DNA of 64,000 bases. It comes from Phycisphaerae bacterium. GTDB taxonomy: Bacteria; Planctomycetota; Phycisphaerae; UBA1845; PWPN01. Under the pieces are notes generated by a model. It was not told the origin of the DNA. It made no database searches and was given only the letters and a program-made list of their open reading frames with translations. The stretch lies in contig JAAYDF010000361.1 in assembly GCA_012729395.1 (NCBI GenBank), positions 1 through 64,000 of the forward strand, in the 5' to 3' direction. Positions 1 through 64,000 of this stretch are shown piece after piece; positions within the stretch are counted from its first letter, which is position 1; every line of letters begins with the position of its first letter. The translations under genes and the position numbers were made by a program.

Positions 1-374
1 AAACACAAGGCGATTCCGGCCTAAGCCGAAATCATACGCGAACGCGAGGCTCAACACCAGCAGTGCGGCCTGCGCGAGCGGATAAACTCCGCGCGTCATG
101 ACCCCTCGCCGCACGGCAGTACCATTCGTGCCTGTCCCCCTTCAGGAGGACGCTAAACACGTACGTGAGCAGTGTTTTTCGGGGGAGAGGCACGCTCACA
201 CAGCAGTGGCAGGCGACGGCGCGTGCCGGGCCCGCCCGCAGCCACAGTTCGGTGGGTGCACCCGACCGGCCGAGCGGCCCGGGCTGCCGGCTTTCCCAAA
301 ACACCAAGGTCGGTTACAATAATGGGATCGTCGCAGGTCTTCTTTCGGGCCATGCCCAACGAAAGGGCCATACC

Positions 375-1343
375 ATGGCGGTACGAGCATCCATTCATCG
401 GCCGCGGCGGGCGGCAAGCCGGCCAACCCGCGGGTTTACACTCATCGAACTGCTGGTTGTGGTGGCGATCATCGCCTTGCTGATCTCCATTCTGCTGCCC
501 TCGCTGGCCAACGCGCGCGAGCAAGCCCGGCTGGCCAAGTGCTTGGCGAACCTCAAGGCGCTCGGCGTGGCCACAACGGCCTATCTGACCTCCGAGCGGG
601 ATCGTTTCCCGTGGGGGCCGGTGGTTCGAGCCAGCAACGGCAGTATTGCCAAGGCGTCCTGGTACTCGAACTACTTCGGCGGTAACCGCGGCAACGGCGA
701 TCCTGGCGGCAGCCTCGATCCTTACTACGGCCACGGCTGCGAGTTCGACTTCCTGCCCAAGCACCGGCCGCTGAACCGCTACGTCACCACCGCCCGCCTC
801 GGCACTAGGGCCGACCTGCGGGTCTTCGAGTGCCCCTCGGACAAGGGGATCGCCAGTCGTCGTTACCCGGATTCCGAGCCCACACGCACTACCGGTTACG
901 AGGTCATGGGCACCAGCTACGGATCCAATATCAACCCCGACCTTTACATGAGACGCTATGACACCAGCCATGGCTCTTCTTCCACAGTCCAGCGACAGGA
1001 GCGGCTCATGAATTCGGCGATCCCTCTCATGCGCAAGCACGGGGATTCTCGGGTCATCATCCTGCATGAGGACCGGTCCGACGTGGCCCTGGGCGGCGTG
1101 CTGTGGGATGTGCCCCCAGACTACAAGATCGTGGGCTGGCACGGGAAGGCCAACCGGCACAGTATTCTCTTCCTCGATGGGCACGCGGCCAATATCTACA
1201 TCGACCACAAGAAGATCAAAGACCATCGCCGGGCGAGCGCGACTTTCGATGACAACTGCAGCAACACTTCGGTCGGCCCCGACCCTGGTTGCATCCACGG
1301 GGACGCCGACTGGGTTGCTCGTCAGGATTTCGGCCAGGAGTGA
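375..1343 (+). CDS. Type II secretion / pseudopilin-like protein with N-terminal methylation motif
   Basis: [32 protein letters not shown] prepilin cleavage/TM motif; ATG at 375 in the 165..1343 frame. Confidence 0.85.
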
Positions 1344-1462
1344 GTGCGGCGACCGTCAGAACCCCGCAAACGACGAAGACTCTTGGCTTATCAGTAGGCC
1401 AGCCTCAGCATGCGGGGTCAGCAACCATGCCGGTCTGAGTCCACCATGTAAGCAGGATAATC

Positions 1463-1855
1463 ATGCCTTCAACAGAACAGAACAAGACTGCGGTCATCAT
1501 CAAACTCGGTCTCGTGGCATTAGCTTTCGCCGGAGCTGTCTTCTTCACGATGCGCGGCCGCGGCGACGACGAAGCCCGTCAACTCGACACCCCGGAGTCG
1601 GCCCGCCCATACATCTGCCTCGACGATGGCCATGTCTTTCAGGTTACCCCTGCCGACTTCAAGCGGTTGACTGAGAAACTGCCTCCCGATGACCACGGCG
1701 GCAATGTGCTCGTGATCCCCTGCCCCACGACCGGCCAAGTGACCGCCACCCCTGCCGAGCAGTGCCCCAACGATCAGACCTACTTCCCGCTTCGGCAAAA
1801 GAACGGCAAGTTCGGCAAATGCCCGAAGTGCGGCTGGTCCCGCCACGGTCACTGA
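1463..1855 (+). CDS. Small membrane-anchored protein of unknown function
   Basis: 130 aa ORF, N-terminal TM segment (VALAFAGAVFFTM), C-terminal KCPKCGW zinc-ribbon-like motif. Confidence 0.6.
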   Translation: MPSTEQNKTAVIIKLGLVALAFAGAVFFTMRGRGDDEARQLDTPESARPYICLDDGHVFQVTPADFKRLTEKLPPDDHGGNVLVIPCPTTGQVTATPAEQCPNDQTYFPLRQKNGKFGKCPKCGWSRHGH

Positions 1856-1873
1856 CGGACCACGGACCGCGGG

Positions 1874-3022
1874 TCATCCCTTTCGGGCTATCTTGCGGGC
1901 CGCGATCGCGGCGGCGGCGGCCTTGGCTTTCCCGGCCTCCTTGGTGTCCTTGTCCTTGCCGGCCGCGGGTTTGGCGACCTCTCCGGCAGAACCGGACGCC
2001 GCTTTCGAGGTCGCCGGGGCCGGCGCCGGCATCCGCTTGGCGATGATCGCCTGCCGCAGTTCCTTGGCCAGGTCCGGATTGTCACGCAGGAACAGCTTGC
2101 TGTTCTCGCGCCCCTGCCCCAGTCGTACCTGTCCGTAACTGAACCATGCCCCCGTCTTCTCGGCCAGGCCGTCCGCCAGCGCCAAATCCAGCAGATCCCC
2201 TTCCGAGCTGATCCCGCCGCCGAACATGATGTCGAACTCCGCCGTCTTGAACGGGGCGGCGACCTTGTTCTTCACGACCTTCGCCCGGACGTGGTTGCCC
2301 ACCGACTGCTCGCCCTCCTTGATCGTGGTCACGCGGCGGATGTCCAAACGGATCGAGGCGTAGAACTTCAACGCTCGGCCGCCCGGCGTGGTCTCCGGGT
2401 TCCCGAACATCACCCCGATCTTCTCGCGGATCTGGTTGATGAAGATCACGATGCACTTGCTCTTGGCGGTGATGCCGGTGAGCTTGCGCAATGACTGGCT
2501 CATGAGCCTGGCCTGCAAACCGACATGCGACTGCCCCATTTCACCTTCCAACTCGGCCTTGGGGACCAGAGCCGCCACCGAGTCCACCACGATCACGTCC
2601 ACCGCGTTGGAGTGCACGAGCATCTCCACGATATCCAAGGCCTGCTCGCCCGTGTCCGGCTGACTGACCAGAAGCTGATCCAGCTTCACCCCGCACTTCT
2701 TCGCCCAGGTGGGATCAAGAGCGTGCTCGGCATCGACAACCGCGGCGACGCCCCCATTCTGCTGGGCAGACGCCACGATGTGTAGGGCCAGCGTCGTCTT
2801 ACCGCCCGACTCCGGCCCATACAGCTCCACGATTCGTCCGCGGGGAACACCGTAGCCCCCTAAGGCCAGATCGAGCGACAGCACACCGGTGCTCAGCCCG
2901 TCGTGTACCACGCTGGCATTGTCGTCGAGACGCATGATCGCGCCCTTGCCGAAACTCTTCTCAATCTGCTGGAGGGCTCGTCCCAGAGCCTGCTCCCGCT
3001 TCGCGGTGATGTCCTCGCTCAT
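1874..3022 (-). CDS. recA: Recombinase RecA
   Basis: [13 protein letters not shown] Walker [23 protein letters not shown] and [28 protein letters not shown] motifs; ATG at 3022. Confidence 0.98.
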
Positions 3023-3638
3023 GGCTTTGATCCTCTCGGAACCTGGGTGTCTGACCGAACTCGGCGGCCCAGTATACCGAGATCCCGAAGTTTGGCAACT
3101 GTTCGGTATCAAAAAAAACTGCCGTCAGCCTGCCTTGCGACGCCCCCATGCCACAGGCGCGGATGCCCGAAACCGGCCGCTACCGGCTCGCGGGTTCGCA
3201 ACTCCCTGTAGATACAGAGATTACGTTCCACCGGTCGTCGCGCTGGCATCCAGGGGCTCAGGTCCGGCCGGTCGCTTGAGTATGACAGCGATGAACGGGG
3301 CTTTCTGGTAGCGGCCGACCCCTTCGCCGGGGCGGACAGGCTGTGGCGGCCGGCGTCTGAGGATCTCTCGCTGTCCAGCGACCGCCAGAGGCGGCGGCCG
3401 CTACAAAGCAGCGCGGCCATATTGGGCTTACGCGGCGGTGCCTGCGGGATGCCTGCCGGACGGCAGGGGGAGCGGCAGTCCAGCCGGTTCCGCGATGGCC
3501 TTGCGGCTCTGCTCATGGCACAGAGTCTGCCCAAGAGCCAACAAGGAGGTCGCGTCGTTGTACAATGGTAGCGCATGGCCGGGTGGCGGCGGTGCAGCCG
3601 GACGAGGCCATATGGACAATCGCGAATAGAATGACTCT

Positions 3639-5621
3639 ATGGTCCGGTCCCCCAAGCACAAGCAGCAGAATCGCTCCGCTTCGGAGCCGCCAGATCGGCC
3701 TACTCAAGGTCGCAGTTTTGCGACGGCACTTGGTGAGTTTGCCCGGCCTCTGGCGGTGGCCCTCTTGGCGGCGCTTGTCGTTCTGGTCACGTACTGGCCG
3801 GTCCTTAGATGCCAGGCCATCTGCTTTGACGACGAGCAGTTTCTCTTCGGCAATCCCTACCTCATGAACCCAAGCTGGTCTGGGGCCGGCAGTATCCTGG
3901 GAGAGGTTTGTCATTCTGCCAGCATCAAGGGCTACTACGAACCGCTCACGCTTATCTCGCTGATGGCCGACGTGGCCTTGGGGGGCAGAGCCGACAACTT
4001 GGCCCCATTCCACCGTACCAGCCTGGCACTGCACGTGGCCAACACCTTCCTGGTCGTCTTGCTGATGTACCAGGTGTTTGGCAGTCTCTGGTCGGCGGGG
4101 CTCGTCGGGCTGTTGTTCGGACTTCATCCGATGACAGTCGAGCCCGTCGCCTGGGTATGGGAGCGGAAGACACCGCTGGCCATGCTGCTGGCGCTGGCGT
4201 GCCTGATCTTCTATGTCCGCTACACGCGGCGGCGGCGATGGACCGCCTACCTGGCGAGCCTGGTGATGTTCGTCCTGGCGGTGATGTCCAAGCCGACAGC
4301 CGTCCCTCTGCCGCTCGCGCTGCTGCTGCTCGACTACTGGCCGCTGAAACGCCTGAGCCTGCGAGCGGTGATCGAGAAAATACCCTTCCTGGCGGTTGCC
4401 CTTGTGTCCGGGATTGTCACCATCATATCCACCGCCAACAACGCGGAAGTCAAGATGATCGGTGGAGATTCGGGTCCGGTGTCGGCCGTGCTGAGAGTGG
4501 GCTATCTGGCGGCCTTTTACCTCGGCAAGGTTGTCTGGCCCGCCCGCCTCTCGCCGTACTACGAGCTTCCTGCGCTTTCGCTCGCCAATCCCGCCGTGTT
4601 GGCGGCGATCATGACGTTGGTGATCGTGGCCGCGACGGCCATCGTGCTGTTCCGACGGACGCCTGCCCCGGCCATGGGATTGGGTTTTTTCTTTCTTTTG
4701 ATCTCGCCCACGTTGGGAATCGTCGGATACAGTTGGGTGGTCGCTTCCGACAAGTATGCGTACTTGCCGGCCATCGGCCTGCTCTTCCCTGCCGCCGCCG
4801 GACTGGCGATGCTCTTCCCACGCGACGGCGTACGAAACCGGCGTGTTGTCGCGCCTGCTCTGGCTGCGATTCTTGCCATTGCCGCCGTGCAAGCCTTCGT
4901 CACGCGCCAACAGATCCAGCGATGGCGAGACACGGAAACCCTCTTTGGCCACGCTGTCGCGCTTGCACCCAATGGCGCCGTGGTGCACAACTGCCTCGGT
5001 ATCGCCTTGGGTAAGCAATCCAGAATCGAGGAGGCTACCGAGCGGTTCATCGAGGCGACCCGACTCAACCCGGGTTACGTTGAAGCTCACTGCAACCTGG
5101 GGAATGCCTACATGCTGAAGGGCCAGCACGACAAAGCGACACAGAGTTACGAGGAAGCTCTCAGGCATGACCCGCATCACCCCGCGGCCCACTACAACCT
5201 GGGCCTGCTGCTGGCCCGCGACGGGCAATCCGACGGCGCCATTCGTCGCTACCGCGAGGCGATCCGTGCCAGACCACACTACACGGATGCGCATTACCGT
5301 CTCGGCGTGGAACTGATGCGCAAGCGGGATTTCGCCAACGCGGAGGTTCACCTTCATGAGGCCATCACCCTGAACCCCGGCCTGGGTATGGCCTATGGCT
5401 TCCTCGGCACCGCCCAGGCCGCACAAGGGGATCTCGACGGGGCCATTCGCACGTATCGCCAGGGCCTGCGCATTTTCCCGTCAGATCCCGACCTCCACTG
5501 CGCCCTGGGCGAGTCCTACGCGAGCAAAGGCCTCACCGCCGATGCCCGCCGCGAGTGGACCGAGACGCTGCGGTTGAATCCGAACCACCGCCAAGCGGCT
5601 CGCTACCTCGCCGGCGAGTAA
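3639..5621 (+). CDS. Multi-pass membrane protein with C-terminal TPR repeats
   Basis: Multiple hydrophobic segments, then TPR units (YVEAHCNLGNAYMLKGQHDKATQSYEEALRHDP...). Confidence 0.85.
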   Translation: MVRSPKHKQQNRSASEPPDRPTQGRSFATALGEFARPLAVALLAALVVLVTYWPVLRCQAICFDDEQFLFGNPYLMNPSWSGAGSILGEVCHSASIKGYYEPLTLISLMADVALGGRADNLAPFHRTSLALHVANTFLVVLLMYQVFGSLWSAGLVGLLFGLHPMTVEPVAWVWERKTPLAMLLALACLIFYVRYTRRRRWTAYLASLVMFVLAVMSKPTAVPLPLALLLLDYWPLKRLSLRAVIEKIPFLAVALVSGIVTIISTANNAEVKMIGGDSGPVSAVLRVGYLAAFYLGKVVWPARLSPYYELPALSLANPAVLAAIMTLVIVAATAIVLFRRTPAPAMGLGFFFLLISPTLGIVGYSWVVASDKYAYLPAIGLLFPAAAGLAMLFPRDGVRNRRVVAPALAAILAIAAVQAFVTRQQIQRWRDTETLFGHAVALAPNGAVVHNCLGIALGKQSRIEEATERFIEATRLNPGYVEAHCNLGNAYMLKGQHDKATQSYEEALRHDPHHPAAHYNLGLLLARDGQSDGAIRRYREAIRARPHYTDAHYRLGVELMRKRDFANAEVHLHEAITLNPGLGMAYGFLGTAQAAQGDLDGAIRTYRQGLRIFPSDPDLHCALGESYASKGLTADARREWTETLRLNPNHRQAARYLAGE

Positions 5622-6054
5622 ACGCTTCTGGGCAAGAATCTCGACGAGGTCCTTGATGCCATCCTCCGAACGCTCTTGCACCGCGGGCGAGCCCAGACGC
5701 GGCCTGGGCGACAGATGGGGTCGTGGCGGACACGAGGAATCGCAGCTTCTGAGGCTGTCTGGCGTTGTCGCCGAAACCCCCTTCCCAACGGCGAGAAACG
5801 CGGTATAATGGTCGGCGGTAGGTCTTTGAGTAGTGCGATTGCACTGTATATGCTGAGCGTCCGGGGGCTGGCTCTTTTTTGCCGGCGAGAGGCCTTTCCG
5901 CACGGTCCAGTCATCTGACGCACAGCGGCGCCGGTGCACCGGACAGGCTTCAGGGCGGAGGAGTGCCTGTCCCCCTCCGAGGACGCCGAGCACGTACGGC
6001 AGCGCTACTGAGGCCGACAGGCGGATTTATGTAAGTGCCTGATGTTGAAAACCT

Positions 6055-6126
<72 letters not shown>

Positions 6127-6244
6127 GTGGATATAAAGGCTTAGCCGAACGCGACTTACGCGTACCTGCCGGCGTCAGGCAGTGCGGCTGCAATGCTCCC
6201 GGAAAGTGGTAAAATACCACTTTCCGGCGAGAAGGAGCAGTCGC

Positions 6245-7507
6245 ATGGCCATCCAATCGTCTTCGCGCATCCCGAAGTACCGTCTCCACAAACCGTCCGG
6301 TCTGGCCGTCGTCCGGCTCAACGGACAGGACACCTACCTTGGCCCTCACGGCTCCGATGAGAGCCAGCAGAAGTACGCCCGGCTCATCAAGGAGTGGCTG
6401 GCGAACCACCGGCTCCTGGCGCCCGCCGAAGAGGCGGACGGCCCGCCCGGCGATCTGACCATCCACGAACTCATCGACGTTTACCTGAAATTCGCCAAGG
6501 GCTACTACGTCAAGAACGGTCGGCCCACCGGCGAGTTGCACAACCTCAAGGACGCCCTGAAGCCGCTCGCCCAGTTGTATGGCGATTCCGCCGTCGCGAC
6601 GTTCGGCCCCCGCGCGCTCAAGGCCGTCCGCCAGGCCATGATCGACGCCGACCTGTGTCGCAGGTCGATCAACAGCCGCGTCAATCGGATTCGCCGGATG
6701 TTTCGCTGGGGCGTCGAGAATCAGATGGTCCTGCCATTGTTGCTCGAAGGACTTCGGGCGGTTGCGCCGCTTCGGCCGGGGCGTACCAACGCCCGTGAGA
6801 CCAAGCCCGTCGAACCGGTGCCCGGCCACCTGGTCGACGGCGTCCTGCGCGTCGCTCCCCGGCAGATCGCCGCCATGCTCCAGCTTCAACTGCTGACCGG
6901 CATGAGGCCCGGCGAGGTGACCATCATGCGAATGGCCGACATCGACATGAACGGCCGTGCCTGGGCCTACACGCCACAGAGCCACAAGACCGAGCACCAC
7001 GGCCGAGTCCGCGTGATCTACCTGGGACCCAAGGCCCAACAGGAGCTTCAGCCGTTCATCAAACCGAACCTGACCGCCTACCTGTTCGATCCGAGCGAGG
7101 TCGTCACCGAATATCGTCAACGTATCCGCGAGGAAGCGAAGATCTGCCGGCCGGAGCACAAGCTGAGCAAGCGTCGCACGCGAGCCAGGCGTGGCCCGGG
7201 CGACCAGTACACCACCAACACTTACGCCCGGGCAATCGTCAAGGCGTGTGACAAGGCGTTTCCGCCACCGAAGGAGCTGCAGGCCGACGAGTTGACGCCC
7301 AAGCAAAGGGCTGCCCTGCGGGCGTGGCGGAAGGCCCACCGGTTCTCGCCGAACCAGTTGCGGCACAACGCGGCCACGCAGATCCGCAAGGAGTTCGGCA
7401 TCGAGGCCGCCCGGACCGTGCTGGGCCACACGTCGTCGGCGGTGACCGAAATCTACGCCGCCATGGATTTGGCCCGGGCCTCGGAGGTCATGCTGCGGAT
7501 CGGCTAA
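6245..7507 (+). CDS. Tyrosine recombinase / integrase, adjacent to tRNA-Gly
   Basis: LLTGMRPGEVTIMRMADID, LRHNAATQIRKEFGIEAARTVLGHTSSAVTEIYAAMD; ATG 6245 downstream of GGAG. Confidence 0.9.
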   Translation: MAIQSSSRIPKYRLHKPSGLAVVRLNGQDTYLGPHGSDESQQKYARLIKEWLANHRLLAPAEEADGPPGDLTIHELIDVYLKFAKGYYVKNGRPTGELHNLKDALKPLAQLYGDSAVATFGPRALKAVRQAMIDADLCRRSINSRVNRIRRMFRWGVENQMVLPLLLEGLRAVAPLRPGRTNARETKPVEPVPGHLVDGVLRVAPRQIAAMLQLQLLTGMRPGEVTIMRMADIDMNGRAWAYTPQSHKTEHHGRVRVIYLGPKAQQELQPFIKPNLTAYLFDPSEVVTEYRQRIREEAKICRPEHKLSKRRTRARRGPGDQYTTNTYARAIVKACDKAFPPPKELQADELTPKQRAALRAWRKAHRFSPNQLRHNAATQIRKEFGIEAARTVLGHTSSAVTEIYAAMDLARASEVMLRIG

Positions 7508-7957
7508 CACAGGGGTTCCTGATGATGAGCCGATCAGCCCCGAACCAAATCGCTGATTCCATAGAATCCGAAATTGGAGATGCCGTGCCCCGGGCAGAGA
7601 CAATTAGGCCGATAAGCCGTTCCGTGGCGCACGTCAGGGGCCGCCTCCGCGTTCAGGAACAAAAAACTCCTCAGCAGGACAATGTGGCTGCATCGTGGCG
7701 CTGGTATAATGCTGAGCAAAGGGCTTAACAATGGAAGCGGCCGAGGACGGGCAAGTCACGAAGTTCCCGACAACTCGCCAGTTTGTGTTGGGGATAAGAG
7801 CGAATGGGGCGGACCATGGCGGCCTGAAAAGCTTCGGGACGATAACCGACATCCTCAGGTATGACTTGCTGGTCAGCCATGGTCGAGATGTGACGACCCC
7901 GAATCAGCATCCGGGATGGTCACATCCCGTCTGATAATCGCAAGGAAGGGGAAGAGC

Positions 7958-10900
7958 ATGCGTCTCATCGCAGTGTCTACGATCGGCTTGGCTGTAATCC
8001 TGCTGGGGACGATGGCTTCGTACGGCCAGGTTGCCGCGGAAGACACATCAGAGTTGATCGTGTTTCTGAAGCCGGGCACGGACGCGAAGGGGTTCGCTGC
8101 CGCGCGGGGGCTGACCGTCAAGCGAGCGTTACGCAGCGACCCCAACGCCTACGTCATGGCGGCCGCTGATGCCAAACAGGCCCGCGCCCGCCTCAACTCG
8201 ATGCGAGCAACGGCGAAGACGGAATCAGCCGGCCCAATCCGGTCGGCCTACGCTAACGCCAAGCGGCACTACGTCCTTGATGCGTTCGTGCCCAACGATC
8301 CGTACTTCCACAAGGACACACCGTCAGCGCCTTGGCCCGGTCAATGGCATCTGGTCAACGAGCATACGCCGGGGCTCGACGCGCGAGTCGAGGGTGCATG
8401 GAATCGCAACGCGACCGGCGGCGGGGTTGTCATCGGCATCTGCGACGACGGGTTGCAGACCGCCCATCCCGACCTGGCGCCCAACTACCTGGCGGCTCAT
8501 AGCTGGGATTTCTACGATGATGACAGCGATCCCAATCCGGCCCAGACGGCGGACAAGCACGGCACAGCGGTGGCGGGTGTGGCGGCGGCGCGCGGGGGCA
8601 ACGGCATCGGCGTGACTGGGGCGGCGCCGTATGCAAACCTGGCGGGCCTGCGGCTTCCGTTCCACGTCCTCGATCAGGACGCGGCGGACTTCGTCGATGC
8701 CACACTTTATCACAGCAGCGGATCCAATACTTCGATCAAGATCAAGAACCACAGCTACAGTTATACGAAGGCCTACTACATCACCGATGTGGAGGCGGAT
8801 GCGCTGGCGACCTCGACCGCGGCGGGAACCATCCACTGCTGGTCTGCGGGCAACCAATCGTACGACTGCAATGTGAAAGATCTCCAGAACGAACCGGGTG
8901 CGATCACCGTCTCCGCCCTGGGCAGTGACGGCCAGTATGCGAGTTACTCCAATTACGGGGCCTGCGTCTTTGTCACCGCCCCATCGGATTCGGATGGTCT
9001 TTTCGGTATCACCACGACCGACCGCACCACCGAGGCCAGCGGGTATAACGGCTCAATGGACGACTTCCCCGACCCGGACTACACCAGCGACTTTGGCGGC
9101 ACCTCGTCGGCGTCTCCGCTGGTGGCGGGCGTGCTGGCGATGGCCAAGCAGGTCCAGCCTGCACTCGATACTCGGTTCGCCAAGCACCTGCTGGCCCGAA
9201 CGAGCGCTATCGTGAATTCCGATGACTCTACTCCCGAGAGCGACGGCGGATGGCGGACCAACGCGGCCGGTTTCCACTTCAATCAGCGGTACGGTTTCGG
9301 GCTGATCGATGCGGATCAACTCACATCTCAGGCGGTGTTGTACGCCGGCCCGACCACCCAGACCACCCAGACCACCGGAACCGTGGCAGTCAACCAGACT
9401 CTTGCGGACAATGGGACGTACACTGTGCAATTCAGTTTTTCCGCAGCTCTCCCGCTGGAAGAAGTGCTAGTGGATGTCGATTTCGAGACCACCAATACCT
9501 ACCCCGTGGAATTGAACCTGACCTCGCCAAGTGGTTATCGAACCCGGCTGATCCGAGGCATCAACGCCAGCCCGTTCGAGCCTCATGCTCGGGTGGCCTG
9601 GCAGTACTGCACCAACGCACTGTGGGGCGAGAACCCCGCCGGTATATGGACCCTCGAGATGGAGGACATCCGGACGGACGCCAAGCAAGTCACCTGGCAT
9701 TCATACCGGGTCACCGCCAGAATGGGCACGCTGACCTACAACGACTGCATCACTGCGCCGACCAATGTATCGGCCACCGACGGGACGTACGAATACACCC
9801 GTGTGACGTGGACCGGGGTCAGCGGGGCGACGCACTACCGAGTCTACCGGGCGACCGCAAACAACTTCGAACTTGCCATGCCCATCAGTGGGTGGCAGAC
9901 GGGAACCAGCTTCGATGACACCGATAACCTGCCGTTGACCGCATACTACTATTGGGTGCGTGCGTCTGCCGACAGCAGCGGGCTGTGCGGCAGCCTGGCC
10001 AGTAACTCCGACCTGGGCTGGAGCAAGCTCCGAGCACCGACATCGGTCTCCGCCTCCGACGGCACAACCACCGCAGGTGTGGAGATTACCTGGGATGCAG
10101 CCCCCTCAGCCACGCATTACCGCGTGTATCGCAATGATGTCGATAATCCCGCGTTCGCCATTCCGATCTCCAGCTGGCAGACCTCATTGTCCTATCTCGA
10201 CAGCTCATCGGCGGCGTCTCCCGGTGTCCTCAAGTACTACTGGGTCTGCAGTGCCATCAGCAGCACCGGACAGGCCGCGTCGTGGTTCAGCGAGGACGAT
10301 ACCGGCTACCGAAAGCTCGCACCGCCCACCAACGTGCAGGCGAGCCAGGGCGCCTTTGCCGATTTGGTGCGGATTACCTGGACTGCCACACCTGGCGCCT
10401 CGCACTACCTCGTCTACCGCAACAGCACGGACAATCCGGCGTCCGCGGTTGCGATCAGTTCGTGGTTCACGGGGACCAGCTTCGATGACATCATGGCGGA
10501 GCCATGCGAAGATGCTTACTACTGGGTTAGAGCGGCTGTCAACATTGGGGGGTCTCGCCCCAGCGATGTGAGCGCATCCGCATCCGGGTATCGCCCCATG
10601 CCCGCTCCGACCAACGTCAGCGCTAGCGACGGCACATTCCTCGGATATTGCCGGGTCACGTGGGATGCCGTTCCGGGCGCCACGCATTATCGAGTCTGGC
10701 GATCCACAACCAATGATCCGCAGACCGCCGATACGCTGGGATCTTGGAGAACGGAGACTTCTTACGATGACACCAGTGCCATCAGCGGGGCCGTTTATTA
10801 CTACTGGGTGACCGCGGCCAACGATGCCTTTGGAACGTGTGCAAGCTTCAAGAGCGAGTCCGATTCGGGCTGGCGAGGATTGTCCCCGCCCAGCAATGTC

Positions 10901-12073
10901 TATGCGAGCGACGGGACGATGACCGATCGCGTGTTCATCAGCTGGAGCCAGGGCACATACGATCGATATCACATGATCTATCGCGGCTTGACCGACGATG
11001 CCACACAAGCCGAGGCGATCACCGGCTGGTTCGAGGGGGGATACTACGAAGACTTCAGCGGCGCCGCCAACGTGCAGTACTACTACTTCGTCAAGGCCGC
11101 CATCGCCGAGGACGGCACCGGCGAGACTGACTTCAGTGTCGGTGTTCTTGGATGGCGGACCATGGTGCTGCCGTCGAATCTCATCGCCTCCGATGGCAAA
11201 TCGACCGAGTATGTTCGCGTCACCTGGGATGCAGGTGAGCCCGGATTGTGGTACCAGCTCTATCGCGGAACATCCGACAACCCAAAGCTCGCCGGCACGA
11301 TCACCAGCTGGCTTCTGGATATCGCCTCCAGGGATGACACGACCGCCGTACCGGGCACGACCTACTACTACTGGATCAAGGCGGCCACCAACCCGGCGGG
11401 AACCGACGCCTCCGCCACCATCGGTGGCGACACTGGTTGGAGAGCCCTGGCCGGGCCGACCGCCAGTGCGAGCAATGGAACCTATGTCGATCGCGTGACT
11501 GTCAGTTGGGCTGCCGTTTCCGGGGCATCCTATTACCGCGTGTACCGCTCTGCGACCAGCAGCTCTTCCAACGCCGTTTCGATCGGTGGTTGGCAGAGTG
11601 CTGTCTCGTTCGATGACACCACCGCCGAGCCGGGCTTGCTCTTCCACTACTTCATCAAGGCAGCCATCGACAGATTCGGGGATCGGGCCAGCAACTACGG
11701 CCCGGGAGCGGTCGGCATGCGGGCACGCGACTGCAACGGCAACGGCGTGCCCGATCAGAACGACCCGGATGACGACACTGATGGCATTCCGGATGGGTGC
11801 GACCTGTGCCCGAATACGGTTCCGGGTTCGCCGGTGGACGCGGATGGCTGTCCGCCGTTGATCCCCGGCGACTACGACCGCGACGGCGACGTGGATACCG
11901 ACGACTTCGCTGAATTCGAGGCGTGCGCTTCCGGGCCGGGCATATCGCGGTCAACAGAATGTTCGAACCGGGACTTCGACAGCGACAACGACGTCGATCA
12001 ATCCGACTTCGGGGTTTTCCAACGCTGTTACAGCGGCGAGAACGTGCCTGCCGATCCGAATTGCGCAACTTGA
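7958..12073 (+). CDS. Secreted S8 (subtilisin-like) protease with P-domain, FN3-like repeats and C-terminal dockerin/EF-hand-like module
   Basis: GICDDGLQTAHPDL, HGTAVAGVAAA, GGTSSASPLVAGVLA catalytic motifs; about eight repeats of 'APTNVSASDGT...VRVTWDAVPGATHYRVYR'; C-term GDYDRDGDVDTDDFAEFEACASG... Confidence 0.9.
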   Translation: MRLIAVSTIGLAVILLGTMASYGQVAAEDTSELIVFLKPGTDAKGFAAARGLTVKRALRSDPNAYVMAAADAKQARARLNSMRATAKTESAGPIRSAYANAKRHYVLDAFVPNDPYFHKDTPSAPWPGQWHLVNEHTPGLDARVEGAWNRNATGGGVVIGICDDGLQTAHPDLAPNYLAAHSWDFYDDDSDPNPAQTADKHGTAVAGVAAARGGNGIGVTGAAPYANLAGLRLPFHVLDQDAADFVDATLYHSSGSNTSIKIKNHSYSYTKAYYITDVEADALATSTAAGTIHCWSAGNQSYDCNVKDLQNEPGAITVSALGSDGQYASYSNYGACVFVTAPSDSDGLFGITTTDRTTEASGYNGSMDDFPDPDYTSDFGGTSSASPLVAGVLAMAKQVQPALDTRFAKHLLARTSAIVNSDDSTPESDGGWRTNAAGFHFNQRYGFGLIDADQLTSQAVLYAGPTTQTTQTTGTVAVNQTLADNGTYTVQFSFSAALPLEEVLVDVDFETTNTYPVELNLTSPSGYRTRLIRGINASPFEPHARVAWQYCTNALWGENPAGIWTLEMEDIRTDAKQVTWHSYRVTARMGTLTYNDCITAPTNVSATDGTYEYTRVTWTGVSGATHYRVYRATANNFELAMPISGWQTGTSFDDTDNLPLTAYYYWVRASADSSGLCGSLASNSDLGWSKLRAPTSVSASDGTTTAGVEITWDAAPSATHYRVYRNDVDNPAFAIPISSWQTSLSYLDSSSAASPGVLKYYWVCSAISSTGQAASWFSEDDTGYRKLAPPTNVQASQGAFADLVRITWTATPGASHYLVYRNSTDNPASAVAISSWFTGTSFDDIMAEPCEDAYYWVRAAVNIGGSRPSDVSASASGYRPMPAPTNVSASDGTFLGYCRVTWDAVPGATHYRVWRSTTNDPQTADTLGSWRTETSYDDTSAISGAVYYYWVTAANDAFGTCASFKSESDSGWRGLSPPSNVYASDGTMTDRVFISWSQGTYDRYHMIYRGLTDDATQAEAITGWFEGGYYEDFSGAANVQYYYFVKAAIAEDGTGETDFSVGVLGWRTMVLPSNLIASDGKSTEYVRVTWDAGEPGLWYQLYRGTSDNPKLAGTITSWLLDIASRDDTTAVPGTTYYYWIKAATNPAGTDASATIGGDTGWRALAGPTASASNGTYVDRVTVSWAAVSGASYYRVYRSATSSSSNAVSIGGWQSAVSFDDTTAEPGLLFHYFIKAAIDRFGDRASNYGPGAVGMRARDCNGNGVPDQNDPDDDTDGIPDGCDLCPNTVPGSPVDADGCPPLIPGDYDRDGDVDTDDFAEFEACASGPGISRSTECSNRDFDSDNDVDQSDFGVFQRCYSGENVPADPNCAT

Positions 12074-12171
12074 GCTGCAAACGGCCAGTACCCACTGCGG
12101 GGTTATCAACGTGAGCGACACGCTGTTCAAAGGAAAACCACAACTGTGGAAACGCTACCGCTCCTGCGCGA

Positions 12172-13374
12172 TCAGGCGGCTTCCACTTTCCAACCCATGC
12201 TTCGGCCTTCTCCGTAGTCGAGCCGCTTGAGCTTGAGCCGGGCGGTGTCTTCCTGGGCGTTGCTAATGTGATGGCAGAGGCCGCGGCGGACCATGGCGGC
12301 GAAGAATCCGCAGGGATTCCGGGTGCCTAGCGCCAGTGCCCGCTCGGCGGCGGCGAACCAGCGTAAACGCTCGGCCTGGGTTTGCCGGACGATGCCGGCG
12401 GCGACCGCTTCCCAGAACAGCCGATCCAGGCGCTGCGGCTGCTTGAGGTCCGCCAGGGCGATGCTTCGCAGCCGTGGCGGGGCCTGTCTTCCTTGGCCCG
12501 TCGGGACGCCACCGGCTCGGCCGTGCCTGAGTTCGTGGTTTTCAGATCTCGCAGAGAGTTCCCGGTTTTGTGTAGGGGGTGGTGATTTGGCTGTGGAAAG
12601 CTCGCGAGGCGGGGGCGATTGCCGGGCGGGTGTGTCATGGCGACACGCGGGGAACATATGGTCCAGGGCAACCACGACGGCCAGGCCCCAGCGGTTCAGG
12701 GCGGTCTGTGACGAGGCCACGACCGTGAGCCAGCCGGCGTCGATGAGTTGCTTGCGGGCGGCCTTGACATTGCGGGCGTCCACGCCGAAGACATCGGCGA
12801 TCCACGACGCCTTGCAGCGTCCGCCGGTCAGCGGTGCCCGATTTCGGTAGTACACGCACCGCAGCAGGTGGCCCAGCACCGTTGCGATCAGCACCTTGCG
12901 GCGCTGGCCGGCCAAGTACCTGATAACCCTGCGGGGCACGGGGATCTTGCGCCGCCAGTTCTGCACCATGGCCTGCATGTCGAGATAATCGTCGTCGGTG
13001 CCGCCGACGGCGCCGACGCCGTCATCGCCCGGCGATACCGGCTCCAGGCGGATATCGTCGCCGAGCCAGCGGAGCAGTCGGGCTTCCTGCAGACGCCGGA
13101 TGGCCGCCCGGTGGCGGGCCAGGTCGCCCGAGCCGGTCAGCGGCAGCAGTTCCTCGACGCGGTAACAGGCGGTGAGCTTGCGGTTCATCCGGCATCGCCG
13201 GGCCATAAGCTCGTGGCAGCCGAGCCAGACGCGGAAGGCGAAGAGGTCAATGGTTCCGGTGCGTTGCGCCCACCATGCCTTGAGCAGGTGCTCGGCCTTG
13301 ATGAAGACGTATCCGCCGGCGGGTTTTTCGACGCGCACACGCCAGGTGCTTTCGGGGTTGTGTTCAGGCCTCAT
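12172..13374 (-). CDS. Replication-initiator-like / winged-helix protein (plasmid or integrative-element type)
   Basis: Basic protein with HTH-like segment ASWIADVFGVDARNVKAARKQLIDAGWLTVV; no decisive motif. Confidence 0.45.
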   Translation of the reverse strand: MRPEHNPESTWRVRVEKPAGGYVFIKAEHLLKAWWAQRTGTIDLFAFRVWLGCHELMARRCRMNRKLTACYRVEELLPLTGSGDLARHRAAIRRLQEARLLRWLGDDIRLEPVSPGDDGVGAVGGTDDDYLDMQAMVQNWRRKIPVPRRVIRYLAGQRRKVLIATVLGHLLRCVYYRNRAPLTGGRCKASWIADVFGVDARNVKAARKQLIDAGWLTVVASSQTALNRWGLAVVVALDHMFPACRHDTPARQSPPPRELSTAKSPPPTQNRELSARSENHELRHGRAGGVPTGQGRQAPPRLRSIALADLKQPQRLDRLFWEAVAAGIVRQTQAERLRWFAAAERALALGTRNPCGFFAAMVRRGLCHHISNAQEDTARLKLKRLDYGEGRSMGWKVEAA

Positions 13375-13787
13375 GTTCGGATTCTTCAGGAAGACCGCGC
13401 ACTTGACGGACGCGCGGCATATCCTTCGATGACGGGAGGCGGAACATCCGGCGTGGCACGTGTAGGAAGTGCAAACCAGTGATTGACAAACCCCGCAGGT
13501 TGGGCTACGAAGAAGGTGAAGGGGTTCTTCCCAGCCGCCATGCCGGACATCTATCGCGACCCGCCTGACTGTGCCTCCGCCACGAGGCTGTTGTCAGAGC
13601 GGGCTCAACCTGTCATCGAATAAACGTCTCATTCAGATGCCTCGGCCGCGCCTGTCGTCGCGAGCCGAGGCCATGACCTCACGCTATACCTTCTCGCGGG
13701 ATTTGCCAAGCCCTCAATGGACCCCGCTCTCCTGTTCCTGTTTTTGTGACACTGAGCGCGTCCACAAGCTTGGTCTGATACCTTGGA

Positions 13788-16385
13788 CTACCAACCCATG
13801 CACTCTGGATCAGGTGATGCGCCTTCGCCGCTGAAGCACCTCTGTAGCGCCCCAAAGTCAGATTGGTCCACGTCGCCGTCATCATCCAAATCCGCCATCC
13901 GGCAGAGCTCATTGCCGTTGTGGGGTATACCCGCCCCAGAGAGACAGGCCATGAAGATGGCTAGGTCCTCAGCGTCAACATCTCCATCCCTATCAAGATC
14001 CGGTGATATTGTGACAATCAATTCAATGCCAGTGGCACCATAGCGCACACCCCAGATGCCGACGGCCAAGTTCGGCATGCGTAGTTCAGAGAACCCTCCA
14101 TCCATTCCGCCGAAGCTCAACGTGTCGAATCGATCTCCTACCTTCGGCTGGTAATCCCCAACGAGAATCACGCTAAGCACACCATCAAGGGATGCATGAC
14201 CCGACACGTGAAGCTTGTCGTGCCAAGCGTGTTCTACGGCTCCGCCAATCTCGATCGAGAGCACCCCATTGGCCCACTGCGTATACTGTCCTTGTACAAG
14301 CAGTTCAGCCGCCCCTGGGGGGTGCCCAATGGCAAGCGTGCCGCCGTTAACAATATTCGCAGCAACTCGCCCTGAACCTCCAAGGTAGCCGTTCGCGCCA
14401 ATACTCACTTCATCCGTGGCCGCCCCCACGACTCCAGGCCCAATCGCGATGCTGCCGCCAGCTGTTCCTACTTCGCCATGCTGCCCTATTATAAGGAGCT
14501 CGCCGATTACCACGACCGCCCCGCCCTCGACGGAAAGCGACCCACGGCCCTCACCTCCGACAACGACCCCACCCGCTATGCTCGCCGAGGATTCCGAGTC
14601 GCGCACAACAACTAAGCCGTTCGACTCACGAAAACTACCAATGGCCATAGCCTCCGCAGAAAGTGTTCCGCCATGCTCTACTATGACAGTACCACAACCC
14701 TCCATTCCGCTGTTGATCATATTGCCTTCAACAACAGCAGCATGGTCGATCAGTACGATACCGACGGAGGCTGTGGAGCTACGTCCCAGATTCAACTCGC
14801 CAAAAGTAAGCTCTGCGGATTCAGTAACATGGAGACTCGCGTGTCCTTTCTGCCCAACATTGAAGACGTCAGCACTCAAATGGCTCGATGACTCCGCGAC
14901 TGTGATCGTAGACACACCGGAAGGCTCAGCTGACTGATTGAGCCAGCCAGAAACACTCATCCTCGCACCGCCAGAAATATCTACGGAAGCCGTCCCTTCA
15001 TCCGCCACATTGAAGAACACCGCCACCGACATGCTAGAGTTTTCGCCGGAAAGTATCACTTGTCCTTCGGACGAGTTAGCAAAACCGACATGGCCTCCCA
15101 CGGTGTCACAGCATGCCTCACCATCGATAATCAGGACCCCGTTGCCCTGCCATCCCACTCTGATGCCCCCGCCGGTAGCATGACTTCCTTCAGTCAGTAA
15201 GCACTCCCCGCTTGACTCGACATCACGGCCCAGATTCAACTCGTCAAACTCGAGCCCCGCCTCGTCCTGCACGGTTACACGGCCATAACCGGCCGTGCCC
15301 ACATTGAATACTCCCGCCTTTAGAAACGAATCTAGGCCGGATAGGAGAACGGTCCCAGAACTTCCCGAGTTCCAACCCAGGTTAAGCCATTCGCTAGTAG
15401 TCATAACTCCGCCGGAATCTATGATAAGAGCGCCAGTAGCATTGACCCCGTACCCCACGGTAAGCCATTGATCATGATGCCACACACACCCCGCACCAAC
15501 AGTGACAGTAGCCTCAGAATCACGTCCATACGCAATCGTGCTTGTTACCTGATCGATCCACCATGCGAGCGATGAGACGCTCGTAGCTGCCATAACTGTT
15601 CCGTAGGTTCCATTGCGCCTGTATATAAAAGAGTGAACACCCGCCAACTGCGAGCCGACAAAAAGACCGCCACCACTATCGCCTTCGCAAGTAGTAAACT
15701 CCAGATTGACGGGGGATCTGCCACCAAAGACGCTGGCGCTCTGACTACTCGGTGAGTCAAGGTCACACAGCAGTAGCCGATCGGACCAGTCAGGTATATA
15801 CTCATTTCCACGAAGGTCAATGACATTCCGGCCGGCGCGCCTGGTTCCATAGTTTTGCTGGGCTTGGCAGGATAGCATCGAAGGGTTAGTCCCACATCCG
15901 CAGGGTGCGTAACCAGTTAGGCCGTAGCCTACCAGCACGGCTGTGGAGTTCTTTTCATTAGAGCCACGATAAAGAGCTGCCGGAGGGATTAGCGATGGCG
16001 GCAGAGCTCGGGTGAGAGATACCAATGCAAGATCCCATCCGTCATTAGGGTTGCGGTTATTCGGCCAGTCTGCCAGAAAGGTGGGGTATACGACGATTTC
16101 TGTGACATCGTAGCCCATAAACTGTACAGGCCAGTTCGGAGGTATTGGCGTTCCGTTGCCTTCGGGATCGACCACATTGTGCGCAGCCGTGAGCACCCAG
16201 ATTGGGCTGATGAGCGTTCCTGAGCCTGGACCAATTCCATTGAGTTGCCCCACACAAGGGTAATTCTCTCCTAATGCTATATAGTCGGATGGGTATCCCG
16301 TTGGAACGCCAAGTCCCGCCCAGGCTGTACCCACAAGCAGGCTAATGGTCACAGCGACCGATGCAACTCCCTTAAAAATGTTCAT
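13788..16385 (-). CDS. Secreted trypsin-like serine protease with beta-repeat region and dockerin-like C-terminus
   Basis: Signal peptide; GTLISPIWVLTAAHNVVDP and CEGDSGGGLFVGSQLAGVHSF; repeats 'GYGRVTV..GAxLxxxELNLG'; C-term DLDRDGDVDAEDLAIFMACLSG...[16 protein letters not shown]. Confidence 0.85.
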   Translation of the reverse strand: MNIFKGVASVAVTISLLVGTAWAGLGVPTGYPSDYIALGENYPCVGQLNGIGPGSGTLISPIWVLTAAHNVVDPEGNGTPIPPNWPVQFMGYDVTEIVVYPTFLADWPNNRNPNDGWDLALVSLTRALPPSLIPPAALYRGSNEKNSTAVLVGYGLTGYAPCGCGTNPSMLSCQAQQNYGTRRAGRNVIDLRGNEYIPDWSDRLLLCDLDSPSSQSASVFGGRSPVNLEFTTCEGDSGGGLFVGSQLAGVHSFIYRRNGTYGTVMAATSVSSLAWWIDQVTSTIAYGRDSEATVTVGAGCVWHHDQWLTVGYGVNATGALIIDSGGVMTTSEWLNLGWNSGSSGTVLLSGLDSFLKAGVFNVGTAGYGRVTVQDEAGLEFDELNLGRDVESSGECLLTEGSHATGGGIRVGWQGNGVLIIDGEACCDTVGGHVGFANSSEGQVILSGENSSMSVAVFFNVADEGTASVDISGGARMSVSGWLNQSAEPSGVSTITVAESSSHLSADVFNVGQKGHASLHVTESAELTFGELNLGRSSTASVGIVLIDHAAVVEGNMINSGMEGCGTVIVEHGGTLSAEAMAIGSFRESNGLVVVRDSESSASIAGGVVVGGEGRGSLSVEGGAVVVIGELLIIGQHGEVGTAGGSIAIGPGVVGAATDEVSIGANGYLGGSGRVAANIVNGGTLAIGHPPGAAELLVQGQYTQWANGVLSIEIGGAVEHAWHDKLHVSGHASLDGVLSVILVGDYQPKVGDRFDTLSFGGMDGGFSELRMPNLAVGIWGVRYGATGIELIVTISPDLDRDGDVDAEDLAIFMACLSGAGIPHNGNELCRMADLDDDGDVDQSDFGALQRCFSGEGASPDPECMGW

Positions 16386-16495
16386 GTGCTTCGGCCCTCG
16401 ACCACAGAAGTACAGAATACTGTGCGAGTATCACCCTGTTATCTTCCGCTCTGGAGGATCACGGCCCTCGTCAGAGCACAGCTACTCCGCCGTCG

Positions 16496-19400
16496 TCACG
16501 GCTCCCGTGGTCCCGTGTACGCTGCCTGGAACAGGCCGAAGTCGGACTGATCCACGTCGCCGTCATTGTCCAGGTCGGCGAACTCGCATTCAGGAGCGAC
16601 CGGTACGGCCGGGCCGGAAGCGCAGTCTGCCCACAAGCCGTAGTCATCGGAATCGACATCGCCATCCCTATTGAAGTCACTCGGGCGTGGGATGTAGTCG
16701 AATGGACCACGGCAACTCTCGATCACGATGCCAAGTGGCACCGGACCGCCATCCGGGCCGGTGAAGTTCCCGATACCCAGGCCGCGGTAGGTCCCACCCG
16801 CTCCTGGCCGGAAGTCGAATCCCGCGGTGGCGGCGCTCGAGAGCAGCCCCCACATGCCCGCGGCTTGCGCTGTTACGACAACTTCGACCTCGCCATTCAC
16901 ATTGGCATTCAAGGTGACTTGCCCCCCCGCTGGAACGGGGACCGGCACGACCAGAACCTGAGCTGTGTCCGAGAGGATCGGCACCGCACTGACCGACTCA
17001 AGTTCATAACTGAGCTTCACCGCGCTGCCGCCTATACTGCCGGACAACTCTGCACGTATCGTCGCTTTGGTCACCGAGGGATCGCCAAAGGACTCCGCAA
17101 CCACCCCGTCACCGGACAAGTAGAGCGGAACCTCAAGCGTCACGGCTTCCTCGCGATGGTTGGTGATGCTCACCGTGTCGCACCAGGACAGGCTGCCTTT
17201 GGCCCGCAGCGTCGTCGGCCCCCCATAGCCCATGTGGAACGAATACAGGTTCACATTGCCAGTGATCTTGGCAAGATCCTTAATGAACGTCTCGCCACAC
17301 GAGCCAACACTGGGCACAAAGTCTCCCATATCGATACTGCCGTCCTTGATAGTGTCGATGACCGTGCCCGCCGCCCCGGCCGCCGAGGCATCGACCTCTG
17401 CCTGCCCCCGCACGTTACCGTTGGCAAAGCCGCCTTCCCATGACCAGTTCAGCCACTCGGCCCGAACACAGTCACGGACAAGACCATCTACGAGAGCGGC
17501 CCAGCCAAAGGGTGTAGTAATCGGATGAACTTGATTGCCCGTCGTGTACTCAAACTGCACATCGACATCGACAATCGGCTTGCCGGAGCAGCTTCCGGTC
17601 GGTCCCGAGCCCGACTCCATCATCATCATCGGCTGGGCGATAAAACACTCCTCACACGCATCGCCCGTCCCGTCGCCGTTAGCGTCTTCCTGCAAGGGGT
17701 TGTAGATGTAGAAGCAGTTGTCGCAGGCGTCACCAACCCCGTCACCGTCCGTATCCGTCTGGCGGGGGTTGGGCACCGCGGGGCAGTTGTCGATCACGTC
17801 AGCCACGCCATCCCCGTCAGTGTCCGTCTGATCGGGGTTCGGCACATCGGGTGCGTTGTCTTCGGCGTCAGTGATCCCGTCGCCATCGGAGTCGGTTTCG
17901 CATGCGTCGATGACGCCGTTCTGGTCTGCGTCCAGAGACGGATCTTCAGCCAAGTCCTGCGCGTCCAACCGACCGTTGCGGTTGCAGTCCAGGCTCGGAT
18001 CCGTCTCAATCTCGCAGACGTCGCCAATGCTGTTGTTGTTCCAGTCGTTCTGGTCGGGGTTGAAAATCGCCGGGCAGTTGTCGCACAGATCCCCTACAAA
18101 GTCGCCATCCGCGTCCGCCTGCTCAGGGTTGTCGTGCTCAGGGCAGTTGTCGCAGGCGTCTCCGATTTCATCGTTGTCGCCGTCCTGCTGGCCGGGATTG
18201 GAGGCGTAAATGCAGTTGTCGTCAATGTCCCAGACGCCGTCCCCGTCACTGTCGCGCAGCAACTGGATCTGTACGGCGTAGTCGCCGTTCAGATCGACAT
18301 TGTTGCTGAAGTAGTCATCGTCCGGCGAGAAGAACAGGTGTGTGGCCCCGTTGGGCACTTGGATATCCACATAGCTGTCGCCGGGGATGAAGAAGTCCTG
18401 CGGGATATCAGTGGGTTGCGGACCACAGGCCGCCAGCACCACACGCATCTGGTCGAACCACTCGCCCACGTAACCGTAGAACTCCACCGTTCGCGAGTCG
18501 ATCAGCCTGACCCAGCCGCCGTCATCGAAATCCCAGGCCCGCCCGCCGGATTGGCCGTAGGTTGTGCCCGCTGCTCCCAGTTGGCTATCGCAATCCTGCA
18601 TACTGCTGGCCCGGGCCACCAGCCCGAGGATGTCACTGCTGAAGGTGATCTGACCCGTCAGACCCCTCGGCGTGTTCACCGGGTCGAAGTGGATCATGTA
18701 GCTGTCCACCACCGTGCCACTGGGAATCGTCGGCAGGGGTTCCGGCAGGTCCACGGACGCGGCGTACATGCAGGGCCAGGATGCGCACTGGCCGCTGATG
18801 TCCGCCGTGACGTCGGCCGTCAGGGTGTGATTCTCCCGTTCCAGAAACACCCGAAACCGCGTGTCGTGCCGCATCGCCCCATCGGTCACGTCGCTCGGGG
18901 CTGCGGGCAGTACCTCGATAGACTCTGAAGCGCTCACGATTACGCTGAGCGGAACGCACTCCGCCGAGACATGATCCTCGCCGGCATCGATGGCCCCGGG
19001 AACACGATGAAGCTGCCCCGCATCAGATACGAACTCACTGCTGCTGCTGAACAGGGCAAGTATGCCCGATTGGTCTTCCGGGCCAGCCGAGCCGGTGGAA
19101 GAGTAGTCGCCGAGGGAGGAGATGCGAAGCCAGTCACTGGGGCGAGCACAGAAATGATCGAGAGCAGCAATTGGTGCGCTGATTGCCGCTGGGGCCACGC
19201 ATGTTCGAAGATACGTCGCCTTCGGGTCCAGTGGCGAGTACCACACGCCGGGAGTAGAGAGTTCTGAAAGATTGCGCTGCACGTCGGAGATACGAACCCC
19301 AGTGATAACGCAAGGGGTATCAAACCTCCAAGAGTCTGTGCCAATGAGCACGGTCCTGTAGCTTCGGTTAGGTAGGCCGCCGACAAACGGGTGCGTGGCC

Positions 19401-19984
19401 ACCAATTGTCGATCGATCCACAGCTCCACTCCCCTTGGACCCCAGGTTCCTGCTACATGATGCCAACTGCCGACCAACTGAGCAGGATCAATCGTACTGA
19501 CTGCAAATGCCCAACCACTAGGGAAGCCTCGCCAGATGCCAAACATGAGAGTGTTGCCGTCCTTGCTGTGTCGTCCCAGATACCACCCGTCGTCAAACTG
19601 TTGCCCATACTCTCGACCTGAAGAGGACAAAACGAAATATGGGTTCGGAGCCTGAGTCAGCTTAACCCACATTTCAATAGTGCCCATTGTCGTCGTGCGA
19701 GGTGGGCTGGCATGTACGTTGCCTAGCCGCATGTAGTCGCCATTGCCGTCAGTGAGAACGCCACCACCGAAGAGGCTGTCACTTACTAGCCGCGCATCGC
19801 CGTGGAGGGTCGCATGGTGATTGCCAACGGCATCCTGAGTTGTTCCGTTCAGATAGTAGAGAGCTACAGTGTGCTCATCAGCATTCGGTGGACAAATGGC
19901 TGTAGCCGTTAACGACAAGTCGCCGAAAAGAACGGTGGTTGCCAGAACGAATCGGACCGGAAACGGCTTGGCATATGTCAACAT
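16496..19984 (-). CDS. Secreted LamG-like + thrombospondin type-3 (TSP3) repeat protein with dockerin-like C-terminus
   Basis: TSP3 repeats [51 protein letters not shown]; LamG-like N-terminal half; C-term [47 protein letters not shown]. Confidence 0.8.
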
Positions 19985-20091
19985 AAGGCTAATCCTTCCG
20001 ACCAAATTGCGCTGGCTCCACTCGTATGATTGGGCAATCACGGACACCAGCGGCCCGCACATAACTCTGGCAGCAGTCACCCCGTCCACCG

Positions 20092-21657
20092 TCACGGCTC
20101 CCGTGGCCCTGTGTACGCCCGCTGGAATATGCCGAAGTCGGCCTGGTCCACGTCGCCGTCGTTGTCCAGGTCGGCGAACTCGCATTCAGGAGCAACCAGT
20201 ACCGCCGGACCGAAAGCGCACGGTACCCAGATGGCGAAGTCATCCAGGTCGACGTCGCAATCTTCATCGAAATCGCAGAAGCCGAACGAGAGGCTGAGTG
20301 CGGCCGATTCGCTGGTCGCGATGTGGCAGGTATTGGACACAAGGCAGTCATAGGCTCCGACATCCTCAGCCGTCACGCTGCGTATAGCCAGCACGGGCGA
20401 GTTGGCTCCCTCGATGGTGGAGCCGGTGCCGGTTGGCCCATCGGCCAGGTCAATCCCGTCTTTTCGCCAGGTGTAGCTCAACGGTCCGGTGCCGCCGGCG
20501 GTGACTTCAAACGATGCATCCAACCCGCACGATGTCGCGACCGGCTCAGGTGGGCTGCCGATGAAAGCCACCGTGTCGCCCGCGGAGTGGGTCATCGTCA
20601 GCTTCATGTAATCCACGCCGCTGTCGTCACTGACGATCACATCAATAAAGCGCTGGTCTGACTGGAGGTTCTCGACAGCCTGAAGGACCGTACCGCCCGA
20701 ATTGGAGTTCAACTTGCTGAGCCGGACTTCAATGTCGGCTTCCTCCCCATTGTCCCACTGCGGCGGCGGCTCGCCCTGAGGGGGCGGATCGAGATAAACC
20801 TCCAGCTTCTCCGACCAGCACTGGTTGAGCCCCGACGTCGTTGCAAATGCCAGACGCAGCCGGTCGCTCTGAGTGAAACCGGTCCCTGCCCGAGCGCGAA
20901 GCTCAAGAATGCCCTCAACCAGGTGGCCGGGAGGCAAGCCGGCGAACGTGTGGGCGGCATGCACCTGTTCCGGTATGGAACCGGAGCCGGGCACTTCGTC
21001 GAAATCAATGGTCGGGTGCTCGAATGCCGCGACAAGGGCGTCGCTGGGATCAGCGGCATCGGGTGGCGGCGCGAAGTTGTCGTCCACGCCGGCCGTCTGC
21101 GAGACGGAACTGCACGAGCAGTAGACTTCGAGCGTTGCGGGAATACTGGCGACCTCGCCCTCATCCCCGGTTACCACGCACAGATACTGCCCGGCATCCT
21201 CGGCCGAGACGCCACTGATCTGGAGTTTGTCCGCGGTAGCCCCGCTGATGCTTGAACCGCCGGATGTCGGACCGTTCACCAGCGGAACGCCGGAGCGGTG
21301 CCACTGATAGGTGGAGGACGGCGGCAGGCTGCCGATAGAGACCGTCATCTCCGTAGACATGCCGGGACACAAGAACTGATGGTCCAGCGTGATATGCGGC
21401 ACGTCGGCTACCACAACGGAGACCTCCCGCGACCAGGCTGATCTCACCGCAAAAGGATCCCAACGCACTTCAACGGAGACCTCCCGCGACCAAGCTGACC
21501 TGACCGTGAAAGGATCCCAGCCTACTGCGGCAGACACCTCTCGTGACCATGCACTGTCAATCTGAAAATCATTCGCCTGGGCGGCAATCGGTTGACCCCC
21601 CAACAACAGGAGTGCCACCAGCCAGCAGGCCAGGTATGCGCATCTTACAGTTGCCAT
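20092..21657 (-). CDS. Secreted protein with Ig-like domains and dockerin-like C-terminus
   Basis: Ig-like '[51 protein letters not shown]'; C-term [49 protein letters not shown]. Confidence 0.8.
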
Positions 21658-21679
21658 GTCTTCAACCTCCCCGTTCACG

Positions 21680-22945
21680 TCAAGGAGCCACTGCTGCCGC
21701 CTGGAGGGCGCTGAAGCCGTCGTTCAAGCTCAGTTGTGCCGTCCAAACCGATGCAGTTGCATCACCAGACTGGAAGATTGCATTCACAACCGAGTCCGCA
21801 CCACTCCTCGGCACCAGGCGCACAGAGACCGTCCAGTCCAGAGGAACAAACTGTGCAGCGATGGTTATGGTGAGGTTTTGGGCCTGATCAGGCGTGATCC
21901 GTACGTCAGGCTCCTCGATCATGTCTGCCAAAGGATCGTTGGAGACCGTGGCAGGTCCCACACTGATGATTTTGACGGCAGGTGTCGCATCTTCCGGCCA
22001 TATAACTGGGGGCCCCGCGAGCGTTGCCACGGAGGCCAGTGGGATGCCAAGATCGGTAAGAGCCATCTGGCTCAGGTATTCGACTCGGATTCGGCCCTCG
22101 CCACCAATGTATGTTTCGTAAGTCGGGCGAGCGCCGCGCGCTCGGAGAGTACCAGTCCCGACAATACTATCAGCGATCAGTCTAATCGCCCCTCCGGCGC
22201 CTCCGGGGCCTATGCCGGGGGAGTTTGTGTTCCCGCCGTTTGCCGTAACACTGCCATTGAGGGAGCAGGCGCCTACTGCGGCGATGAGAATCGCACCTCC
22301 ACCCGCACCCCCAGTATGCCAACGTGTTCCCATAAAATCATGCATACTGATTGAACCACCCGACCCCCCGAGAAGCGGCACAATGGCTGCATTGCCGTAC
22401 AGCCCTCCGGATGACCCTTGACCGAGTGTTCCGTAACTGCCGGCTCCCGGATATCGAATTCCACCACCCGGACCAAAGCCTCCACTACCCACCGCAGCAG
22501 CTGAGGTCCATGGAAAAGCCCCGCGAAAGCCACCCGGGCCGGGCTCAGGAGCAGTGACTCCAAGTCCGTTGTTGCCGTTTACACTAACTGAACCATTTAT
22601 CGTAACCGATTCACTGACCAGCCAAACAACCGGGGCGCAGGAGGGATGATTCTTGAAGGTCACCGTGACGCCGGACGGGATGTTGACGGAGGAGAACTTG
22701 AACACGACGGCCCACTTGGTCCGGTCGTAAACGCCGTCGCCGATGCCGTCGCCATCCATGTCGCCGCCGGGAGATTCCCAGGTGATGCCCGGGCCGGATT
22801 GCGCCTTGCCCAGGTCGATCTGAATGCTGGCCGTCGGCGCGAACACGCCGTCGGTGCCGTGGTTCGACCCAGGCAACACGACGTCCGCCAGGGCGGGACC
22901 CGCGAGCCACGCAAAGATGATTGTCAACCCTGCAACATGTCGCAT
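21680..22945 (-). CDS. Secreted Gly-rich beta-structured protein of unknown function
   Basis: Signal peptide MRHVAGLTIIFAWLAGPALA; repetitive 'VTINGSVSVNGNNGLGV...GPGGFRGAF'. Confidence 0.7.
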   Translation of the reverse strand: MRHVAGLTIIFAWLAGPALADVVLPGSNHGTDGVFAPTASIQIDLGKAQSGPGITWESPGGDMDGDGIGDGVYDRTKWAVVFKFSSVNIPSGVTVTFKNHPSCAPVVWLVSESVTINGSVSVNGNNGLGVTAPEPGPGGFRGAFPWTSAAAVGSGGFGPGGGIRYPGAGSYGTLGQGSSGGLYGNAAIVPLLGGSGGSISMHDFMGTRWHTGGAGGGAILIAAVGACSLNGSVTANGGNTNSPGIGPGGAGGAIRLIADSIVGTGTLRARGARPTYETYIGGEGRIRVEYLSQMALTDLGIPLASVATLAGPPVIWPEDATPAVKIISVGPATVSNDPLADMIEEPDVRITPDQAQNLTITIAAQFVPLDWTVSVRLVPRSGADSVVNAIFQSGDATASVWTAQLSLNDGFSALQAAAVAP

Positions 22946-23538
22946 CGTTAGACCTCCTCGACCTAAAGCATGGCTGGGGCTGTCTCCTGTTGACTGCCCG
23001 CCGCCGCCATAGACCACCGCGGGTATCCGCGCACATTCAACTTCGTGCCCGATGACCGAACTGTCTGAAATGGGGAGCGGTTGAGCTGGTTGCTGCCTTC
23101 CCCCGCCGATATCAGAGCCGGTCACTATCTGAGCCTCAGAGCCTTCCCGAGCCCTGGCATGAGACGACCTTCCAGGATACGGGATCTGGCCTTGCCACTC
23201 AATCAGATTCCGGGCTATTCCGGTCGATTTGTCACGTTTTGCGAAGTCCCCGGCGTAAGTCACGAGCCAGGGCTAAATAGGACCTTTATGGTGCCATACA
23301 TTAGCCTATTTCACACATGGCGACGGGCATGGAGCACCTCATAAGCGATCGGAGGAAGCGCCCGGTAATCACGGCTTGCGGCGTTCCTCTCAGTGTTCCA
23401 GACTGCCGGGAGAGTTGTGTTGGACGCGTCCCATCGTCCGCGAGGGATCAGCAGAGGATCAGCATAGCTGTGAGTCGTCCCTGGTGAGCCGACTCGGTTT
23501 CATGTCCGCCCTGGTCGCCCCGCGTGCGGTTGCGGCGG

Positions 23539-23577
23539 GCAACGGCGTGCCAGGCGTACCTGATCACTGGCCGTTGC
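23539..23577 (+). repeat. 39-nt structured hairpin, family copy 1
   Basis: GCAACG-GCGT-GCCAG-gcgtacctgatca-CTGGC-CGTTGC. Confidence 0.85.
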
Positions 23578-23695
23578 CATGCCGCCGCTGCCCTGGGCGG
23601 GTCGAACGCGGGCGGTGGACCATGTGGAGCGCCGTCCCTGCGGGCCGACGCCCTGTGTTGTTCCGCCTTGGTTGACCGGCTCCGGTTGCGACGGA

Positions 23696-23734
23696 GCAAC
23701 AGCGTGCCAGGAGTACCTGATCACTGGCTGTTGC
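23696..23734 (+). repeat. 39-nt structured hairpin, family copy 2 (compensatory change)
   Basis: GCAACA-GCGT-GCCAG-gagtacctgatca-CTGGC-TGTTGC. Confidence 0.85.
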
Positions 23735-23786
23735 CCGGTCCGTCGCGGCCCTGCGCCGCCCAACACCCGGCGGCGTCCTCCCTCTC

Positions 23787-23833
23787 GGGTTTTTGTTTTC
23801 CACCCGAAGCGGGTGAATGAAAAACAAAAACCC
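23787..23833 (+). promoter_or_regulatory. 47-nt long palindrome directly upstream of the SD of the 23854 gene, copy A
   Basis: gggtttttgttttccacccgaagcgggtgaatgaaaaacaaaaaccc, then ttttgaaggagg...ATG. Confidence 0.8.
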
Positions 23834-23853
23834 TTTTGAAGGAGGAACGCAAC

Positions 23854-24123
23854 ATGAGAACAACGTTTGAACTTGGTCAGACCGTCGCTACCGCCAACGC
23901 CGCCAGTACGCTGGACCCGCGGGACATCACCAAGGCCCTGAACCGTCACAGCACGGGCGATTGGGGCGACGTGAGCCCCGCGGACTGGGCGGAGAACCAA
24001 CTCTCGCTGGAGGAGGGCTTTCGGCTGTTCTCGGTCTACCATGCCGAGGACGGCACGAAGTTCTGGATCATCACCGAGGCGGACCGCAGCGTCACCACGG
24101 TGCTGCTGCCCGAGGACTACTGA
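23854..24123 (+). CDS. Small acidic protein of unknown function
   Basis: MRTTFELGQTVATANAASTLDPRDITKALNRHSTGDWGDVSPADWAENQLSLEEGFRLFSVY...; strong SD gaaggagg. Confidence 0.8.
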   Translation: MRTTFELGQTVATANAASTLDPRDITKALNRHSTGDWGDVSPADWAENQLSLEEGFRLFSVYHAEDGTKFWIITEADRSVTTVLLPEDY

Positions 24124-24265
24124 CCGCGTCCATTCCGGCCGGGGACACCCCCCGGCCTTTTTCACATCATGGGCAACCCCGCCCTTCGGGAAATCGGTCA
24201 GTCGCCCCTGACGGGTCGACTGCGTTTGATGTCCGCCCTGGTCGCTCCGCGCACGGTTGCGGCGG

Positions 24266-24304
24266 GCAACGGCGTGCCAGGCGTACCTGATCACTGGCCG
24301 TTGC
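24266..24304 (+). repeat. 39-nt structured hairpin, family copy 3 (identical to copy 1)
   Basis: gcaacggcgtgccaggcgtacctgatcactggccgttgc. Confidence 0.85.
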
Positions 24305-24421
24305 CATGCCGCCGCTGCCCTTGGCGGACCGAACGCGGGCGGCGGGACCATGCGGTGAGTCGTCCCTGCGGGCCGACTCCGTTTGAAATCCGCCTGCGCT
24401 GACCGGCTTCGGTGGCGACGA

Positions 24422-24460
24422 GCAACAGCGTGCCAGGGGTACCTGTTCACTGGCTGTTGC
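24422..24460 (+). repeat. 39-nt structured hairpin, family copy 4
   Basis: GCAACA-GCGT-GCCAG-gggtacctgttca-CTGGC-TGTTGC. Confidence 0.85.
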
Positions 24461-24510
24461 TTGCCGTCGCGGCCCTGCGCCGTCCAGCATCCGGCGGCTT
24501 CCTCCTCATC

Positions 24511-24557
24511 GGGTTTTTGTTTTCCACCCGAAGCGGGTGAATGAAAAACAAAAACCC
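24511..24557 (+). promoter_or_regulatory. 47-nt long palindrome directly upstream of the SD of ardC, copy B (identical to copy A)
   Basis: Exact copy of 23787-23833, then ttattgaggaggaaagcacgATG. Confidence 0.8.
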
Positions 24558-24577
24558 TTATTGAGGAGGAAAGCACG

Positions 24578-25396
24578 ATGAAACGAGAACAAGTGAAACA
24601 ACTCGCGGACGACGCTCTGAACACGCTGGCCGAGGCGCTGGAACAGGGCAAGAGCGAAGCCTTGACCGACTACCTGGCCATGGTGGCAAAGTTCCACCAG
24701 TACAGCTTTCGCAACATCATGTTGATTGCGTCGCAGCGGCCCGACGCCTGCCGGGTAGCTGGATTCAACACCTGGCGGAAGCTTGGCCGCTTCGTCAAGA
24801 AAGGCGAGAAAGGCATTGTCATCATCGCCCCGATGGTGTTCAAGAAGCAGGATGCCGAGTCGGGAAGCGACGAGGAAGGACGGCGCCTGTGGTTCCGGGC
24901 CGCCTACGTGTTCGACGTTTCGCAGACCGACGGCGAGCCGCTGCCCGAGCCCGGCACGGTATCAGGTGATCCGGCCGGCTACGCCGAACGCTTGAAGGCC
25001 TTCATTGCGGTTCAAGGTATCCGGCTTGAGTACGCCGACACACTCGGCGGCGCGGATGGCAGATCGCACGGCGGCCGGATTGAACTGCTCAAAGGCCTCA
25101 CGCCGGCGGCGGAGTTCTCGACGCTGGCCCATGAGCTGGCCCACGAGATGATGCACCACGGCGAGAAGCGAGACGGCAGCACCCGCACCAGCCGGGAAAC
25201 CGAGGCTGAAGCCGTGGCCTTCGTGGTGTGTCGTGCGATCGGCCTGGAGACCTCGACCGCGGCACAGGATTACATCCAGTTCCACGACGGGAACACCGAG
25301 ACCCTCGCGGCGGCACTGGACCGAATCCAGCACACGGCCGCGGCGATCATCGAAGCCGTCACCGAGGAGCCGCAGACGGATGCACAGGCCGCCTGA
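24578..25396 (+). CDS. ardC: ArdC-like antirestriction / ssDNA-binding + zincin metallopeptidase domain protein
   Basis: YSFRNIMLIASQRPDACRVAGFNTWRKLGRFVKKGEKGI (ArdC N domain) and TLAHELAHEMMHH (HExxH). Confidence 0.88.
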   Translation: MKREQVKQLADDALNTLAEALEQGKSEALTDYLAMVAKFHQYSFRNIMLIASQRPDACRVAGFNTWRKLGRFVKKGEKGIVIIAPMVFKKQDAESGSDEEGRRLWFRAAYVFDVSQTDGEPLPEPGTVSGDPAGYAERLKAFIAVQGIRLEYADTLGGADGRSHGGRIELLKGLTPAAEFSTLAHELAHEMMHHGEKRDGSTRTSRETEAEAVAFVVCRAIGLETSTAAQDYIQFHDGNTETLAAALDRIQHTAAAIIEAVTEEPQTDAQAA

Positions 25397-25465
25397 GCGG
25401 CCTTCCTGTCTGGTCAAACGTGCCCGAGTCGGCTTTGTGCAGGCCGACTCTATCGGGACAGCGGT

Positions 25466-25489
25466 GAACGGGCACTGGCGTGCCCGTTC
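25466..25489 (+). terminator. Terminator-like hairpin downstream of ardC
   Basis: GAACGGGCAC-tggc-GTGCCCGTTC followed by tcgttgtt. Confidence 0.55.
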
Positions 25490-25676
25490 TCGTTGTTGAC
25501 TCGCCGTCGTTGCCCCGCTTGCGCGATCATGCCGCCCCCAGACACACCGGCCAAGTGCGCGAATTCGTTACGGTCTGTCTGTTGGCGGCGGGGCAACTTT
25601 CCGGCGTTCATCCCGTAATGTTACACTCCGACCGCAGAGCGCCATAACGCAGTAAACACTTCATCAGGAGGGAGTC

Positions 25677-25961
25677 ATGAGTGAGAACAAACCCATTCAC
25701 GCCATCAGCTACGGGGCCGTGCGGGCCGCGATCTGGCGAAACGATACGGCCAAGGGCGTTTTCTACGACGTGTCGTTCGCGCGGAGGTACCGCGACGGCG
25801 AAGCGTGGCTCAGCACCCACGTCTTCGGCACGCGCGACCTGCCGATCCTGGCCAAGGCCGCCCTGGACGCCCACACGTGGATTCAGAGTCAGCCCAAGGG
25901 AGACACGAACGCGGCCGAGGATCCGGCGGACCTGGATGTTTACGAAGGGCCGCCCTACTGA
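25677..25961 (+). CDS. Small protein, paralog of the 39279 gene
   Basis: KPIHAISYGAVRAAIWRNDTAKGVFYDVSFARRYRDGEAWLSTHVFGTRDLPILAKAALDAHTWI; SD aggaggg. Confidence 0.8.
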   Translation: MSENKPIHAISYGAVRAAIWRNDTAKGVFYDVSFARRYRDGEAWLSTHVFGTRDLPILAKAALDAHTWIQSQPKGDTNAAEDPADLDVYEGPPY

Positions 25962-26144
25962 TCGGATCGTGTGACCGAAAGACAGCTCTGGTGTCCAGAG
26001 TGCTGATCGCAGCGCAAGCCTCAACATCTGACATTGAGAGAATCGCAGGCGTTCGCCCGCATCGCACCCATCAGAGCTGTTCTTCGATCACACATTCGGT
26101 GTGACCCACTATGAAGGCCGAACTGCCGGGTCTGCTCATCCCCG

Positions 26145-26888
26145 TCAGTCCGGCCGGATATATACCACACAGCCCGCGGTCTTGATCACGAGTCGCGGGC
26201 TTCTTTCATTCGCACCGGCTGGCCGGCCGGTCGGGTACGCTTGCGAGGCGTACGGACGCGATCCTTGTCGGGTTGCGGCGCGTTGTGAGAGGTGGACGGC
26301 CCTTGAGGCGCCGTTTCGATGTGAACTCCGCTGCCGTTGGTCATGTTTGACCTCGCTTTCCGTGCGGCTTCCCATGACGACACTGGCTCTGGAGTAATAC
26401 CGCCGCAGAGTATCCCGAGAGCCCGCACCAAACAGCATCACCAACACGACGATGCCCATATCCAGCAGCCGCTCCGGTCCGATGGCCGCCACCGGCTGAA
26501 CCAGCCTGGCGACGGCCAGCAAGGTCAGAGCGACGAGGGTGTTCGAGTAGAACTGGTAGTAGCGGTAATGGTCCTCCACGATGGAGCCGAAGGCCCCGAG
26601 CTTCTCCTGCAGCTTCGATTCGTCCCACGGCGGGCGAACCAGGCCCGTCAGGTGATGCAGCCTGTCAATCACCGCCCACCGGATGGTGCTGGCCGTCAGC
26701 CCGGCCATCACCGACGCGAGCGTCAGGTACAGGAACCCGCCCACGGTCACCCCGGCCGGCTGAGCGGACACTCCCACCAGCCAGGCCTGGACGGTCGGCG
26801 AAACCATACCCACGGCCAGCAGCGTCACGAATCCCGGCAGGATATACGCGATCAGCAGGCCCCAATTTCTTCCGGTCACGTCCCTCAT
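26145..26888 (-). CDS. Integral membrane protein of unknown function
   Basis: Several hydrophobic segments; start at MRDVTGRNWGLLIAYILPGFVTLL or upstream. Confidence 0.6.
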   Translation of the reverse strand: MRDVTGRNWGLLIAYILPGFVTLLAVGMVSPTVQAWLVGVSAQPAGVTVGGFLYLTLASVMAGLTASTIRWAVIDRLHHLTGLVRPPWDESKLQEKLGAFGSIVEDHYRYYQFYSNTLVALTLLAVARLVQPVAAIGPERLLDMGIVVLVMLFGAGSRDTLRRYYSRASVVMGSRTESEVKHDQRQRSSHRNGASRAVHLSQRAATRQGSRPYASQAYPTGRPAGANERSPRLVIKTAGCVVYIRPD

Positions 26889-27042
26889 GGCCCGGGCCTT
26901 TGGCCCCAGCGGCCCAACGAGCCGCCTGGACCTGCGAAGCAACACGATGAAGACCGGCACAGGCCGCGGACGCCAGAGGGAACGATGATGATTATATTCA
27001 TATTATGTATGACATGCAACCCAAAAAAACGAAGAAGTGCGG

Positions 27043-27309
27043 TCACTTTCCCTTGCGGGAAGCGGGGAACCGGCCCGGCAGCAGCCAGATGTGCCCCTTC
27101 TTGCCCGTCTTGCTGTCCTCGAAGTACAGGTCGACACCGTCCTCAGAAGCCTTGAGCAGATCCTGATAGACCCGAATGGCCTCTCGAATGACCTCGGCGA
27201 CCGACTCCTTGCCGGTGGCCCGTTGCAACTCGGTGAGCTGGGCGTGGGTATCCTCGGGTAGCCAGAAGGTAAACCGTGTTTTGTCAGTGCCTTTGGACCG
27301 CGGGCTCAT
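27043..27309 (-). CDS. Ribbon-helix-helix-like DNA-binding protein
   Basis: TRFTFWLPEDTHAQLTELQRATGKESVAEVIREAIRVYQDLL. Confidence 0.7.
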   Translation of the reverse strand: MSPRSKGTDKTRFTFWLPEDTHAQLTELQRATGKESVAEVIREAIRVYQDLLKASEDGVDLYFEDSKTGKKGHIWLLPGRFPASRKGK

Positions 27310-27598
27310 GCGCCTTCCTCTTGTTCGTAGACTGCGTATACCACACCTTGACGGTTAGCAGGTCGGTGTCCCGACAGTATATCGAGGCCCGCCACCGCGT
27401 AGAAGAGCTTCCGCGCACGTGCGGGCGGTGAGACATCTGGGAAACGTCGAGGGCGAGCATTTTTCGCCAGGTCCGGGCCGAGCTTGAGCGGAAAGCGACT
27501 TCACGCGATGATTGGGGTAGAGCGCCGCGTGTCGCGGCCCGGCAAGACGGCAAAGGCCGCAGCCCCGGGGTCCAAAGCCTCAGAGAGGGCACGCAGGC

Positions 27599-28399
27599 AT
27601 GGTTGTGAAACCGACGACTGTCGAACAACTCCTTCAAACCATCCGCACCGCTTCCGATCCAGAGCGGGCTGCAGCCCTGGACGCTTTGGTGGAAGCGGTC
27701 TACGTTCGTCTGCGGGAGTACAAGGATCGCCATTTCCCGCGTCAGGACACGACCGGCGAGAACATCTCGGACGTCCTCCAGATGGCGATCAAATCCTTCC
27801 TGAGTGACGTCCGCCACGACCGCATTCCCCCGCAACTCAGTTGGGATGCGCTGGCTTTCGGCTACTTCCGCAAGAAGATCCTTGCGACCATGCGGAGATC
27901 CGCTTCTCGATCACGTGTGCTTCGCATGGCCGAGAATTCAAGCCTTGACCGGAAACCTGCCCCGCCGCCCGCGGAAGCGGATGGCTCGGAGCCGGCCATC
28001 GAGGCGGTGCTGAGCATCCTTCCGTCCGGCGATGGTTCGGCGACGGTATTTCGGGAACTGGTGGTCAACGGCAAGACCCAGAAGCAGGTCAGTGAGTCGC
28101 TGGGTCTTTCCGAACGGAGCGTCGGCCAGAAACGAGCCGCGATCCTCAACCATCTGGTCGATGCGCTGCTGGCCGAGGTCGAGTTGAATCCGCCCGTTCG
28201 GGAGGCCCTGCAGCTTGTTCTCGACCCGCGCACCCGCGTCCCAGCCGTCAGCCAGGGGCAAGGAAAACGGCTGAGCGAGTTTGAGCGGCGCATCATGGCG
28301 GCTGCCGATGCGGTCGGCGTGGAGGTGTCCGTCATGACGCGACGCGTCAACCAGGCCCTGGAACAACTTGCGGAGCAACTGCATGAACGCGAAACCTGA
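27599..28399 (+). CDS. ECF-type RNA polymerase sigma factor-like protein
   Basis: Sigma-2/sigma-4-like layout; region 4 'VFRELVVNGKTQKQVSESLGLSERSVGQKRAAILNHL'. Confidence 0.65.
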   Translation: MVVKPTTVEQLLQTIRTASDPERAAALDALVEAVYVRLREYKDRHFPRQDTTGENISDVLQMAIKSFLSDVRHDRIPPQLSWDALAFGYFRKKILATMRRSASRSRVLRMAENSSLDRKPAPPPAEADGSEPAIEAVLSILPSGDGSATVFRELVVNGKTQKQVSESLGLSERSVGQKRAAILNHLVDALLAEVELNPPVREALQLVLDPRTRVPAVSQGQGKRLSEFERRIMAAADAVGVEVSVMTRRVNQALEQLAEQLHERET

Positions 28400-30065
28400 C
28401 CCGGTTGAGATGGCCGCCGACGAGTTCCAGCACCTGCTCGCGTCGAGCCATCAGGAAGCCTTGGCCCATGTCTCACGCCTGCTGGACACGTTGCCGCAGG
28501 AGCGTCGATACTGGGGTGGCGTGCGTTTGATGGCCGACCACATGGCCGCCGTTTTCGACCGGCTGGGCGTTATCGATCCAAACCTGTACGCGGCATTCGA
28601 CACCGCGCTCGTTCAGGAAGCGGCCCGGGCAGTCCTTGCTGACATCGAACCCGCCAAAGGCCTTGGCCTGCCCGTGTTCCGGCAAGGTCCGCCGCGTTAC
28701 CTGCTCAGTCGTGCCATGGCCGCAGGCGGATTCGGATCGGTCTGGATGGCGACCGTGAACGGCCAAGACGCTTCCGTCGCGATCAAGACGCCGTGGGTGC
28801 TGACGGAGAATCCGCACTCCTGGGAGGATCGCGTGGGGATGCTGCGCGAGGAGGCGGCAATTCTGACCCGCCTGAAGCATCCCGGCATCGTCGGTTGTAT
28901 CGAGATGATCGCCGAGCCCGGCGAGATCGTTTACCTGGTCACGGAGATACTCCCTGGCGGCACCCTGGCGGCGCATGCCAAACCCGTGAAACTTCAAGCC
29001 GCCATCCGATGGGCCGCCCAAGTGGCCGACGCCGTGGACCACCTTCGGTCTGAAGCCATCGTGCATCGTGATCTCTCGCTCGGCAATGTCGGTCTGGACG
29101 GTGCCGGCAACACCAAGGTTTTTGACTTCGGCTTGGCCGTCGGGGTCGAGCAGCGTGCTGACCATGAAGGTCAGCGCGCCGGTACGCCCGGGTTCATGCC
29201 CCCGGAGCAGGTGTTTGGCGTCAGCCGCGAGTTGGGCTGCCGCTCTGATGTCCCCGCCGTCGGCGCCATGCTGTACGAGATGGTCACCGGGCATTCGCCG
29301 TTTCCAGACCGCGCGACTGAGAATGTGGCTGTCGATTGGATGTCCGGCGAGCTTCAGCAGCGGGCCGAGGCACAGACCGTTCCCGAAATCCTTCGCCCCA
29401 TTCTGAAGCGCTGCTTCGCCTACCATCAGGAGGATCGCTACCCGACCGCGGGCCAACTGGCGGGAGCCCTGCGGGCGCTGGCCGCGTTCACGCCGCTGCA
29501 AGCCTGGTGGGCGGGACGCAGTGCGGGAACGGCGTGCGTCTACGCGGAACAGGCCAGCGCAGCCTTCACACAACTCCAGCAGATGCCGGCCGAGAAACTG
29601 AATCCCAACTACATCGCCATGGCCTTGCTGCAAGGCGTCGGTGTCATCGAAGAATTCGACCGCATGGGCCGTCTGCTCGCGGCTCTCGCCGTGGAGCTTC
29701 CGACGCACGGGGAATTGCTGGACCCCCGACGTCGGATTCGCAAGCCGATCACAGCCGAGGAGCTTCCGGTTGTCGCGGCGGAGCTGGGCAAGCTGATTCA
29801 GGCTACCGACGAACTCGGCAACGTCGCCCGTCAGGTAGCGGTCGACTCCCCGCAGCCCGCACCCGAACTGTTTGAACTCGCCTGCATGGTTCATTCCCTT
29901 CCTGCCCAGGCCGAATGGCCTGACCGGATTGAGGAACTGACCGTCACGGCGGGATTTCCCGAAGCGTTGGCCACGTCGCTACACAGCGCCTGGACCGACG
30001 GCCCCAACCCACTCCAAAACGCGATTGCCGCGTGCGATGCCCACGCCGAAAGCGTGCTCGGCTGA
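28383..30065 (+). CDS. Hanks-type Ser/Thr protein kinase
   Basis: SRAMAAGGFGSVWMA, VAIKTPW, VHRDLSLGNVGLD, VFDFGLAVG, GTPGFMPPEQ motifs; start overlaps the sigma-factor stop. Confidence 0.9.
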   Translation: MNAKPDPVEMAADEFQHLLASSHQEALAHVSRLLDTLPQERRYWGGVRLMADHMAAVFDRLGVIDPNLYAAFDTALVQEAARAVLADIEPAKGLGLPVFRQGPPRYLLSRAMAAGGFGSVWMATVNGQDASVAIKTPWVLTENPHSWEDRVGMLREEAAILTRLKHPGIVGCIEMIAEPGEIVYLVTEILPGGTLAAHAKPVKLQAAIRWAAQVADAVDHLRSEAIVHRDLSLGNVGLDGAGNTKVFDFGLAVGVEQRADHEGQRAGTPGFMPPEQVFGVSRELGCRSDVPAVGAMLYEMVTGHSPFPDRATENVAVDWMSGELQQRAEAQTVPEILRPILKRCFAYHQEDRYPTAGQLAGALRALAAFTPLQAWWAGRSAGTACVYAEQASAAFTQLQQMPAEKLNPNYIAMALLQGVGVIEEFDRMGRLLAALAVELPTHGELLDPRRRIRKPITAEELPVVAAELGKLIQATDELGNVARQVAVDSPQPAPELFELACMVHSLPAQAEWPDRIEELTVTAGFPEALATSLHSAWTDGPNPLQNAIAACDAHAESVLG

Positions 30066-30263
30066 TCCCCGTTCGCCCCGCAGCGCGGCCGTAGACCAGC
30101 TGCTGATTGGACGTGGCCCTCTCCGTCATCCGGTCCCCGTATCTTGTGCCCGGCGATCGGCCGTTGCATTTTCTCGCAATTCTTCCCGTTCGACTTCGGA
30201 TTTGCGCGCCCCTGCGCAACTTCTTCCTTGAAGCCCGGCATTGGACTTCAGGAGGAAGATCGG

Positions 30264-30737
30264 ATGATTGATTTGACGAAGGAGCAGCTCATCACCTTCA
30301 AGGAAGCCACGCGGATTCTCCCGAAGCGGCCGAACGGCCGCCACTTGCATGTTTCGGCCATCTATCGCTGGGCTACCAAAGGGACGCGAGGCATCGTCCT
30401 CGAATCCCTTAGGCTGGGCGGCCGCTCTTACACAACTATCCAAGCTTTGGAGCGCTATGGCGATCGGCTTGCCTCAGCCGGCAAAGAATCGGTCTCGAAC
30501 ACGCCTCGATTCCGGAGTCGGACCCGAGAAGTTCAGGCCAGAGAAGCCGCCGAGCGCGTCCGCCAGGAACTCGGCCTGCATCCGCCCGAGCGCACTGACT
30601 GCAGGGCGGCGCCGTCTCTGCTTCACCCCATACACGACATGCACCTTACGGTGCAAGAGAAATCCGCGCAAGTCGAGGCAGCATCGCAGGTAGACGAGTC
30701 TACGGACGGTCAACAGCGGGAGGCGAGGACCGCGTAA
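30264..30737 (+). CDS. DUF1580-like protein (HTH-like)
   Basis: LITFKEATRILPKRPNGRHLHVSAIYRWATKGTRGIVLESLRLGGRSYTTIQALERYGDRL. Confidence 0.7.
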   Translation: MIDLTKEQLITFKEATRILPKRPNGRHLHVSAIYRWATKGTRGIVLESLRLGGRSYTTIQALERYGDRLASAGKESVSNTPRFRSRTREVQAREAAERVRQELGLHPPERTDCRAAPSLLHPIHDMHLTVQEKSAQVEAASQVDESTDGQQREARTA

Positions 30738-30770
30738 ACGGTCAAGTTGGAGAGGTTTACGGTGTCATCC

Positions 30771-31082
30771 ATGGCAACGGTTTCTTTCAAGCTTGACGAT
30801 GCTCTGTACGCGGAACTGCAGGAGCTCGCTGGGCAGCGGACCGGACTCAGCGCCAACATCCTGTGTCGCGAGATCATCATCGACCACCTGAAGGATGCTG
30901 GCCGCGAACGTGTCTGCAGCGCCCTGACCAAGATCGAGCAGGACCTCCAGCAACTGCACAAAGACGCGATCACCGGCACCTACGTGTTGCTGCTGATGGC
31001 GGGCAAGCTCACGGACCGTCAAGAGGCCAAGGCATGGATCGCCAAGAATATGCTCGGCCCCGCCCTGGAGGAGAACGGCTGA
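30771..31082 (+). CDS. Ribbon-helix-helix-like relaxosome accessory protein candidate
   Basis: MATVSFKLDDALYAELQELAGQRTGLSANILCREIIIDHL; stop overlaps relaxase start. Confidence 0.6.
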   Translation: MATVSFKLDDALYAELQELAGQRTGLSANILCREIIIDHLKDAGRERVCSALTKIEQDLQQLHKDAITGTYVLLLMAGKLTDRQEAKAWIAKNMLGPALEENG

Positions 31083-33091
31083 TGATGAAAGTGGCGAAAA
31101 TATCCAAGCCGACTTACTACCTGCGCGAGCAGTCGGCCGAATACTACCTCGGCGGTGAGTGGCCGGTACGCATTCTCGGGACCGCGGCTGTCGCACTGGG
31201 CATCGATGACCGCACCACCCGGGAGGGGCTGGCCAATCTTTTCGTGGGCTTGTCGCCCGACGGAACCAAACGCCTTGTGCAGGATCAGCAGTATCGCGAC
31301 GTTCACCAGGGTTGCGGCAAGGTTCGCCAGAAGAACGTCGGGTGGGACGTTACGTTCAGCCCGGACAAGCTCGTCTCGGTTTACTGGGCCATGGCCGATG
31401 AGGCTACACGCCGCAAGATCGAAGCGGCCCTTGAACACGCGGTCGAGAAGGCCATCGGCTATCTGGAGCGCGAGGCCGCGTTCACGCGACGAGGCCAGGG
31501 TGGCGCCCGTCGTGAACGGGCCAGGCTCCTCGCCGCCACGTTCACGCATCCGGCCAGCAGAGCGGGCGACCCGCAGCTTCACGTCCACGCGGTTGTATTC
31601 AACATCGGCCTTCGCCGCGACGGCACCACGGGCACCATCGTCAGCAAGCCGCTCTTTGACCATCAGAAGGTATGCGGCAGCATCTTCCGCACCGAGTTGG
31701 CCAACCGACTTCCGCCGCGGATCGCACAGTCGTTGGTAAACGCGGGCCACGACCGTGAGAGCGATCTTCTCGTGCGGGTCTGCGAGCACTTTTCAACGCG
31801 ATCCCGGGACATCAGAAAGCGGCTGGCTGATCCCAACCATACCGAGAAGGACGCAACCCGAGTTGCTCTGGCCAGCCGCCCGCCGAAGGGTCAGGAGCCA
31901 CCGCTCCAGGTCATGCTGGACCGCTGGCGTGCTGAGGTTCGCCAGTTCGGCATCGCACCGGAGGACATTCAGCGCTGGATTGAACGTCCTCTCACCGTTA
32001 CACCCAGACCTGAGTTCAAGCCCATTCTCGCCCAGGCCGTGCGGACGCTTAACGACGAGCAGGATGTGTTTGTCGAGCGCGACATCGTTCAACACGCGCT
32101 CGACGCCTCCACCGCATCCGGCCTCGATGCGGACCTGGTGATCACCGCCACCCGTGAGCACCTTCGCAACCGCCGCGACTTCATCCCGCTGGCCACGGTC
32201 CGCCAGCGAGTTGCGGGAGTCATTCGTGAGTTGAGGTACATGACTCGGGCGACGGACGACACGCTCGCGGATATCGAACGACAGATAAGACGACTCTCTC
32301 ACGATCGGACTTTCGTCATGCGCAACCACGTGGTCGAAGGATTGATCACGCAGTACAGCACGACCCGCCACCCGGTGCTGGAAGAGATGAAACACCACCG
32401 CGCCCAACTCATCCGGGCTGCACGCCGGCAACCGACACGGCCCATCGATCGCAACCGCATTCGAGAACAGGCGGCAGTGAGGCTTGATCCACGATGGGCG
32501 GTATACCTGCGAGGCCTCTTGCAGGCGCCCGGCCGCGTGGTGGTGATGAATGATTGGCCGTCTGCACATCGCGATCTGGCCCTCAAGGCCGCCGCCGAGG
32601 CCTGGAGCCGGTCGGGCCAGGTCGTTTTGGCCTGCACGCATCGGCTCAAGGATGCCAAGCGGCTGGAGGCCAACACCGGCATATCCACAGTCAGCCTGCG
32701 GCGCTTCGAACTCAAGAGTCGCCCCGATCTGCTCTTCCAACTGCGATGGCACGCAATGGGACTGGTACGCACCGCATTCGGAGCACCGGCCGCACGCCTG
32801 AGTCCGCCGCCGCTTGAAAGATCGCAAGTGCTCATCGTCGATCGTGCCGACACGCTCAGGCCGCAGGAGATCAGGATGATCGTCGAGGAGTCCGACCGGC
32901 ACGGGGCCAAGGTCGTGTTGCTGATGGCGCCGCGTGCTGATCACCACCGCGGCCGGAACCCCGCGACCGCGAACCTGCTGAGCCGCTGCGCTGCATCGAG
33001 CTGGCGGCATCCGGGCAGATCGTGGCAGCCCGACCTGACCGACCAGACGAAGCCGGCGGAACACCAACGGCCACAGGAATTGGAGAGGTAG
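31082..33091 (+). CDS. MobF-family (TrwC/TraI-like) conjugative relaxase with degenerate helicase-like C-terminal half
   Basis: GWDVTFSPDKLVSVYWAMAD; metal-binding HVHAV in DPQLHVHAVVFNIGLRRDG; C-terminal half aligns with RecD/AAA_30-like helicase but Walker motifs are lost. Confidence 0.88.
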   Translation: MMKVAKISKPTYYLREQSAEYYLGGEWPVRILGTAAVALGIDDRTTREGLANLFVGLSPDGTKRLVQDQQYRDVHQGCGKVRQKNVGWDVTFSPDKLVSVYWAMADEATRRKIEAALEHAVEKAIGYLEREAAFTRRGQGGARRERARLLAATFTHPASRAGDPQLHVHAVVFNIGLRRDGTTGTIVSKPLFDHQKVCGSIFRTELANRLPPRIAQSLVNAGHDRESDLLVRVCEHFSTRSRDIRKRLADPNHTEKDATRVALASRPPKGQEPPLQVMLDRWRAEVRQFGIAPEDIQRWIERPLTVTPRPEFKPILAQAVRTLNDEQDVFVERDIVQHALDASTASGLDADLVITATREHLRNRRDFIPLATVRQRVAGVIRELRYMTRATDDTLADIERQIRRLSHDRTFVMRNHVVEGLITQYSTTRHPVLEEMKHHRAQLIRAARRQPTRPIDRNRIREQAAVRLDPRWAVYLRGLLQAPGRVVVMNDWPSAHRDLALKAAAEAWSRSGQVVLACTHRLKDAKRLEANTGISTVSLRRFELKSRPDLLFQLRWHAMGLVRTAFGAPAARLSPPPLERSQVLIVDRADTLRPQEIRMIVEESDRHGAKVVLLMAPRADHHRGRNPATANLLSRCAASSWRHPGRSWQPDLTDQTKPAEHQRPQELER

Positions 33092-33103
33092 CAACACCAC
33101 GAG

Positions 33104-33123
33104 GCCCAGCCACGAGGCTGGGC
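33104..33123 (+). terminator. Hairpin between relaxase and methylase genes
   Basis: GCCCAGCC-acga-GGCTGGGC; terminator or leader, not resolved. Confidence 0.4.
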
Positions 33124-33140
33124 TGACACGGAGAGATGCG

Positions 33141-33632
33141 ATGAATAAGAACGTTCATTTTTCGAGCCAGAGCGACGATTGGGAAACCCCAGATGAGTTC
33201 TTTCATGAACTCAACAAGGTATTCCACTTCGGCCTTGACGTCTGCGCCTCAGCCACGAATGCCAAGTGCGAGCGATACTTCACGCGGGAAGACGACGCCC
33301 TGACACAGGAGTGGAAAGGGACGGTGTGGATGAATCCCCCGTACGGGCGCCAGATCGGGGACTTCATGAAGAAGGCGTATGAGGAGTCGCTCAAGGGTGC
33401 AACGGTTGTATGCCTCGTTCCCAGCCGAACGGATACGGAGTGGTGGCACCGTTATGCGAAGCACGGCCTGTGTATTTTTATCCGCAGGAGATTGAAGTTC
33501 GGCGGGTCCGCGAACGCCGCACCCTTCCCCTCTGCGATCGTTATCTTCTTCGGTGGCAGACTGGGGGAAGCCACAAAGCCGATTGAGGATCTGTTCTGGC
33601 CAGACACGGGAAGTCGAAAGGCGCACGCATGA
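33141..33632 (+). CDS. Phage/plasmid-type Dam-like DNA N6-adenine methyltransferase
   Basis: WETPDEFFHELNKVFHFGLDVCASATNAKCERYFTREDDALTQEW...VWMNPPYGRQIGDFMKKAYEES; NPPY catalytic motif. Confidence 0.88.
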   Translation: MNKNVHFSSQSDDWETPDEFFHELNKVFHFGLDVCASATNAKCERYFTREDDALTQEWKGTVWMNPPYGRQIGDFMKKAYEESLKGATVVCLVPSRTDTEWWHRYAKHGLCIFIRRRLKFGGSANAAPFPSAIVIFFGGRLGEATKPIEDLFWPDTGSRKAHA

Positions 33633-35551
33633 ACCGTACACATATCGGACAAACCGGCGCAGCAGTCTGTCGCTACCTGATGCTCATGCTGCCGATCATC
33701 GTCAGCATCTTCGCGTTCTTCACTGTGATGATGGCATCCATGTCAGTGGTCGTGCCGTCACTTGGCGAATCGTCCCGGGTGTCGTTGGTATGCGCGGTGT
33801 GCGCGAGCGTATGGTTCTCCGTTCCGCTGCTAAGCCTGTTCGGCAGGCTCGGTATACACCAGGCCCGCCTCACCACGCTATTGGTCCCGTGCCTGTTGAG
33901 ACTCACGTTCAGTCTCCACATTCCGCTTGTGATGTTCGGCATCGCACTTGTCGCATCCTTCCAGGACTGGAATCCGGACTGGGTTCATCCGATTGCCTTG
34001 ATCCTTACCCTGGTCGTCCCGCCGGCGGTCCTGCAATGGCTTTCGAGCGATCCCTACCGCGCCCAGTTTCTGCGTGGAACCCGGATGATCACCATGCGAA
34101 CCGCCCGCCAGCGAGCCAGGCAAGCCCGGCGCCCCGGTGAAGCCGTGCTGGACTGGTGCGGCATTCCGCTGCCCGACTCGCTCGCGGTCGGCCACTTCCT
34201 GCTGGTCGGGGCTCCGGGTTCCGGCAAAACCGTGAGCCTGCGTCTGCTCATGCAGAGCGTGCTGCCGTACATTCACGCGGATACCGACTGGCGAGCACTG
34301 ATCTACGACGCCAAACAGGACATCCTGCCCATCCTCAGCGGCATGAAGCTCCGGTGCCCGGTGGTCACACTGAACGCACTGGACCAGCGCGGGGCTGCCT
34401 GGGACATGGCCAAGGACATCGACAGTCACGCCGTCGCCCTGCAGGTGGCCGCCAATCTCATCCCGGAAGAGCAAGGCCACAACGCATTCTTCGTCAAGGC
34501 CGCCCGGGATCTGCTGGCGGCTGTCATGGTGGCATCACACCTGTCGCGACCCGGCGGCTGGACGCTGGCCGACGTGGTTCTGACGCTCTCCGACAGGGAT
34601 CGCGCCAAGCGGCTTCTCCAGCAGCACCCTGAGACAGCGCACATTGCCCGCGAGTATTTCACTCGCGACCCCCGCACGCTGGCCAATATCCAGCAGACGA
34701 TCACCGCACACATGTCCATGCTGCGGCCGATCGCTGCCGCATGGGCGCGGGCCACGCACCGCATCAGCCTTCACGACTGGTTTCAAGGCGAGTTCATCCT
34801 GGTGCTGGGCAACGACGAATCGCTCAGAGGGCCGATCGACGCGTTGAACGCGGCTATTCTTCAAAGACTGTCCCAGATCGCCCTGGCGCAATCCGAGAGT
34901 CAACGCAGACGAATGTGGTTCTTCCTGGATGAGCTGAAGGCGGCGGGCAAGCTCGACTGCGTCGCAGAGTTGATGACCAAGGGCCGTTCCAAGGGTGTGC
35001 GCTGCTTCATCGCCATCCAGACCATCGAAGGTTTTCGAGAGGTGTACGGTGACCACAAGGCCGACGACATCACCGGACTGTGCACCAACAAGGCATTCCT
35101 GAGGACCGATTCTGTCATCACCGCCAAGTGGGCCGCCGAGATCATCGGTGAAGCCGAGTGGCGGGAGTGGCGGCAGACCCGGCAAACCAGTGGCAACGGC
35201 TCGTCCACGTCCATGGCCGAACAGATCGTCATTCGCGCTACCATGCTGGCCTGTGAGTTGATGCGATTACTCCTGGCTAATCAACGTCGCTACTTTGGGT
35301 ACTTCGTCACGCCCGGCATCGGCGTGTACCGGGGAAGCGTTCGCATTGCAGGTCGTCTGTGCGGGCTGGGGCGCGTCGCGAATTTCCTGCCCCGGCCGCC
35401 GGAGCACCAGTACATCATGGATGACGGCGAAGATACCGCTCCCGGCGAGACCGCCGGGCCCAGCGGGGCCACCGGAGCATCTCTCGACGACCTCGCCTCG
35501 CCATGGGAAGATGATGGAGATTGGGGCCGTGACTACGGCGAGGTGGCGTAG
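33629..35551 (+). CDS. VirD4/TraD-like type IV coupling protein
   Basis: N-terminal TM segments; LLVGAPGSGKTVSLRLLMQ Walker A; MWFFLDELKAAGKLDCVAELMTKGRSKGVRCFIAIQT; ATGA overlap with methylase stop. Confidence 0.88.
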   Translation: MNRTHIGQTGAAVCRYLMLMLPIIVSIFAFFTVMMASMSVVVPSLGESSRVSLVCAVCASVWFSVPLLSLFGRLGIHQARLTTLLVPCLLRLTFSLHIPLVMFGIALVASFQDWNPDWVHPIALILTLVVPPAVLQWLSSDPYRAQFLRGTRMITMRTARQRARQARRPGEAVLDWCGIPLPDSLAVGHFLLVGAPGSGKTVSLRLLMQSVLPYIHADTDWRALIYDAKQDILPILSGMKLRCPVVTLNALDQRGAAWDMAKDIDSHAVALQVAANLIPEEQGHNAFFVKAARDLLAAVMVASHLSRPGGWTLADVVLTLSDRDRAKRLLQQHPETAHIAREYFTRDPRTLANIQQTITAHMSMLRPIAAAWARATHRISLHDWFQGEFILVLGNDESLRGPIDALNAAILQRLSQIALAQSESQRRRMWFFLDELKAAGKLDCVAELMTKGRSKGVRCFIAIQTIEGFREVYGDHKADDITGLCTNKAFLRTDSVITAKWAAEIIGEAEWREWRQTRQTSGNGSSTSMAEQIVIRATMLACELMRLLLANQRRYFGYFVTPGIGVYRGSVRIAGRLCGLGRVANFLPRPPEHQYIMDDGEDTAPGETAGPSGATGASLDDLASPWEDDGDWGRDYGEVA

Positions 35552-35574
35552 GACCGTCCGGAAGGAGCGTCCTG

Positions 35575-36473
35575 TGAGCAAATTGGACTGGCTCGACGAG
35601 ATTCCCCTGCCTGAGCGGGCGGACACCGGCGATTCGACGGCATCACCAAGCGTCCCCAGCGTCGCTGTGCCCGAGGTTCAGGCTCGTCCTCAACCTCTGC
35701 CAATCAGCCTTTCTGAACCGGGCGGCCCCGACATGGACTTTCGGCACCCGCCAGCCGATTCGCCAACGCGGCCATCGCGTTTGGAGAGTGCTTCGGTGAT
35801 TTTCATGACCCAGGAGGAACATATGCACCCTTACGAGGAGGAGCCTCAATCACGCTCCTGGACGCCAGTGCAGGTCATTACCCTGTTGGTTGTCCTCGGC
35901 ATCATTGTGGTTTGGCTTGGCATGATCTTCCAGGACAGTATTCGTGACAAAGCCAAAGGCTGGGCCGAGATTCAGGAAACCAAACGGATCGAGGCTGAAC
36001 GACAGGTACAGTACGCCGCCCTGGAGTCGGACGTCATCCAGACCATCCGGGGCATCGATGAACGTCTAAACCAGCTCAAGCTTGATACCAATGCCCTGGC
36101 AGCAACAGTGGAGGAGTGTATCGGTGCCCCGCTGAAACATCTGGCACAACATCCCGAAGAACGCCCCAAGTACCTGGACCAAGCCATCTACGACTCACCG
36201 ACCATCGCAGCCCACTGGGCCGCGGTCAGCAATGCCATCATGGCAGAGTATCCCCCATCGAAGCTTCGCCTTGCACTCGAAGCGGTCCGCACGCGTATCG
36301 ACACCAAAGAGCTGCTTCCTGCGGATCGCCAGGTTCTGGTGGAACTGTTGACTTACGTTGAGCAGGAAGAGCGTTTTTCACAACAACGATCCCGGAGTGT
36401 GGAGGAACTCGTCAGGCTGATGGAGGCCCGGCGTTTTGAAGATGATCTTGAGAGAATAGAAAGGAGCCGCTGA
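35575..36473 (+). CDS. Single-pass membrane protein with coiled coil (GTG start; internal ATG at 35823 also has an SD)
   Basis: TM VQVITLLVVLGIIVVWLGMIF; GTG-AGC-AAA-TTG after ggaaggagcgtcct. Confidence 0.6.
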
Positions 36474-36475
36474 AC

Positions 36476-37801
36476 ATGCAGTTGACTCAGAAACAACTGA
36501 ACCTCGTGGCGACCGTCATGATGAGCGCCTTATGCTTGGCCATCTGCGCCACCACCGTCGCTCAGTCCACGTCTGCCGGGAGGGAACAGGATATCGCCCG
36601 GGCCAATGAGCTTCGGCGCCGCATCGAAGCGGAACAACTCCAGCGGATCGAGCGGCTCAAGGACAGCTTCGAGATGAAGATCGCCGAGACCACGCAGCTA
36701 CTTGCTACGCTGGCCGAAGAAACGGAGAGGTTCCACAAGGAACGGGAAGAACTGCTCACGAACGAGCAGGGCAAGGCGTTCGCCGCGGACGCCATCAGCT
36801 TCTTCGCTTTCCTGCAATTGCACGAGAACCCGGTGGTGACACCCGCCGAGGTCAAGCAAAAGCAAGCCGCCGCCCAGTCTCTCCTCCAGTCGATCGCGGA
36901 CGAGCGGAAGGAGAGCAACGTTGGCTACCTGCCTTCGCCGGAAGTGTTTGATGAACTCACCACGATTCAGGCATGGGTCAAAGATCGACTTCCCCGGCTG
37001 GAGGTACAGAGAGCGACATTGAAGACCCGCATCCAAGAAACCCCGAAACTCCAGAATGCCGAGACGGCCAAGACGCTGCAGAAAGCGATTGAAGAGTACC
37101 GGTCGAGTCTGCCCAAGCTGCTGGCCGAGGCCCGAATCCTGGGCGAACAGTTGGCACAAGCAGAATCCAGGGAGGTACTGATCGAGGCGGCCCGGCTGGC
37201 AAAACTCGAATCAGTGGCCGCCGAGCGCGACCGCATGCTGGAGCAGGCCCGCCTTGAAATCGCGCAGCTCAGGCTCGAACACGAAACACAGACCCTTCGT
37301 GTCAAAGCCCAAAACGAGCGCCAGCGCGTTGAGGCCGAGAAACGCTACCAGGACACCCTGGCTGAACTGGAGCGCTACCGCAAGGATGCCGACGCCGAAC
37401 GGCGGGTCCAGGACACGCAATCGGATATCGCCCGTCAGCAGAAACTGGACCAGGCCAAGCGGGAAGAGCAACTCGCCATGCTCAAGAGCCCTGAAGTACA
37501 GGATCTTTTGAGCGTTGTCTTCGCCAAAGGTTATTGGCAGCCCGGCAAGAAGACGACCCAGCCCGGCCCGCTCTCCTACTCGCAGTTAAGAGCCGCAGGC
37601 GCCCTCAAAGAGGATGTCGCCGGCCTGAATAAGTTCGTGGGCATATTGAACGCATTCGAGAACGACCGGCCCCGCTGGGGCCGTCGCGGCCAGCGGTTTG
37701 CCGCTCTTTCCAGCGATGAAAAAGAGCGGCTGGTCAAGGCCCAGCAAATGCTGATCGAGCACGGCCCGCTCATGGTCGAGGCTGGTATGCTCGCGGAATG
37801 A
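36476..37801 (+). CDS. Exported coiled-coil protein
   Basis: N-terminal signal/TM (VATVMMSALCLAICATTVAQS) then long heptad-rich region. Confidence 0.7.
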   Translation: MQLTQKQLNLVATVMMSALCLAICATTVAQSTSAGREQDIARANELRRRIEAEQLQRIERLKDSFEMKIAETTQLLATLAEETERFHKEREELLTNEQGKAFAADAISFFAFLQLHENPVVTPAEVKQKQAAAQSLLQSIADERKESNVGYLPSPEVFDELTTIQAWVKDRLPRLEVQRATLKTRIQETPKLQNAETAKTLQKAIEEYRSSLPKLLAEARILGEQLAQAESREVLIEAARLAKLESVAAERDRMLEQARLEIAQLRLEHETQTLRVKAQNERQRVEAEKRYQDTLAELERYRKDADAERRVQDTQSDIARQQKLDQAKREEQLAMLKSPEVQDLLSVVFAKGYWQPGKKTTQPGPLSYSQLRAAGALKEDVAGLNKFVGILNAFENDRPRWGRRGQRFAALSSDEKERLVKAQQMLIEHGPLMVEAGMLAE

Positions 37802-38088
37802 CCGGGCTTTCAGCCCGGCCGGTGCCCGGCCGGGTTGAGGCCCCTCAGACTCGGGACCGATCCGGCAGGTGGGGAACAGAGCCTGCCGTCCCGGACCGCC
37901 GTCGCCGGGGCCATCGGCCTGGCGGCCTTGTGGGTGAGCCCCGACGACGACGGCCGAGACGGCAGAAGGCAGCGGGGAGCAGTGCGCAAGGTGCGCCCCC
38001 CTCAGCGTTATGCAACACGGAGGAGTCAGCTAACCATAACCCTTACTGGCATTGCGCCTTCAACAATCAGGCTCGGGTAGAAGAACCG

Positions 38089-38144
38089 CCACCAGACCTT
38101 GGCTGACCGACATGCGTCAGCACGGCGAGCCGAGAGGCTGGTGG
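38089..38144 (+). promoter_or_regulatory. Nested hairpin leader upstream of the DUF932 gene
   Basis: CCACCAG (38089-38095)/CTGGTGG (38138-38144) enclosing CTGAC (38103-38107)/GTCAG (38116-38120). Confidence 0.45.
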
Positions 38145-38193
38145 AAACAAACAAAGGTTCACAAGGCAATCACATGCCAGAAAGGAAAGTCAC

Positions 38194-39240
38194 ATGGTCA
38201 ATCTGACCCGTGCAAGTGAGGAGTTGTTCCGACGGCGACCCGACGAGCGATTCGCTTCGCTCGACGACCTGTATCGCCATTGCAGCGAAAGCAAGCAGAC
38301 GTCATCCGATCGCTGGTGCCTGCCCGGTGAGATCGCAGTCCATCCCGCACAGGGAGGCCTGCAACTCTCCACCATGGGCGAACGGCTGGGGATGAACGAC
38401 TGGAGCTTCACCCAGGCCTGTACGCTGGCCAAGGTCAGCAAGGACACGGTCAACAAGCTGTCGCCCGAGACGGCGGCACGCGTGTTTGCCGAAACCTGGC
38501 CCGGCGGCACCAAACCCATGCAGGTCTATACCGAAGGCCAGAGCGTCCGCTCGATTCACGGAGCCAGCTACACCCGGCTGCACAACATCGAGTTGCTGTC
38601 GATGGTCCGCGAATTCGCAACGGATTTCGGGCCGGCCCAGCAGGCGATGAGCTTGCAGGGCGACGAGGACAACCCGCCGGCAAACGGGCTGTACTGCGGT
38701 GAGCAGGACATGTTCTGCTTCCTCATCGACCCGACGGGATGGACCGAGATCGACGGCGAGGCCTTCGCGCCCGGCTTCTTCCTCTGGAACTCGGAGGTGG
38801 GACGCCGGACGGTCGGGATTCAGACGTTCTGGTTCCAGGCCGTCTGTCAGAATCACATCGTCTGGGATGCCGTCGACGTGGTTGAATTCAGTCGCAAGCA
38901 CACGGCCAACGTCCACGAGGCACTCGCCGAGGTGCGGCAGCTCATCGAGCGGCTGGTCACCAAGCGGGACCAACGTCGCGACGGCTTCGTGCAGGTCATC
39001 CACAACGCGATGCGAACGCAGTTCGGAGAGGACGCCGACGAGGCCGTCAAGGTGCTCGGTCGGCATGGCATCCCGCGCAATCTGGCCACCAAGGCCCTGG
39101 AACAGGCCCGCAGGTCAGGTCGGTTGACCATCTTCTCGGTAGTCGCCGCCCTGACGGAAATGGTGAGCAGGTACGAGAACGCAGGGGATCGGACCACACT
39201 GGACACCAAGAGTTCATCTCTTCTGTCCCTGGCGGCCTGA
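38194..39240 (+). CDS. DUF932 (phage/plasmid-like) protein
   Basis: AQGGLQLSTMGERLGMNDWSFTQACTLAKVSKDTVNKLSPETAARVFAETWP... Confidence 0.75.
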   Translation: MVNLTRASEELFRRRPDERFASLDDLYRHCSESKQTSSDRWCLPGEIAVHPAQGGLQLSTMGERLGMNDWSFTQACTLAKVSKDTVNKLSPETAARVFAETWPGGTKPMQVYTEGQSVRSIHGASYTRLHNIELLSMVREFATDFGPAQQAMSLQGDEDNPPANGLYCGEQDMFCFLIDPTGWTEIDGEAFAPGFFLWNSEVGRRTVGIQTFWFQAVCQNHIVWDAVDVVEFSRKHTANVHEALAEVRQLIERLVTKRDQRRDGFVQVIHNAMRTQFGEDADEAVKVLGRHGIPRNLATKALEQARRSGRLTIFSVVAALTEMVSRYENAGDRTTLDTKSSSLLSLAA

Positions 39241-39284
39241 TCCCGAACTCTAACCCGCAATCTTGCGGAGCAAGGAGCATGGCA

Positions 39285-39557
39285 ATGTCGAGCAAACCCG
39301 TTCACGAGATTCGGCTGGGCTCGGTGAAAGCCGCGATCTGGGCCAACGACACCGACAGCGGCGTCCGTCACAATGTGACCGTCGCCCGCCTGTACCGTGA
39401 AGACGACCAGTGGAAGACCACATCGTCTTTCGGCCGCGATGACCTGCCGCTGCTGGTCAAAGCCGTCGATCAGGCCCATACCTGGATCTTCACCGAATCC
39501 CAGAATGGCCGAAGCCGGACCAAGGGACGCGCCAACGGCCGTTCCGAGGACCAGTGA
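39285..39557 (+). CDS. Small protein, paralog of the 25677 gene
   Basis: KPVHEIRLGSVKAAIWANDTDSGVRHNVTVARLYREDDQWKTTSSFGRDDLPLLVKAVDQAHTWI. Confidence 0.8.
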   Translation: MSSKPVHEIRLGSVKAAIWANDTDSGVRHNVTVARLYREDDQWKTTSSFGRDDLPLLVKAVDQAHTWIFTESQNGRSRTKGRANGRSEDQ

Positions 39558-39735
39558 CAACCAACAGGTTGTTTCCTGAAGGTTGGGAAGAGACGTCAAT
39601 CCACCGGCCTCTCTTCCTTCCCCGATTGGCGGCAGAACCGCCACAAGTCCTTTGTTGACAAGGGGGTGTAGCTGATCTACATTGTGCAGCATAAAGGACG
39701 TTATTACGCATTATCCGTGCCCCGTAGGGAGGCCC

Positions 39736-40725
39736 ATGGCGACCGGTTTTCCTGTCATCCTCGAACGGTGTTTGGCCGTGTCCCGCACGACAAACAACGA
39801 TGCGCCGGCACTGGTACGCCAGTGCGGACCCGCCGCCGAGACCGCCTGGCACGACTTTTTCTCCGGCCAACTGCCCAACGACCATACCCGGGCCGCCTAT
39901 ACGCACGCTCTGAGGCGTTTTCTGGCCTGGTGTGAGGGTATGGGTAAGCCACTTCCCGCCGTCATGGCGGGCGACGTGGGCGATTACTTCCGCGAGCACC
40001 CGGGCAGCACATCAACCAAGAAGCAACACCTGGCCGCCCTGCGACGGTTCTTCAACCTCCTGGTGGAGCGGCATGTCTGCCTGATCAACCCCGCCGCCGT
40101 CGCCCAACTTGAGCGGCTCACCATCGTGGAAGGCAAGACCCCCCAGATCACCCCGTCACAGATCCACAAGTTGCTGGAATCGTTGCCCCCCGGGAAGCTC
40201 GCCGGCCTGCGAGACCGGGCAATCATCGGCATCCTCAGCTTCACCGGTGCCAGAGCCGGTGCGGTCGCCAAACTCCGCCACCAGGACCTGTACTACGTGG
40301 ATACCCAGTGGATGCTGCACTTCGACGAGAAAGGCGGCAAGTCCCGCGAGATCCCGGTCCGTCACGACCTGGAAAGGGTGCTCTTCGAGTACGTGGACGC
40401 GGCCGGGCTGCGCGACGCCGGCGGCAAGGTGCCATTACTCCGCACGGCCGTGCGGAAGGAAAACCGGCTGACAGACCGTGGCATGACCGCCAACGACGTG
40501 TGCCGCATGGTCAAACGCCGGCTGAAGCGGGCGGGACTGCCCGCAAACCTGTCGGCCCATTCGTTTCGCGTCGCCGTGGCCACGGACCTGTTTGACCAGG
40601 GCGTCGATACCAAGGATATTCAGCAATTACTCGGGCACTCGGACCCGAGAACCACCCGGCTTTACGACAGAACGGACAGGAAGGTCACCAGGAATCTCGT
40701 GGAGAGGATTCGTATAGCGATCTGA
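39736..40725 (+). CDS. Second tyrosine recombinase (XerC/D-like), internal to element
   Basis: SFTGARAGAVAKLRHQDL...LSAHSFRVAVATDLFDQGVDTKDIQQLLGHSDPRTTRLYDRTD; R-HxxR-H-Y order. Confidence 0.85.
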   Translation: MATGFPVILERCLAVSRTTNNDAPALVRQCGPAAETAWHDFFSGQLPNDHTRAAYTHALRRFLAWCEGMGKPLPAVMAGDVGDYFREHPGSTSTKKQHLAALRRFFNLLVERHVCLINPAAVAQLERLTIVEGKTPQITPSQIHKLLESLPPGKLAGLRDRAIIGILSFTGARAGAVAKLRHQDLYYVDTQWMLHFDEKGGKSREIPVRHDLERVLFEYVDAAGLRDAGGKVPLLRTAVRKENRLTDRGMTANDVCRMVKRRLKRAGLPANLSAHSFRVAVATDLFDQGVDTKDIQQLLGHSDPRTTRLYDRTDRKVTRNLVERIRIAI

Positions 40726-41150
40726 CAGGCCAAAAAGGAACATCCAACATCTTGACCCCTGTGGGCACAGCCTCGGAGCGCAGGGACGGCTCGCCATGGC
40801 TGCACGGATGCGAGAGGTGTACGCGGTGAAGGCGCCGGAGGACTGGACGGCGGAGGAAATGGCCCAGCTTCAAGCCGGCTTGCAGGCCGAGCAGCCGGCC
40901 GGGTCGTGAGAGCACCGGGATTTCACCCACCACAACCCCAGGCACAAACCCAGTGTCAGGGCTCATCAGAACACAACCTATTATACTGCAAATGTTTGCA
41001 AATGATCTGGCTGCCCCTGATCCCGGTTGTCTCCGGGTCCGGGAGAGCGCCAGCCAAGCCAATCTCGCAATTCAAAGGCGAGTAGAGGCGCTACTTGCCG
41101 GAGAATTGACTTGACGCCAACCGCCCGGCTCGGTAGAATTCCGGGATCGG

Positions 41151-41278
41151 ACAAGGTGTCCGCGCATGAAACGGCCCAGCGCTGGAACGCTGGGCCGGGT
41201 CGATCCTGAGGCCTTGGCCGGGATGAACCGACCGCACAGGACCTTGTTCCTTAAAGGCATCTAACCGCCTTCCTGTGC
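41151..41278 (+). ncRNA. Candidate structured leader RNA upstream of the 41315 small gene
   Basis: P1 ACAAGGT 41151-41157/ACCTTGT 41241-41247; P2 GGCCCAGCG/CGCTGGGCC 41173-41196; alternative CGCACAGG 41233-41240/CCTGTGCG 41271-41278. Confidence 0.5.
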
Positions 41279-41314
41279 GCAAGTCAAGCCCGGCCCCAAT
41301 CGAAAGGAGTTCTC

Positions 41315-41494
41315 ATGAACGAGAACTTGGACTGGGTGAAGAAGGTGGAAGAGGACTTCGGCTACCTCAAGAAGGTCGCCGGGGAAGACGCACAGGTGGG
41401 AGCCATGCTGTTCCTGGCCGTCAAGATCGGCGGCCTCGAACACCAGTTGGCCGAGATCGCCAAGCGTCTCAATGCAGAGGGCCACGGCCAGTAG
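41315..41494 (+). CDS. Small protein of unknown function (59 aa)
   Basis: MNENLDWVKKVEEDFGYLKKVAGEDAQVGAMLFLAVKIGGLEHQLAEIAKRLNAEGHGQ; SD aaaggag. Confidence 0.6.
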   Translation: MNENLDWVKKVEEDFGYLKKVAGEDAQVGAMLFLAVKIGGLEHQLAEIAKRLNAEGHGQ

Positions 41495-41603
41495 GTCGCC
41501 CCCAGCTTGAGAAGCTAGCGACTGTGGCTCGAACCGGTAGCTTACCGCCGGCCGGTCGGCCGGCGGTCTGTCGCACAAGGACGTGCGAGAAAGGCTGGCT
41601 TAG

Positions 41604-41900
41604 ATGTCAGTTGCAGTAAGCGTTGTTCAGGAGATCGACGAGTACATTCGGACCCACGGCGGCGGGTACCGGGCATGGTACGTAGGAATTGCCGCCAATC
41701 CCCGTGACCGACTCTTCAACGGTCACTGCGTACGAGAGCACGGCGATCTCTGGATCTACCGAGACGCCGGCTCCGACGCTGCTGCCCGCCAGGCCGAGAG
41801 CTACTTCCTTTCTCTCGGCTGCAGGGGCGGTGATGGTGGCGGGTCATTCCAGACCCGCTTCGTGTACGCATACAAGATGGCCCTGCAAACGCGGCCTTAA
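41604..41900 (+). CDS. Small GIY-YIG-like protein
   Basis: GGGYRAWYVGIAANPRDRLFNGHCVREH...ARQAESYFLSLGCRGGDGGG. Confidence 0.55.
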   Translation: MSVAVSVVQEIDEYIRTHGGGYRAWYVGIAANPRDRLFNGHCVREHGDLWIYRDAGSDAAARQAESYFLSLGCRGGDGGGSFQTRFVYAYKMALQTRP

Positions 41901-41952
41901 TGGGAGGTGCCGGTCGGCGGACGGGCTCGTCCCGTCCGCCGACATCCCGGCC

Positions 41953-42558
41953 ATGTCCAACAACACCGTTCATCTTGAGCAGATCGCCGACGTGTTCCCC
42001 GGCCACTACGAGCAGGGCTCCGGCAAGGACGAACACGCGGGCACGCACCGGCTGGTGTTCATCGGGTCAATCGATCCAGGACCAGGCCACCGGCTCGTCC
42101 CGGAGAAATGCCCGCGTTTCACGCCCAAGCTCGAACCGGGTGATGCCATCCTGCAGTCGGGCGACCTGATCATGCCGGCACGCGGGGATCGGCAGGACGT
42201 TGCGTACCTTGACGCCCCGCCAGATGCACGGCCGCTGGTTGCGGCTTCCTTTCTCCACGTGATACGGCCGCATCGCGACGCTCTGGACCCCGGCTATCTG
42301 GCATGGTGGCTGAATCAACCCAGCGTGCAGGCACGGGTGGCCGCATTCGTTCGCGGCTCGAACATGCCGTTCCTGCCGCTGGAGGAAACGCGAGGAATCA
42401 AGGTAACACTGCCCTCGCTCGGCGTGCAGCGCCGTATCGCCGAACTGTATCGCTTGTCCATCCAGGAGTTTGACCTTACAACGGCCATCCGCGAGCACCG
42501 ACAGCGACTGATTCACGCGCTCGCCTTTCAAGCCGTTCAGGGAGCTATCCGTACATGA
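41953..42558 (+). CDS. Single-TRD (half) HsdS-like specificity protein
   Basis: HRLVFIGSIDPG...LAWWLNQPSVQARVAAFVRGSNMPFLPLEETRGIKVTLPSLGVQRRIAELYRLSIQE; ATGA overlap with hsdM. Confidence 0.65.
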   Translation: MSNNTVHLEQIADVFPGHYEQGSGKDEHAGTHRLVFIGSIDPGPGHRLVPEKCPRFTPKLEPGDAILQSGDLIMPARGDRQDVAYLDAPPDARPLVAASFLHVIRPHRDALDPGYLAWWLNQPSVQARVAAFVRGSNMPFLPLEETRGIKVTLPSLGVQRRIAELYRLSIQEFDLTTAIREHRQRLIHALAFQAVQGAIRT

Positions 42559-44063
42559 GTCAACAGAAGCAGACGACCAAGGAAGTCTTCGCGGCCGTGT
42601 GGGCGGCCTGCGACACGTTTCGTGGCGCGGTGGACCCCGCCAACTACAAGAACTACGTCCTGACCATGCTCTTCCTCAAATACCTGTCTGACATGTCGCA
42701 CGAGCGGCGGGAAGAACTGGAGCAGAAGTACAAGGGCGACAAGACCCGAGTTCAACGTGCCCTGCGTAACGAGCGGTTCCTTCTGCCCGCGGAGTCGGAT
42801 TTCAAGTACCTCTACCAGCACCGCGACGCCGACAATGTTGGCGAGTTGATCAACATCGCCCTGGCCAACCTGGAAGATGAGAACAAGGCCAAGCTGGAGA
42901 ACGTGTTCGGCAACGTGGATTTCAACAGCGAGGCCGAACTGGGCAGCACGCGAGAGCGAAACACTCGGCTCAAGGCGGTGCTGGAAGACTTCAACCGGAT
43001 CGATCTGCGGCCGTCGCATCTGGCCGGTCGGGATACCATCGGCGACTCCTACGAGTACCTGATCGCCCGTTTCGCGGCCGGCGCCGGCAAGAAGGCCGGC
43101 GAGTTCTACACGCCGCCGGAGGTTTCCGACCTGCTTGCCCGGCTGGTTAGGCCCAGGAAAGGTGCCCGCATCCTCGACCCGGCCTGTGGCTCGGGGTCAC
43201 TGCTGATCAAGGTCGGCCGACAGGTCGGCTCGGATGATTTCGCCCTGTACGGCCAGGAGTCCAATGGCTCGACCTGGGCGCTGTGCAAGATGAACATGTT
43301 TCTGCACCGCATGGACCAGGCCCGCATCGAACGTTGCGACACGCTGCGAAGGCCTAAACTGGTGGAAAACGACGAGCTGATGCGGTTCGACATTGTCGTG
43401 GCCAACCCGCCGTTCAGCTTGGATAAGTGGGGACAGGAGGATGCCAAGAACGACCGGTTCAACCGCTTCTTCCGCGGGCTGCCGCCCAAGAGCCGCGGCG
43501 ACTACGCGTTCATCAGCCACATGATTGAAACCGCCCTGGACGGCTGCGGCCGTGTCGGTGTGATTGTCCCGCACGGCGTGTTGTTCCGCGGCGGAGCTGA
43601 AGGCCGCATACGCCGGCAGCTTGTCGAGGACAACTTGCTCGACCTGGTGCTTGGGCTGCCGCCGAATCTGTTCTACGGTACGGGAATTCCCGCCGCCATC
43701 CTGATCTTCGACAAGTCACGGAAAGGCGACAAGAAGCGCAAGAACGTCCTGTTCATTGACGCCAGCCGGGAGTTCGCCCAGGGACCTAATCAGAACCGGC
43801 TGCGTGACGAAGATATGGAGAAGATCTGTGCTACGTATGACGCGTACAAGGACGTTGAGAAATACGCCCACGCGGCTACGGCACAGGAGATGACGGAGAA
43901 TGACTTTAACCTCAACATCCCACGCTATGTCGACACGTTCGAAGAAGAGGAGACAGTCGACATCAGGGCAACACAGAAAGAAATAGAGCGGCTGGAAGGG
44001 GAGCTCGCGAAGGTTCGTGCTCAGATGATGACACATCTAAAGGAGTTGGGAATCCATGCCTGA
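42555..44063 (+). CDS. hsdM: Type I restriction-modification DNA methyltransferase subunit
   Basis: GEFYTPPEVSDLLARLVRPRKGARILDPACGSGSLLIKVGRQ; VVANPPFSLDKW. Confidence 0.95.
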   Translation: MSQQKQTTKEVFAAVWAACDTFRGAVDPANYKNYVLTMLFLKYLSDMSHERREELEQKYKGDKTRVQRALRNERFLLPAESDFKYLYQHRDADNVGELINIALANLEDENKAKLENVFGNVDFNSEAELGSTRERNTRLKAVLEDFNRIDLRPSHLAGRDTIGDSYEYLIARFAAGAGKKAGEFYTPPEVSDLLARLVRPRKGARILDPACGSGSLLIKVGRQVGSDDFALYGQESNGSTWALCKMNMFLHRMDQARIERCDTLRRPKLVENDELMRFDIVVANPPFSLDKWGQEDAKNDRFNRFFRGLPPKSRGDYAFISHMIETALDGCGRVGVIVPHGVLFRGGAEGRIRRQLVEDNLLDLVLGLPPNLFYGTGIPAAILIFDKSRKGDKKRKNVLFIDASREFAQGPNQNRLRDEDMEKICATYDAYKDVEKYAHAATAQEMTENDFNLNIPRYVDTFEEEETVDIRATQKEIERLEGELAKVRAQMMTHLKELGIHA

Positions 44064-45351
44064 AACCGTCTCCAGATTCTTGGGCAGGCTTCCTACGGGC
44101 TGGCGGGTCGTGCCTCTCGGCGACGTTGTCGCCAAGAGCCGGCCGATTGTTTATGGCATCGTACAAGCAGGACCGCATGTTCCCGATGGCGTACCGTACA
44201 TCCGTAGTACTGATGTCAACGGTGTTCTTCGGGCAGACAAGCTTCCGAGGACAGAGCAAGCTATTGCAGGTCGCTACAAGCGTTCCAGCCTGAAGCCAGG
44301 CGACATCGTCTTCTCTTTGCGCGGAAACACGGGCACCACTTGCGTCGTTCCCAAATCCCTCTCGGGCGCCAACCTTACTCAAGGCACTGCACGAATCTCT
44401 GTTTCACCTGAGTTCTGCACAAGCTACGTTCGGATAGCGCTTAACTCGGAGCGCGTACGTCGAAGAATCGATGCAGTCTGTAAGGGGAGTACTTTCCGCG
44501 AGATTACCATCGAGGACTTGCGCAAACTAGCACTTCCGATGCCTCCGCGTGAGAAGCAGGAAAGCATAGCTGCAATTGTGGATGGATGGGATAAGGCAGA
44601 GCATGGACTCAATGGCCAGATCAAGAGAAAACACCGCCTACTTCGTGGGTTGATTCAGCAGCTTCTCACGAGTCGCCGAAGGTTTTCTGGTATCTGCCGG
44701 GAAGCATGGAAAGAGGTGTTGATTGGAGACATTCTCCGAGAGGCCGACCGCCCGGTTGAGTGGAATGACGAGGCGATCTACGACCTAGTCAGCGTGCGAA
44801 GGTGGGCGGGTGGCGTCTACACTCGCAATCGGCTTGCTGGCCGAGAGATCAAAGTCAAGAAGCTGAAGCGGATTAAGGCCGGCGACATCCTCATATCGCA
44901 CATTCAGTCTGCCTACGGCGCGATGGCCATGGTCAGCGACGATCATGACGGTCACTGCGTCTCCGAACTGTACACCGTGCTCATCCCCCGCGACGCCAGC
45001 ACATTCGACCGACGGTTCTTCGCATGGCTATGCCGCCGTAAGTGGATGTGGCACCAGGCGTATGTTGCCAGCAATGGCTTCCTGGCGGAGCGGCTACGTA
45101 TCAGTTTTGACCCTGCGTCGTTCCTGAAACGAGCCATACATATTCCCCCCACGATCGAGGAACAACGGGCGATCGCCGACGTGCTCGACACGGCCCAGAA
45201 GGAAATCGACCTGCTCAGGCAGCTTCGCGATCAGATCCAGAAACAGAAACGCGGCCTGATGCAGAAACTGTTGACCGGCCAGATCCCTGTACCGGCAGTG
45301 AAGGAGACAAAGGATGGCTCAGAGAGTCGGGCTCAGCGCGTATCGCGTTGA
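44056..45351 (+). CDS. hsdS: Type I restriction-modification specificity subunit (two TRDs)
   Basis: Two TRD units each ending with 'LPMPPREKQESIAAIVDGWDKAE' / 'IHIPPTIEEQRAIADVLDTAQKEIDLLRQLRDQIQKQKRGLMQKLLTGQIPV'. Confidence 0.9.
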   Translation: MPETVSRFLGRLPTGWRVVPLGDVVAKSRPIVYGIVQAGPHVPDGVPYIRSTDVNGVLRADKLPRTEQAIAGRYKRSSLKPGDIVFSLRGNTGTTCVVPKSLSGANLTQGTARISVSPEFCTSYVRIALNSERVRRRIDAVCKGSTFREITIEDLRKLALPMPPREKQESIAAIVDGWDKAEHGLNGQIKRKHRLLRGLIQQLLTSRRRFSGICREAWKEVLIGDILREADRPVEWNDEAIYDLVSVRRWAGGVYTRNRLAGREIKVKKLKRIKAGDILISHIQSAYGAMAMVSDDHDGHCVSELYTVLIPRDASTFDRRFFAWLCRRKWMWHQAYVASNGFLAERLRISFDPASFLKRAIHIPPTIEEQRAIADVLDTAQKEIDLLRQLRDQIQKQKRGLMQKLLTGQIPVPAVKETKDGSESRAQRVSR

Positions 45352-46285
45352 AATCAAGAACAAACATTCGCAACAGGTGTGGCGTTTCCAGAAGGGAACC
45401 CCGGAGGACGGGTATGCGGAGATCGAGAGGTACCTCGACACGCGGTTGAATCACTTGGTGCGGCTGGGAGATCCTCTGCCCGATACTGGCGAGTACGTCG
45501 ATAACCGGGCCGTCAAGCTGATTAAGCTGGACAAGGCCGCAACCCGCCGCTTGCTGGCCGGGCTCTATGAAAAAGGCGAAGCCGGCCACATCCAGGATAT
45601 CCACAACTTCGATGTTGACGGCGATCCGGTGTACACGACGCAACGGAATGAGGGCGCTCTTGCGCCCCTGTACTTCCGTTTTCACCTGCAGGATGGAAAA
45701 CCATTCGGTGTTGCACTCCTCCAGACTGTTGGTCGAGATGGCTTGAAAGGCTACCTTGAAGACGATCTCCGACGGTTCTTCAGCAATCGTGAGCCGGAAT
45801 TGACGGTGAAACTCACGCAACTCATGGACGCTAAGGTCCTCGAAGCGTTTGCCCAGCAAGGCAAGCTACAGGATGTCATTCTCATCAACAGCGGTAAGAC
45901 CGCCGATAGCCGCCGCTCCATGGAACGGACCACCGTAGGTGATGACGCCCTCGGTGAGGATGGTGATAAGCTGGCGATGCGGCTGCACAGGCGAGGCGGC
46001 TGGAAGAAGAAGACACTGCAGCTCTTGATGCGCGCAATCCACCGTGGTGAGGACCCACGCACGATCGTCAACACGCCTGGGCTTGAGAAGATTGACGAGA
46101 TGCTTGTCGAAATTGAGCAAGGGGGACGCAAGCAGACCTTCAGCTTGTTGAACCCCGACGACAGCCCGATTCGATACGATATTACGAACAAGGTGTCGCG
46201 GGATGGGAATGGATTCCCAAGCTGGCAATCCGTCCACCGCGCTGCAGACGAGGTGTGGCAGAGCGTCAGCCAACTCATTCTGTGA
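45314..46285 (+). CDS. Uncharacterised soluble protein inside the R-M operon
   Basis: 323 aa, overlaps hsdS by 38 bp; no motif recognised with confidence. Confidence 0.75.
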   Translation: MAQRVGLSAYRVEIKNKHSQQVWRFQKGTPEDGYAEIERYLDTRLNHLVRLGDPLPDTGEYVDNRAVKLIKLDKAATRRLLAGLYEKGEAGHIQDIHNFDVDGDPVYTTQRNEGALAPLYFRFHLQDGKPFGVALLQTVGRDGLKGYLEDDLRRFFSNREPELTVKLTQLMDAKVLEAFAQQGKLQDVILINSGKTADSRRSMERTTVGDDALGEDGDKLAMRLHRRGGWKKKTLQLLMRAIHRGEDPRTIVNTPGLEKIDEMLVEIEQGGRKQTFSLLNPDDSPIRYDITNKVSRDGNGFPSWQSVHRAADEVWQSVSQLIL

Positions 46286-46298
46286 GGAGGCAGTGGCG

Positions 46299-46952
46299 AT
46301 GAAAAGGCCAACCGGACTACGCGGAATAGCTTGGTGTCACTTCTCAGTGCTGCTCGTTAACGGGGAACGGCAGTGGCGCAAGTGGCGTTTCTGGCTGCTC
46401 GGAATCGGCCCTTTCGTATTGGGCGCGCTGCTCACGTGGAAGCTGGGGCCTCCGGGTGGAGACTATCTCCCCTTGATCGTGGCCGTCTATTCAGTGGTCG
46501 CAGCCGTCCTCGTTGGCCTAATCCCGCTCGCCCAGAGCGTCATCGGGCAAAGTGATCCTGAGCGGAAGTACGAGGCTGGTGAAAAACCACTCGCCCAGCA
46601 GGAACTCGACCGGATTCAAACGCTCCAGGACCTCCACGCAGCGATCTCGTACGCAACCATACTGCTTGTGGTGTCCCTGGGAGCGTGTGTCGCATTGGCC
46701 TTTCTTCTGCCCTCTGCTGCTAAGCAAGGGGCCGCACCCGCACCGCAACTGAAAGCACTTGTGGCACTCGCGTATGTTATGGCAGCCATCATCTACTCTG
46801 TGGGAGTCTCTACTGCCCTGACCTTCTTTGACGTTGCGACAGGCGTGTTTGAGGCCATGGAGAACCATGCGGAGACATTGAAGCGTCGGATTCGGAACAA
46901 CATCCAGCCAGACGTGGAATCCAAGAATGAGCACAGCACCCCTAATCAGTGA
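46299..46952 (+). CDS. Four-TM membrane protein inside the R-M operon
   Basis: TM: FWLLGIGPFVLGALL; LPLIVAVYSVVAAVLVGLIPLA; ATILLVVSLGACVALAFLLP; LKALVALAYVMAAIIYSVGVSTALTFF; end overlaps hsdR start. Confidence 0.75.
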   Translation: MKRPTGLRGIAWCHFSVLLVNGERQWRKWRFWLLGIGPFVLGALLTWKLGPPGGDYLPLIVAVYSVVAAVLVGLIPLAQSVIGQSDPERKYEAGEKPLAQQELDRIQTLQDLHAAISYATILLVVSLGACVALAFLLPSAAKQGAAPAPQLKALVALAYVMAAIIYSVGVSTALTFFDVATGVFEAMENHAETLKRRIRNNIQPDVESKNEHSTPNQ

Positions 46953-49900
46953 AGATGCCGTATCGCAATTACCGGCATTGAAGCTGCTCATGTCCCTCGG
47001 CTGGGAGTACATCACGCCGGCCGAGGCACTCGCCCTGCGCGGCGGCCGGCGGTCGGAAGTGTTGCTGTACGGTGTGCTTGAAGAATGGCTCCGCGAGCAC
47101 AACCGGATCGACTATCGCGGTGAATCGGTGCCCTTCACCGAGGCAAATATCGCGTCCGCCATCGCCTCATTGCGCGACGAGCCGGACGACGGCCTTGTCC
47201 GCACAAACGAGAAGCTTTATGACCTGCTCGTGCTGGGTAAGGGCCTCAAGCAGACGGTCAAGGGGGATACGAAGAGCTTCCAGCTTCATTATGTGGACTG
47301 GGAGAACCCGGAGAACAACTGCTTCCAGGTCACCGAGGAATTCTCCGTTGAACGGTCGGGGACAACGGAGACCTTGCGGCCCGATCTCGTGTTGTTCGTG
47401 AATGGCATTGCGTTCGGGGTCATTGAGTGTAAACGAGCCGATCTCGGGGCTGGCAAGCCGGCACCGGTGATCCAGGCCATCGAACAACAGATTCGCAACC
47501 AGAAACCCGACGGGATTCCCAAGCTGTACCGCTACGTCCAGGTACTTGGGGCTGTTTCCCCGACCGGTGCCCCCGAGGGTGCCGCAGTCACTGAGGAATT
47601 CGTTTACGAGGCACAGCTTCCCGCGAGATACGCCACGGTGGGAACGCCGCGGAAGTTCTGGGCGAGTTGGCGGGAACGGCCGCTGCACAGCGGCAAGCTC
47701 GAAGTGACCGATGAGCAGATTACCGAGGCGGTCAACGCCCGCCTGCCAGCCGAGGAGAGAGAGAGACTGCTTGCAGGCCGGCCGCCGGAGGTGAGGGCGG
47801 ACTTCGAGGCAGCCGAGCGCGATGGCCGGCTGATCACAGAGCAGGATCGTCTCATTGCCGGGGTGTTCTCGCCCAAGCGCCTGCTCACGCTGTCCCACCG
47901 CTACATCGTTTTCGACGCCGGGGTCAGAAAGATCGCCAGGTACCAGCAGTACTTCTGCGTGGAGAAGATTCGCGAGCGTATTCGACGGCTTGGCGAAGAT
48001 GGCACCCGGAGCGGCGGCGTGGTGTGGCATACGCAGGGGTCGGGCAAGAGCCTGACTATGGTAATGCTCGTCAAGGCCATTGCCATGGATCGCCAGCGTG
48101 GCCGCATTCAGGGTGGTTCGGCCGGCGAACGTATCCTTCTGGTGACCGACCGCGTGGACCTCGACGACCAGATCTACGGTACATTCAAGCACTGCGGGCT
48201 GAAAACCGTCCAAGCAACGACTGGAGCGGAACTGGTGGACCTGCTCCGGGATTCCACGGCGAAGATCGTGACGACCGTCATCAACAAGTTCGAGGCTGCT
48301 ATTGGCAAGCAGAAGCTTCAGATCGACGACCCCAACATCTTCGTGTTGGTCGATGAAGGGCATCGGACGCAGTTTGGTATTCGACACTCGACCATGCGGC
48401 GGGTTCTGCCGAACGCCTGTTACATCGGGTTCACGGGTACACCTGTACGGAAGAAAGACAGCAGCACGGTCGAGAAGTTCGGCGGGATGATTGACGCCTA
48501 CACGATCAAGGAAGCAGAGGCGGATCGGGCGGTGCTGCCCCTGGTTTATGAGGGACGCCACGTCGTCAAGGATGTTGACCAGAAGGAGATTGACGACTGG
48601 TTCGATAAGTACACGGAACACCTGACCAAGGAGCAGAAGGCAGACCTGCAAAGGAAGATCAGCACGCAAGACCAGGTCATGCAGGCTGATCCTGTCATTC
48701 GGCGGATTGCCCGGGACGTGTCCGAGCACTACCGCGATTTCCTGCAACACACGGGGTTGAAAGCTCAACTCGTGGCGCCGACCAAATCGGCAGCCATCCA
48801 GTACAAGCACTGGCTTGATGACCTGGGAGAGGTGCGGTCTGAGGTCCTGATCTCGTCGGTGGATGACCGCGAAGGCGACGAGGACCTCTACAAGCCCAAC
48901 CGTGAGGTCGTTAATCGGTTCTGGAAAACTGTCCTGGAACGCTTCGGGACGGAGCAGGAATACAACAAGCAGCTTATCAACGCATTCAAGTACGGCGATA
49001 CTCGCGACCCCAACAGCGACGCGCCGGAGATCATGATCGTTGTGCACAAACTTCTGACCGGGTTCGATGCCCCGGACAACACGACGCTCTATCTCTGCCG
49101 TATGTTGCGTGAGCACACGCTGCTACAGGCCATCGCCCGCGTGAACCGCTTGGCAACCGGCAAGGAGCGGGGATACATCATCGACTACCGGAATGTGCTG
49201 GAAGAGCTCGATACCGCGTTCTCCATGTACGCCCGCGATCCTGATGACCCTGACGCTGCACTCCTCGGATTCGCAACGCCCGTCGCCCACGTGGAAGAGA
49301 CGTGGGCCGACCTGGCACAGCGACATTCGACACTTTGGGATACGTTCAAGGAGTTGGGCAATTCACGCGACCGCGAGGCCTTCGAGCAGCATCTTCGGCC
49401 AGAAGACCGGCGTGTCCGGTTCTATGAGCGGTTTGCGGCCTTTGCCCGAACGCTGGACGTGGCCCTGGCCTCTCACACGTTCCTTGAGCGAACGGCCCAC
49501 AAGACCGTGAAACGGTATCGTGATGATCTCAAGTTCTTTGGCGAGCTACGCCGGTCCGTCCGGATTCGCTACGCCGAGGTGGTTGATTTCTCCGAGTATG
49601 AACCGAAGATCCGTAAGCTACTCGACCAGTACATTTCAGCCACTGGCGTTGAAGCGTTGACCGGCAAGATCGATCTTTACGACCGAGAGCAACGCGCCGC
49701 GGCCCTCGAAGCGGCCGGCTCCGCATCTTCCAAGGCTGAGACCATCGCGAGCAACGTCGAGCGGGTTCTCGACGACCGAGTGAAGCGTGAAGACCCTGCA
49801 TCCTACCGCCGGTTCTCCGACATGTTGCGAGAGGTGATTGAGCGGATGCGAGCGGGTTGGCTCGCCGCGGCGGAAGCGCTGGTGCAGGTGGAGAAGATTG

Positions 49901-50220
49901 AGGAAGAGGTACTGCGTCCCAAGTCTGATGACGTGCCGGAAGCGATTCGTGCAAATCGGCTGGCAGCGGTGATCTACAGGAATACGCAAGAGACGCTCGG
50001 CGACAAAGGCCCTGAAGCAGCGGCTGCAATCGACGAGATTATCGAAAGCCGAGCAATTGTCGGCTGGAAGGATAATGACGACCGGCAGAAGCAGATGCGC
50101 CAGGCCGTTGACGATTACCTGTTTGATCTGAACGAGGAGCACCAACTCGGCCTGTCCGTCGAGCAGATCGACCGGCTGATTGACCTGTGCATGGAGCGTG
50201 CCAGGGCCGTTCTCCCATGA
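46927..50220 (+). CDS. hsdR: Type I restriction endonuclease subunit R
   Basis: RPDLVLFVNGIAFGVIECKR nuclease motif; VVWHTQGSGKSLTMVML Walker A; LVDEGHRTQFG; FTGTPV. Confidence 0.95.
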   Translation: MSTAPLISEDAVSQLPALKLLMSLGWEYITPAEALALRGGRRSEVLLYGVLEEWLREHNRIDYRGESVPFTEANIASAIASLRDEPDDGLVRTNEKLYDLLVLGKGLKQTVKGDTKSFQLHYVDWENPENNCFQVTEEFSVERSGTTETLRPDLVLFVNGIAFGVIECKRADLGAGKPAPVIQAIEQQIRNQKPDGIPKLYRYVQVLGAVSPTGAPEGAAVTEEFVYEAQLPARYATVGTPRKFWASWRERPLHSGKLEVTDEQITEAVNARLPAEERERLLAGRPPEVRADFEAAERDGRLITEQDRLIAGVFSPKRLLTLSHRYIVFDAGVRKIARYQQYFCVEKIRERIRRLGEDGTRSGGVVWHTQGSGKSLTMVMLVKAIAMDRQRGRIQGGSAGERILLVTDRVDLDDQIYGTFKHCGLKTVQATTGAELVDLLRDSTAKIVTTVINKFEAAIGKQKLQIDDPNIFVLVDEGHRTQFGIRHSTMRRVLPNACYIGFTGTPVRKKDSSTVEKFGGMIDAYTIKEAEADRAVLPLVYEGRHVVKDVDQKEIDDWFDKYTEHLTKEQKADLQRKISTQDQVMQADPVIRRIARDVSEHYRDFLQHTGLKAQLVAPTKSAAIQYKHWLDDLGEVRSEVLISSVDDREGDEDLYKPNREVVNRFWKTVLERFGTEQEYNKQLINAFKYGDTRDPNSDAPEIMIVVHKLLTGFDAPDNTTLYLCRMLREHTLLQAIARVNRLATGKERGYIIDYRNVLEELDTAFSMYARDPDDPDAALLGFATPVAHVEETWADLAQRHSTLWDTFKELGNSRDREAFEQHLRPEDRRVRFYERFAAFARTLDVALASHTFLERTAHKTVKRYRDDLKFFGELRRSVRIRYAEVVDFSEYEPKIRKLLDQYISATGVEALTGKIDLYDREQRAAALEAAGSASSKAETIASNVERVLDDRVKREDPASYRRFSDMLREVIERMRAGWLAAAEALVQVEKIEEEVLRPKSDDVPEAIRANRLAAVIYRNTQETLGDKGPEAAAAIDEIIESRAIVGWKDNDDRQKQMRQAVDDYLFDLNEEHQLGLSVEQIDRLIDLCMERARAVLP

Positions 50221-50963
50221 GTACACGGAAACCGAAAGCCCCGGGCGAAAGGCGAGTCGTCAAGCTCGAACAGGCGAGTATCGAGTTTCATGTCGTGCGT
50301 GGCGACCGCGCACGTGCCCGCTTGGTTGTCCGGCCAGGCGGACAAGTGGAAGTCCGTGTGCCCAAGGAGGCCTCCGATGATTGGATTGACGATGTGGTCA
50401 AGCGTCGTCGCCGCTGGATTCTTCGGCAGCAGGTGTACTTCGAGCAGTTTCGCCCGCGCGAGCCGGAACGACGGTACGTGAATGGTGAGACCGTTCGGTA
50501 CCTGGGGCGTCAGTATACTCTGCGCATCCGGAAGCACGGTCAGGGTAAGGCTCACTTGAAAGGACGCTATTTGGAGGTTTGCGTTCGACCTTCTGATGAC
50601 CTTGAGGTGGTTCGGGATGCTGTCCAAGCATGGTACCGCAGCAGGGCAGAGGAGGTGATTGCCCGAAGAGCGGAGCCCTGCTTGGCTTTAATGCATGCCC
50701 ACGGAATCGAGGCCCCCACGATTCGGCTTCTGCGTATGACCCGACGATGGGGTAGCTGCACGGGAAAGGGGCACGTCCTGTTGAACCCTTACCTGGTGAT
50801 TGCACCAACTGACTGTGTGGACTACGTTCTCGTGCACGAGTTGTGCCATGTGCGGCACCCTCGCCATGATGAGGCGTTTTATCGGCTGCTGACGACAGTG
50901 ATGCCGGACTGGCCGCGCCGTCGGCGGCGCTTGGAAAAGTATGGACCGTTTCTGACACTTTAG
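50217..50963 (+). CDS. YgjP-like (DUF45/M48-type) metallopeptidase, last gene of the R-M operon
   Basis: MTRRWGSCTGKGHVLLNPYLVIAPTDCVDYVLVHELCHVRHPRHDEAFYRLL; ATGA overlap with hsdR stop. Confidence 0.85.
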   Translation: MSTRKPKAPGERRVVKLEQASIEFHVVRGDRARARLVVRPGGQVEVRVPKEASDDWIDDVVKRRRRWILRQQVYFEQFRPREPERRYVNGETVRYLGRQYTLRIRKHGQGKAHLKGRYLEVCVRPSDDLEVVRDAVQAWYRSRAEEVIARRAEPCLALMHAHGIEAPTIRLLRMTRRWGSCTGKGHVLLNPYLVIAPTDCVDYVLVHELCHVRHPRHDEAFYRLLTTVMPDWPRRRRRLEKYGPFLTL

Positions 50964-51124
50964 CGAGGACGGTGGGATAACTTTCTTGACCCCAGGTCCG
51001 GGCTGTTTTCTGAAGACGTGTTCTTCAGGAACGGCGGGCAGATGGGACGTCTGAGCCGGTTCACCCCCCGTAGCTGGTCGATACTGGAGTCGTATATGGT
51101 GTTCATTATCCGGTGGATGGTTCG

Positions 51125-52606
51125 ATGAAGGCAAAGGGCAAATACCCGTTTGGCCGTAAGGAAGGGCTGGCGCTTGAGTTCAAGCGGGCCACCGACCGCT
51201 TGCCGTCTAATTTCTTCGAGACGGTCTGCGCCTTCTTGAATCTCGACGGCGGGCTGATCGTGCTTGGCATAGAGGATGACGGCACGGTTTCGGGTGTGGC
51301 CCCGGCCGCCGTTGAGCGCATCAAGGCCGACATCGCCAATCTGTCCAACAACCCGCAGAAACTCGATCCGCCGCACCTGTTGTTTCCCCACGAGGAACGG
51401 GTTGGGGACAAGACCGTCATCAAGGTTCTGGTCCCGGCCAGTTCGCAAGTTCATGAGGTGGGTGGCGCCGTTTTTCTGCGCAGCGAGGATGGCGACTACC
51501 GCATCCGAGGGGTCAATCGGCTCGCGGGCCTGATGAATCGCAAGCTCAGTTTCTACACCGAGCAGCGGGTCTATCCCTACCTGGGCATGGCCGATCTCGA
51601 TCCGGCCTTGTTTGAAAAGGCCCGGCTTCTCATGCTGGGCCGCCAGCCCCAGCACCCCTGGGCCAACCTGTCGCCCGAGGAGTTGCTCAGGGTTTCGGGA
51701 TTCATCCGCCAGGACTACTCGACCGGCAAGCCCGGCTACACCCTGGCCGCCGCCCTGATGTTCGGGTTTGACACCACCATTCAAAGTCTGGTGCCGGGCT
51801 ACAAGTTCGACGCCCTGCTCCGGCGCCGCGACACCGAGCGATACGACGACCGGCTGACCGTCCGCGGAAACCTGATCGACGCCTTTGACCTGCTGATGGG
51901 CTTCGTGGAAAAGCACCTCAACGACCCGTTCTACATGGAGGGCACCACGAGCATCAGCCTGCGCTCGATCATCTTCCGCGAGCTGGTGGCCAACATCATC
52001 GCCCACCGCGAGTACACCAGCGCCGCCCCGGCCACGATGATGATTTACCAGGATCGGGTCGAGTTCAAAAACCCCAACGTGCCGCACTACCATGGCCGGA
52101 TCGAGCCGGGCAACTTCACCCCGTTCCCCAAGAATCCGACGATCTGCAAGTTCATGATCCAGCTCGGGCGGTACGAGGAACTGGGCTCCGGCGTCCGCCG
52201 CGTGAACCAGTACCTGCCGCACTACGCCCCCGGCGCCGGCCGGCCGGTGTTCGAGGACGGCGACATGTTCATGGTGACGGTGCCGCTGGCGGCGACCGCC
52301 GCAAAGACCGCCCCCGAAGTCACCCCACAAGTCGCGGGTGAAGTCACGGGTGAAGTCGCAGGTGAAGTCACGGGTGAAGTCGCTCGGTTTCTGCAAGTGC
52401 TTGCCGAGAGACCCATGACCCGAACAGAGGCGCAGGAAGCGCTCGAATTAAAAGGACAGGCCAATTTCAGAAACCGGTACTTAGAGCCGACATTGGAGGC
52501 CGGGCTTGTCGAAATGACCATTCCCGACAAGCCCCGCAGCCGACTGCAGAAGTACCGGCTGACCGACAAGGGCCGAGCGATCCTGCTGAAAGGGAAGGAA
52601 TCCTGA
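51125..52606 (+). CDS. AlbA_2/Schlafen-like ATP-binding transcriptional-regulator-type protein
   Basis: EGLALEFKRATDRLPSNFFETVCAFLNLDGGLIVLGIEDDGTVSGV; GHKL-like LRSIIFRELVANIIAHREY; EVTGEVAGEVTGEV linker; C-terminal wHTH. Confidence 0.8.
   Translation: MKAKGKYPFGRKEGLALEFKRATDRLPSNFFETVCAFLNLDGGLIVLGIEDDGTVSGVAPAAVERIKADIANLSNNPQKLDPPHLLFPHEERVGDKTVIKVLVPASSQVHEVGGAVFLRSEDGDYRIRGVNRLAGLMNRKLSFYTEQRVYPYLGMADLDPALFEKARLLMLGRQPQHPWANLSPEELLRVSGFIRQDYSTGKPGYTLAAALMFGFDTTIQSLVPGYKFDALLRRRDTERYDDRLTVRGNLIDAFDLLMGFVEKHLNDPFYMEGTTSISLRSIIFRELVANIIAHREYTSAAPATMMIYQDRVEFKNPNVPHYHGRIEPGNFTPFPKNPTICKFMIQLGRYEELGSGVRRVNQYLPHYAPGAGRPVFEDGDMFMVTVPLAATAAKTAPEVTPQVAGEVTGEVAGEVTGEVARFLQVLAERPMTRTEAQEALELKGQANFRNRYLEPTLEAGLVEMTIPDKPRSRLQKYRLTDKGRAILLKGKES
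52337..52384 (+). repeat. 24-bp x 2 coding tandem repeat (GEVTGEVA linker)
   Basis: ggtgaagtcacgggtgaagtcgc(a/t) twice. Confidence 0.8.
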
Positions 52607-52660
52607 TGCCCAGAGCAACACGCGTTTGGAACTGACCTGGATTGGGAAGGAGAATCACTC

Positions 52661-53064
52661 ATTTGAAAGCAAACGTGGTCGCCTTGTGTGGAAGAGTCAA
52701 GAGTGGTATGGGCGATTGCTCGAAGCGAATGGAGCAAGTCCCCGGTCTGCTGGATGCGTATTCCCGGAAGACTGGAATGCACCTTGTTCCTGGCACACTG
52801 AACGTTGAACTTGAAACAGAATACGTCGTGCCGAAAGGTAGGCTCATGCGTCTGGAGGCTGGGGAATATGGCGGCACGGTGTCCGTAAGTATTGTCCCAT
52901 GCAAGATAAACAGCAAGGAAGCATTCATTCTCAGGACCGATGCAAACGAAGCTGGAACGGGGCACCATCCAAGAACCATAGTGGAAATCGCCTCAGATGT
53001 CATGCTTCGAGAGAGATTCGCTCTTGCAGATGGAGATGAAGTCGCTATTGAGATTGAACAATGA
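52661..53064 (+). CDS. Archaeal-type CTP-dependent riboflavin kinase (DUF120) homolog; TTG start likely
   Basis: GRVKSGMG...PGTLNVELETEYVV...TIVEIASDVMLRERFALADGDEVAIEI matches the archaeal RFK pattern; SD aaggag before TTG 52661. Confidence 0.75.
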
Positions 53065-53794
53065 GGAGCGAGTCGGTGTCGTATCGTGCTCGCGCTTCGC
53101 TTCGGCGTTCTCTCTTGCATAGGTGTCGTGCGGGCTCCATCGGTTCGGCCAACCATGAAGCTGCCGAATGCTCGAACGGCCTGACCACCCGACGGCTGAG
53201 CCGCATCGCCGAGACGGGCACCGGTTCGTAACCCGCTCTTTTCCTTGACCGATTGACCGCCCGCAGGATGTTGAGCAGTTGCCGACGCACCGGGGCGTAG
53301 GGCTCGAACGGTATCCGCTCGAACTCCCGGCACATGCTCTGGACGGACCGACACGTAGCCATGTCCACGAGGTGGTTCTTGAGCTGGTTGTACTCGACCG
53401 GATGGATGCGCACCGAGGCGTGCCATTTCCGGTCGACACCCCTTCGGTAGCTGATGCTGTACCCGGCGAAGTGTACGGGCTCCCGGCGAATGTCCTTGAC
53501 GCACCGGCCCTCTTCGTCGAAGAACCGGTGCAGGCCCCGGGTGGCGATGATGATGAAGAAACGCTGGTGACGCAGGTACTGGACGTTGGCCAGGCCCTGC
53601 TGCTTGCGGCGGGCGCGTGCCCACTTGCTGATGGCGACGTGGTACTTGCCCATCAGCTTCTCGTCGATTTGCAGCACGTCCTTGTGCTCGGGAATGCAGC
53701 CGGTGACATAGTACCAGTAGCCGTTGCTGACGTAGGCGACGGCCAGTTGCTGAACGAATGCCCGCTCGGATGATGCGATGTGTCTGTAGATCAT
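53045..53794 (-). CDS. Conserved-looking protein of unknown function (start near MIYRHIASSERAF)
   Basis: About 250 aa ORF with compositionally normal protein; overlaps the convergent 52661 gene by 20 bp. Confidence 0.55.
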   Translation of the reverse strand: MIYRHIASSERAFVQQLAVAYVSNGYWYYVTGCIPEHKDVLQIDEKLMGKYHVAISKWARARRKQQGLANVQYLRHQRFFIIIATRGLHRFFDEEGRCVKDIRREPVHFAGYSISYRRGVDRKWHASVRIHPVEYNQLKNHLVDMATCRSVQSMCREFERIPFEPYAPVRRQLLNILRAVNRSRKRAGYEPVPVSAMRLSRRVVRPFEHSAASWLAEPMEPARHLCKRERRSEARARYDTDSLLIVQSQ

Positions 53795-54984
53795 GTTGTC
53801 CCCCTGAAGTGTAAAAGTTGAGAATTGTTCAGGGCACAATTCTCGAAAGCCGCACAAAACCGTTGCAAGAACCTCCTCTCGACGGTACTCACCCATCCGC
53901 AAGAGTCACGTGCTGCGTCGTGACCCTTGCCGGACAAACGCGGACAGTACATGCGCTGTGGACCTCCTTTCTGCAGCATTGTCGAATCGCCAAAACCCAA
54001 AACCTTGAGAAGAACCATCACAAGAACCCGAGTATGCGCGTGCTGCTAGATTCCTTTATGGCAGCACGCCAATTCATAGCGGTAGCGGACGCACGGTGCA
54101 CCCGTAGCGTCCGTCCGATTAACACAGCCAGAGCGGAGCGCTTCTCCCGAAGCAATCCGCTCTGGCCGCCACATCAGCTCCTTCCGGAGAATCGGCCGGC
54201 GGACTCACCATGTTGGTGAGTCACGCCGCCGACCACATCATCAATGCGAAGACATGCACGTCGCTGCTTTCGTCTCGGTCTGTGCCCGGCACCACCCGTC
54301 AGCACCCGAACAGGTCACGACTGCCTTGCCGTGAACTCCGCTCCGCCGGTCGGCGGACTCCTACTTGCAGCACTCTCCCAGACTGAGGTATTTCAAGCAC
54401 CTGCCTGATACAGCAGGCACCGGACATCACTCCGGCAACCTCAGCCCTTCCTCGGTTAGTGATACTCTCCACGCAGCCGGTCACGTCGCTTGACCAATCG
54501 CCGTATGTCCACCGCTCCCGCAATGGCATAGTTTCCGCCAGGCCGTAAGCCGGCGATTTCTGGGGGCAGAACCTAGAAGCTCCCCCTTACCCATCGGCGA
54601 AGGTCTTTCTAGCGCGGTTCGGCACCGTCTCCGTCTGCGTTTACCGCCAAGGGCTTGCGCCCCTTTCATGGTTGAGCTATTCACCGTCGGCTGTTTCGGC
54701 CGAACGCCGGACGTTATCATCCGCCCGGTTGCGTACGTCACCGCACACAAGCTCCCCACGGCGGCCGAGGTTGAACGGACCTGCAAGCCAATCAATGGCC
54801 CAGGCCCGAACCCCCTGGTGGGATTCGTCGGAACCTTCCAACTCACCCGTTCGAGCATCACGGCCGGGCCATATGTGACCCGGCGTGTCCCGATCGCCCA
54901 ACCTCCAAGTGAACCTGTGTGGAATGAATGGGATAGAGACCGCAGATTGACCCAGGACGGGCATTACTTGCGGAAGCCTCCCTC

Positions 54985-55018
54985 GAACCGGACAAGCACG
55001 TCTCCATGCATCCGGCTC
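54985..55018 (-). ncRNA. Group II intron domain V-like hairpin
   Basis: Minus strand GAGCCGGATGCATG-GAGA-CGTGCTTGTCCGGTTC: 34 nt, AGC triad, GNRA-type loop, matches domain V pattern. Confidence 0.6.
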
Positions 55019-55473
55019 TACGTGCCTCCAACATGACGGGTGATGAATCCGCCCTCTTAGCCCGGCTGGTGAGGCCGGGTTTACCGAGCGATTGGAGTTC
55101 GCATTGATGATGCCGTTTGATACGCGGTTGTGCGCCCGACGGCAGTAGAACGGTGTTCTACAGGCCGACCATAGCACAGCCGGCGACCTTAGTCACGGGT
55201 TTTCTTGCGCCCGGTGAGGCCGGCCCGTGTAAACATGTTGTCGGGTAGCGGTATGTGCCGACACTTCTGCACATGGTCGCGACCAATGGTTACAGGATGC
55301 TGACTTCAAGCCGTAGCAGGGGAAGCCAGGCCGGTAGGAACAGGGGCTGCAGCCCGGCCGCCTTTTCGAGGCTCACAGCCAACGTGGTAATTACCACATT
55401 GGGGCCTGAATACTGTCGTAAGTCGTTTATTTATGTACCACAATGCGAAGCCTTGCAAAAACGAGGAATCCTG

Positions 55474-56967
55474 CTAAACTGCTGATAACATTAGCTTTGC
55501 AGCCAGTCGGAAAGCCGTCCCGGGGCGTTTCCCAAGCTGGACGTCGTGGGTTCGAATCCCATCGCCCGCTTTCTGACACGCAGCGACATACGCTGCCTTC
55601 TCGCGACCGAAATCCTTATTCTGCAATGAGTTAACAGGGGCATCCTCGGCCGGTTCCGTGCAGTCCGCTGACACGGACTGACACCCGCCGGACCCCGTAC
55701 CGGCATACTGCGGGGCATGCTCGGGGGCATACTGGAGGGCATGCCCGCCAGTATGCGGCGAGGGCAGCATCGGCAGCGATTCCACCGCCTTGCGGGTCAG
55801 CCCTTGCGAGGGGTGCATGTACCGATTGGCCGTCAACTCGATCGAACCGTGCCGCATGGCTTCCTGGGCCACCCGTGCGGGGACATCCGTCTCGCCCAGC
55901 CACGTACCGAAGGTATGCCGCAGAGAGTGGACATCGCGGAAGCGGCCCAGCTCATCCTTGTATGGAATCCCCGCCGCCTTGAGGTCACGCTTCAGGATCT
56001 TGACTAACTCACCCGGCACCCGGAAAACCCGCTGCGCATTCCCCGGCTCCCCGTTCAGCGTCCGCCATTCCCGCAGATCCTCCGCCAGGTCGGCCCGCAG
56101 AGTCACCTGCTGAGCCTTCCGCGCCTTGGCCGACTCACGTCTCACCGTAGCCATCGCCTGCTTGTTGGAGAAGAACACCAGGTCTCCCCAGCGCAGCCGC
56201 GAAAGCTCCCCACGGCGCAGCCCGGTCAATGCGAGCGTCTTGTAGATCAACGCTCGCTCCAGGCCCAACCGCTCCAAGCGCTCACGTTCCGGTTCGCTCA
56301 GCTTTGCACACTGCTGCCCCTTTCTCTTCCCCCTTCTGATTGTCATTGCTTCTTCGAGAGGCCGTCTCTTGCTGGCATTTATCAGCGCCACGACCTGGTC
56401 AGGGGTGAAGGTTCCCCGCTCGCGCCGGATATCGTCCGCTTCCTGCTGGGGTTTAACGCATCCCACCGGGTTGCGTTCAATCCGTCGCGTCTCCACACAC
56501 CAGCGCATGAAAGCTTGGAGGCTCGCTCGGTAGGTGTTGCAGGTGCGAGGCCCACAGCCGTCCACCCGCAGGCGGTGCAGGTAGCCGCTCACTCCGTCTG
56601 TATTCACTTCCTGAAGCGTTCTGAAGCCGCACCCATCGATGATGCCCCCAAGCCGCCGCATCGTCTCGGCCAAGTGCTTGGCGCTGACTCGGCCCTGTAG
56701 CGAAAGCCTGTACTGCTCGATGTGCTCCCCGATCGGCTTCTTGCGATGCTCCCGCGAGACATCGATCAGCCCTTCGGCTTTCCGGGCCGCCTCTACCTCA
56801 AGACGCCGCGCCAGTTCTAACGTGGCCTTCTTGTCCGTGTAGCCCGCCTTCCGCCCTTGGCCCCCCGCGCCGTCCCGATAGAACGCGTAATACTTCGTGC
56901 TACGATAGCGGACTTTCTTTCCTGTCGGCAGCGTCTTCGTCCAGGTCTTCTTCCTTGCGCTCGCCAT
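55474..56967 (-). CDS. Tyrosine recombinase / integrase of second element; 3' end reads through the att site
   Basis: TLALTGLRRGELSRLRWGDL; HSLRHTFGTWLGETDVPARVAQEAMRHGSIELTANRYMHPS; tail GIRTHDVQLGK is antisense tRNA. Confidence 0.92.
   Translation of the reverse strand: MASARKKTWTKTLPTGKKVRYRSTKYYAFYRDGAGGQGRKAGYTDKKATLELARRLEVEAARKAEGLIDVSREHRKKPIGEHIEQYRLSLQGRVSAKHLAETMRRLGGIIDGCGFRTLQEVNTDGVSGYLHRLRVDGCGPRTCNTYRASLQAFMRWCVETRRIERNPVGCVKPQQEADDIRRERGTFTPDQVVALINASKRRPLEEAMTIRRGKRKGQQCAKLSEPERERLERLGLERALIYKTLALTGLRRGELSRLRWGDLVFFSNKQAMATVRRESAKARKAQQVTLRADLAEDLREWRTLNGEPGNAQRVFRVPGELVKILKRDLKAAGIPYKDELGRFRDVHSLRHTFGTWLGETDVPARVAQEAMRHGSIELTANRYMHPSQGLTRKAVESLPMLPSPHTGGHALQYAPEHAPQYAGTGSGGCQSVSADCTEPAEDAPVNSLQNKDFGREKAAYVAACQKAGDGIRTHDVQLGKRPGTAFRLAAKLMLSAV
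55530..55571 (+). repeat. att direct repeat, copy 2 (42 bp)
   Basis: Identical to 6085-6126. Confidence 0.9.
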
Positions 56968-56968
56968 T

Positions 56969-57250
56969 TCACGCCCCCCGTTTGAAGCTGGACACGTCCG
57001 GGCATCCCTGCCGCACCCATCCCATGATTGCGTCCGGATCCCACCGCGTCGTCCGACCGCCGATGACTACCGCATCCGGCATCTGCCCTGCGGACTTCAT
57101 CCGCCATACCTTCCGGGCTGACACCTGCAGGAACTCCGCCACGTGTTCAGCCGTCCACAGTCTCTGGCTGACGGCCAGCCCCGATTCTTTCTGCTCATTC
57201 CCAGCCATGCCTTCGTTCCTTTCCATTGCTTGGCTCTCTTCAGCACCCAT
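56969..57250 (-). CDS. Excisionase/AlpA-like HTH protein
   Basis: LWTAEHVAEFLQVSARKVWRMKSAGQMPDAVVIGGRTTRWDPDAIMGWV. Confidence 0.75.
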   Translation of the reverse strand: MGAEESQAMERNEGMAGNEQKESGLAVSQRLWTAEHVAEFLQVSARKVWRMKSAGQMPDAVVIGGRTTRWDPDAIMGWVRQGCPDVSSFKRGA

Positions 57251-57304
57251 GGCTGGCTGACGCCCCGCCGCGGGGCTTAGCTGGCTGCGGGTCCACCGCC
57301 GTTC

Positions 57305-57481
57305 CTATATTCCCAATGATCGGCGCAACGCCGCAGGCACCGCCGACTCACAGACCTTCTCCATCTGAGCGCTGAACTTCTTCGCGCTCGCCTTGATCTG
57401 GTAGAACTGCGTCCGGCATCCCCGGACCAGGACCACATACCACTGGCCTTCCCATTCAAAGGTCTTCACTTCCAAGGTCAC
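57305..57481 (-). CDS. Small protein with GTG start, coupled to upstream gene
   Basis: VTLEVKTFEWEGQWYVVLVRGCRTQFYQIKASAKKFSAQMEKVCESAVPAALRRSLGI; GTGA overlap with the 57478-57924 stop; absent from the ATG-only track. Confidence 0.6.
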   Translation of the reverse strand: MTLEVKTFEWEGQWYVVLVRGCRTQFYQIKASAKKFSAQMEKVCESAVPAALRRSLGI

Positions 57482-57924
57482 GCTTCGGTATCTCCCCTAC
57501 GTTTCTCTTCCTGTTCATCGGCCCACTCCCGAACCGCCCAGCTCCACGCTTCACATTCGCTTAGCGTTGCATAATCGTACCGACGCCGTGTGTCTCGCTC
57601 CCGTGTCCCCCCCAGGAAGGTCTGGCTCTGCTGCGTCACGATGAAGGTAAACACGGTAAGACCACCCGCCCGCGCCCGCTGGTGGACTGCCGACCGTGAC
57701 ACGCCCACATACTCCGGCACCCACGAGAACGGGATCAGATTGCCTTTGTAGAAGTCCCGCAGTTCACGTACCCAGCTTCTGAACTCAATGACTGAGCCGC
57801 GCCGCACATACCACCGCGTCCCTTCGTGCAATTGCGTGACAAGTTCCGACTTCGCCCACACCGCCGGCAACCGCACGAACTTGAAGTCATCACTCACCAT
57901 GCCGGCATTGTAGCAGACCTTCAT
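57478..57924 (-). CDS. Uncharacterised protein with HTH-like segment
   Basis: WVPEYVGVSRSAVHQRARAGGLTVFTF. Confidence 0.55.
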   Translation of the reverse strand: MKVCYNAGMVSDDFKFVRLPAVWAKSELVTQLHEGTRWYVRRGSVIEFRSWVRELRDFYKGNLIPFSWVPEYVGVSRSAVHQRARAGGLTVFTFIVTQQSQTFLGGTRERDTRRRYDYATLSECEAWSWAVREWADEQEEKRRGDTEA

Positions 57925-58453
57925 GTTCCGTCAAGGTTATGCTGGACATTTCCTGAAGAATTTTGCCTCGACCTCCAACTTGAATCAAGCCTCCCACCAG
58001 CCCGCTTCTCCAGCCCCGGAGGACCACCTTCCGCCCAGGCCCAGATCGGACATAACTATCGTCTTCACAGCATGATATGACCGCATGAGCCCTGCCGGGC
58101 GGCGGTCCCATTCCTTCCTGGCAGGGAGCGTCCACAGTCGGGTGGAGCGTGTCCAGGAGGCTCTGCTCGCTTAGCCGGGACGCGATGAATGGTGGCGGGA
58201 CACGCTGACGACTTCGGGCGTTCGCCCTGCACGGGACGGTCGCCGCGGTTCGCCAGCCCCATCAGCTCGTTGCTGGTCTGTTCTGCTTTCTTCGCCAAGC
58301 TTCGCGGCCCGCGGCTCACTGCCGGTCTCGTCAGCATCGGCCGTGGCCAGGCCAAGCAGAGCCCGCCTTAGGGCGGGGCCTGTCACGCCCGCTGCTTACT
58401 CCTCGACCTGTTCGCGACGTCCGCTGCGCCCATGTCCTCCGGCAGGGGCCTTT

Positions 58454-58480
58454 CGTTCGCCAATCTCTTGCGAGCGAACG
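58454..58480 (+). promoter_or_regulatory. Hairpin upstream of second ardC
   Basis: CGTTCGC/GCGAACG (58454-58460/58474-58480), then aaaaaccccttttacctggagg...ATG, a layout similar to 24511-24577. Confidence 0.5.
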
Positions 58481-58511
58481 GAAAAACCCCTTTTACCTGG
58501 AGGACAAAACC

Positions 58512-59324
58512 ATGAAAGCAGAACAAGCCAAGAAACTCGCCGACGAATCACTGGCCAACCTCGCCACCGCCCTCGAGCAGGGACGAAGCGAGACACTCAC
58601 CGCGTACCTGACCACCATGGCCCGCTTCCACCGTTACAGCTTCGGCAACATCATGCTCATTGCCTCCCAGAAGCCCGATGCCACCCGCGTCGCCGGCTTC
58701 CAGACCTGGAAGAAGCTCGGCCGCTGGGTCAAGGCCGGCGAGAAGGGCATCCTCATCTTTGCCCCTATCGTCATCCGGCCGAAAGAGGACCAGCCCGCGG
58801 ATACCGCTTCTCAGGAGCCGCGCACACTTCTGCGGTTCAAGGCGGTCTACGTTTTCGATGTGAGCCAGACCGATGGCCAGCAGCTCCCCGAATTCGCCAC
58901 GGTCTCCGGCAACCCCAACGGCCATACCGACCGCCTCAAGGCCTTCATCGCTCAGCAGGGCATCTCGCTGGAGTACGCGGACGACTTGGACGGTGCCGAC
59001 GGAGCCTCTGCCGGCGGACGGATCATTCTCCACACCGGTCTTACCCCGGCCAAGGAGTTCTCGGTTCTCGCCCACGAGGCCGCCCACGAGATGCTCCATC
59101 ACGCCGACAACGGTCCCCGCCCCAGCAAGACCGTCCGCGAGACCGAAGCCGAAGCCGTCGCGTTCGTCGTTTGCGAGGCGATCGGTTTGGCGTCCAACGG
59201 TGCCGCCGCCGACTACATCCAGCTCTACAACGGCGACGAAGACACGCTGGCCGCCTCTCTCGACCGCATCCAGAAGACCGCCACCGCGATCATCGCCGCC
59301 ATCGCCGAGGCTCCGGTCGAGTGA
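58512..59324 (+). CDS. ardC: ArdC-like antirestriction protein, second copy
   Basis: YSFGNIMLIASQKPDATRVAGFQTWKKLGRWVKAGEKGI; VLAHEAAHEMLHH; clearly homologous to 24578-25396. Confidence 0.88.
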   Translation: MKAEQAKKLADESLANLATALEQGRSETLTAYLTTMARFHRYSFGNIMLIASQKPDATRVAGFQTWKKLGRWVKAGEKGILIFAPIVIRPKEDQPADTASQEPRTLLRFKAVYVFDVSQTDGQQLPEFATVSGNPNGHTDRLKAFIAQQGISLEYADDLDGADGASAGGRIILHTGLTPAKEFSVLAHEAAHEMLHHADNGPRPSKTVRETEAEAVAFVVCEAIGLASNGAAADYIQLYNGDEDTLAASLDRIQKTATAIIAAIAEAPVE

Positions 59325-59603
59325 GCGGCAAGGCCGCCGGCTCCGGCCGGCGGTCTGCATAGGCTACTGTCCCCAGCCCTGCCTCACGACAGCACCACAC
59401 GGCACGCCCCCGCCAAGCCGTTCGCCCCGGGGTTCAACCTGTTCCTCCACGCCTCATGTACACACGACCTCATCCCCAGACAAGCGTTCCCGATGTGGCA
59501 GGCGGTGCAGATGCGTGATGCTCAGATCGGGTCGGCGAAGTTCCGCAAGGTCGCCACCGTCTCCGTCAGCGATTGACGTTCAGGACCGTAGAGTTTACCA
59601 GCA

Positions 59604-60063
59604 TCAGTAGCCCATGTTCAGGGCTTCGCCCTCTTGCGTCAATCGCTGCAACACCTCGCTCCGCTCTGCGTCGCTTCGTCGCTTGAAGGCCAGCACATCG
59701 CTGAGCAGGACACGCCGATGGGTGCCCACCTTGCGGCAGGGGAGCTGGCCCTCTTCCAGCATCTTGACCAGGAATGGCCGGGAGACGTTCAGCAGGTCGG
59801 CCGCCTGCTGCGTGGTCAGCTCCGCGTGAACCGGCATCACGGTCACGGCGTGGCCCTGGGCCATCTGGGTCAGCATATCGACCAGCAGCCGCATCGCCGC
59901 GGCCGGCAGGACTACCAGCTCCTCCTTTCGTCGCCCCACGGGCTGCAGCCGTACCCGCACTTCACGCTTTCCAGCCAGCAGCGTCGCCAGGATCCGGCTC
60001 GACTCGCGGGCCAGCGTCGCTTCGGCTTCCGTCGGGGCTACCGGTTCAAGGGGCGTGGTCATG
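59604..60063 (-). CDS. Excisionase-family DNA-binding (antitoxin-like) protein
   Basis: ELTTQQAADLLNVSRPFLVKMLEEGQLPCRKVGTHRRVLLSDVLAFKRR. Confidence 0.75.
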
Positions 60064-60254
60064 AGCACATCCTCCTGACCCAAGTACATCACCTTATCGC
60101 AATAAACGCAATAGGCGAAACAAACAAAATAAGCCCCGCCCCGCCCCGTAGGCCCGCCGCAGGGCGGTTGCAGCCTCAACCTGTTGGTGCACCCCGCTCC
60201 CCGCCTGTAGAATCGGGCTACTCGGGCCGGCCCCAGCCCACCGAGTAGGTCAAG

Positions 60255-62996
60255 GTGTCCCGCTGGCGCATCTGGAGTACCCTCGTGTCCGAGTCGGAAC
60301 AACAAACTCGCCGAACTCGCATCGACACACGCCTTCGGGCGCGGGGTTGGACCATTTTGCCATATCAGCCGGGCCTTCAGATCGGCAATCTTACCAAGCA
60401 CGCTGTCACTGAGTACGAAACCGCGAGTGGTCCCGCTGATTATGTCTTCATCGTCGATGGGCAATTACTGGGCGTTGTCGAGGCCAAGAAGGTCTCCCTG
60501 GGACCGCAAAACGTTCTCACCCAAGCCGAGCGATACGCTCGTGGGCTGGCCGGCACGCCATTCAATTTCGACGGCCTCAAGGCCCCCTTTCTTTGGTCGA
60601 CCAACGGCGAGGTCATCTGGTTCCATGACGTGCGGAGCCCCTTGAACGCCTCGCGCCAAGTATCTGACTTCCCGACACCGAACGCCCTCCGGGATGCCCT
60701 TTCTCGACAGCTTGACGTGGCCTGCGGACAGCTCGCGGACACGCCCAATGACCACCCACGTCTTCGTCCATACCAGCGAGAAGCAAACACCGCGATCGAA
60801 GCCGCCATCCGTACGCGCAAGCGCCGCATGCTGGTCGCAATGGCCACCGGCACCGGCAAGACGTTCGTGATGGTGAATCAGACGTACCGGCTCATGAAGG
60901 CCGACGTTGCCCGGCGCGTGCTCTTCCTGGTGGATCGTCGTGCGTTGGCCGCTCAGGCTGTGCGGGCCTTCGCCGCCTTTGAGCCGGAACCGGGGCTGAG
61001 ATTCCCCAGCATCTATGAGGTCTATAGTCAGCGCTTCCGTCGCGAAGACTGGGGCGAAGACGAGCCGTTCGACCCCAGCGTTCTGCCCTGTGAGTATCTG
61101 CTCGATCCTCAGCCCAAGCACGCATTTGTTTACGTGTGCACCATCCAGCGGATGGCCATGAACCTCTTCGGCCGGGATGCCGCGATCCACGCCGGCGACG
61201 AGCCGTTTGATGATGATGCGGAAGAGCGACTCGACATTCCGATTCACGCATTCGACACGGTGATTGCGGACGAATGTCACCGTGGGTACACCGCAGCAGA
61301 GCTTTCCGTCTGGCGAAATACCCTGGAGCACTTCGATGCGATCAATATCGGCTTGACGGCCACACCCGCGGCCCACACCACGGCGTACTTCAAGAACGTC
61401 GTTTACCGATATGAGTACGACCGCGCAGTCCGGGAGGGCTATCTCGTCGATTACGACGCGGTACGCATCAAGTCCGGCGTCCGCATCGACGGCGTCTTTC
61501 TCAAGGAGGGCGAGCACGTTGGGCTCATCGACCCAACGAAGGGGACGGAGCAGCTTGACATTCTCGAAGACGAGCGGCAGTTTGATGCCACGCAGATCGA
61601 GCGGGACATCACCGTACCCGATTCAAATCGCAAGATTCTTGAGGAGATCAAACGCTATGCCCTCGAACACGAGCAGCAACACGGCCGCTTTCCCAAGACA
61701 TTGATCTTCGCCACCAATGACCTGCCGCATGTGTCACATGCCGACCAGCTCGTGGCCGCCTGCCGCGAAGTCTTCGGCCGCGGCGACTCTTTCGTGCAGA
61801 AGATCACCGGCAGCCCCACCGTGGACCGGCCGCTGCAACGCATCCGCGAGTTCCGCAATCGCCCCAACCCCGGCATCGTGGTATCGGTGGACATGCTGAC
61901 CACGGGGGTGGACATCCCCGATCTTGAGTTCATCGTATTCCTGCGCCCGGTCAAGAGCCGCATCCTTTTCGAGCAGATGCTCGGCCGCGGCACGCGAAGG
62001 GGAGAGAAGTACCCGGATAAGTCGCACTTCGTCGTCTTTGACTGCTTCGATGGCACCCTGCTGGAGTACTTCCGCAGCGCGTCGGCCTTTGACATAGACC
62101 CACCGCAACGAACAGCCAAGACCATCGCCGAGCTCATCGAAGACATCTGGCAGAACCGAGATCGCGACTACTCGACCCGTTGCCTGGTCAAACGCCTGCA
62201 CCGCATCAACAAGGAGATGTCGGGGGACGCTCGCCAGCTTTTCGCCGCCTACATCCCCGACGGCGATCTGGGCAAGTTCGGCGCCGGCCTGTTCCGGGCA
62301 CTGGCCACCAACTTTTCGGAAACGATGAAGCTCCTGCGCGACCCGGCCTTCCAGGATCTGCTGGTCAATTATCCCCGTCCCGAACGCCGTTTCCTCATCG
62401 CCTATGAGGCGGCTGACGAAGTCTCATCCGAATGGCTCATCCGCGACGGTACCGGCAAGGAGCACAAGCCGGCAGACTATTTGGCCGCATTTGCCGTATT
62501 CGTGCGCGAAAACCCCGCGCAGATCTCGGCCATCGAGATTCTGCTCAACCGTCCGCAGGACTGGGGCACGGCGGCCATTGACGAGCTACGGCAAAAACTG
62601 GCCGCGTCACGGGAGCATTTCACCGTCGAGGCGCTCCAGCGAGCCCATGCCCTGCATTACCATAAGGCGCTGGTCGAGGTGATCTCGATGGTCAAGCACG
62701 CCGCTCGCGAAGAGGAGCCGCTGCTCACGGCGGCCGAGCGGGTCGACCGTGCCCTCCGCAAGCTCGCCCCGCAGCCGGCGGTCGGAGACACCTGGCTGAA
62801 GCAGTTCACCGACGACCAGCGGCGATGGCTCACACGGATACGAGCCCATATGATCGAGAATCTGTCCATTGACCGGGAAGACTTCGACGACGTGCCCATC
62901 TTCGCCCGGGAGGGCGGCTGGAACGTCGCTGACCGTGTCTTCGGCGGCCGGCTGGACGGTCTGCTCCATAGAATCAACGAGGTGGTGGCGGCATGA
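60255..62996 (+). CDS. hsdR: Type I restriction endonuclease subunit R (different subfamily from 46927)
   Basis: PADYVFIVDGQLLGVVEAKK; MLVAMATGTGKTFVMVNQT; VIADECHRGYT; RGTRRGEKYPDK. Confidence 0.93.
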   Translation: MSRWRIWSTLVSESEQQTRRTRIDTRLRARGWTILPYQPGLQIGNLTKHAVTEYETASGPADYVFIVDGQLLGVVEAKKVSLGPQNVLTQAERYARGLAGTPFNFDGLKAPFLWSTNGEVIWFHDVRSPLNASRQVSDFPTPNALRDALSRQLDVACGQLADTPNDHPRLRPYQREANTAIEAAIRTRKRRMLVAMATGTGKTFVMVNQTYRLMKADVARRVLFLVDRRALAAQAVRAFAAFEPEPGLRFPSIYEVYSQRFRREDWGEDEPFDPSVLPCEYLLDPQPKHAFVYVCTIQRMAMNLFGRDAAIHAGDEPFDDDAEERLDIPIHAFDTVIADECHRGYTAAELSVWRNTLEHFDAINIGLTATPAAHTTAYFKNVVYRYEYDRAVREGYLVDYDAVRIKSGVRIDGVFLKEGEHVGLIDPTKGTEQLDILEDERQFDATQIERDITVPDSNRKILEEIKRYALEHEQQHGRFPKTLIFATNDLPHVSHADQLVAACREVFGRGDSFVQKITGSPTVDRPLQRIREFRNRPNPGIVVSVDMLTTGVDIPDLEFIVFLRPVKSRILFEQMLGRGTRRGEKYPDKSHFVVFDCFDGTLLEYFRSASAFDIDPPQRTAKTIAELIEDIWQNRDRDYSTRCLVKRLHRINKEMSGDARQLFAAYIPDGDLGKFGAGLFRALATNFSETMKLLRDPAFQDLLVNYPRPERRFLIAYEAADEVSSEWLIRDGTGKEHKPADYLAAFAVFVRENPAQISAIEILLNRPQDWGTAAIDELRQKLAASREHFTVEALQRAHALHYHKALVEVISMVKHAAREEEPLLTAAERVDRALRKLAPQPAVGDTWLKQFTDDQRRWLTRIRAHMIENLSIDREDFDDVPIFAREGGWNVADRVFGGRLDGLLHRINEVVAA

Positions 62997-63832
62997 AAAT
63001 CAAACCTGTGGGCAAGGCAGTTGGCAATTGGAGCGATTGGAAATCGCCGAACGATTGGAAGCAGGAAGACATTTTGCCGTCACCCGGCGTATATCAACTT
63101 GCAGTGTTTAGAAACGAACAGCAGGCCAAGCTGTACTCTCCGACCACTTCGAACTGCCATTTACTTAGGAAGGAGCCGCATTACCAAGGTGTCGTTTATA
63201 TCGGCAAGGCAATCTGTTTGCAGGAACGGTACTGGCTCTTGGTCCAAAGCTGGTGTTCAGGTACGTCTGTGCCGCGCCATGGCTCGCGGAAAACCTACAA
63301 CCAGAACCACCTCGAAGCCAAGGAGCGCTTCTGCCCCGGAGAGGTACGGTGCCGGTACAAACCACTGGCTTCGATGAACTGGGTCGAGTTCAGGGAGAAG
63401 CTTAAGTTGGGCCTCAAGCCCGGAGCGAGCTGGCAACAGCAGCTACATGCTCTATGGCCTGACAGCGGGACACTGCCGAAGGGATTGGGGGAGAAGCAGC
63501 CGAATTCGGACGAGGATCGACTTATTCAGTCCGCGATAGCCACCTTTTCAGAAGAAGGAAACCTGCTGGGGGCATTTAACAAGATCTATGGAATTCCTCC
63601 GCTCTTGAATAAGCGTCCTCCCGAATATCTTGGCTGGTCGCCCAATGATGCAGAAATGGAAGAGTGGCTTCGAAAGCAGATTGAGGAAGAAGATCAGATA
63701 CCTGACGATCATGCTATTAGGTTGCGGGCATACGAGAAGTGGGAGAAGCGAAGGCGCCCTTACGGCGACGATTGGACGGACTGGTTTGATGCAGAACTTG
63801 AGCTTTGGGAACACGCGATATTGGAAGGCTGA
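62993..63832 (+). CDS. GIY-YIG-like nuclease-domain protein in R-M operon
   Basis: PGVYQLAVF...YQGVVYIGKAICLQERYW; start overlaps hsdR stop. Confidence 0.55.
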   Translation: MKIKPVGKAVGNWSDWKSPNDWKQEDILPSPGVYQLAVFRNEQQAKLYSPTTSNCHLLRKEPHYQGVVYIGKAICLQERYWLLVQSWCSGTSVPRHGSRKTYNQNHLEAKERFCPGEVRCRYKPLASMNWVEFREKLKLGLKPGASWQQQLHALWPDSGTLPKGLGEKQPNSDEDRLIQSAIATFSEEGNLLGAFNKIYGIPPLLNKRPPEYLGWSPNDAEMEEWLRKQIEEEDQIPDDHAIRLRAYEKWEKRRRPYGDDWTDWFDAELELWEHAILEG

Positions 63833-63837
63833 ACCCT

Positions 63838-64000
63838 GTGACCGACATCGTCCAGAAACTCTGGGGTTACTGCCACACGCTCCGTCATGACGGCGTGGGC
63901 TATACCGATTACGTCGAACAGCTCACTTACCTGCTGTTTCTGAAGATGGCCGACGAGCGGAAGAAGATTGAGCTTCCGGCCGGCTGTGATTGGCCCGCGC
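63838..64000 (+). CDS. hsdM: HsdM N-terminus, truncated by window end (GTG start)
   Basis: VTDIVQKLWGYCHTLRHDGVGYTDYVEQLTYLLFLKMADERKKIELPAGCDWPA. Confidence 0.85.
   Translation, partial: MTDIVQKLWGYCHTLRHDGVGYTDYVEQLTYLLFLKMADERKKIELPAGCDWPA

Follow-up and report, generated by a model that had tools for sequence, protein, structure and literature searches.

A covariation-supported, two-part leader at the start codons of ardC and partner genes in planctomycete mobile elements

Results

A duplicated structured leader lies upstream of ardC and a small gene

The 64,000-nucleotide stretch of a Phycisphaerae bacterium contig analyzed here (JAAYDF010000361.1; "the window") carries two ardC genes, a small gene of 89 aa upstream of the first, and genes for a conjugative relaxase and a coupling protein (Table 1). 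ardC, the relaxase gene and the coupling protein gene all point in the same direction, and a CopG-like RHH protein is also encoded in the window. A sigma-factor-like gene at 27599 (below the Pfam cut-off; region 27599-30065) and a Ser/Thr protein kinase gene at 28383 lie between ardC and the relaxase gene. Type I restriction-modification genes are found on the same stretch as both ardC genes (HsdM at 42555, a likely HsdS at 44056 and an HsdR-like gene at 46927; region 42555-50220). Two small paralogues of a KPVHEIRLG/AAIWANDT-type family, at 25677-25961 and 39279-39557, have no NCBIfam match, and the former is also without a Pfam or PHROG match. There is a tRNA-Gly at 6055, and three tyrosine recombinase genes (6182-7507, 39736-40725 and 55474-56967) suggest that at least two integrated elements lie in the window. 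Matches to group II intron domains (RF00029) occur in or near these elements, at 54928-55020 on the minus strand of the window and at 843-936 of the homologous locus L161.

An earlier note on this DNA, made from the sequence alone, had described four covarying copies of a 39-nt hairpin in a block that occurs twice, before the small gene and before ardC. The four copies are indeed there, with starts at 23539, 23696, 24266 and 24422, and the hairpin pattern with up to three mismatches has four matches in the window versus none in 100 shuffles. The block is likewise present twice, about 727 nt apart and at 87-89% identity, and both leaders fold far better than shuffled sequence (z of -5.4 and -7.9). 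Because the block is duplicated, however, these copies represent only two types of hairpin (copy 1 has the same hairpin sequence as copy 3), and the replacement of G-C by A-T seen in the window amounts to roughly one event; covariation therefore had to be sought in homologues. In each block the two hairpins are followed by a 47-nt palindrome that extends to a longer hairpin, at the base of which the Shine-Dalgarno (SD) sequence is paired with TCCTCC. We refer to the upstream hairpin as Element I and to the hairpin of about 75 nt at the start codon as Element II. A third, diverged leader of the same kind lies 5' of the second ardC; the earlier note had described neither this leader nor the extension of the palindrome. 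Element I occurs twice in each duplicated leader of the window, versus once in most homologues.

Table 1. Genes and leader elements in the window.
Feature	Coordinates	Strand	Remarks
Element I copy h1	23529..23589	+	39-nt hairpin 23539-23577 with outer stem; pattern, R1 and R2 matches
Element I copy h2	23685..23747	+	39-nt hairpin 23696-23734; pattern, R1 and R2 matches
Element II, SD-sequestering hairpin of the 89-aa gene	23771..23856	+	Contains palindrome 23787-23833; R3 32.2 bits
Small gene, 89 aa	23854..24123	+	Family on many conjugative plasmids; no Pfam, NCBIfam or PHROG name
Element I copy h3	24256..24316	+	Pattern, R1 and R2 matches
Element I copy h4	24412..24471	+	Pattern, R1 and R2 matches
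Element II, SD-sequestering hairpin of ardC	24495..24580	+	Contains palindrome 24511-24557; R3 36.9 bits
ardC	24578..25396	+	ArdcN (PF08401), Peptidase_M78 (PF06114)
TrwC-type (MOBF) relaxase	31082..33091	+	Context
TrwB-type coupling protein	33629..35551	+	Context
Element I of the second ardC	58330..58400	+	R2 65.6 bits
Element II of the second ardC	58430..58514	+	R3 61.9 bits
Second ardC	58512..59324	+	65% identical to the first ardC

Homologous leaders are reached through ArdC

Searches with the hairpin itself stayed close to home. A covariance model built from the four window copies (R1) was run on 395 genomes of the phylum and found only this element, apart from a chance match in coding sequence (L087). 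The exact core pattern gave 10 single matches in 264 Gb of genomes, versus about 8 expected in random sequence by a rough estimate, and the hairpin core pattern had no matches in viral contigs. The pattern scans did no better than chance, and the family was reached only via ArdC homologues. Of the genomes searched, these are encoded by 16 of 395 in the phylum, by 58 of 398 in the class and, in a second class, by 32 of 398. Among 115 distinct upstream regions, most of those belonging to ArdC proteins of more than about 55% identity have a hairpin of about 75 nt directly 5' of the start codon, and some ardC homologues, mostly more distant ones, are without the leader. An automatic helix screen (score of at least 7) identified 32 of 67 leaders of ArdC proteins with at least 50% identity, versus 28 of 281 other gene starts at the same loci, and this comparison is conservative because several starts are miscalled.

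Outside these genomes, ardC genes of Bacillota and other plasmids (six of seven records annotated) mostly sit directly behind an upstream gene with no obvious comparable leader, and the one such record screened with the Element II model R3, L193, had no match. An ArdC search of viral contigs gave no usable matches, and most viral-contig relatives of the 89-aa gene have no such leader. Across the whole window and 20 homologous loci, no Rfam family (STAXI included) matched the leaders at its gathering score, and a permissive Rfam search of the leader region returned sub-threshold chance matches only. The leaders thus form a new, uncatalogued family of planctomycete mobile elements, supported by the covariation described below.

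Element II pairs the SD sequence and covaries

Element II base pairs the SD sequence with an upstream anti-SD arm, and in the members inspected it is this SD that forms the hairpin base. In an alignment of 30 homologous leaders made without reference to structure (A2), 89.5% of the Element II pairs are standard pairs. Double-sided changes number 49, whereas shuffles give 17.7 and slid controls no more than 18, and the covariation score was reached by none of 500 shuffles. The base stems differ widely, from TTCCTCCTCA/TGAGGAGGAA and GTCCTCC/GGAGGAC to GCTCCTTG/CAAGGAGC and GGCTTCTCC/GGAGAAGCC, and the base helix covaries around the SD, as in GTCCTCC/GGAGGAC, GCTCCTT/AAGGAGC and GGCTTCTCC/GGAGAAGCC. 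SD/anti-SD pairing is therefore kept by compensatory change across homologues, although the counts for this helix are inflated and must be discounted, because the A2 seeds were partly chosen for it. The apical helix played no part in the choice of sequences, and it shows double-sided changes at six of its eight pairs. At the apex is an invariant GYGA, the A of which is bulged in the fold used. No alternative (anti-anti-SD) pairing able to open Element II was seen.

Genome-wide, R3 found 39 matches in 22 of 110 genomes of the order, and every one ends at a start codon, as determined from ardC positions and from reading of the remaining loci. By downstream gene, 35 matches lie before ardC or its remnants, two before genes of the 89-aa type and two before methyltransferase-like genes. 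In a set of 16 ardC-bearing genomes, R3 gave 35 matches. The two 89-aa-type genes are that of the window and one in genome G045, which also has Element I at 45.9 bits; the two methyltransferase-like genes (L291 in G052 and L294 in G091) are named from sequence motifs only. The leader is also found 5' of other small protein genes of the KPVHEIRLG type (L143, L159 and L166); the window's own copies of that type have no R3 match. Far from being placed at random, the leader is thus confined to a few kinds of mobile-element gene, and the scatter of hairpins away from ardC-type genes that the earlier note had named as evidence against its proposal did not occur. Its position before methyltransferase-like genes suggests that the regulon includes other anti-restriction functions.

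This distribution bears on one alternative, namely that the hairpins are single-strand initiation or priming sites, or protein-binding sites, on the transferred strand, used for replication restart or as a landing site for relaxase or primase, with their adjacency to ardC being incidental. Short conserved motifs (GYGA and GTCAC) in otherwise covarying stems do resemble a protein-recognized hairpin, and tandem copies, as in the window, would fit such a site. Yet every genome-wide match to Element II ends exactly at a start codon with the SD included, and the copies precede several unrelated genes and never a bare intergenic site, which makes this explanation very improbable.

Element I has a conserved core on a compensated stem

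In homologues, Element I has the form GCAnCGGYCGYGCC-stem-GTCACG(C/T)CCGYTGC at about -175 to -126, with a shared core of GCC-stem-GTCAC and compensatory changes in the stem. It also occurs 5' of a small gene and of a methyltransferase gene in other genomes. The 39-nt hairpins of the window score as members under the Element I model R2, at 25-35 bits, although they are also among its seeds. The structure in R2 is one column out of register, so that the model was used for detection only and pair counts were made with a corrected structure on alignment A3. The earlier note had drawn the inner stem as GCCAG/CTGGC with a GCGT bulge, which did not hold up in homologues: the conserved inner stem is CAGG/CCTG, with the compensated variants CGGA/TCCG, CACG/CGTG, CAGA/TCTG, CAGC/GCTG and CGCA/TGCG. 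It is compensated in 38 of 50 Element I copies (the four window copies being counted separately), but since the count demanded at least four Watson-Crick pairs in homologues, pairing as such is built into the count and the information lies only in the variety of pairs. The covariation score of the outer stem was reached by none of 500 shuffles, though this stem varies little. Covariation in homologues, the absence of which the earlier note had named as refuting its proposal, was thus seen for both elements, even though the change within the window could not establish it. The ardC upstream regions L146, L148, L200 and L201 carry Element I in another class, GCACGCCTCACGCCGGAC...GTCCGTCATTCGTCCTGC, whose core is longer.

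The shape of Element I also speaks to a double-stranded operator, in which the palindromes would be bound by a repressor such as one of the element's RHH proteins. There is precedent, as p576, a plasmid of the pLS20 family, controls its establishment genes with an RHH repressor, and the window encodes a CopG-like RHH protein of its own. However, the apical part between the paired arms of Element I ranges from 4 to about 50 nt across homologues, which is incompatible with a rigid operator, and the stems covary without their sequence being kept. We regard an operator as the least probable of the readings considered.

The leader may act as RNA rather than as single-stranded DNA

The earlier note had proposed a single-stranded DNA promoter of the Frpo type or, alternatively, a regulatory RNA family. 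Under the promoter reading, the entering strand would fold into hairpins I and II and be read by RNA polymerase, and the SD lock would silence read-through once the DNA is double-stranded. The leader does lie 5' of anti-restriction genes, ArdC acts in the recipient, and there is the precedent of leading regions with Frpo (PMC11541004). In the window, moreover, ardC has the same direction as the relaxase and coupling protein genes, so that with an oriT located between them the transferred strand would serve as template. Most homologues are arranged differently. Among 23 leader-bearing elements with a TrwC relaxase gene within 25 kb, ardC and the relaxase gene, with orientation counted by hand from gene positions, are divergent in 18, co-directional in four (relaxase downstream in two, as in the window, and upstream in two) and convergent in one. 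In the 18 divergent elements, an oriT situated between the two genes would mean that the coding strand is the one transferred, and on pLS20, too, the transferred strand is the non-template strand (PMC8708921). Nor does the leader look like a promoter: no sigma-70-like site was found between 23250 and 24700, although the consensus may not be that of the host, and across homologues the stems range from GC-rich to AT-rich, preserving their pairing but no promoter sequence, as should not be the case for a promoter. Finally, because the SD is in the base of the hairpin, transcription starting at that base would begin at or after the SD. A single-stranded promoter is, on this evidence, distinctly unlikely. 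What stands of the earlier interpretation is a covarying, structured leader family at anti-restriction genes of conjugative or mobilizable elements, for which regulatory RNA, with the SD at the hairpin base and an A/T-rich arm beside it, appears to be the better fit.

Mismatch counts might seem to point elsewhere. In the coding sense, A.C mismatches exceed G.U pairs by 18:0 in Element I and 42:13 in non-redundant Element II, counts that are confounded by drift on one arm. We considered the excess as a signal of template-strand single-stranded DNA and rejected it once the pairs were split by arm. The 5'/3' counts are TA 227, CA 39 and TG 1; AT 41 and GT 12; GC 168 and AC 3; and CG 207. Thus A/T to G/C drift is confined to the 5' arm, the 3' arm beside the SD keeps A/T, and T to C changes do not outnumber A to G changes, which give G.U. 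The coding sense has few G.U pairs. As the A.C excess is one-arm drift, the count says nothing about the strand and gives no positive support to RNA. An A/T-rich 3' arm is expected if that arm must sometimes be single-stranded for ribosomes. UUCG tetraloops, sought as a signature of RNA, are not enriched.

The same raw excess of A.C over G.U would favor an antisense arrangement, in which a structured RNA from the opposite strand represses ardC in trans, in the manner of FinP and traJ. With the excess explained by drift from A/T to G/C on one arm, and with no terminator-like site on the opposite strand of the leader, we consider an antisense RNA quite improbable. We infer instead that the leader acts as coding-sense RNA.

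Discussion

Leaders that sequester the SD are known from the e, soc and 49 genes of phage T4, and translational operators with a bulged A from the replicase gene of MS2/R17. The planctomycete leader resembles these in hiding the SD in a hairpin with a bulged A in the stem, but unlike them it links this lock with a conserved hairpin farther upstream and with a group of mobile-element genes.

The closest known system, by analogy, is EGeRS1 of the Bacillus plasmid pLS20, whose structured leaders, rich in inverted repeats, are duplicated before ardC and other establishment operons (PMC8708921). No sigma-A promoter was found in EGeRS1, which blocks an upstream promoter in its native orientation only, by a mechanism that is not known (PMC8708921). 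Like EGeRS1, the window leader is repeated, twice at a distance of 727 nt and a third time before the second ardC, and in other genomes it stands before ardC, small genes and methyltransferase-like genes. The two nevertheless differ, as EGeRS1 is 420-750 bp long and belongs to another phylum and another sequence family. We re-found the five EGeRS1 copies on pLS20, and they, unlike the planctomycete leaders, show no clear SD-sequestering hairpin; R2 had no match on this plasmid and the best R3 match had an E-value of 0.22. STAXI is a tandem structured motif near antirestriction, SSB, topoisomerase and integrase genes, for which the authors left RNA versus single-stranded DNA open (PMC2864571), but it consists of repeated pseudoknots, whereas the planctomycete leaders are hairpins adjoining the SD. 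The Frpo/ssi single-stranded promoters of F and ColIb-P9 are likewise hairpins, located on conjugative plasmids 5' of genes for anti-restriction and establishment (PMC11541004). They differ in having -35/-10 elements, none of which were seen in the planctomycete leaders, and, given an oriT between relaxase and ardC, in a strand geometry that most homologues do not share.

We think it probable that the region is a cis-regulatory mRNA leader of two structured elements that locks the translation of establishment and anti-restriction genes. When transcription passes through the leader, the anti-SD arm of Element II would pair with the SD and leave the gene untranslated, so that ardC and its partner genes would stay off in an established cell even when transcription enters the element from promoters outside it. 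The hairpin farther upstream, Element I, has a conserved core and would most likely be bound by whatever acts on the lock. Expression would presumably follow entry into the recipient, where ArdC is needed. Such timing is plausible because ArdC of plasmid R388 is required in the recipient and not in the donor (PMC7213743). In a more specific version, which we hold to be unlikely, the leader would be a DNA-entry switch: Element I would sense a signal found only shortly after conjugation and free the SD lock of Element II for a one-time burst of anti-restriction proteins. The signal could be the absence of a factor encoded by the element, a host factor, or the folding of the incoming sense strand.

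Control of anti-restriction timed to entry is known for few systems, namely the single-stranded promoters of E. coli plasmids, the repressor of p576 and the unexplained structured leader of pLS20. A leader family of two parts from another phylum, attached to a defined set of genes, offers a concrete model that can be mutated, by breaking and restoring the SD/anti-SD helix. The leader may also serve as bait, as the 89-aa, KPVHEIRLG-type and methyltransferase-like proteins that it precedes are candidate establishment or anti-defense genes.

Follow-up and report, generated by a model that had tools for sequence, protein, structure and literature searches.

RexAB is among the first abortive-infection systems described, and its trigger has long been sought. 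The closest described counterparts of the locus presented here are genes 43/44 of CarolAnn and 30/31 of Sbash, which are reported to defend against phages (PMC6426606; PMC6426596), with both genes of each pair required for defence according to the 2026 paper on Pseudomonas putida (PMC12894663). Sbash gp30 and CarolAnn gp44 are described as binding DNA non-specifically, and DumpsterDude is counted among the Rex homologues in the same account (PMC11077077); for CarolAnn and Sbash, the role of effector is proposed to fall to the membrane protein (PMC6426606; PMC6426596). The P. putida paper, which by its own tally counts only five RexAB-like systems, also presents the phage defence system PP_5643/PP_5644 (RexABpp), in which the membrane protein PP_5644 is said to arrest growth and damage membranes upon overproduction of the RexA-like PP_5643 (PMC12894663). 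As related there, the RexA-like fold of PP_5643 was recognised through DALI against 8TWQ, much as Foldseek did for our protein X, the partner has four transmembrane (TM) segments, and BLAST gave hypothetical proteins only (PMC12894663). We liken RexABpp to our pair by this published description.

In EcoprrI, a Type I restriction-modification (R-M) locus, the gene order is hsdM-hsdS-prrC-hsdR. The anticodon nuclease PrrC is described as kept silent by the Type I enzyme to which it is linked, until an anti-restriction factor of a phage activates it; Campylobacter rlo genes are given as inserts in Type I loci (PMC2610378).

Here we analyse two genes, X and Y, in the window, the whole stretch of 64,000 nucleotides studied. 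X-Y is very probably an abortive-infection module of the RexAB type, made up of two genes that travel as cargo in a Type I R-M operon, between hsdS and hsdR. In the CarolAnn gp44/gp43 and Sbash gp30/gp31 pairs, too, the gene for a soluble protein precedes that for a membrane protein, which has four TM segments there and probably in Y; those pairs lie in phages, X-Y in an R-M operon. Lambda rexA-rexB shares with X-Y the gene order, the RexA-like fold predicted for X and a membrane partner; no sequence similarity to lambda RexA or RexB was detected, X-Y does not sit beside a CI repressor, and Y is longer than lambda RexB (217 vs 144 aa). PrrC resembles X-Y as a reserve defence gene whose locus encodes a Type I R-M system (PMC2610378), but the proteins are unrelated, a tRNase in one case and a putative membrane effector in the other.

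Organization of the operon

Table 1. Genes of the operon and neighbouring features, in coordinates of the window.
Feature	Coordinates	Strand	Evidence
Tyrosine recombinase (phage integrase family)	39682-40725		
Frame upstream of hsdM	41689-42558		weak Methylase_S match, E 0.047
hsdM (Type I R-M methyltransferase, 502 aa, opens the operon)	42555-44063	+	Pfam N6_Mtase 7e-103, HsdM_N; TIGR00497 above cut-off
hsdS (specificity subunit, 431 aa)	44056-45351	+	Pfam Methylase_S 3.9e-21; PADLOC Specificity_I
X (RexA-type, 323 aa, soluble, proposed DNA-binding sensor)	45314-46285	+	model fold and family profile
Y (RexB-type, 217 aa, in the membrane, candidate pore-forming effector)	46299-46952	+	family profile; model with four long helices
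hsdR (Type I restriction subunit, 1097 aa)	46927-50220	+	TIGR00348 above cut-off; HSDR_N, SWI2_SNF2
YgjP-like metallopeptidase gene	50187-50963		
Protein gene downstream of the operon	51113-52606		SLFN_AlbA_2 / HATPase_c_4 / Fic-like_C

The five genes follow one another in the order hsdM-hsdS-X-Y-hsdR (Table 1). The first-pass annotation described the genes from hsdS to hsdR as overlapping or nearly so, and the coordinates agree: the ATG of X, preceded by AAGGAG, lies 38 bp before the end of hsdS, 13 bp separate X from Y, and Y overlaps hsdR by 26 bp, while hsdM and hsdS overlap by 8 bp. The program's ORF list begins Y at 46203 (249 aa), which makes it longer than its homologues. The ATG at 46299, preceded by GAGGAG, is the better start, as it agrees with the N-termini of the homologues. 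In GC content, X (57.0) and Y (57.8) match hsdS (56.8) and fall below the window mean of 61.3, so that composition does not separate the pair from its own operon.

Structure and homology of X

X shows no hydropathy peak, in keeping with the soluble protein of 323 aa that had been annotated, and its charge is neutral rather than basic (48 K+R vs 48 D+E). An AlphaFold2 model, built with 5 sequences in the alignment, reached medium confidence (pLDDT 67.3, pTM 0.69). A Foldseek comparison with RexA had been suggested as a check, and the best PDB match of the model is indeed lambda RexA (8TWQ; 8twq_B E 3.9e-6, 8twq_A E 5.2e-6). The RexA chains are the sole matches below 0.001 among 350,542 PDB chains, the next standing at 8.5e-3, and the VIA Z score against RexA is 10.4 over 223 residues, compared with 7.9 for the next chain. 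The superposition has an rmsd of 12.7 Å, which may reflect a shifted domain orientation in the X model relative to RexA; open and closed forms are proposed in the RexA structure paper (PMC11077077). The predicted model has a two-domain fold like that of RexA and RdgC, and its lower-ranking matches include IML3, CHL4/CENP-N and RdgC, of which IML3, CHL4 and RdgC are among the structural relatives reported for RexA itself (PMC11077077).

At the level of direct sequence, the X family has no detectable similarity to lambda RexA (hhalign E 0.45); the PDB profile search with the X-family (A9) profile did not find RexA, and a shuffle test of the family profile against lambda RexA gave z 0.0. A resemblance of one X segment to the central region of RexA, proposed by eye and with caution, is accordingly not detectable in sequence, and that caution was justified. 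X does not match PF15969/PF15968 or the PADLOC RexA/RexB models, whereas lambda RexA and RexB do. It has no PADLOC or NCBIfam match at E 10 and only a sub-threshold Pfam match, with no cyclase or polymerase family in Pfam, PADLOC or NCBIfam; an RNase III-like match (Pfam E 0.057) was dismissed as chance. PADLOC contains models of Kiwa (KwaAB), which was set aside as a candidate, X having 0 PADLOC families at E <= 10.

Profile comparison links X to a set of five RexA-like proteins from actinophages and Rhodococcus: CarolAnn gp44 and, recovered with it as query, Sbash gp30, Sejanus gp46, DumpsterDude gp44 (E 0.1) and the Rhodococcus WAY2 protein. The X family aligns with this set over 290 columns (hhalign probability 97.5, E 7.1e-12), and with the set minus the bridging proteins at E 9.6e-5 (probability 58.5), while the best of one reversal and five shuffles as controls gave E 0.2. 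In shuffle tests with our own profile aligner, single proteins scored z -0.6 (CarolAnn gp44), 2.1 (Sbash gp30), 2.6 (Sejanus gp46, whose reversal scored higher), 3.3 (DumpsterDude gp44) and 9.4 (Rhodococcus WAY2). By these profiles, X is homologous to characterised RexA-like proteins.

The membrane protein Y

The first-pass annotation gave Y four TM segments and a charged C-terminal tail. The tail is present from about residue 183 and is shared only with the family member P0006. As for the TM segments, a crude Kyte-Doolittle cut of 1.6 yields 3 in Y and P0006, and 4 or 5 in the other eight of the ten proteins in the family; as modelled by AlphaFold2, Y has long helices at 28-49, 57-83, 96-145 and 148-202, and because of these four helices, four TM segments are likely.

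The membrane partners of these five RexA-like proteins from actinophages and Rhodococcus served as the RexB-like set (n=5), which the Y family matches with an hhalign probability of 97.1 and E 7e-11, against a best E of 0.085 in the controls (one reversal, five shuffles). The longer frame of DumpsterDude gp43 alone is matched at E 1.9e-12. Shuffle tests gave z 0.8 for RexB, 1.7 for Sbash gp31, 3.7 for CarolAnn gp43 (equalled by its reversal), 4.5 for Sejanus gp45 and 13.3 for DumpsterDude gp43. As single sequences, X and Y are far diverged from CarolAnn and Sbash: X alone matches the RexA-like set with a probability of 43 (E 2.5e-4) and Y alone the RexB-like set with 15 (E 0.0017). Since the single-protein z scores are weak for CarolAnn and Sbash, what ties X and Y to the actinophage set is the multi-sequence profiles together with the WAY2 and DumpsterDude bridges, more than CarolAnn or Sbash by themselves.

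The Y family profile has no detectable similarity to lambda RexB in direct hhalign comparison, and Y matches neither PF15969/PF15968 nor the PADLOC RexA/RexB models. A fold search of the Y model against viral models had a best E of 0.027, with none of the matches named RexB.

Two observations concern the annotation of relatives. DumpsterDude gp43 seems to be annotated too short at 115 aa, and its longer frame (2812-3384 of L023) can be aligned to the Y family across 164 columns. In the Rhodococcus WAY2 plasmid, an unannotated frame with membrane segments (3450-4004 of L024) overlaps the RexA-like gene and is likely a missed RexB-like gene.

Distribution and linkage of the pair

A tblastn search with X clearly matched a genome from its own phylum (E 4.9e-51, 33%) and, weakly, the Pseudomonas Pf phage PfAC16 (E 0.1). 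The Pf phage protein as query led to Acinetobacter plasmids, and the family alignments to IMG/VR contigs, Yersinia, Acinetobacter and a gammaproteobacterial MAG. X with its nearest relative P0005 matches the other eight members at an hhalign E of 2.3e-16, and Y with P0006 matches the rest of its family at E 8.1e-7; X and P0005 thus form one family with the eight. Short matches in L003 and L004 (E 0.002 and 0.007) were dropped, as the profile gave no confirmation. No match came from a scan of genome contigs with X, from scans of viral contigs with P0003 and A3, or from Klebsiella plasmid DNA against E. coli genomes, and tblastn of Y against phages gave nothing below E 2.

Absence of X-Y co-occurrence elsewhere had been named as grounds for abandoning the RexAB-like reading. 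All 10 of the opened loci whose X is near-complete have Y directly after it (the window, L002, L005, L007, L008, L009, L015, L016, L017 and L018), at spacings from an overlap of a few bases up to 67 bp. Outside this count stand L006 (the same match as L005), L014, the second Acinetobacter ANC 7933 plasmid (H16) and an eleventh, Klebsiella locus (L010), where both frames are broken. Because homologous pairs occur elsewhere, the adjacency of X and Y is not due to chance. X is present in 2 of 392 genomes of the phylum (its own and G355), and the Y profile finds 1 of the 392, the X-bearing one; PF15969 had no match in the 392, where control sequences gave no signal either.

The gammaproteobacterial X members belong to phrog_15676 and the Y members to phrog_15250, both of unassigned function in PHROGs. 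In the PHROGs search the window's X and Y do not reach these families, and phrog_15676 has no match in the window's own genome. Within the filamentous phage PfAC16 (412-1883 of L005, OR863247.1), the pair lies upstream of the repressor, as a RexAB-type moron in an inovirus. An integrase-like frame, identified by eye, adjoins the pair in L015.

A cargo site upstream of hsdR

Relatives of HsdR (E <= 1e-100) occur in 10 of 246 genomes including its own, at 11 places. X and Y are absent by tblastn (E <= 1e-3) from about 1.5 kb upstream of hsdR at all ten other places, but six of these ten loci carry another accessory gene 5' of hsdR. AbiD (L035) and RhuM/PDC-S05 (L038) lie between hsdS and hsdR, while TIR+SLOG (L033), HAD/PDC-S34 (L034), Fic/SoFic (L037) and P22_AR_N (L030) precede hsdR at loci where no hsdS turned up within reach. 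At L032, L036 and L039 hsdS adjoins hsdR, in L039 in pieces; the scan of upstream frames for accessory genes covered the loci other than L031. Because six of ten related loci carry another gene there, the position 5' of hsdR is a site for cargo, most of it genes of defence type.

Proposed mechanism and alternatives

The model fold of X, the profile matches of both proteins and their strict linkage together support the RexAB-like reading of the first-pass annotation and relate X-Y to RexAB. By analogy with the described systems, X would be a sensor, a dimer that binds DNA non-specifically as an RdgC-like clamp and reacts to intermediates of phage DNA or to a protein of the phage. Y would be a four-helix membrane oligomer, silent until opened by X, and open Y would permeabilise the membrane, stopping growth and aborting the infection. 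The pair and the R-M enzyme would form two layers expressed together, with X-Y acting when restriction fails.

The roles may be divided differently. In mycobacteriophage Butters, gp30/gp31 are described with reversed roles (PMC12894663), so that X would be a cytosolic toxic effector and Y its membrane tether, and the loops of Y-family proteins are indeed highly variable among members; we consider this quite improbable, as the profile-matched relatives CarolAnn and Sbash have the membrane protein as the proposed effector (PMC6426606; PMC6426596). Sub-threshold matches of Y to DUF4231 (Pfam E 0.0048) and SLATT_1 (E 0.026) raise the idea of a SLATT or second-messenger effector, with X making or sensing nucleotides and being no RexA. 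Both matches fall below curated cut-offs, and with the absence of cyclase or polymerase matches for X, its RexA-like model and the RexB-like match of Y all against it, this reading is barely credible and was rejected. That X and Y are non-defence passengers, inserted between hsdS and hsdR by accident, would suit the sporadic occurrence of X, found in 1 of 61 relatives of the host (itself), but is very unlikely: the carriers are phages, plasmids and an R-M operon, the frames are intact, the ribosome-binding sites good and the linkage strict, all of which indicates a mobile module for defence.

The remaining alternatives tie X-Y more closely to the R-M enzyme. HsdMSR might keep the pair silent as a reserve weapon like PrrC, to be triggered by anti-restriction or cleaved DNA. 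The overlap of the X-Y genes with their neighbours inside the operon, the other accessory genes at the same site and the precedent of PrrC, described as silenced by its linked enzyme (PMC2610378), speak for this, but we hold it to be unlikely, since nine of the nine other opened X-Y pairs lie outside R-M operons (per annotations or ORF lists) and the module therefore needs no R-M system. It is likewise doubtful that what X reads before it opens Y is the outcome of Type I restriction, either its products or its failure, with DNA ends, stalled HsdR or the loss of HsdMSR under a phage anti-restriction protein as candidate inputs. If it were, X-Y would parallel the PrrC guard system at the membrane, and would provide a defined, testable input for the long-sought RexA trigger.

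For the favoured RexAB-type module, what is new is where it lies, 5' of hsdR among the genes of a Type I R-M operon, an embedding seen in one copy among the opened loci; the titles and abstract openings of the literature searched on RexAB and restriction-modification do not report RexAB inside an R-M operon. The range of RexAB-type pairs now takes in plasmids as well as a filamentous Pf phage and this Type I R-M operon, the nameless phage families phrog_15676 and phrog_15250 gain a likely function, and the natural pairing with a restriction enzyme offers a setting in which to probe the RexAB trigger.

Neighbouring features of the window

The tyrosine recombinase gene about 1.8 kb upstream of hsdM hints at mobility of the R-M block. 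The frame upstream of hsdM with the weak Methylase_S match is perhaps half a specificity subunit. At the other end, the YgjP-like metallopeptidase gene apparently belongs to the operon of hsdR, because it overlaps the end of hsdR by 34 bp, and the gene for the SLFN_AlbA_2 / HATPase_c_4 / Fic-like_C protein follows downstream.
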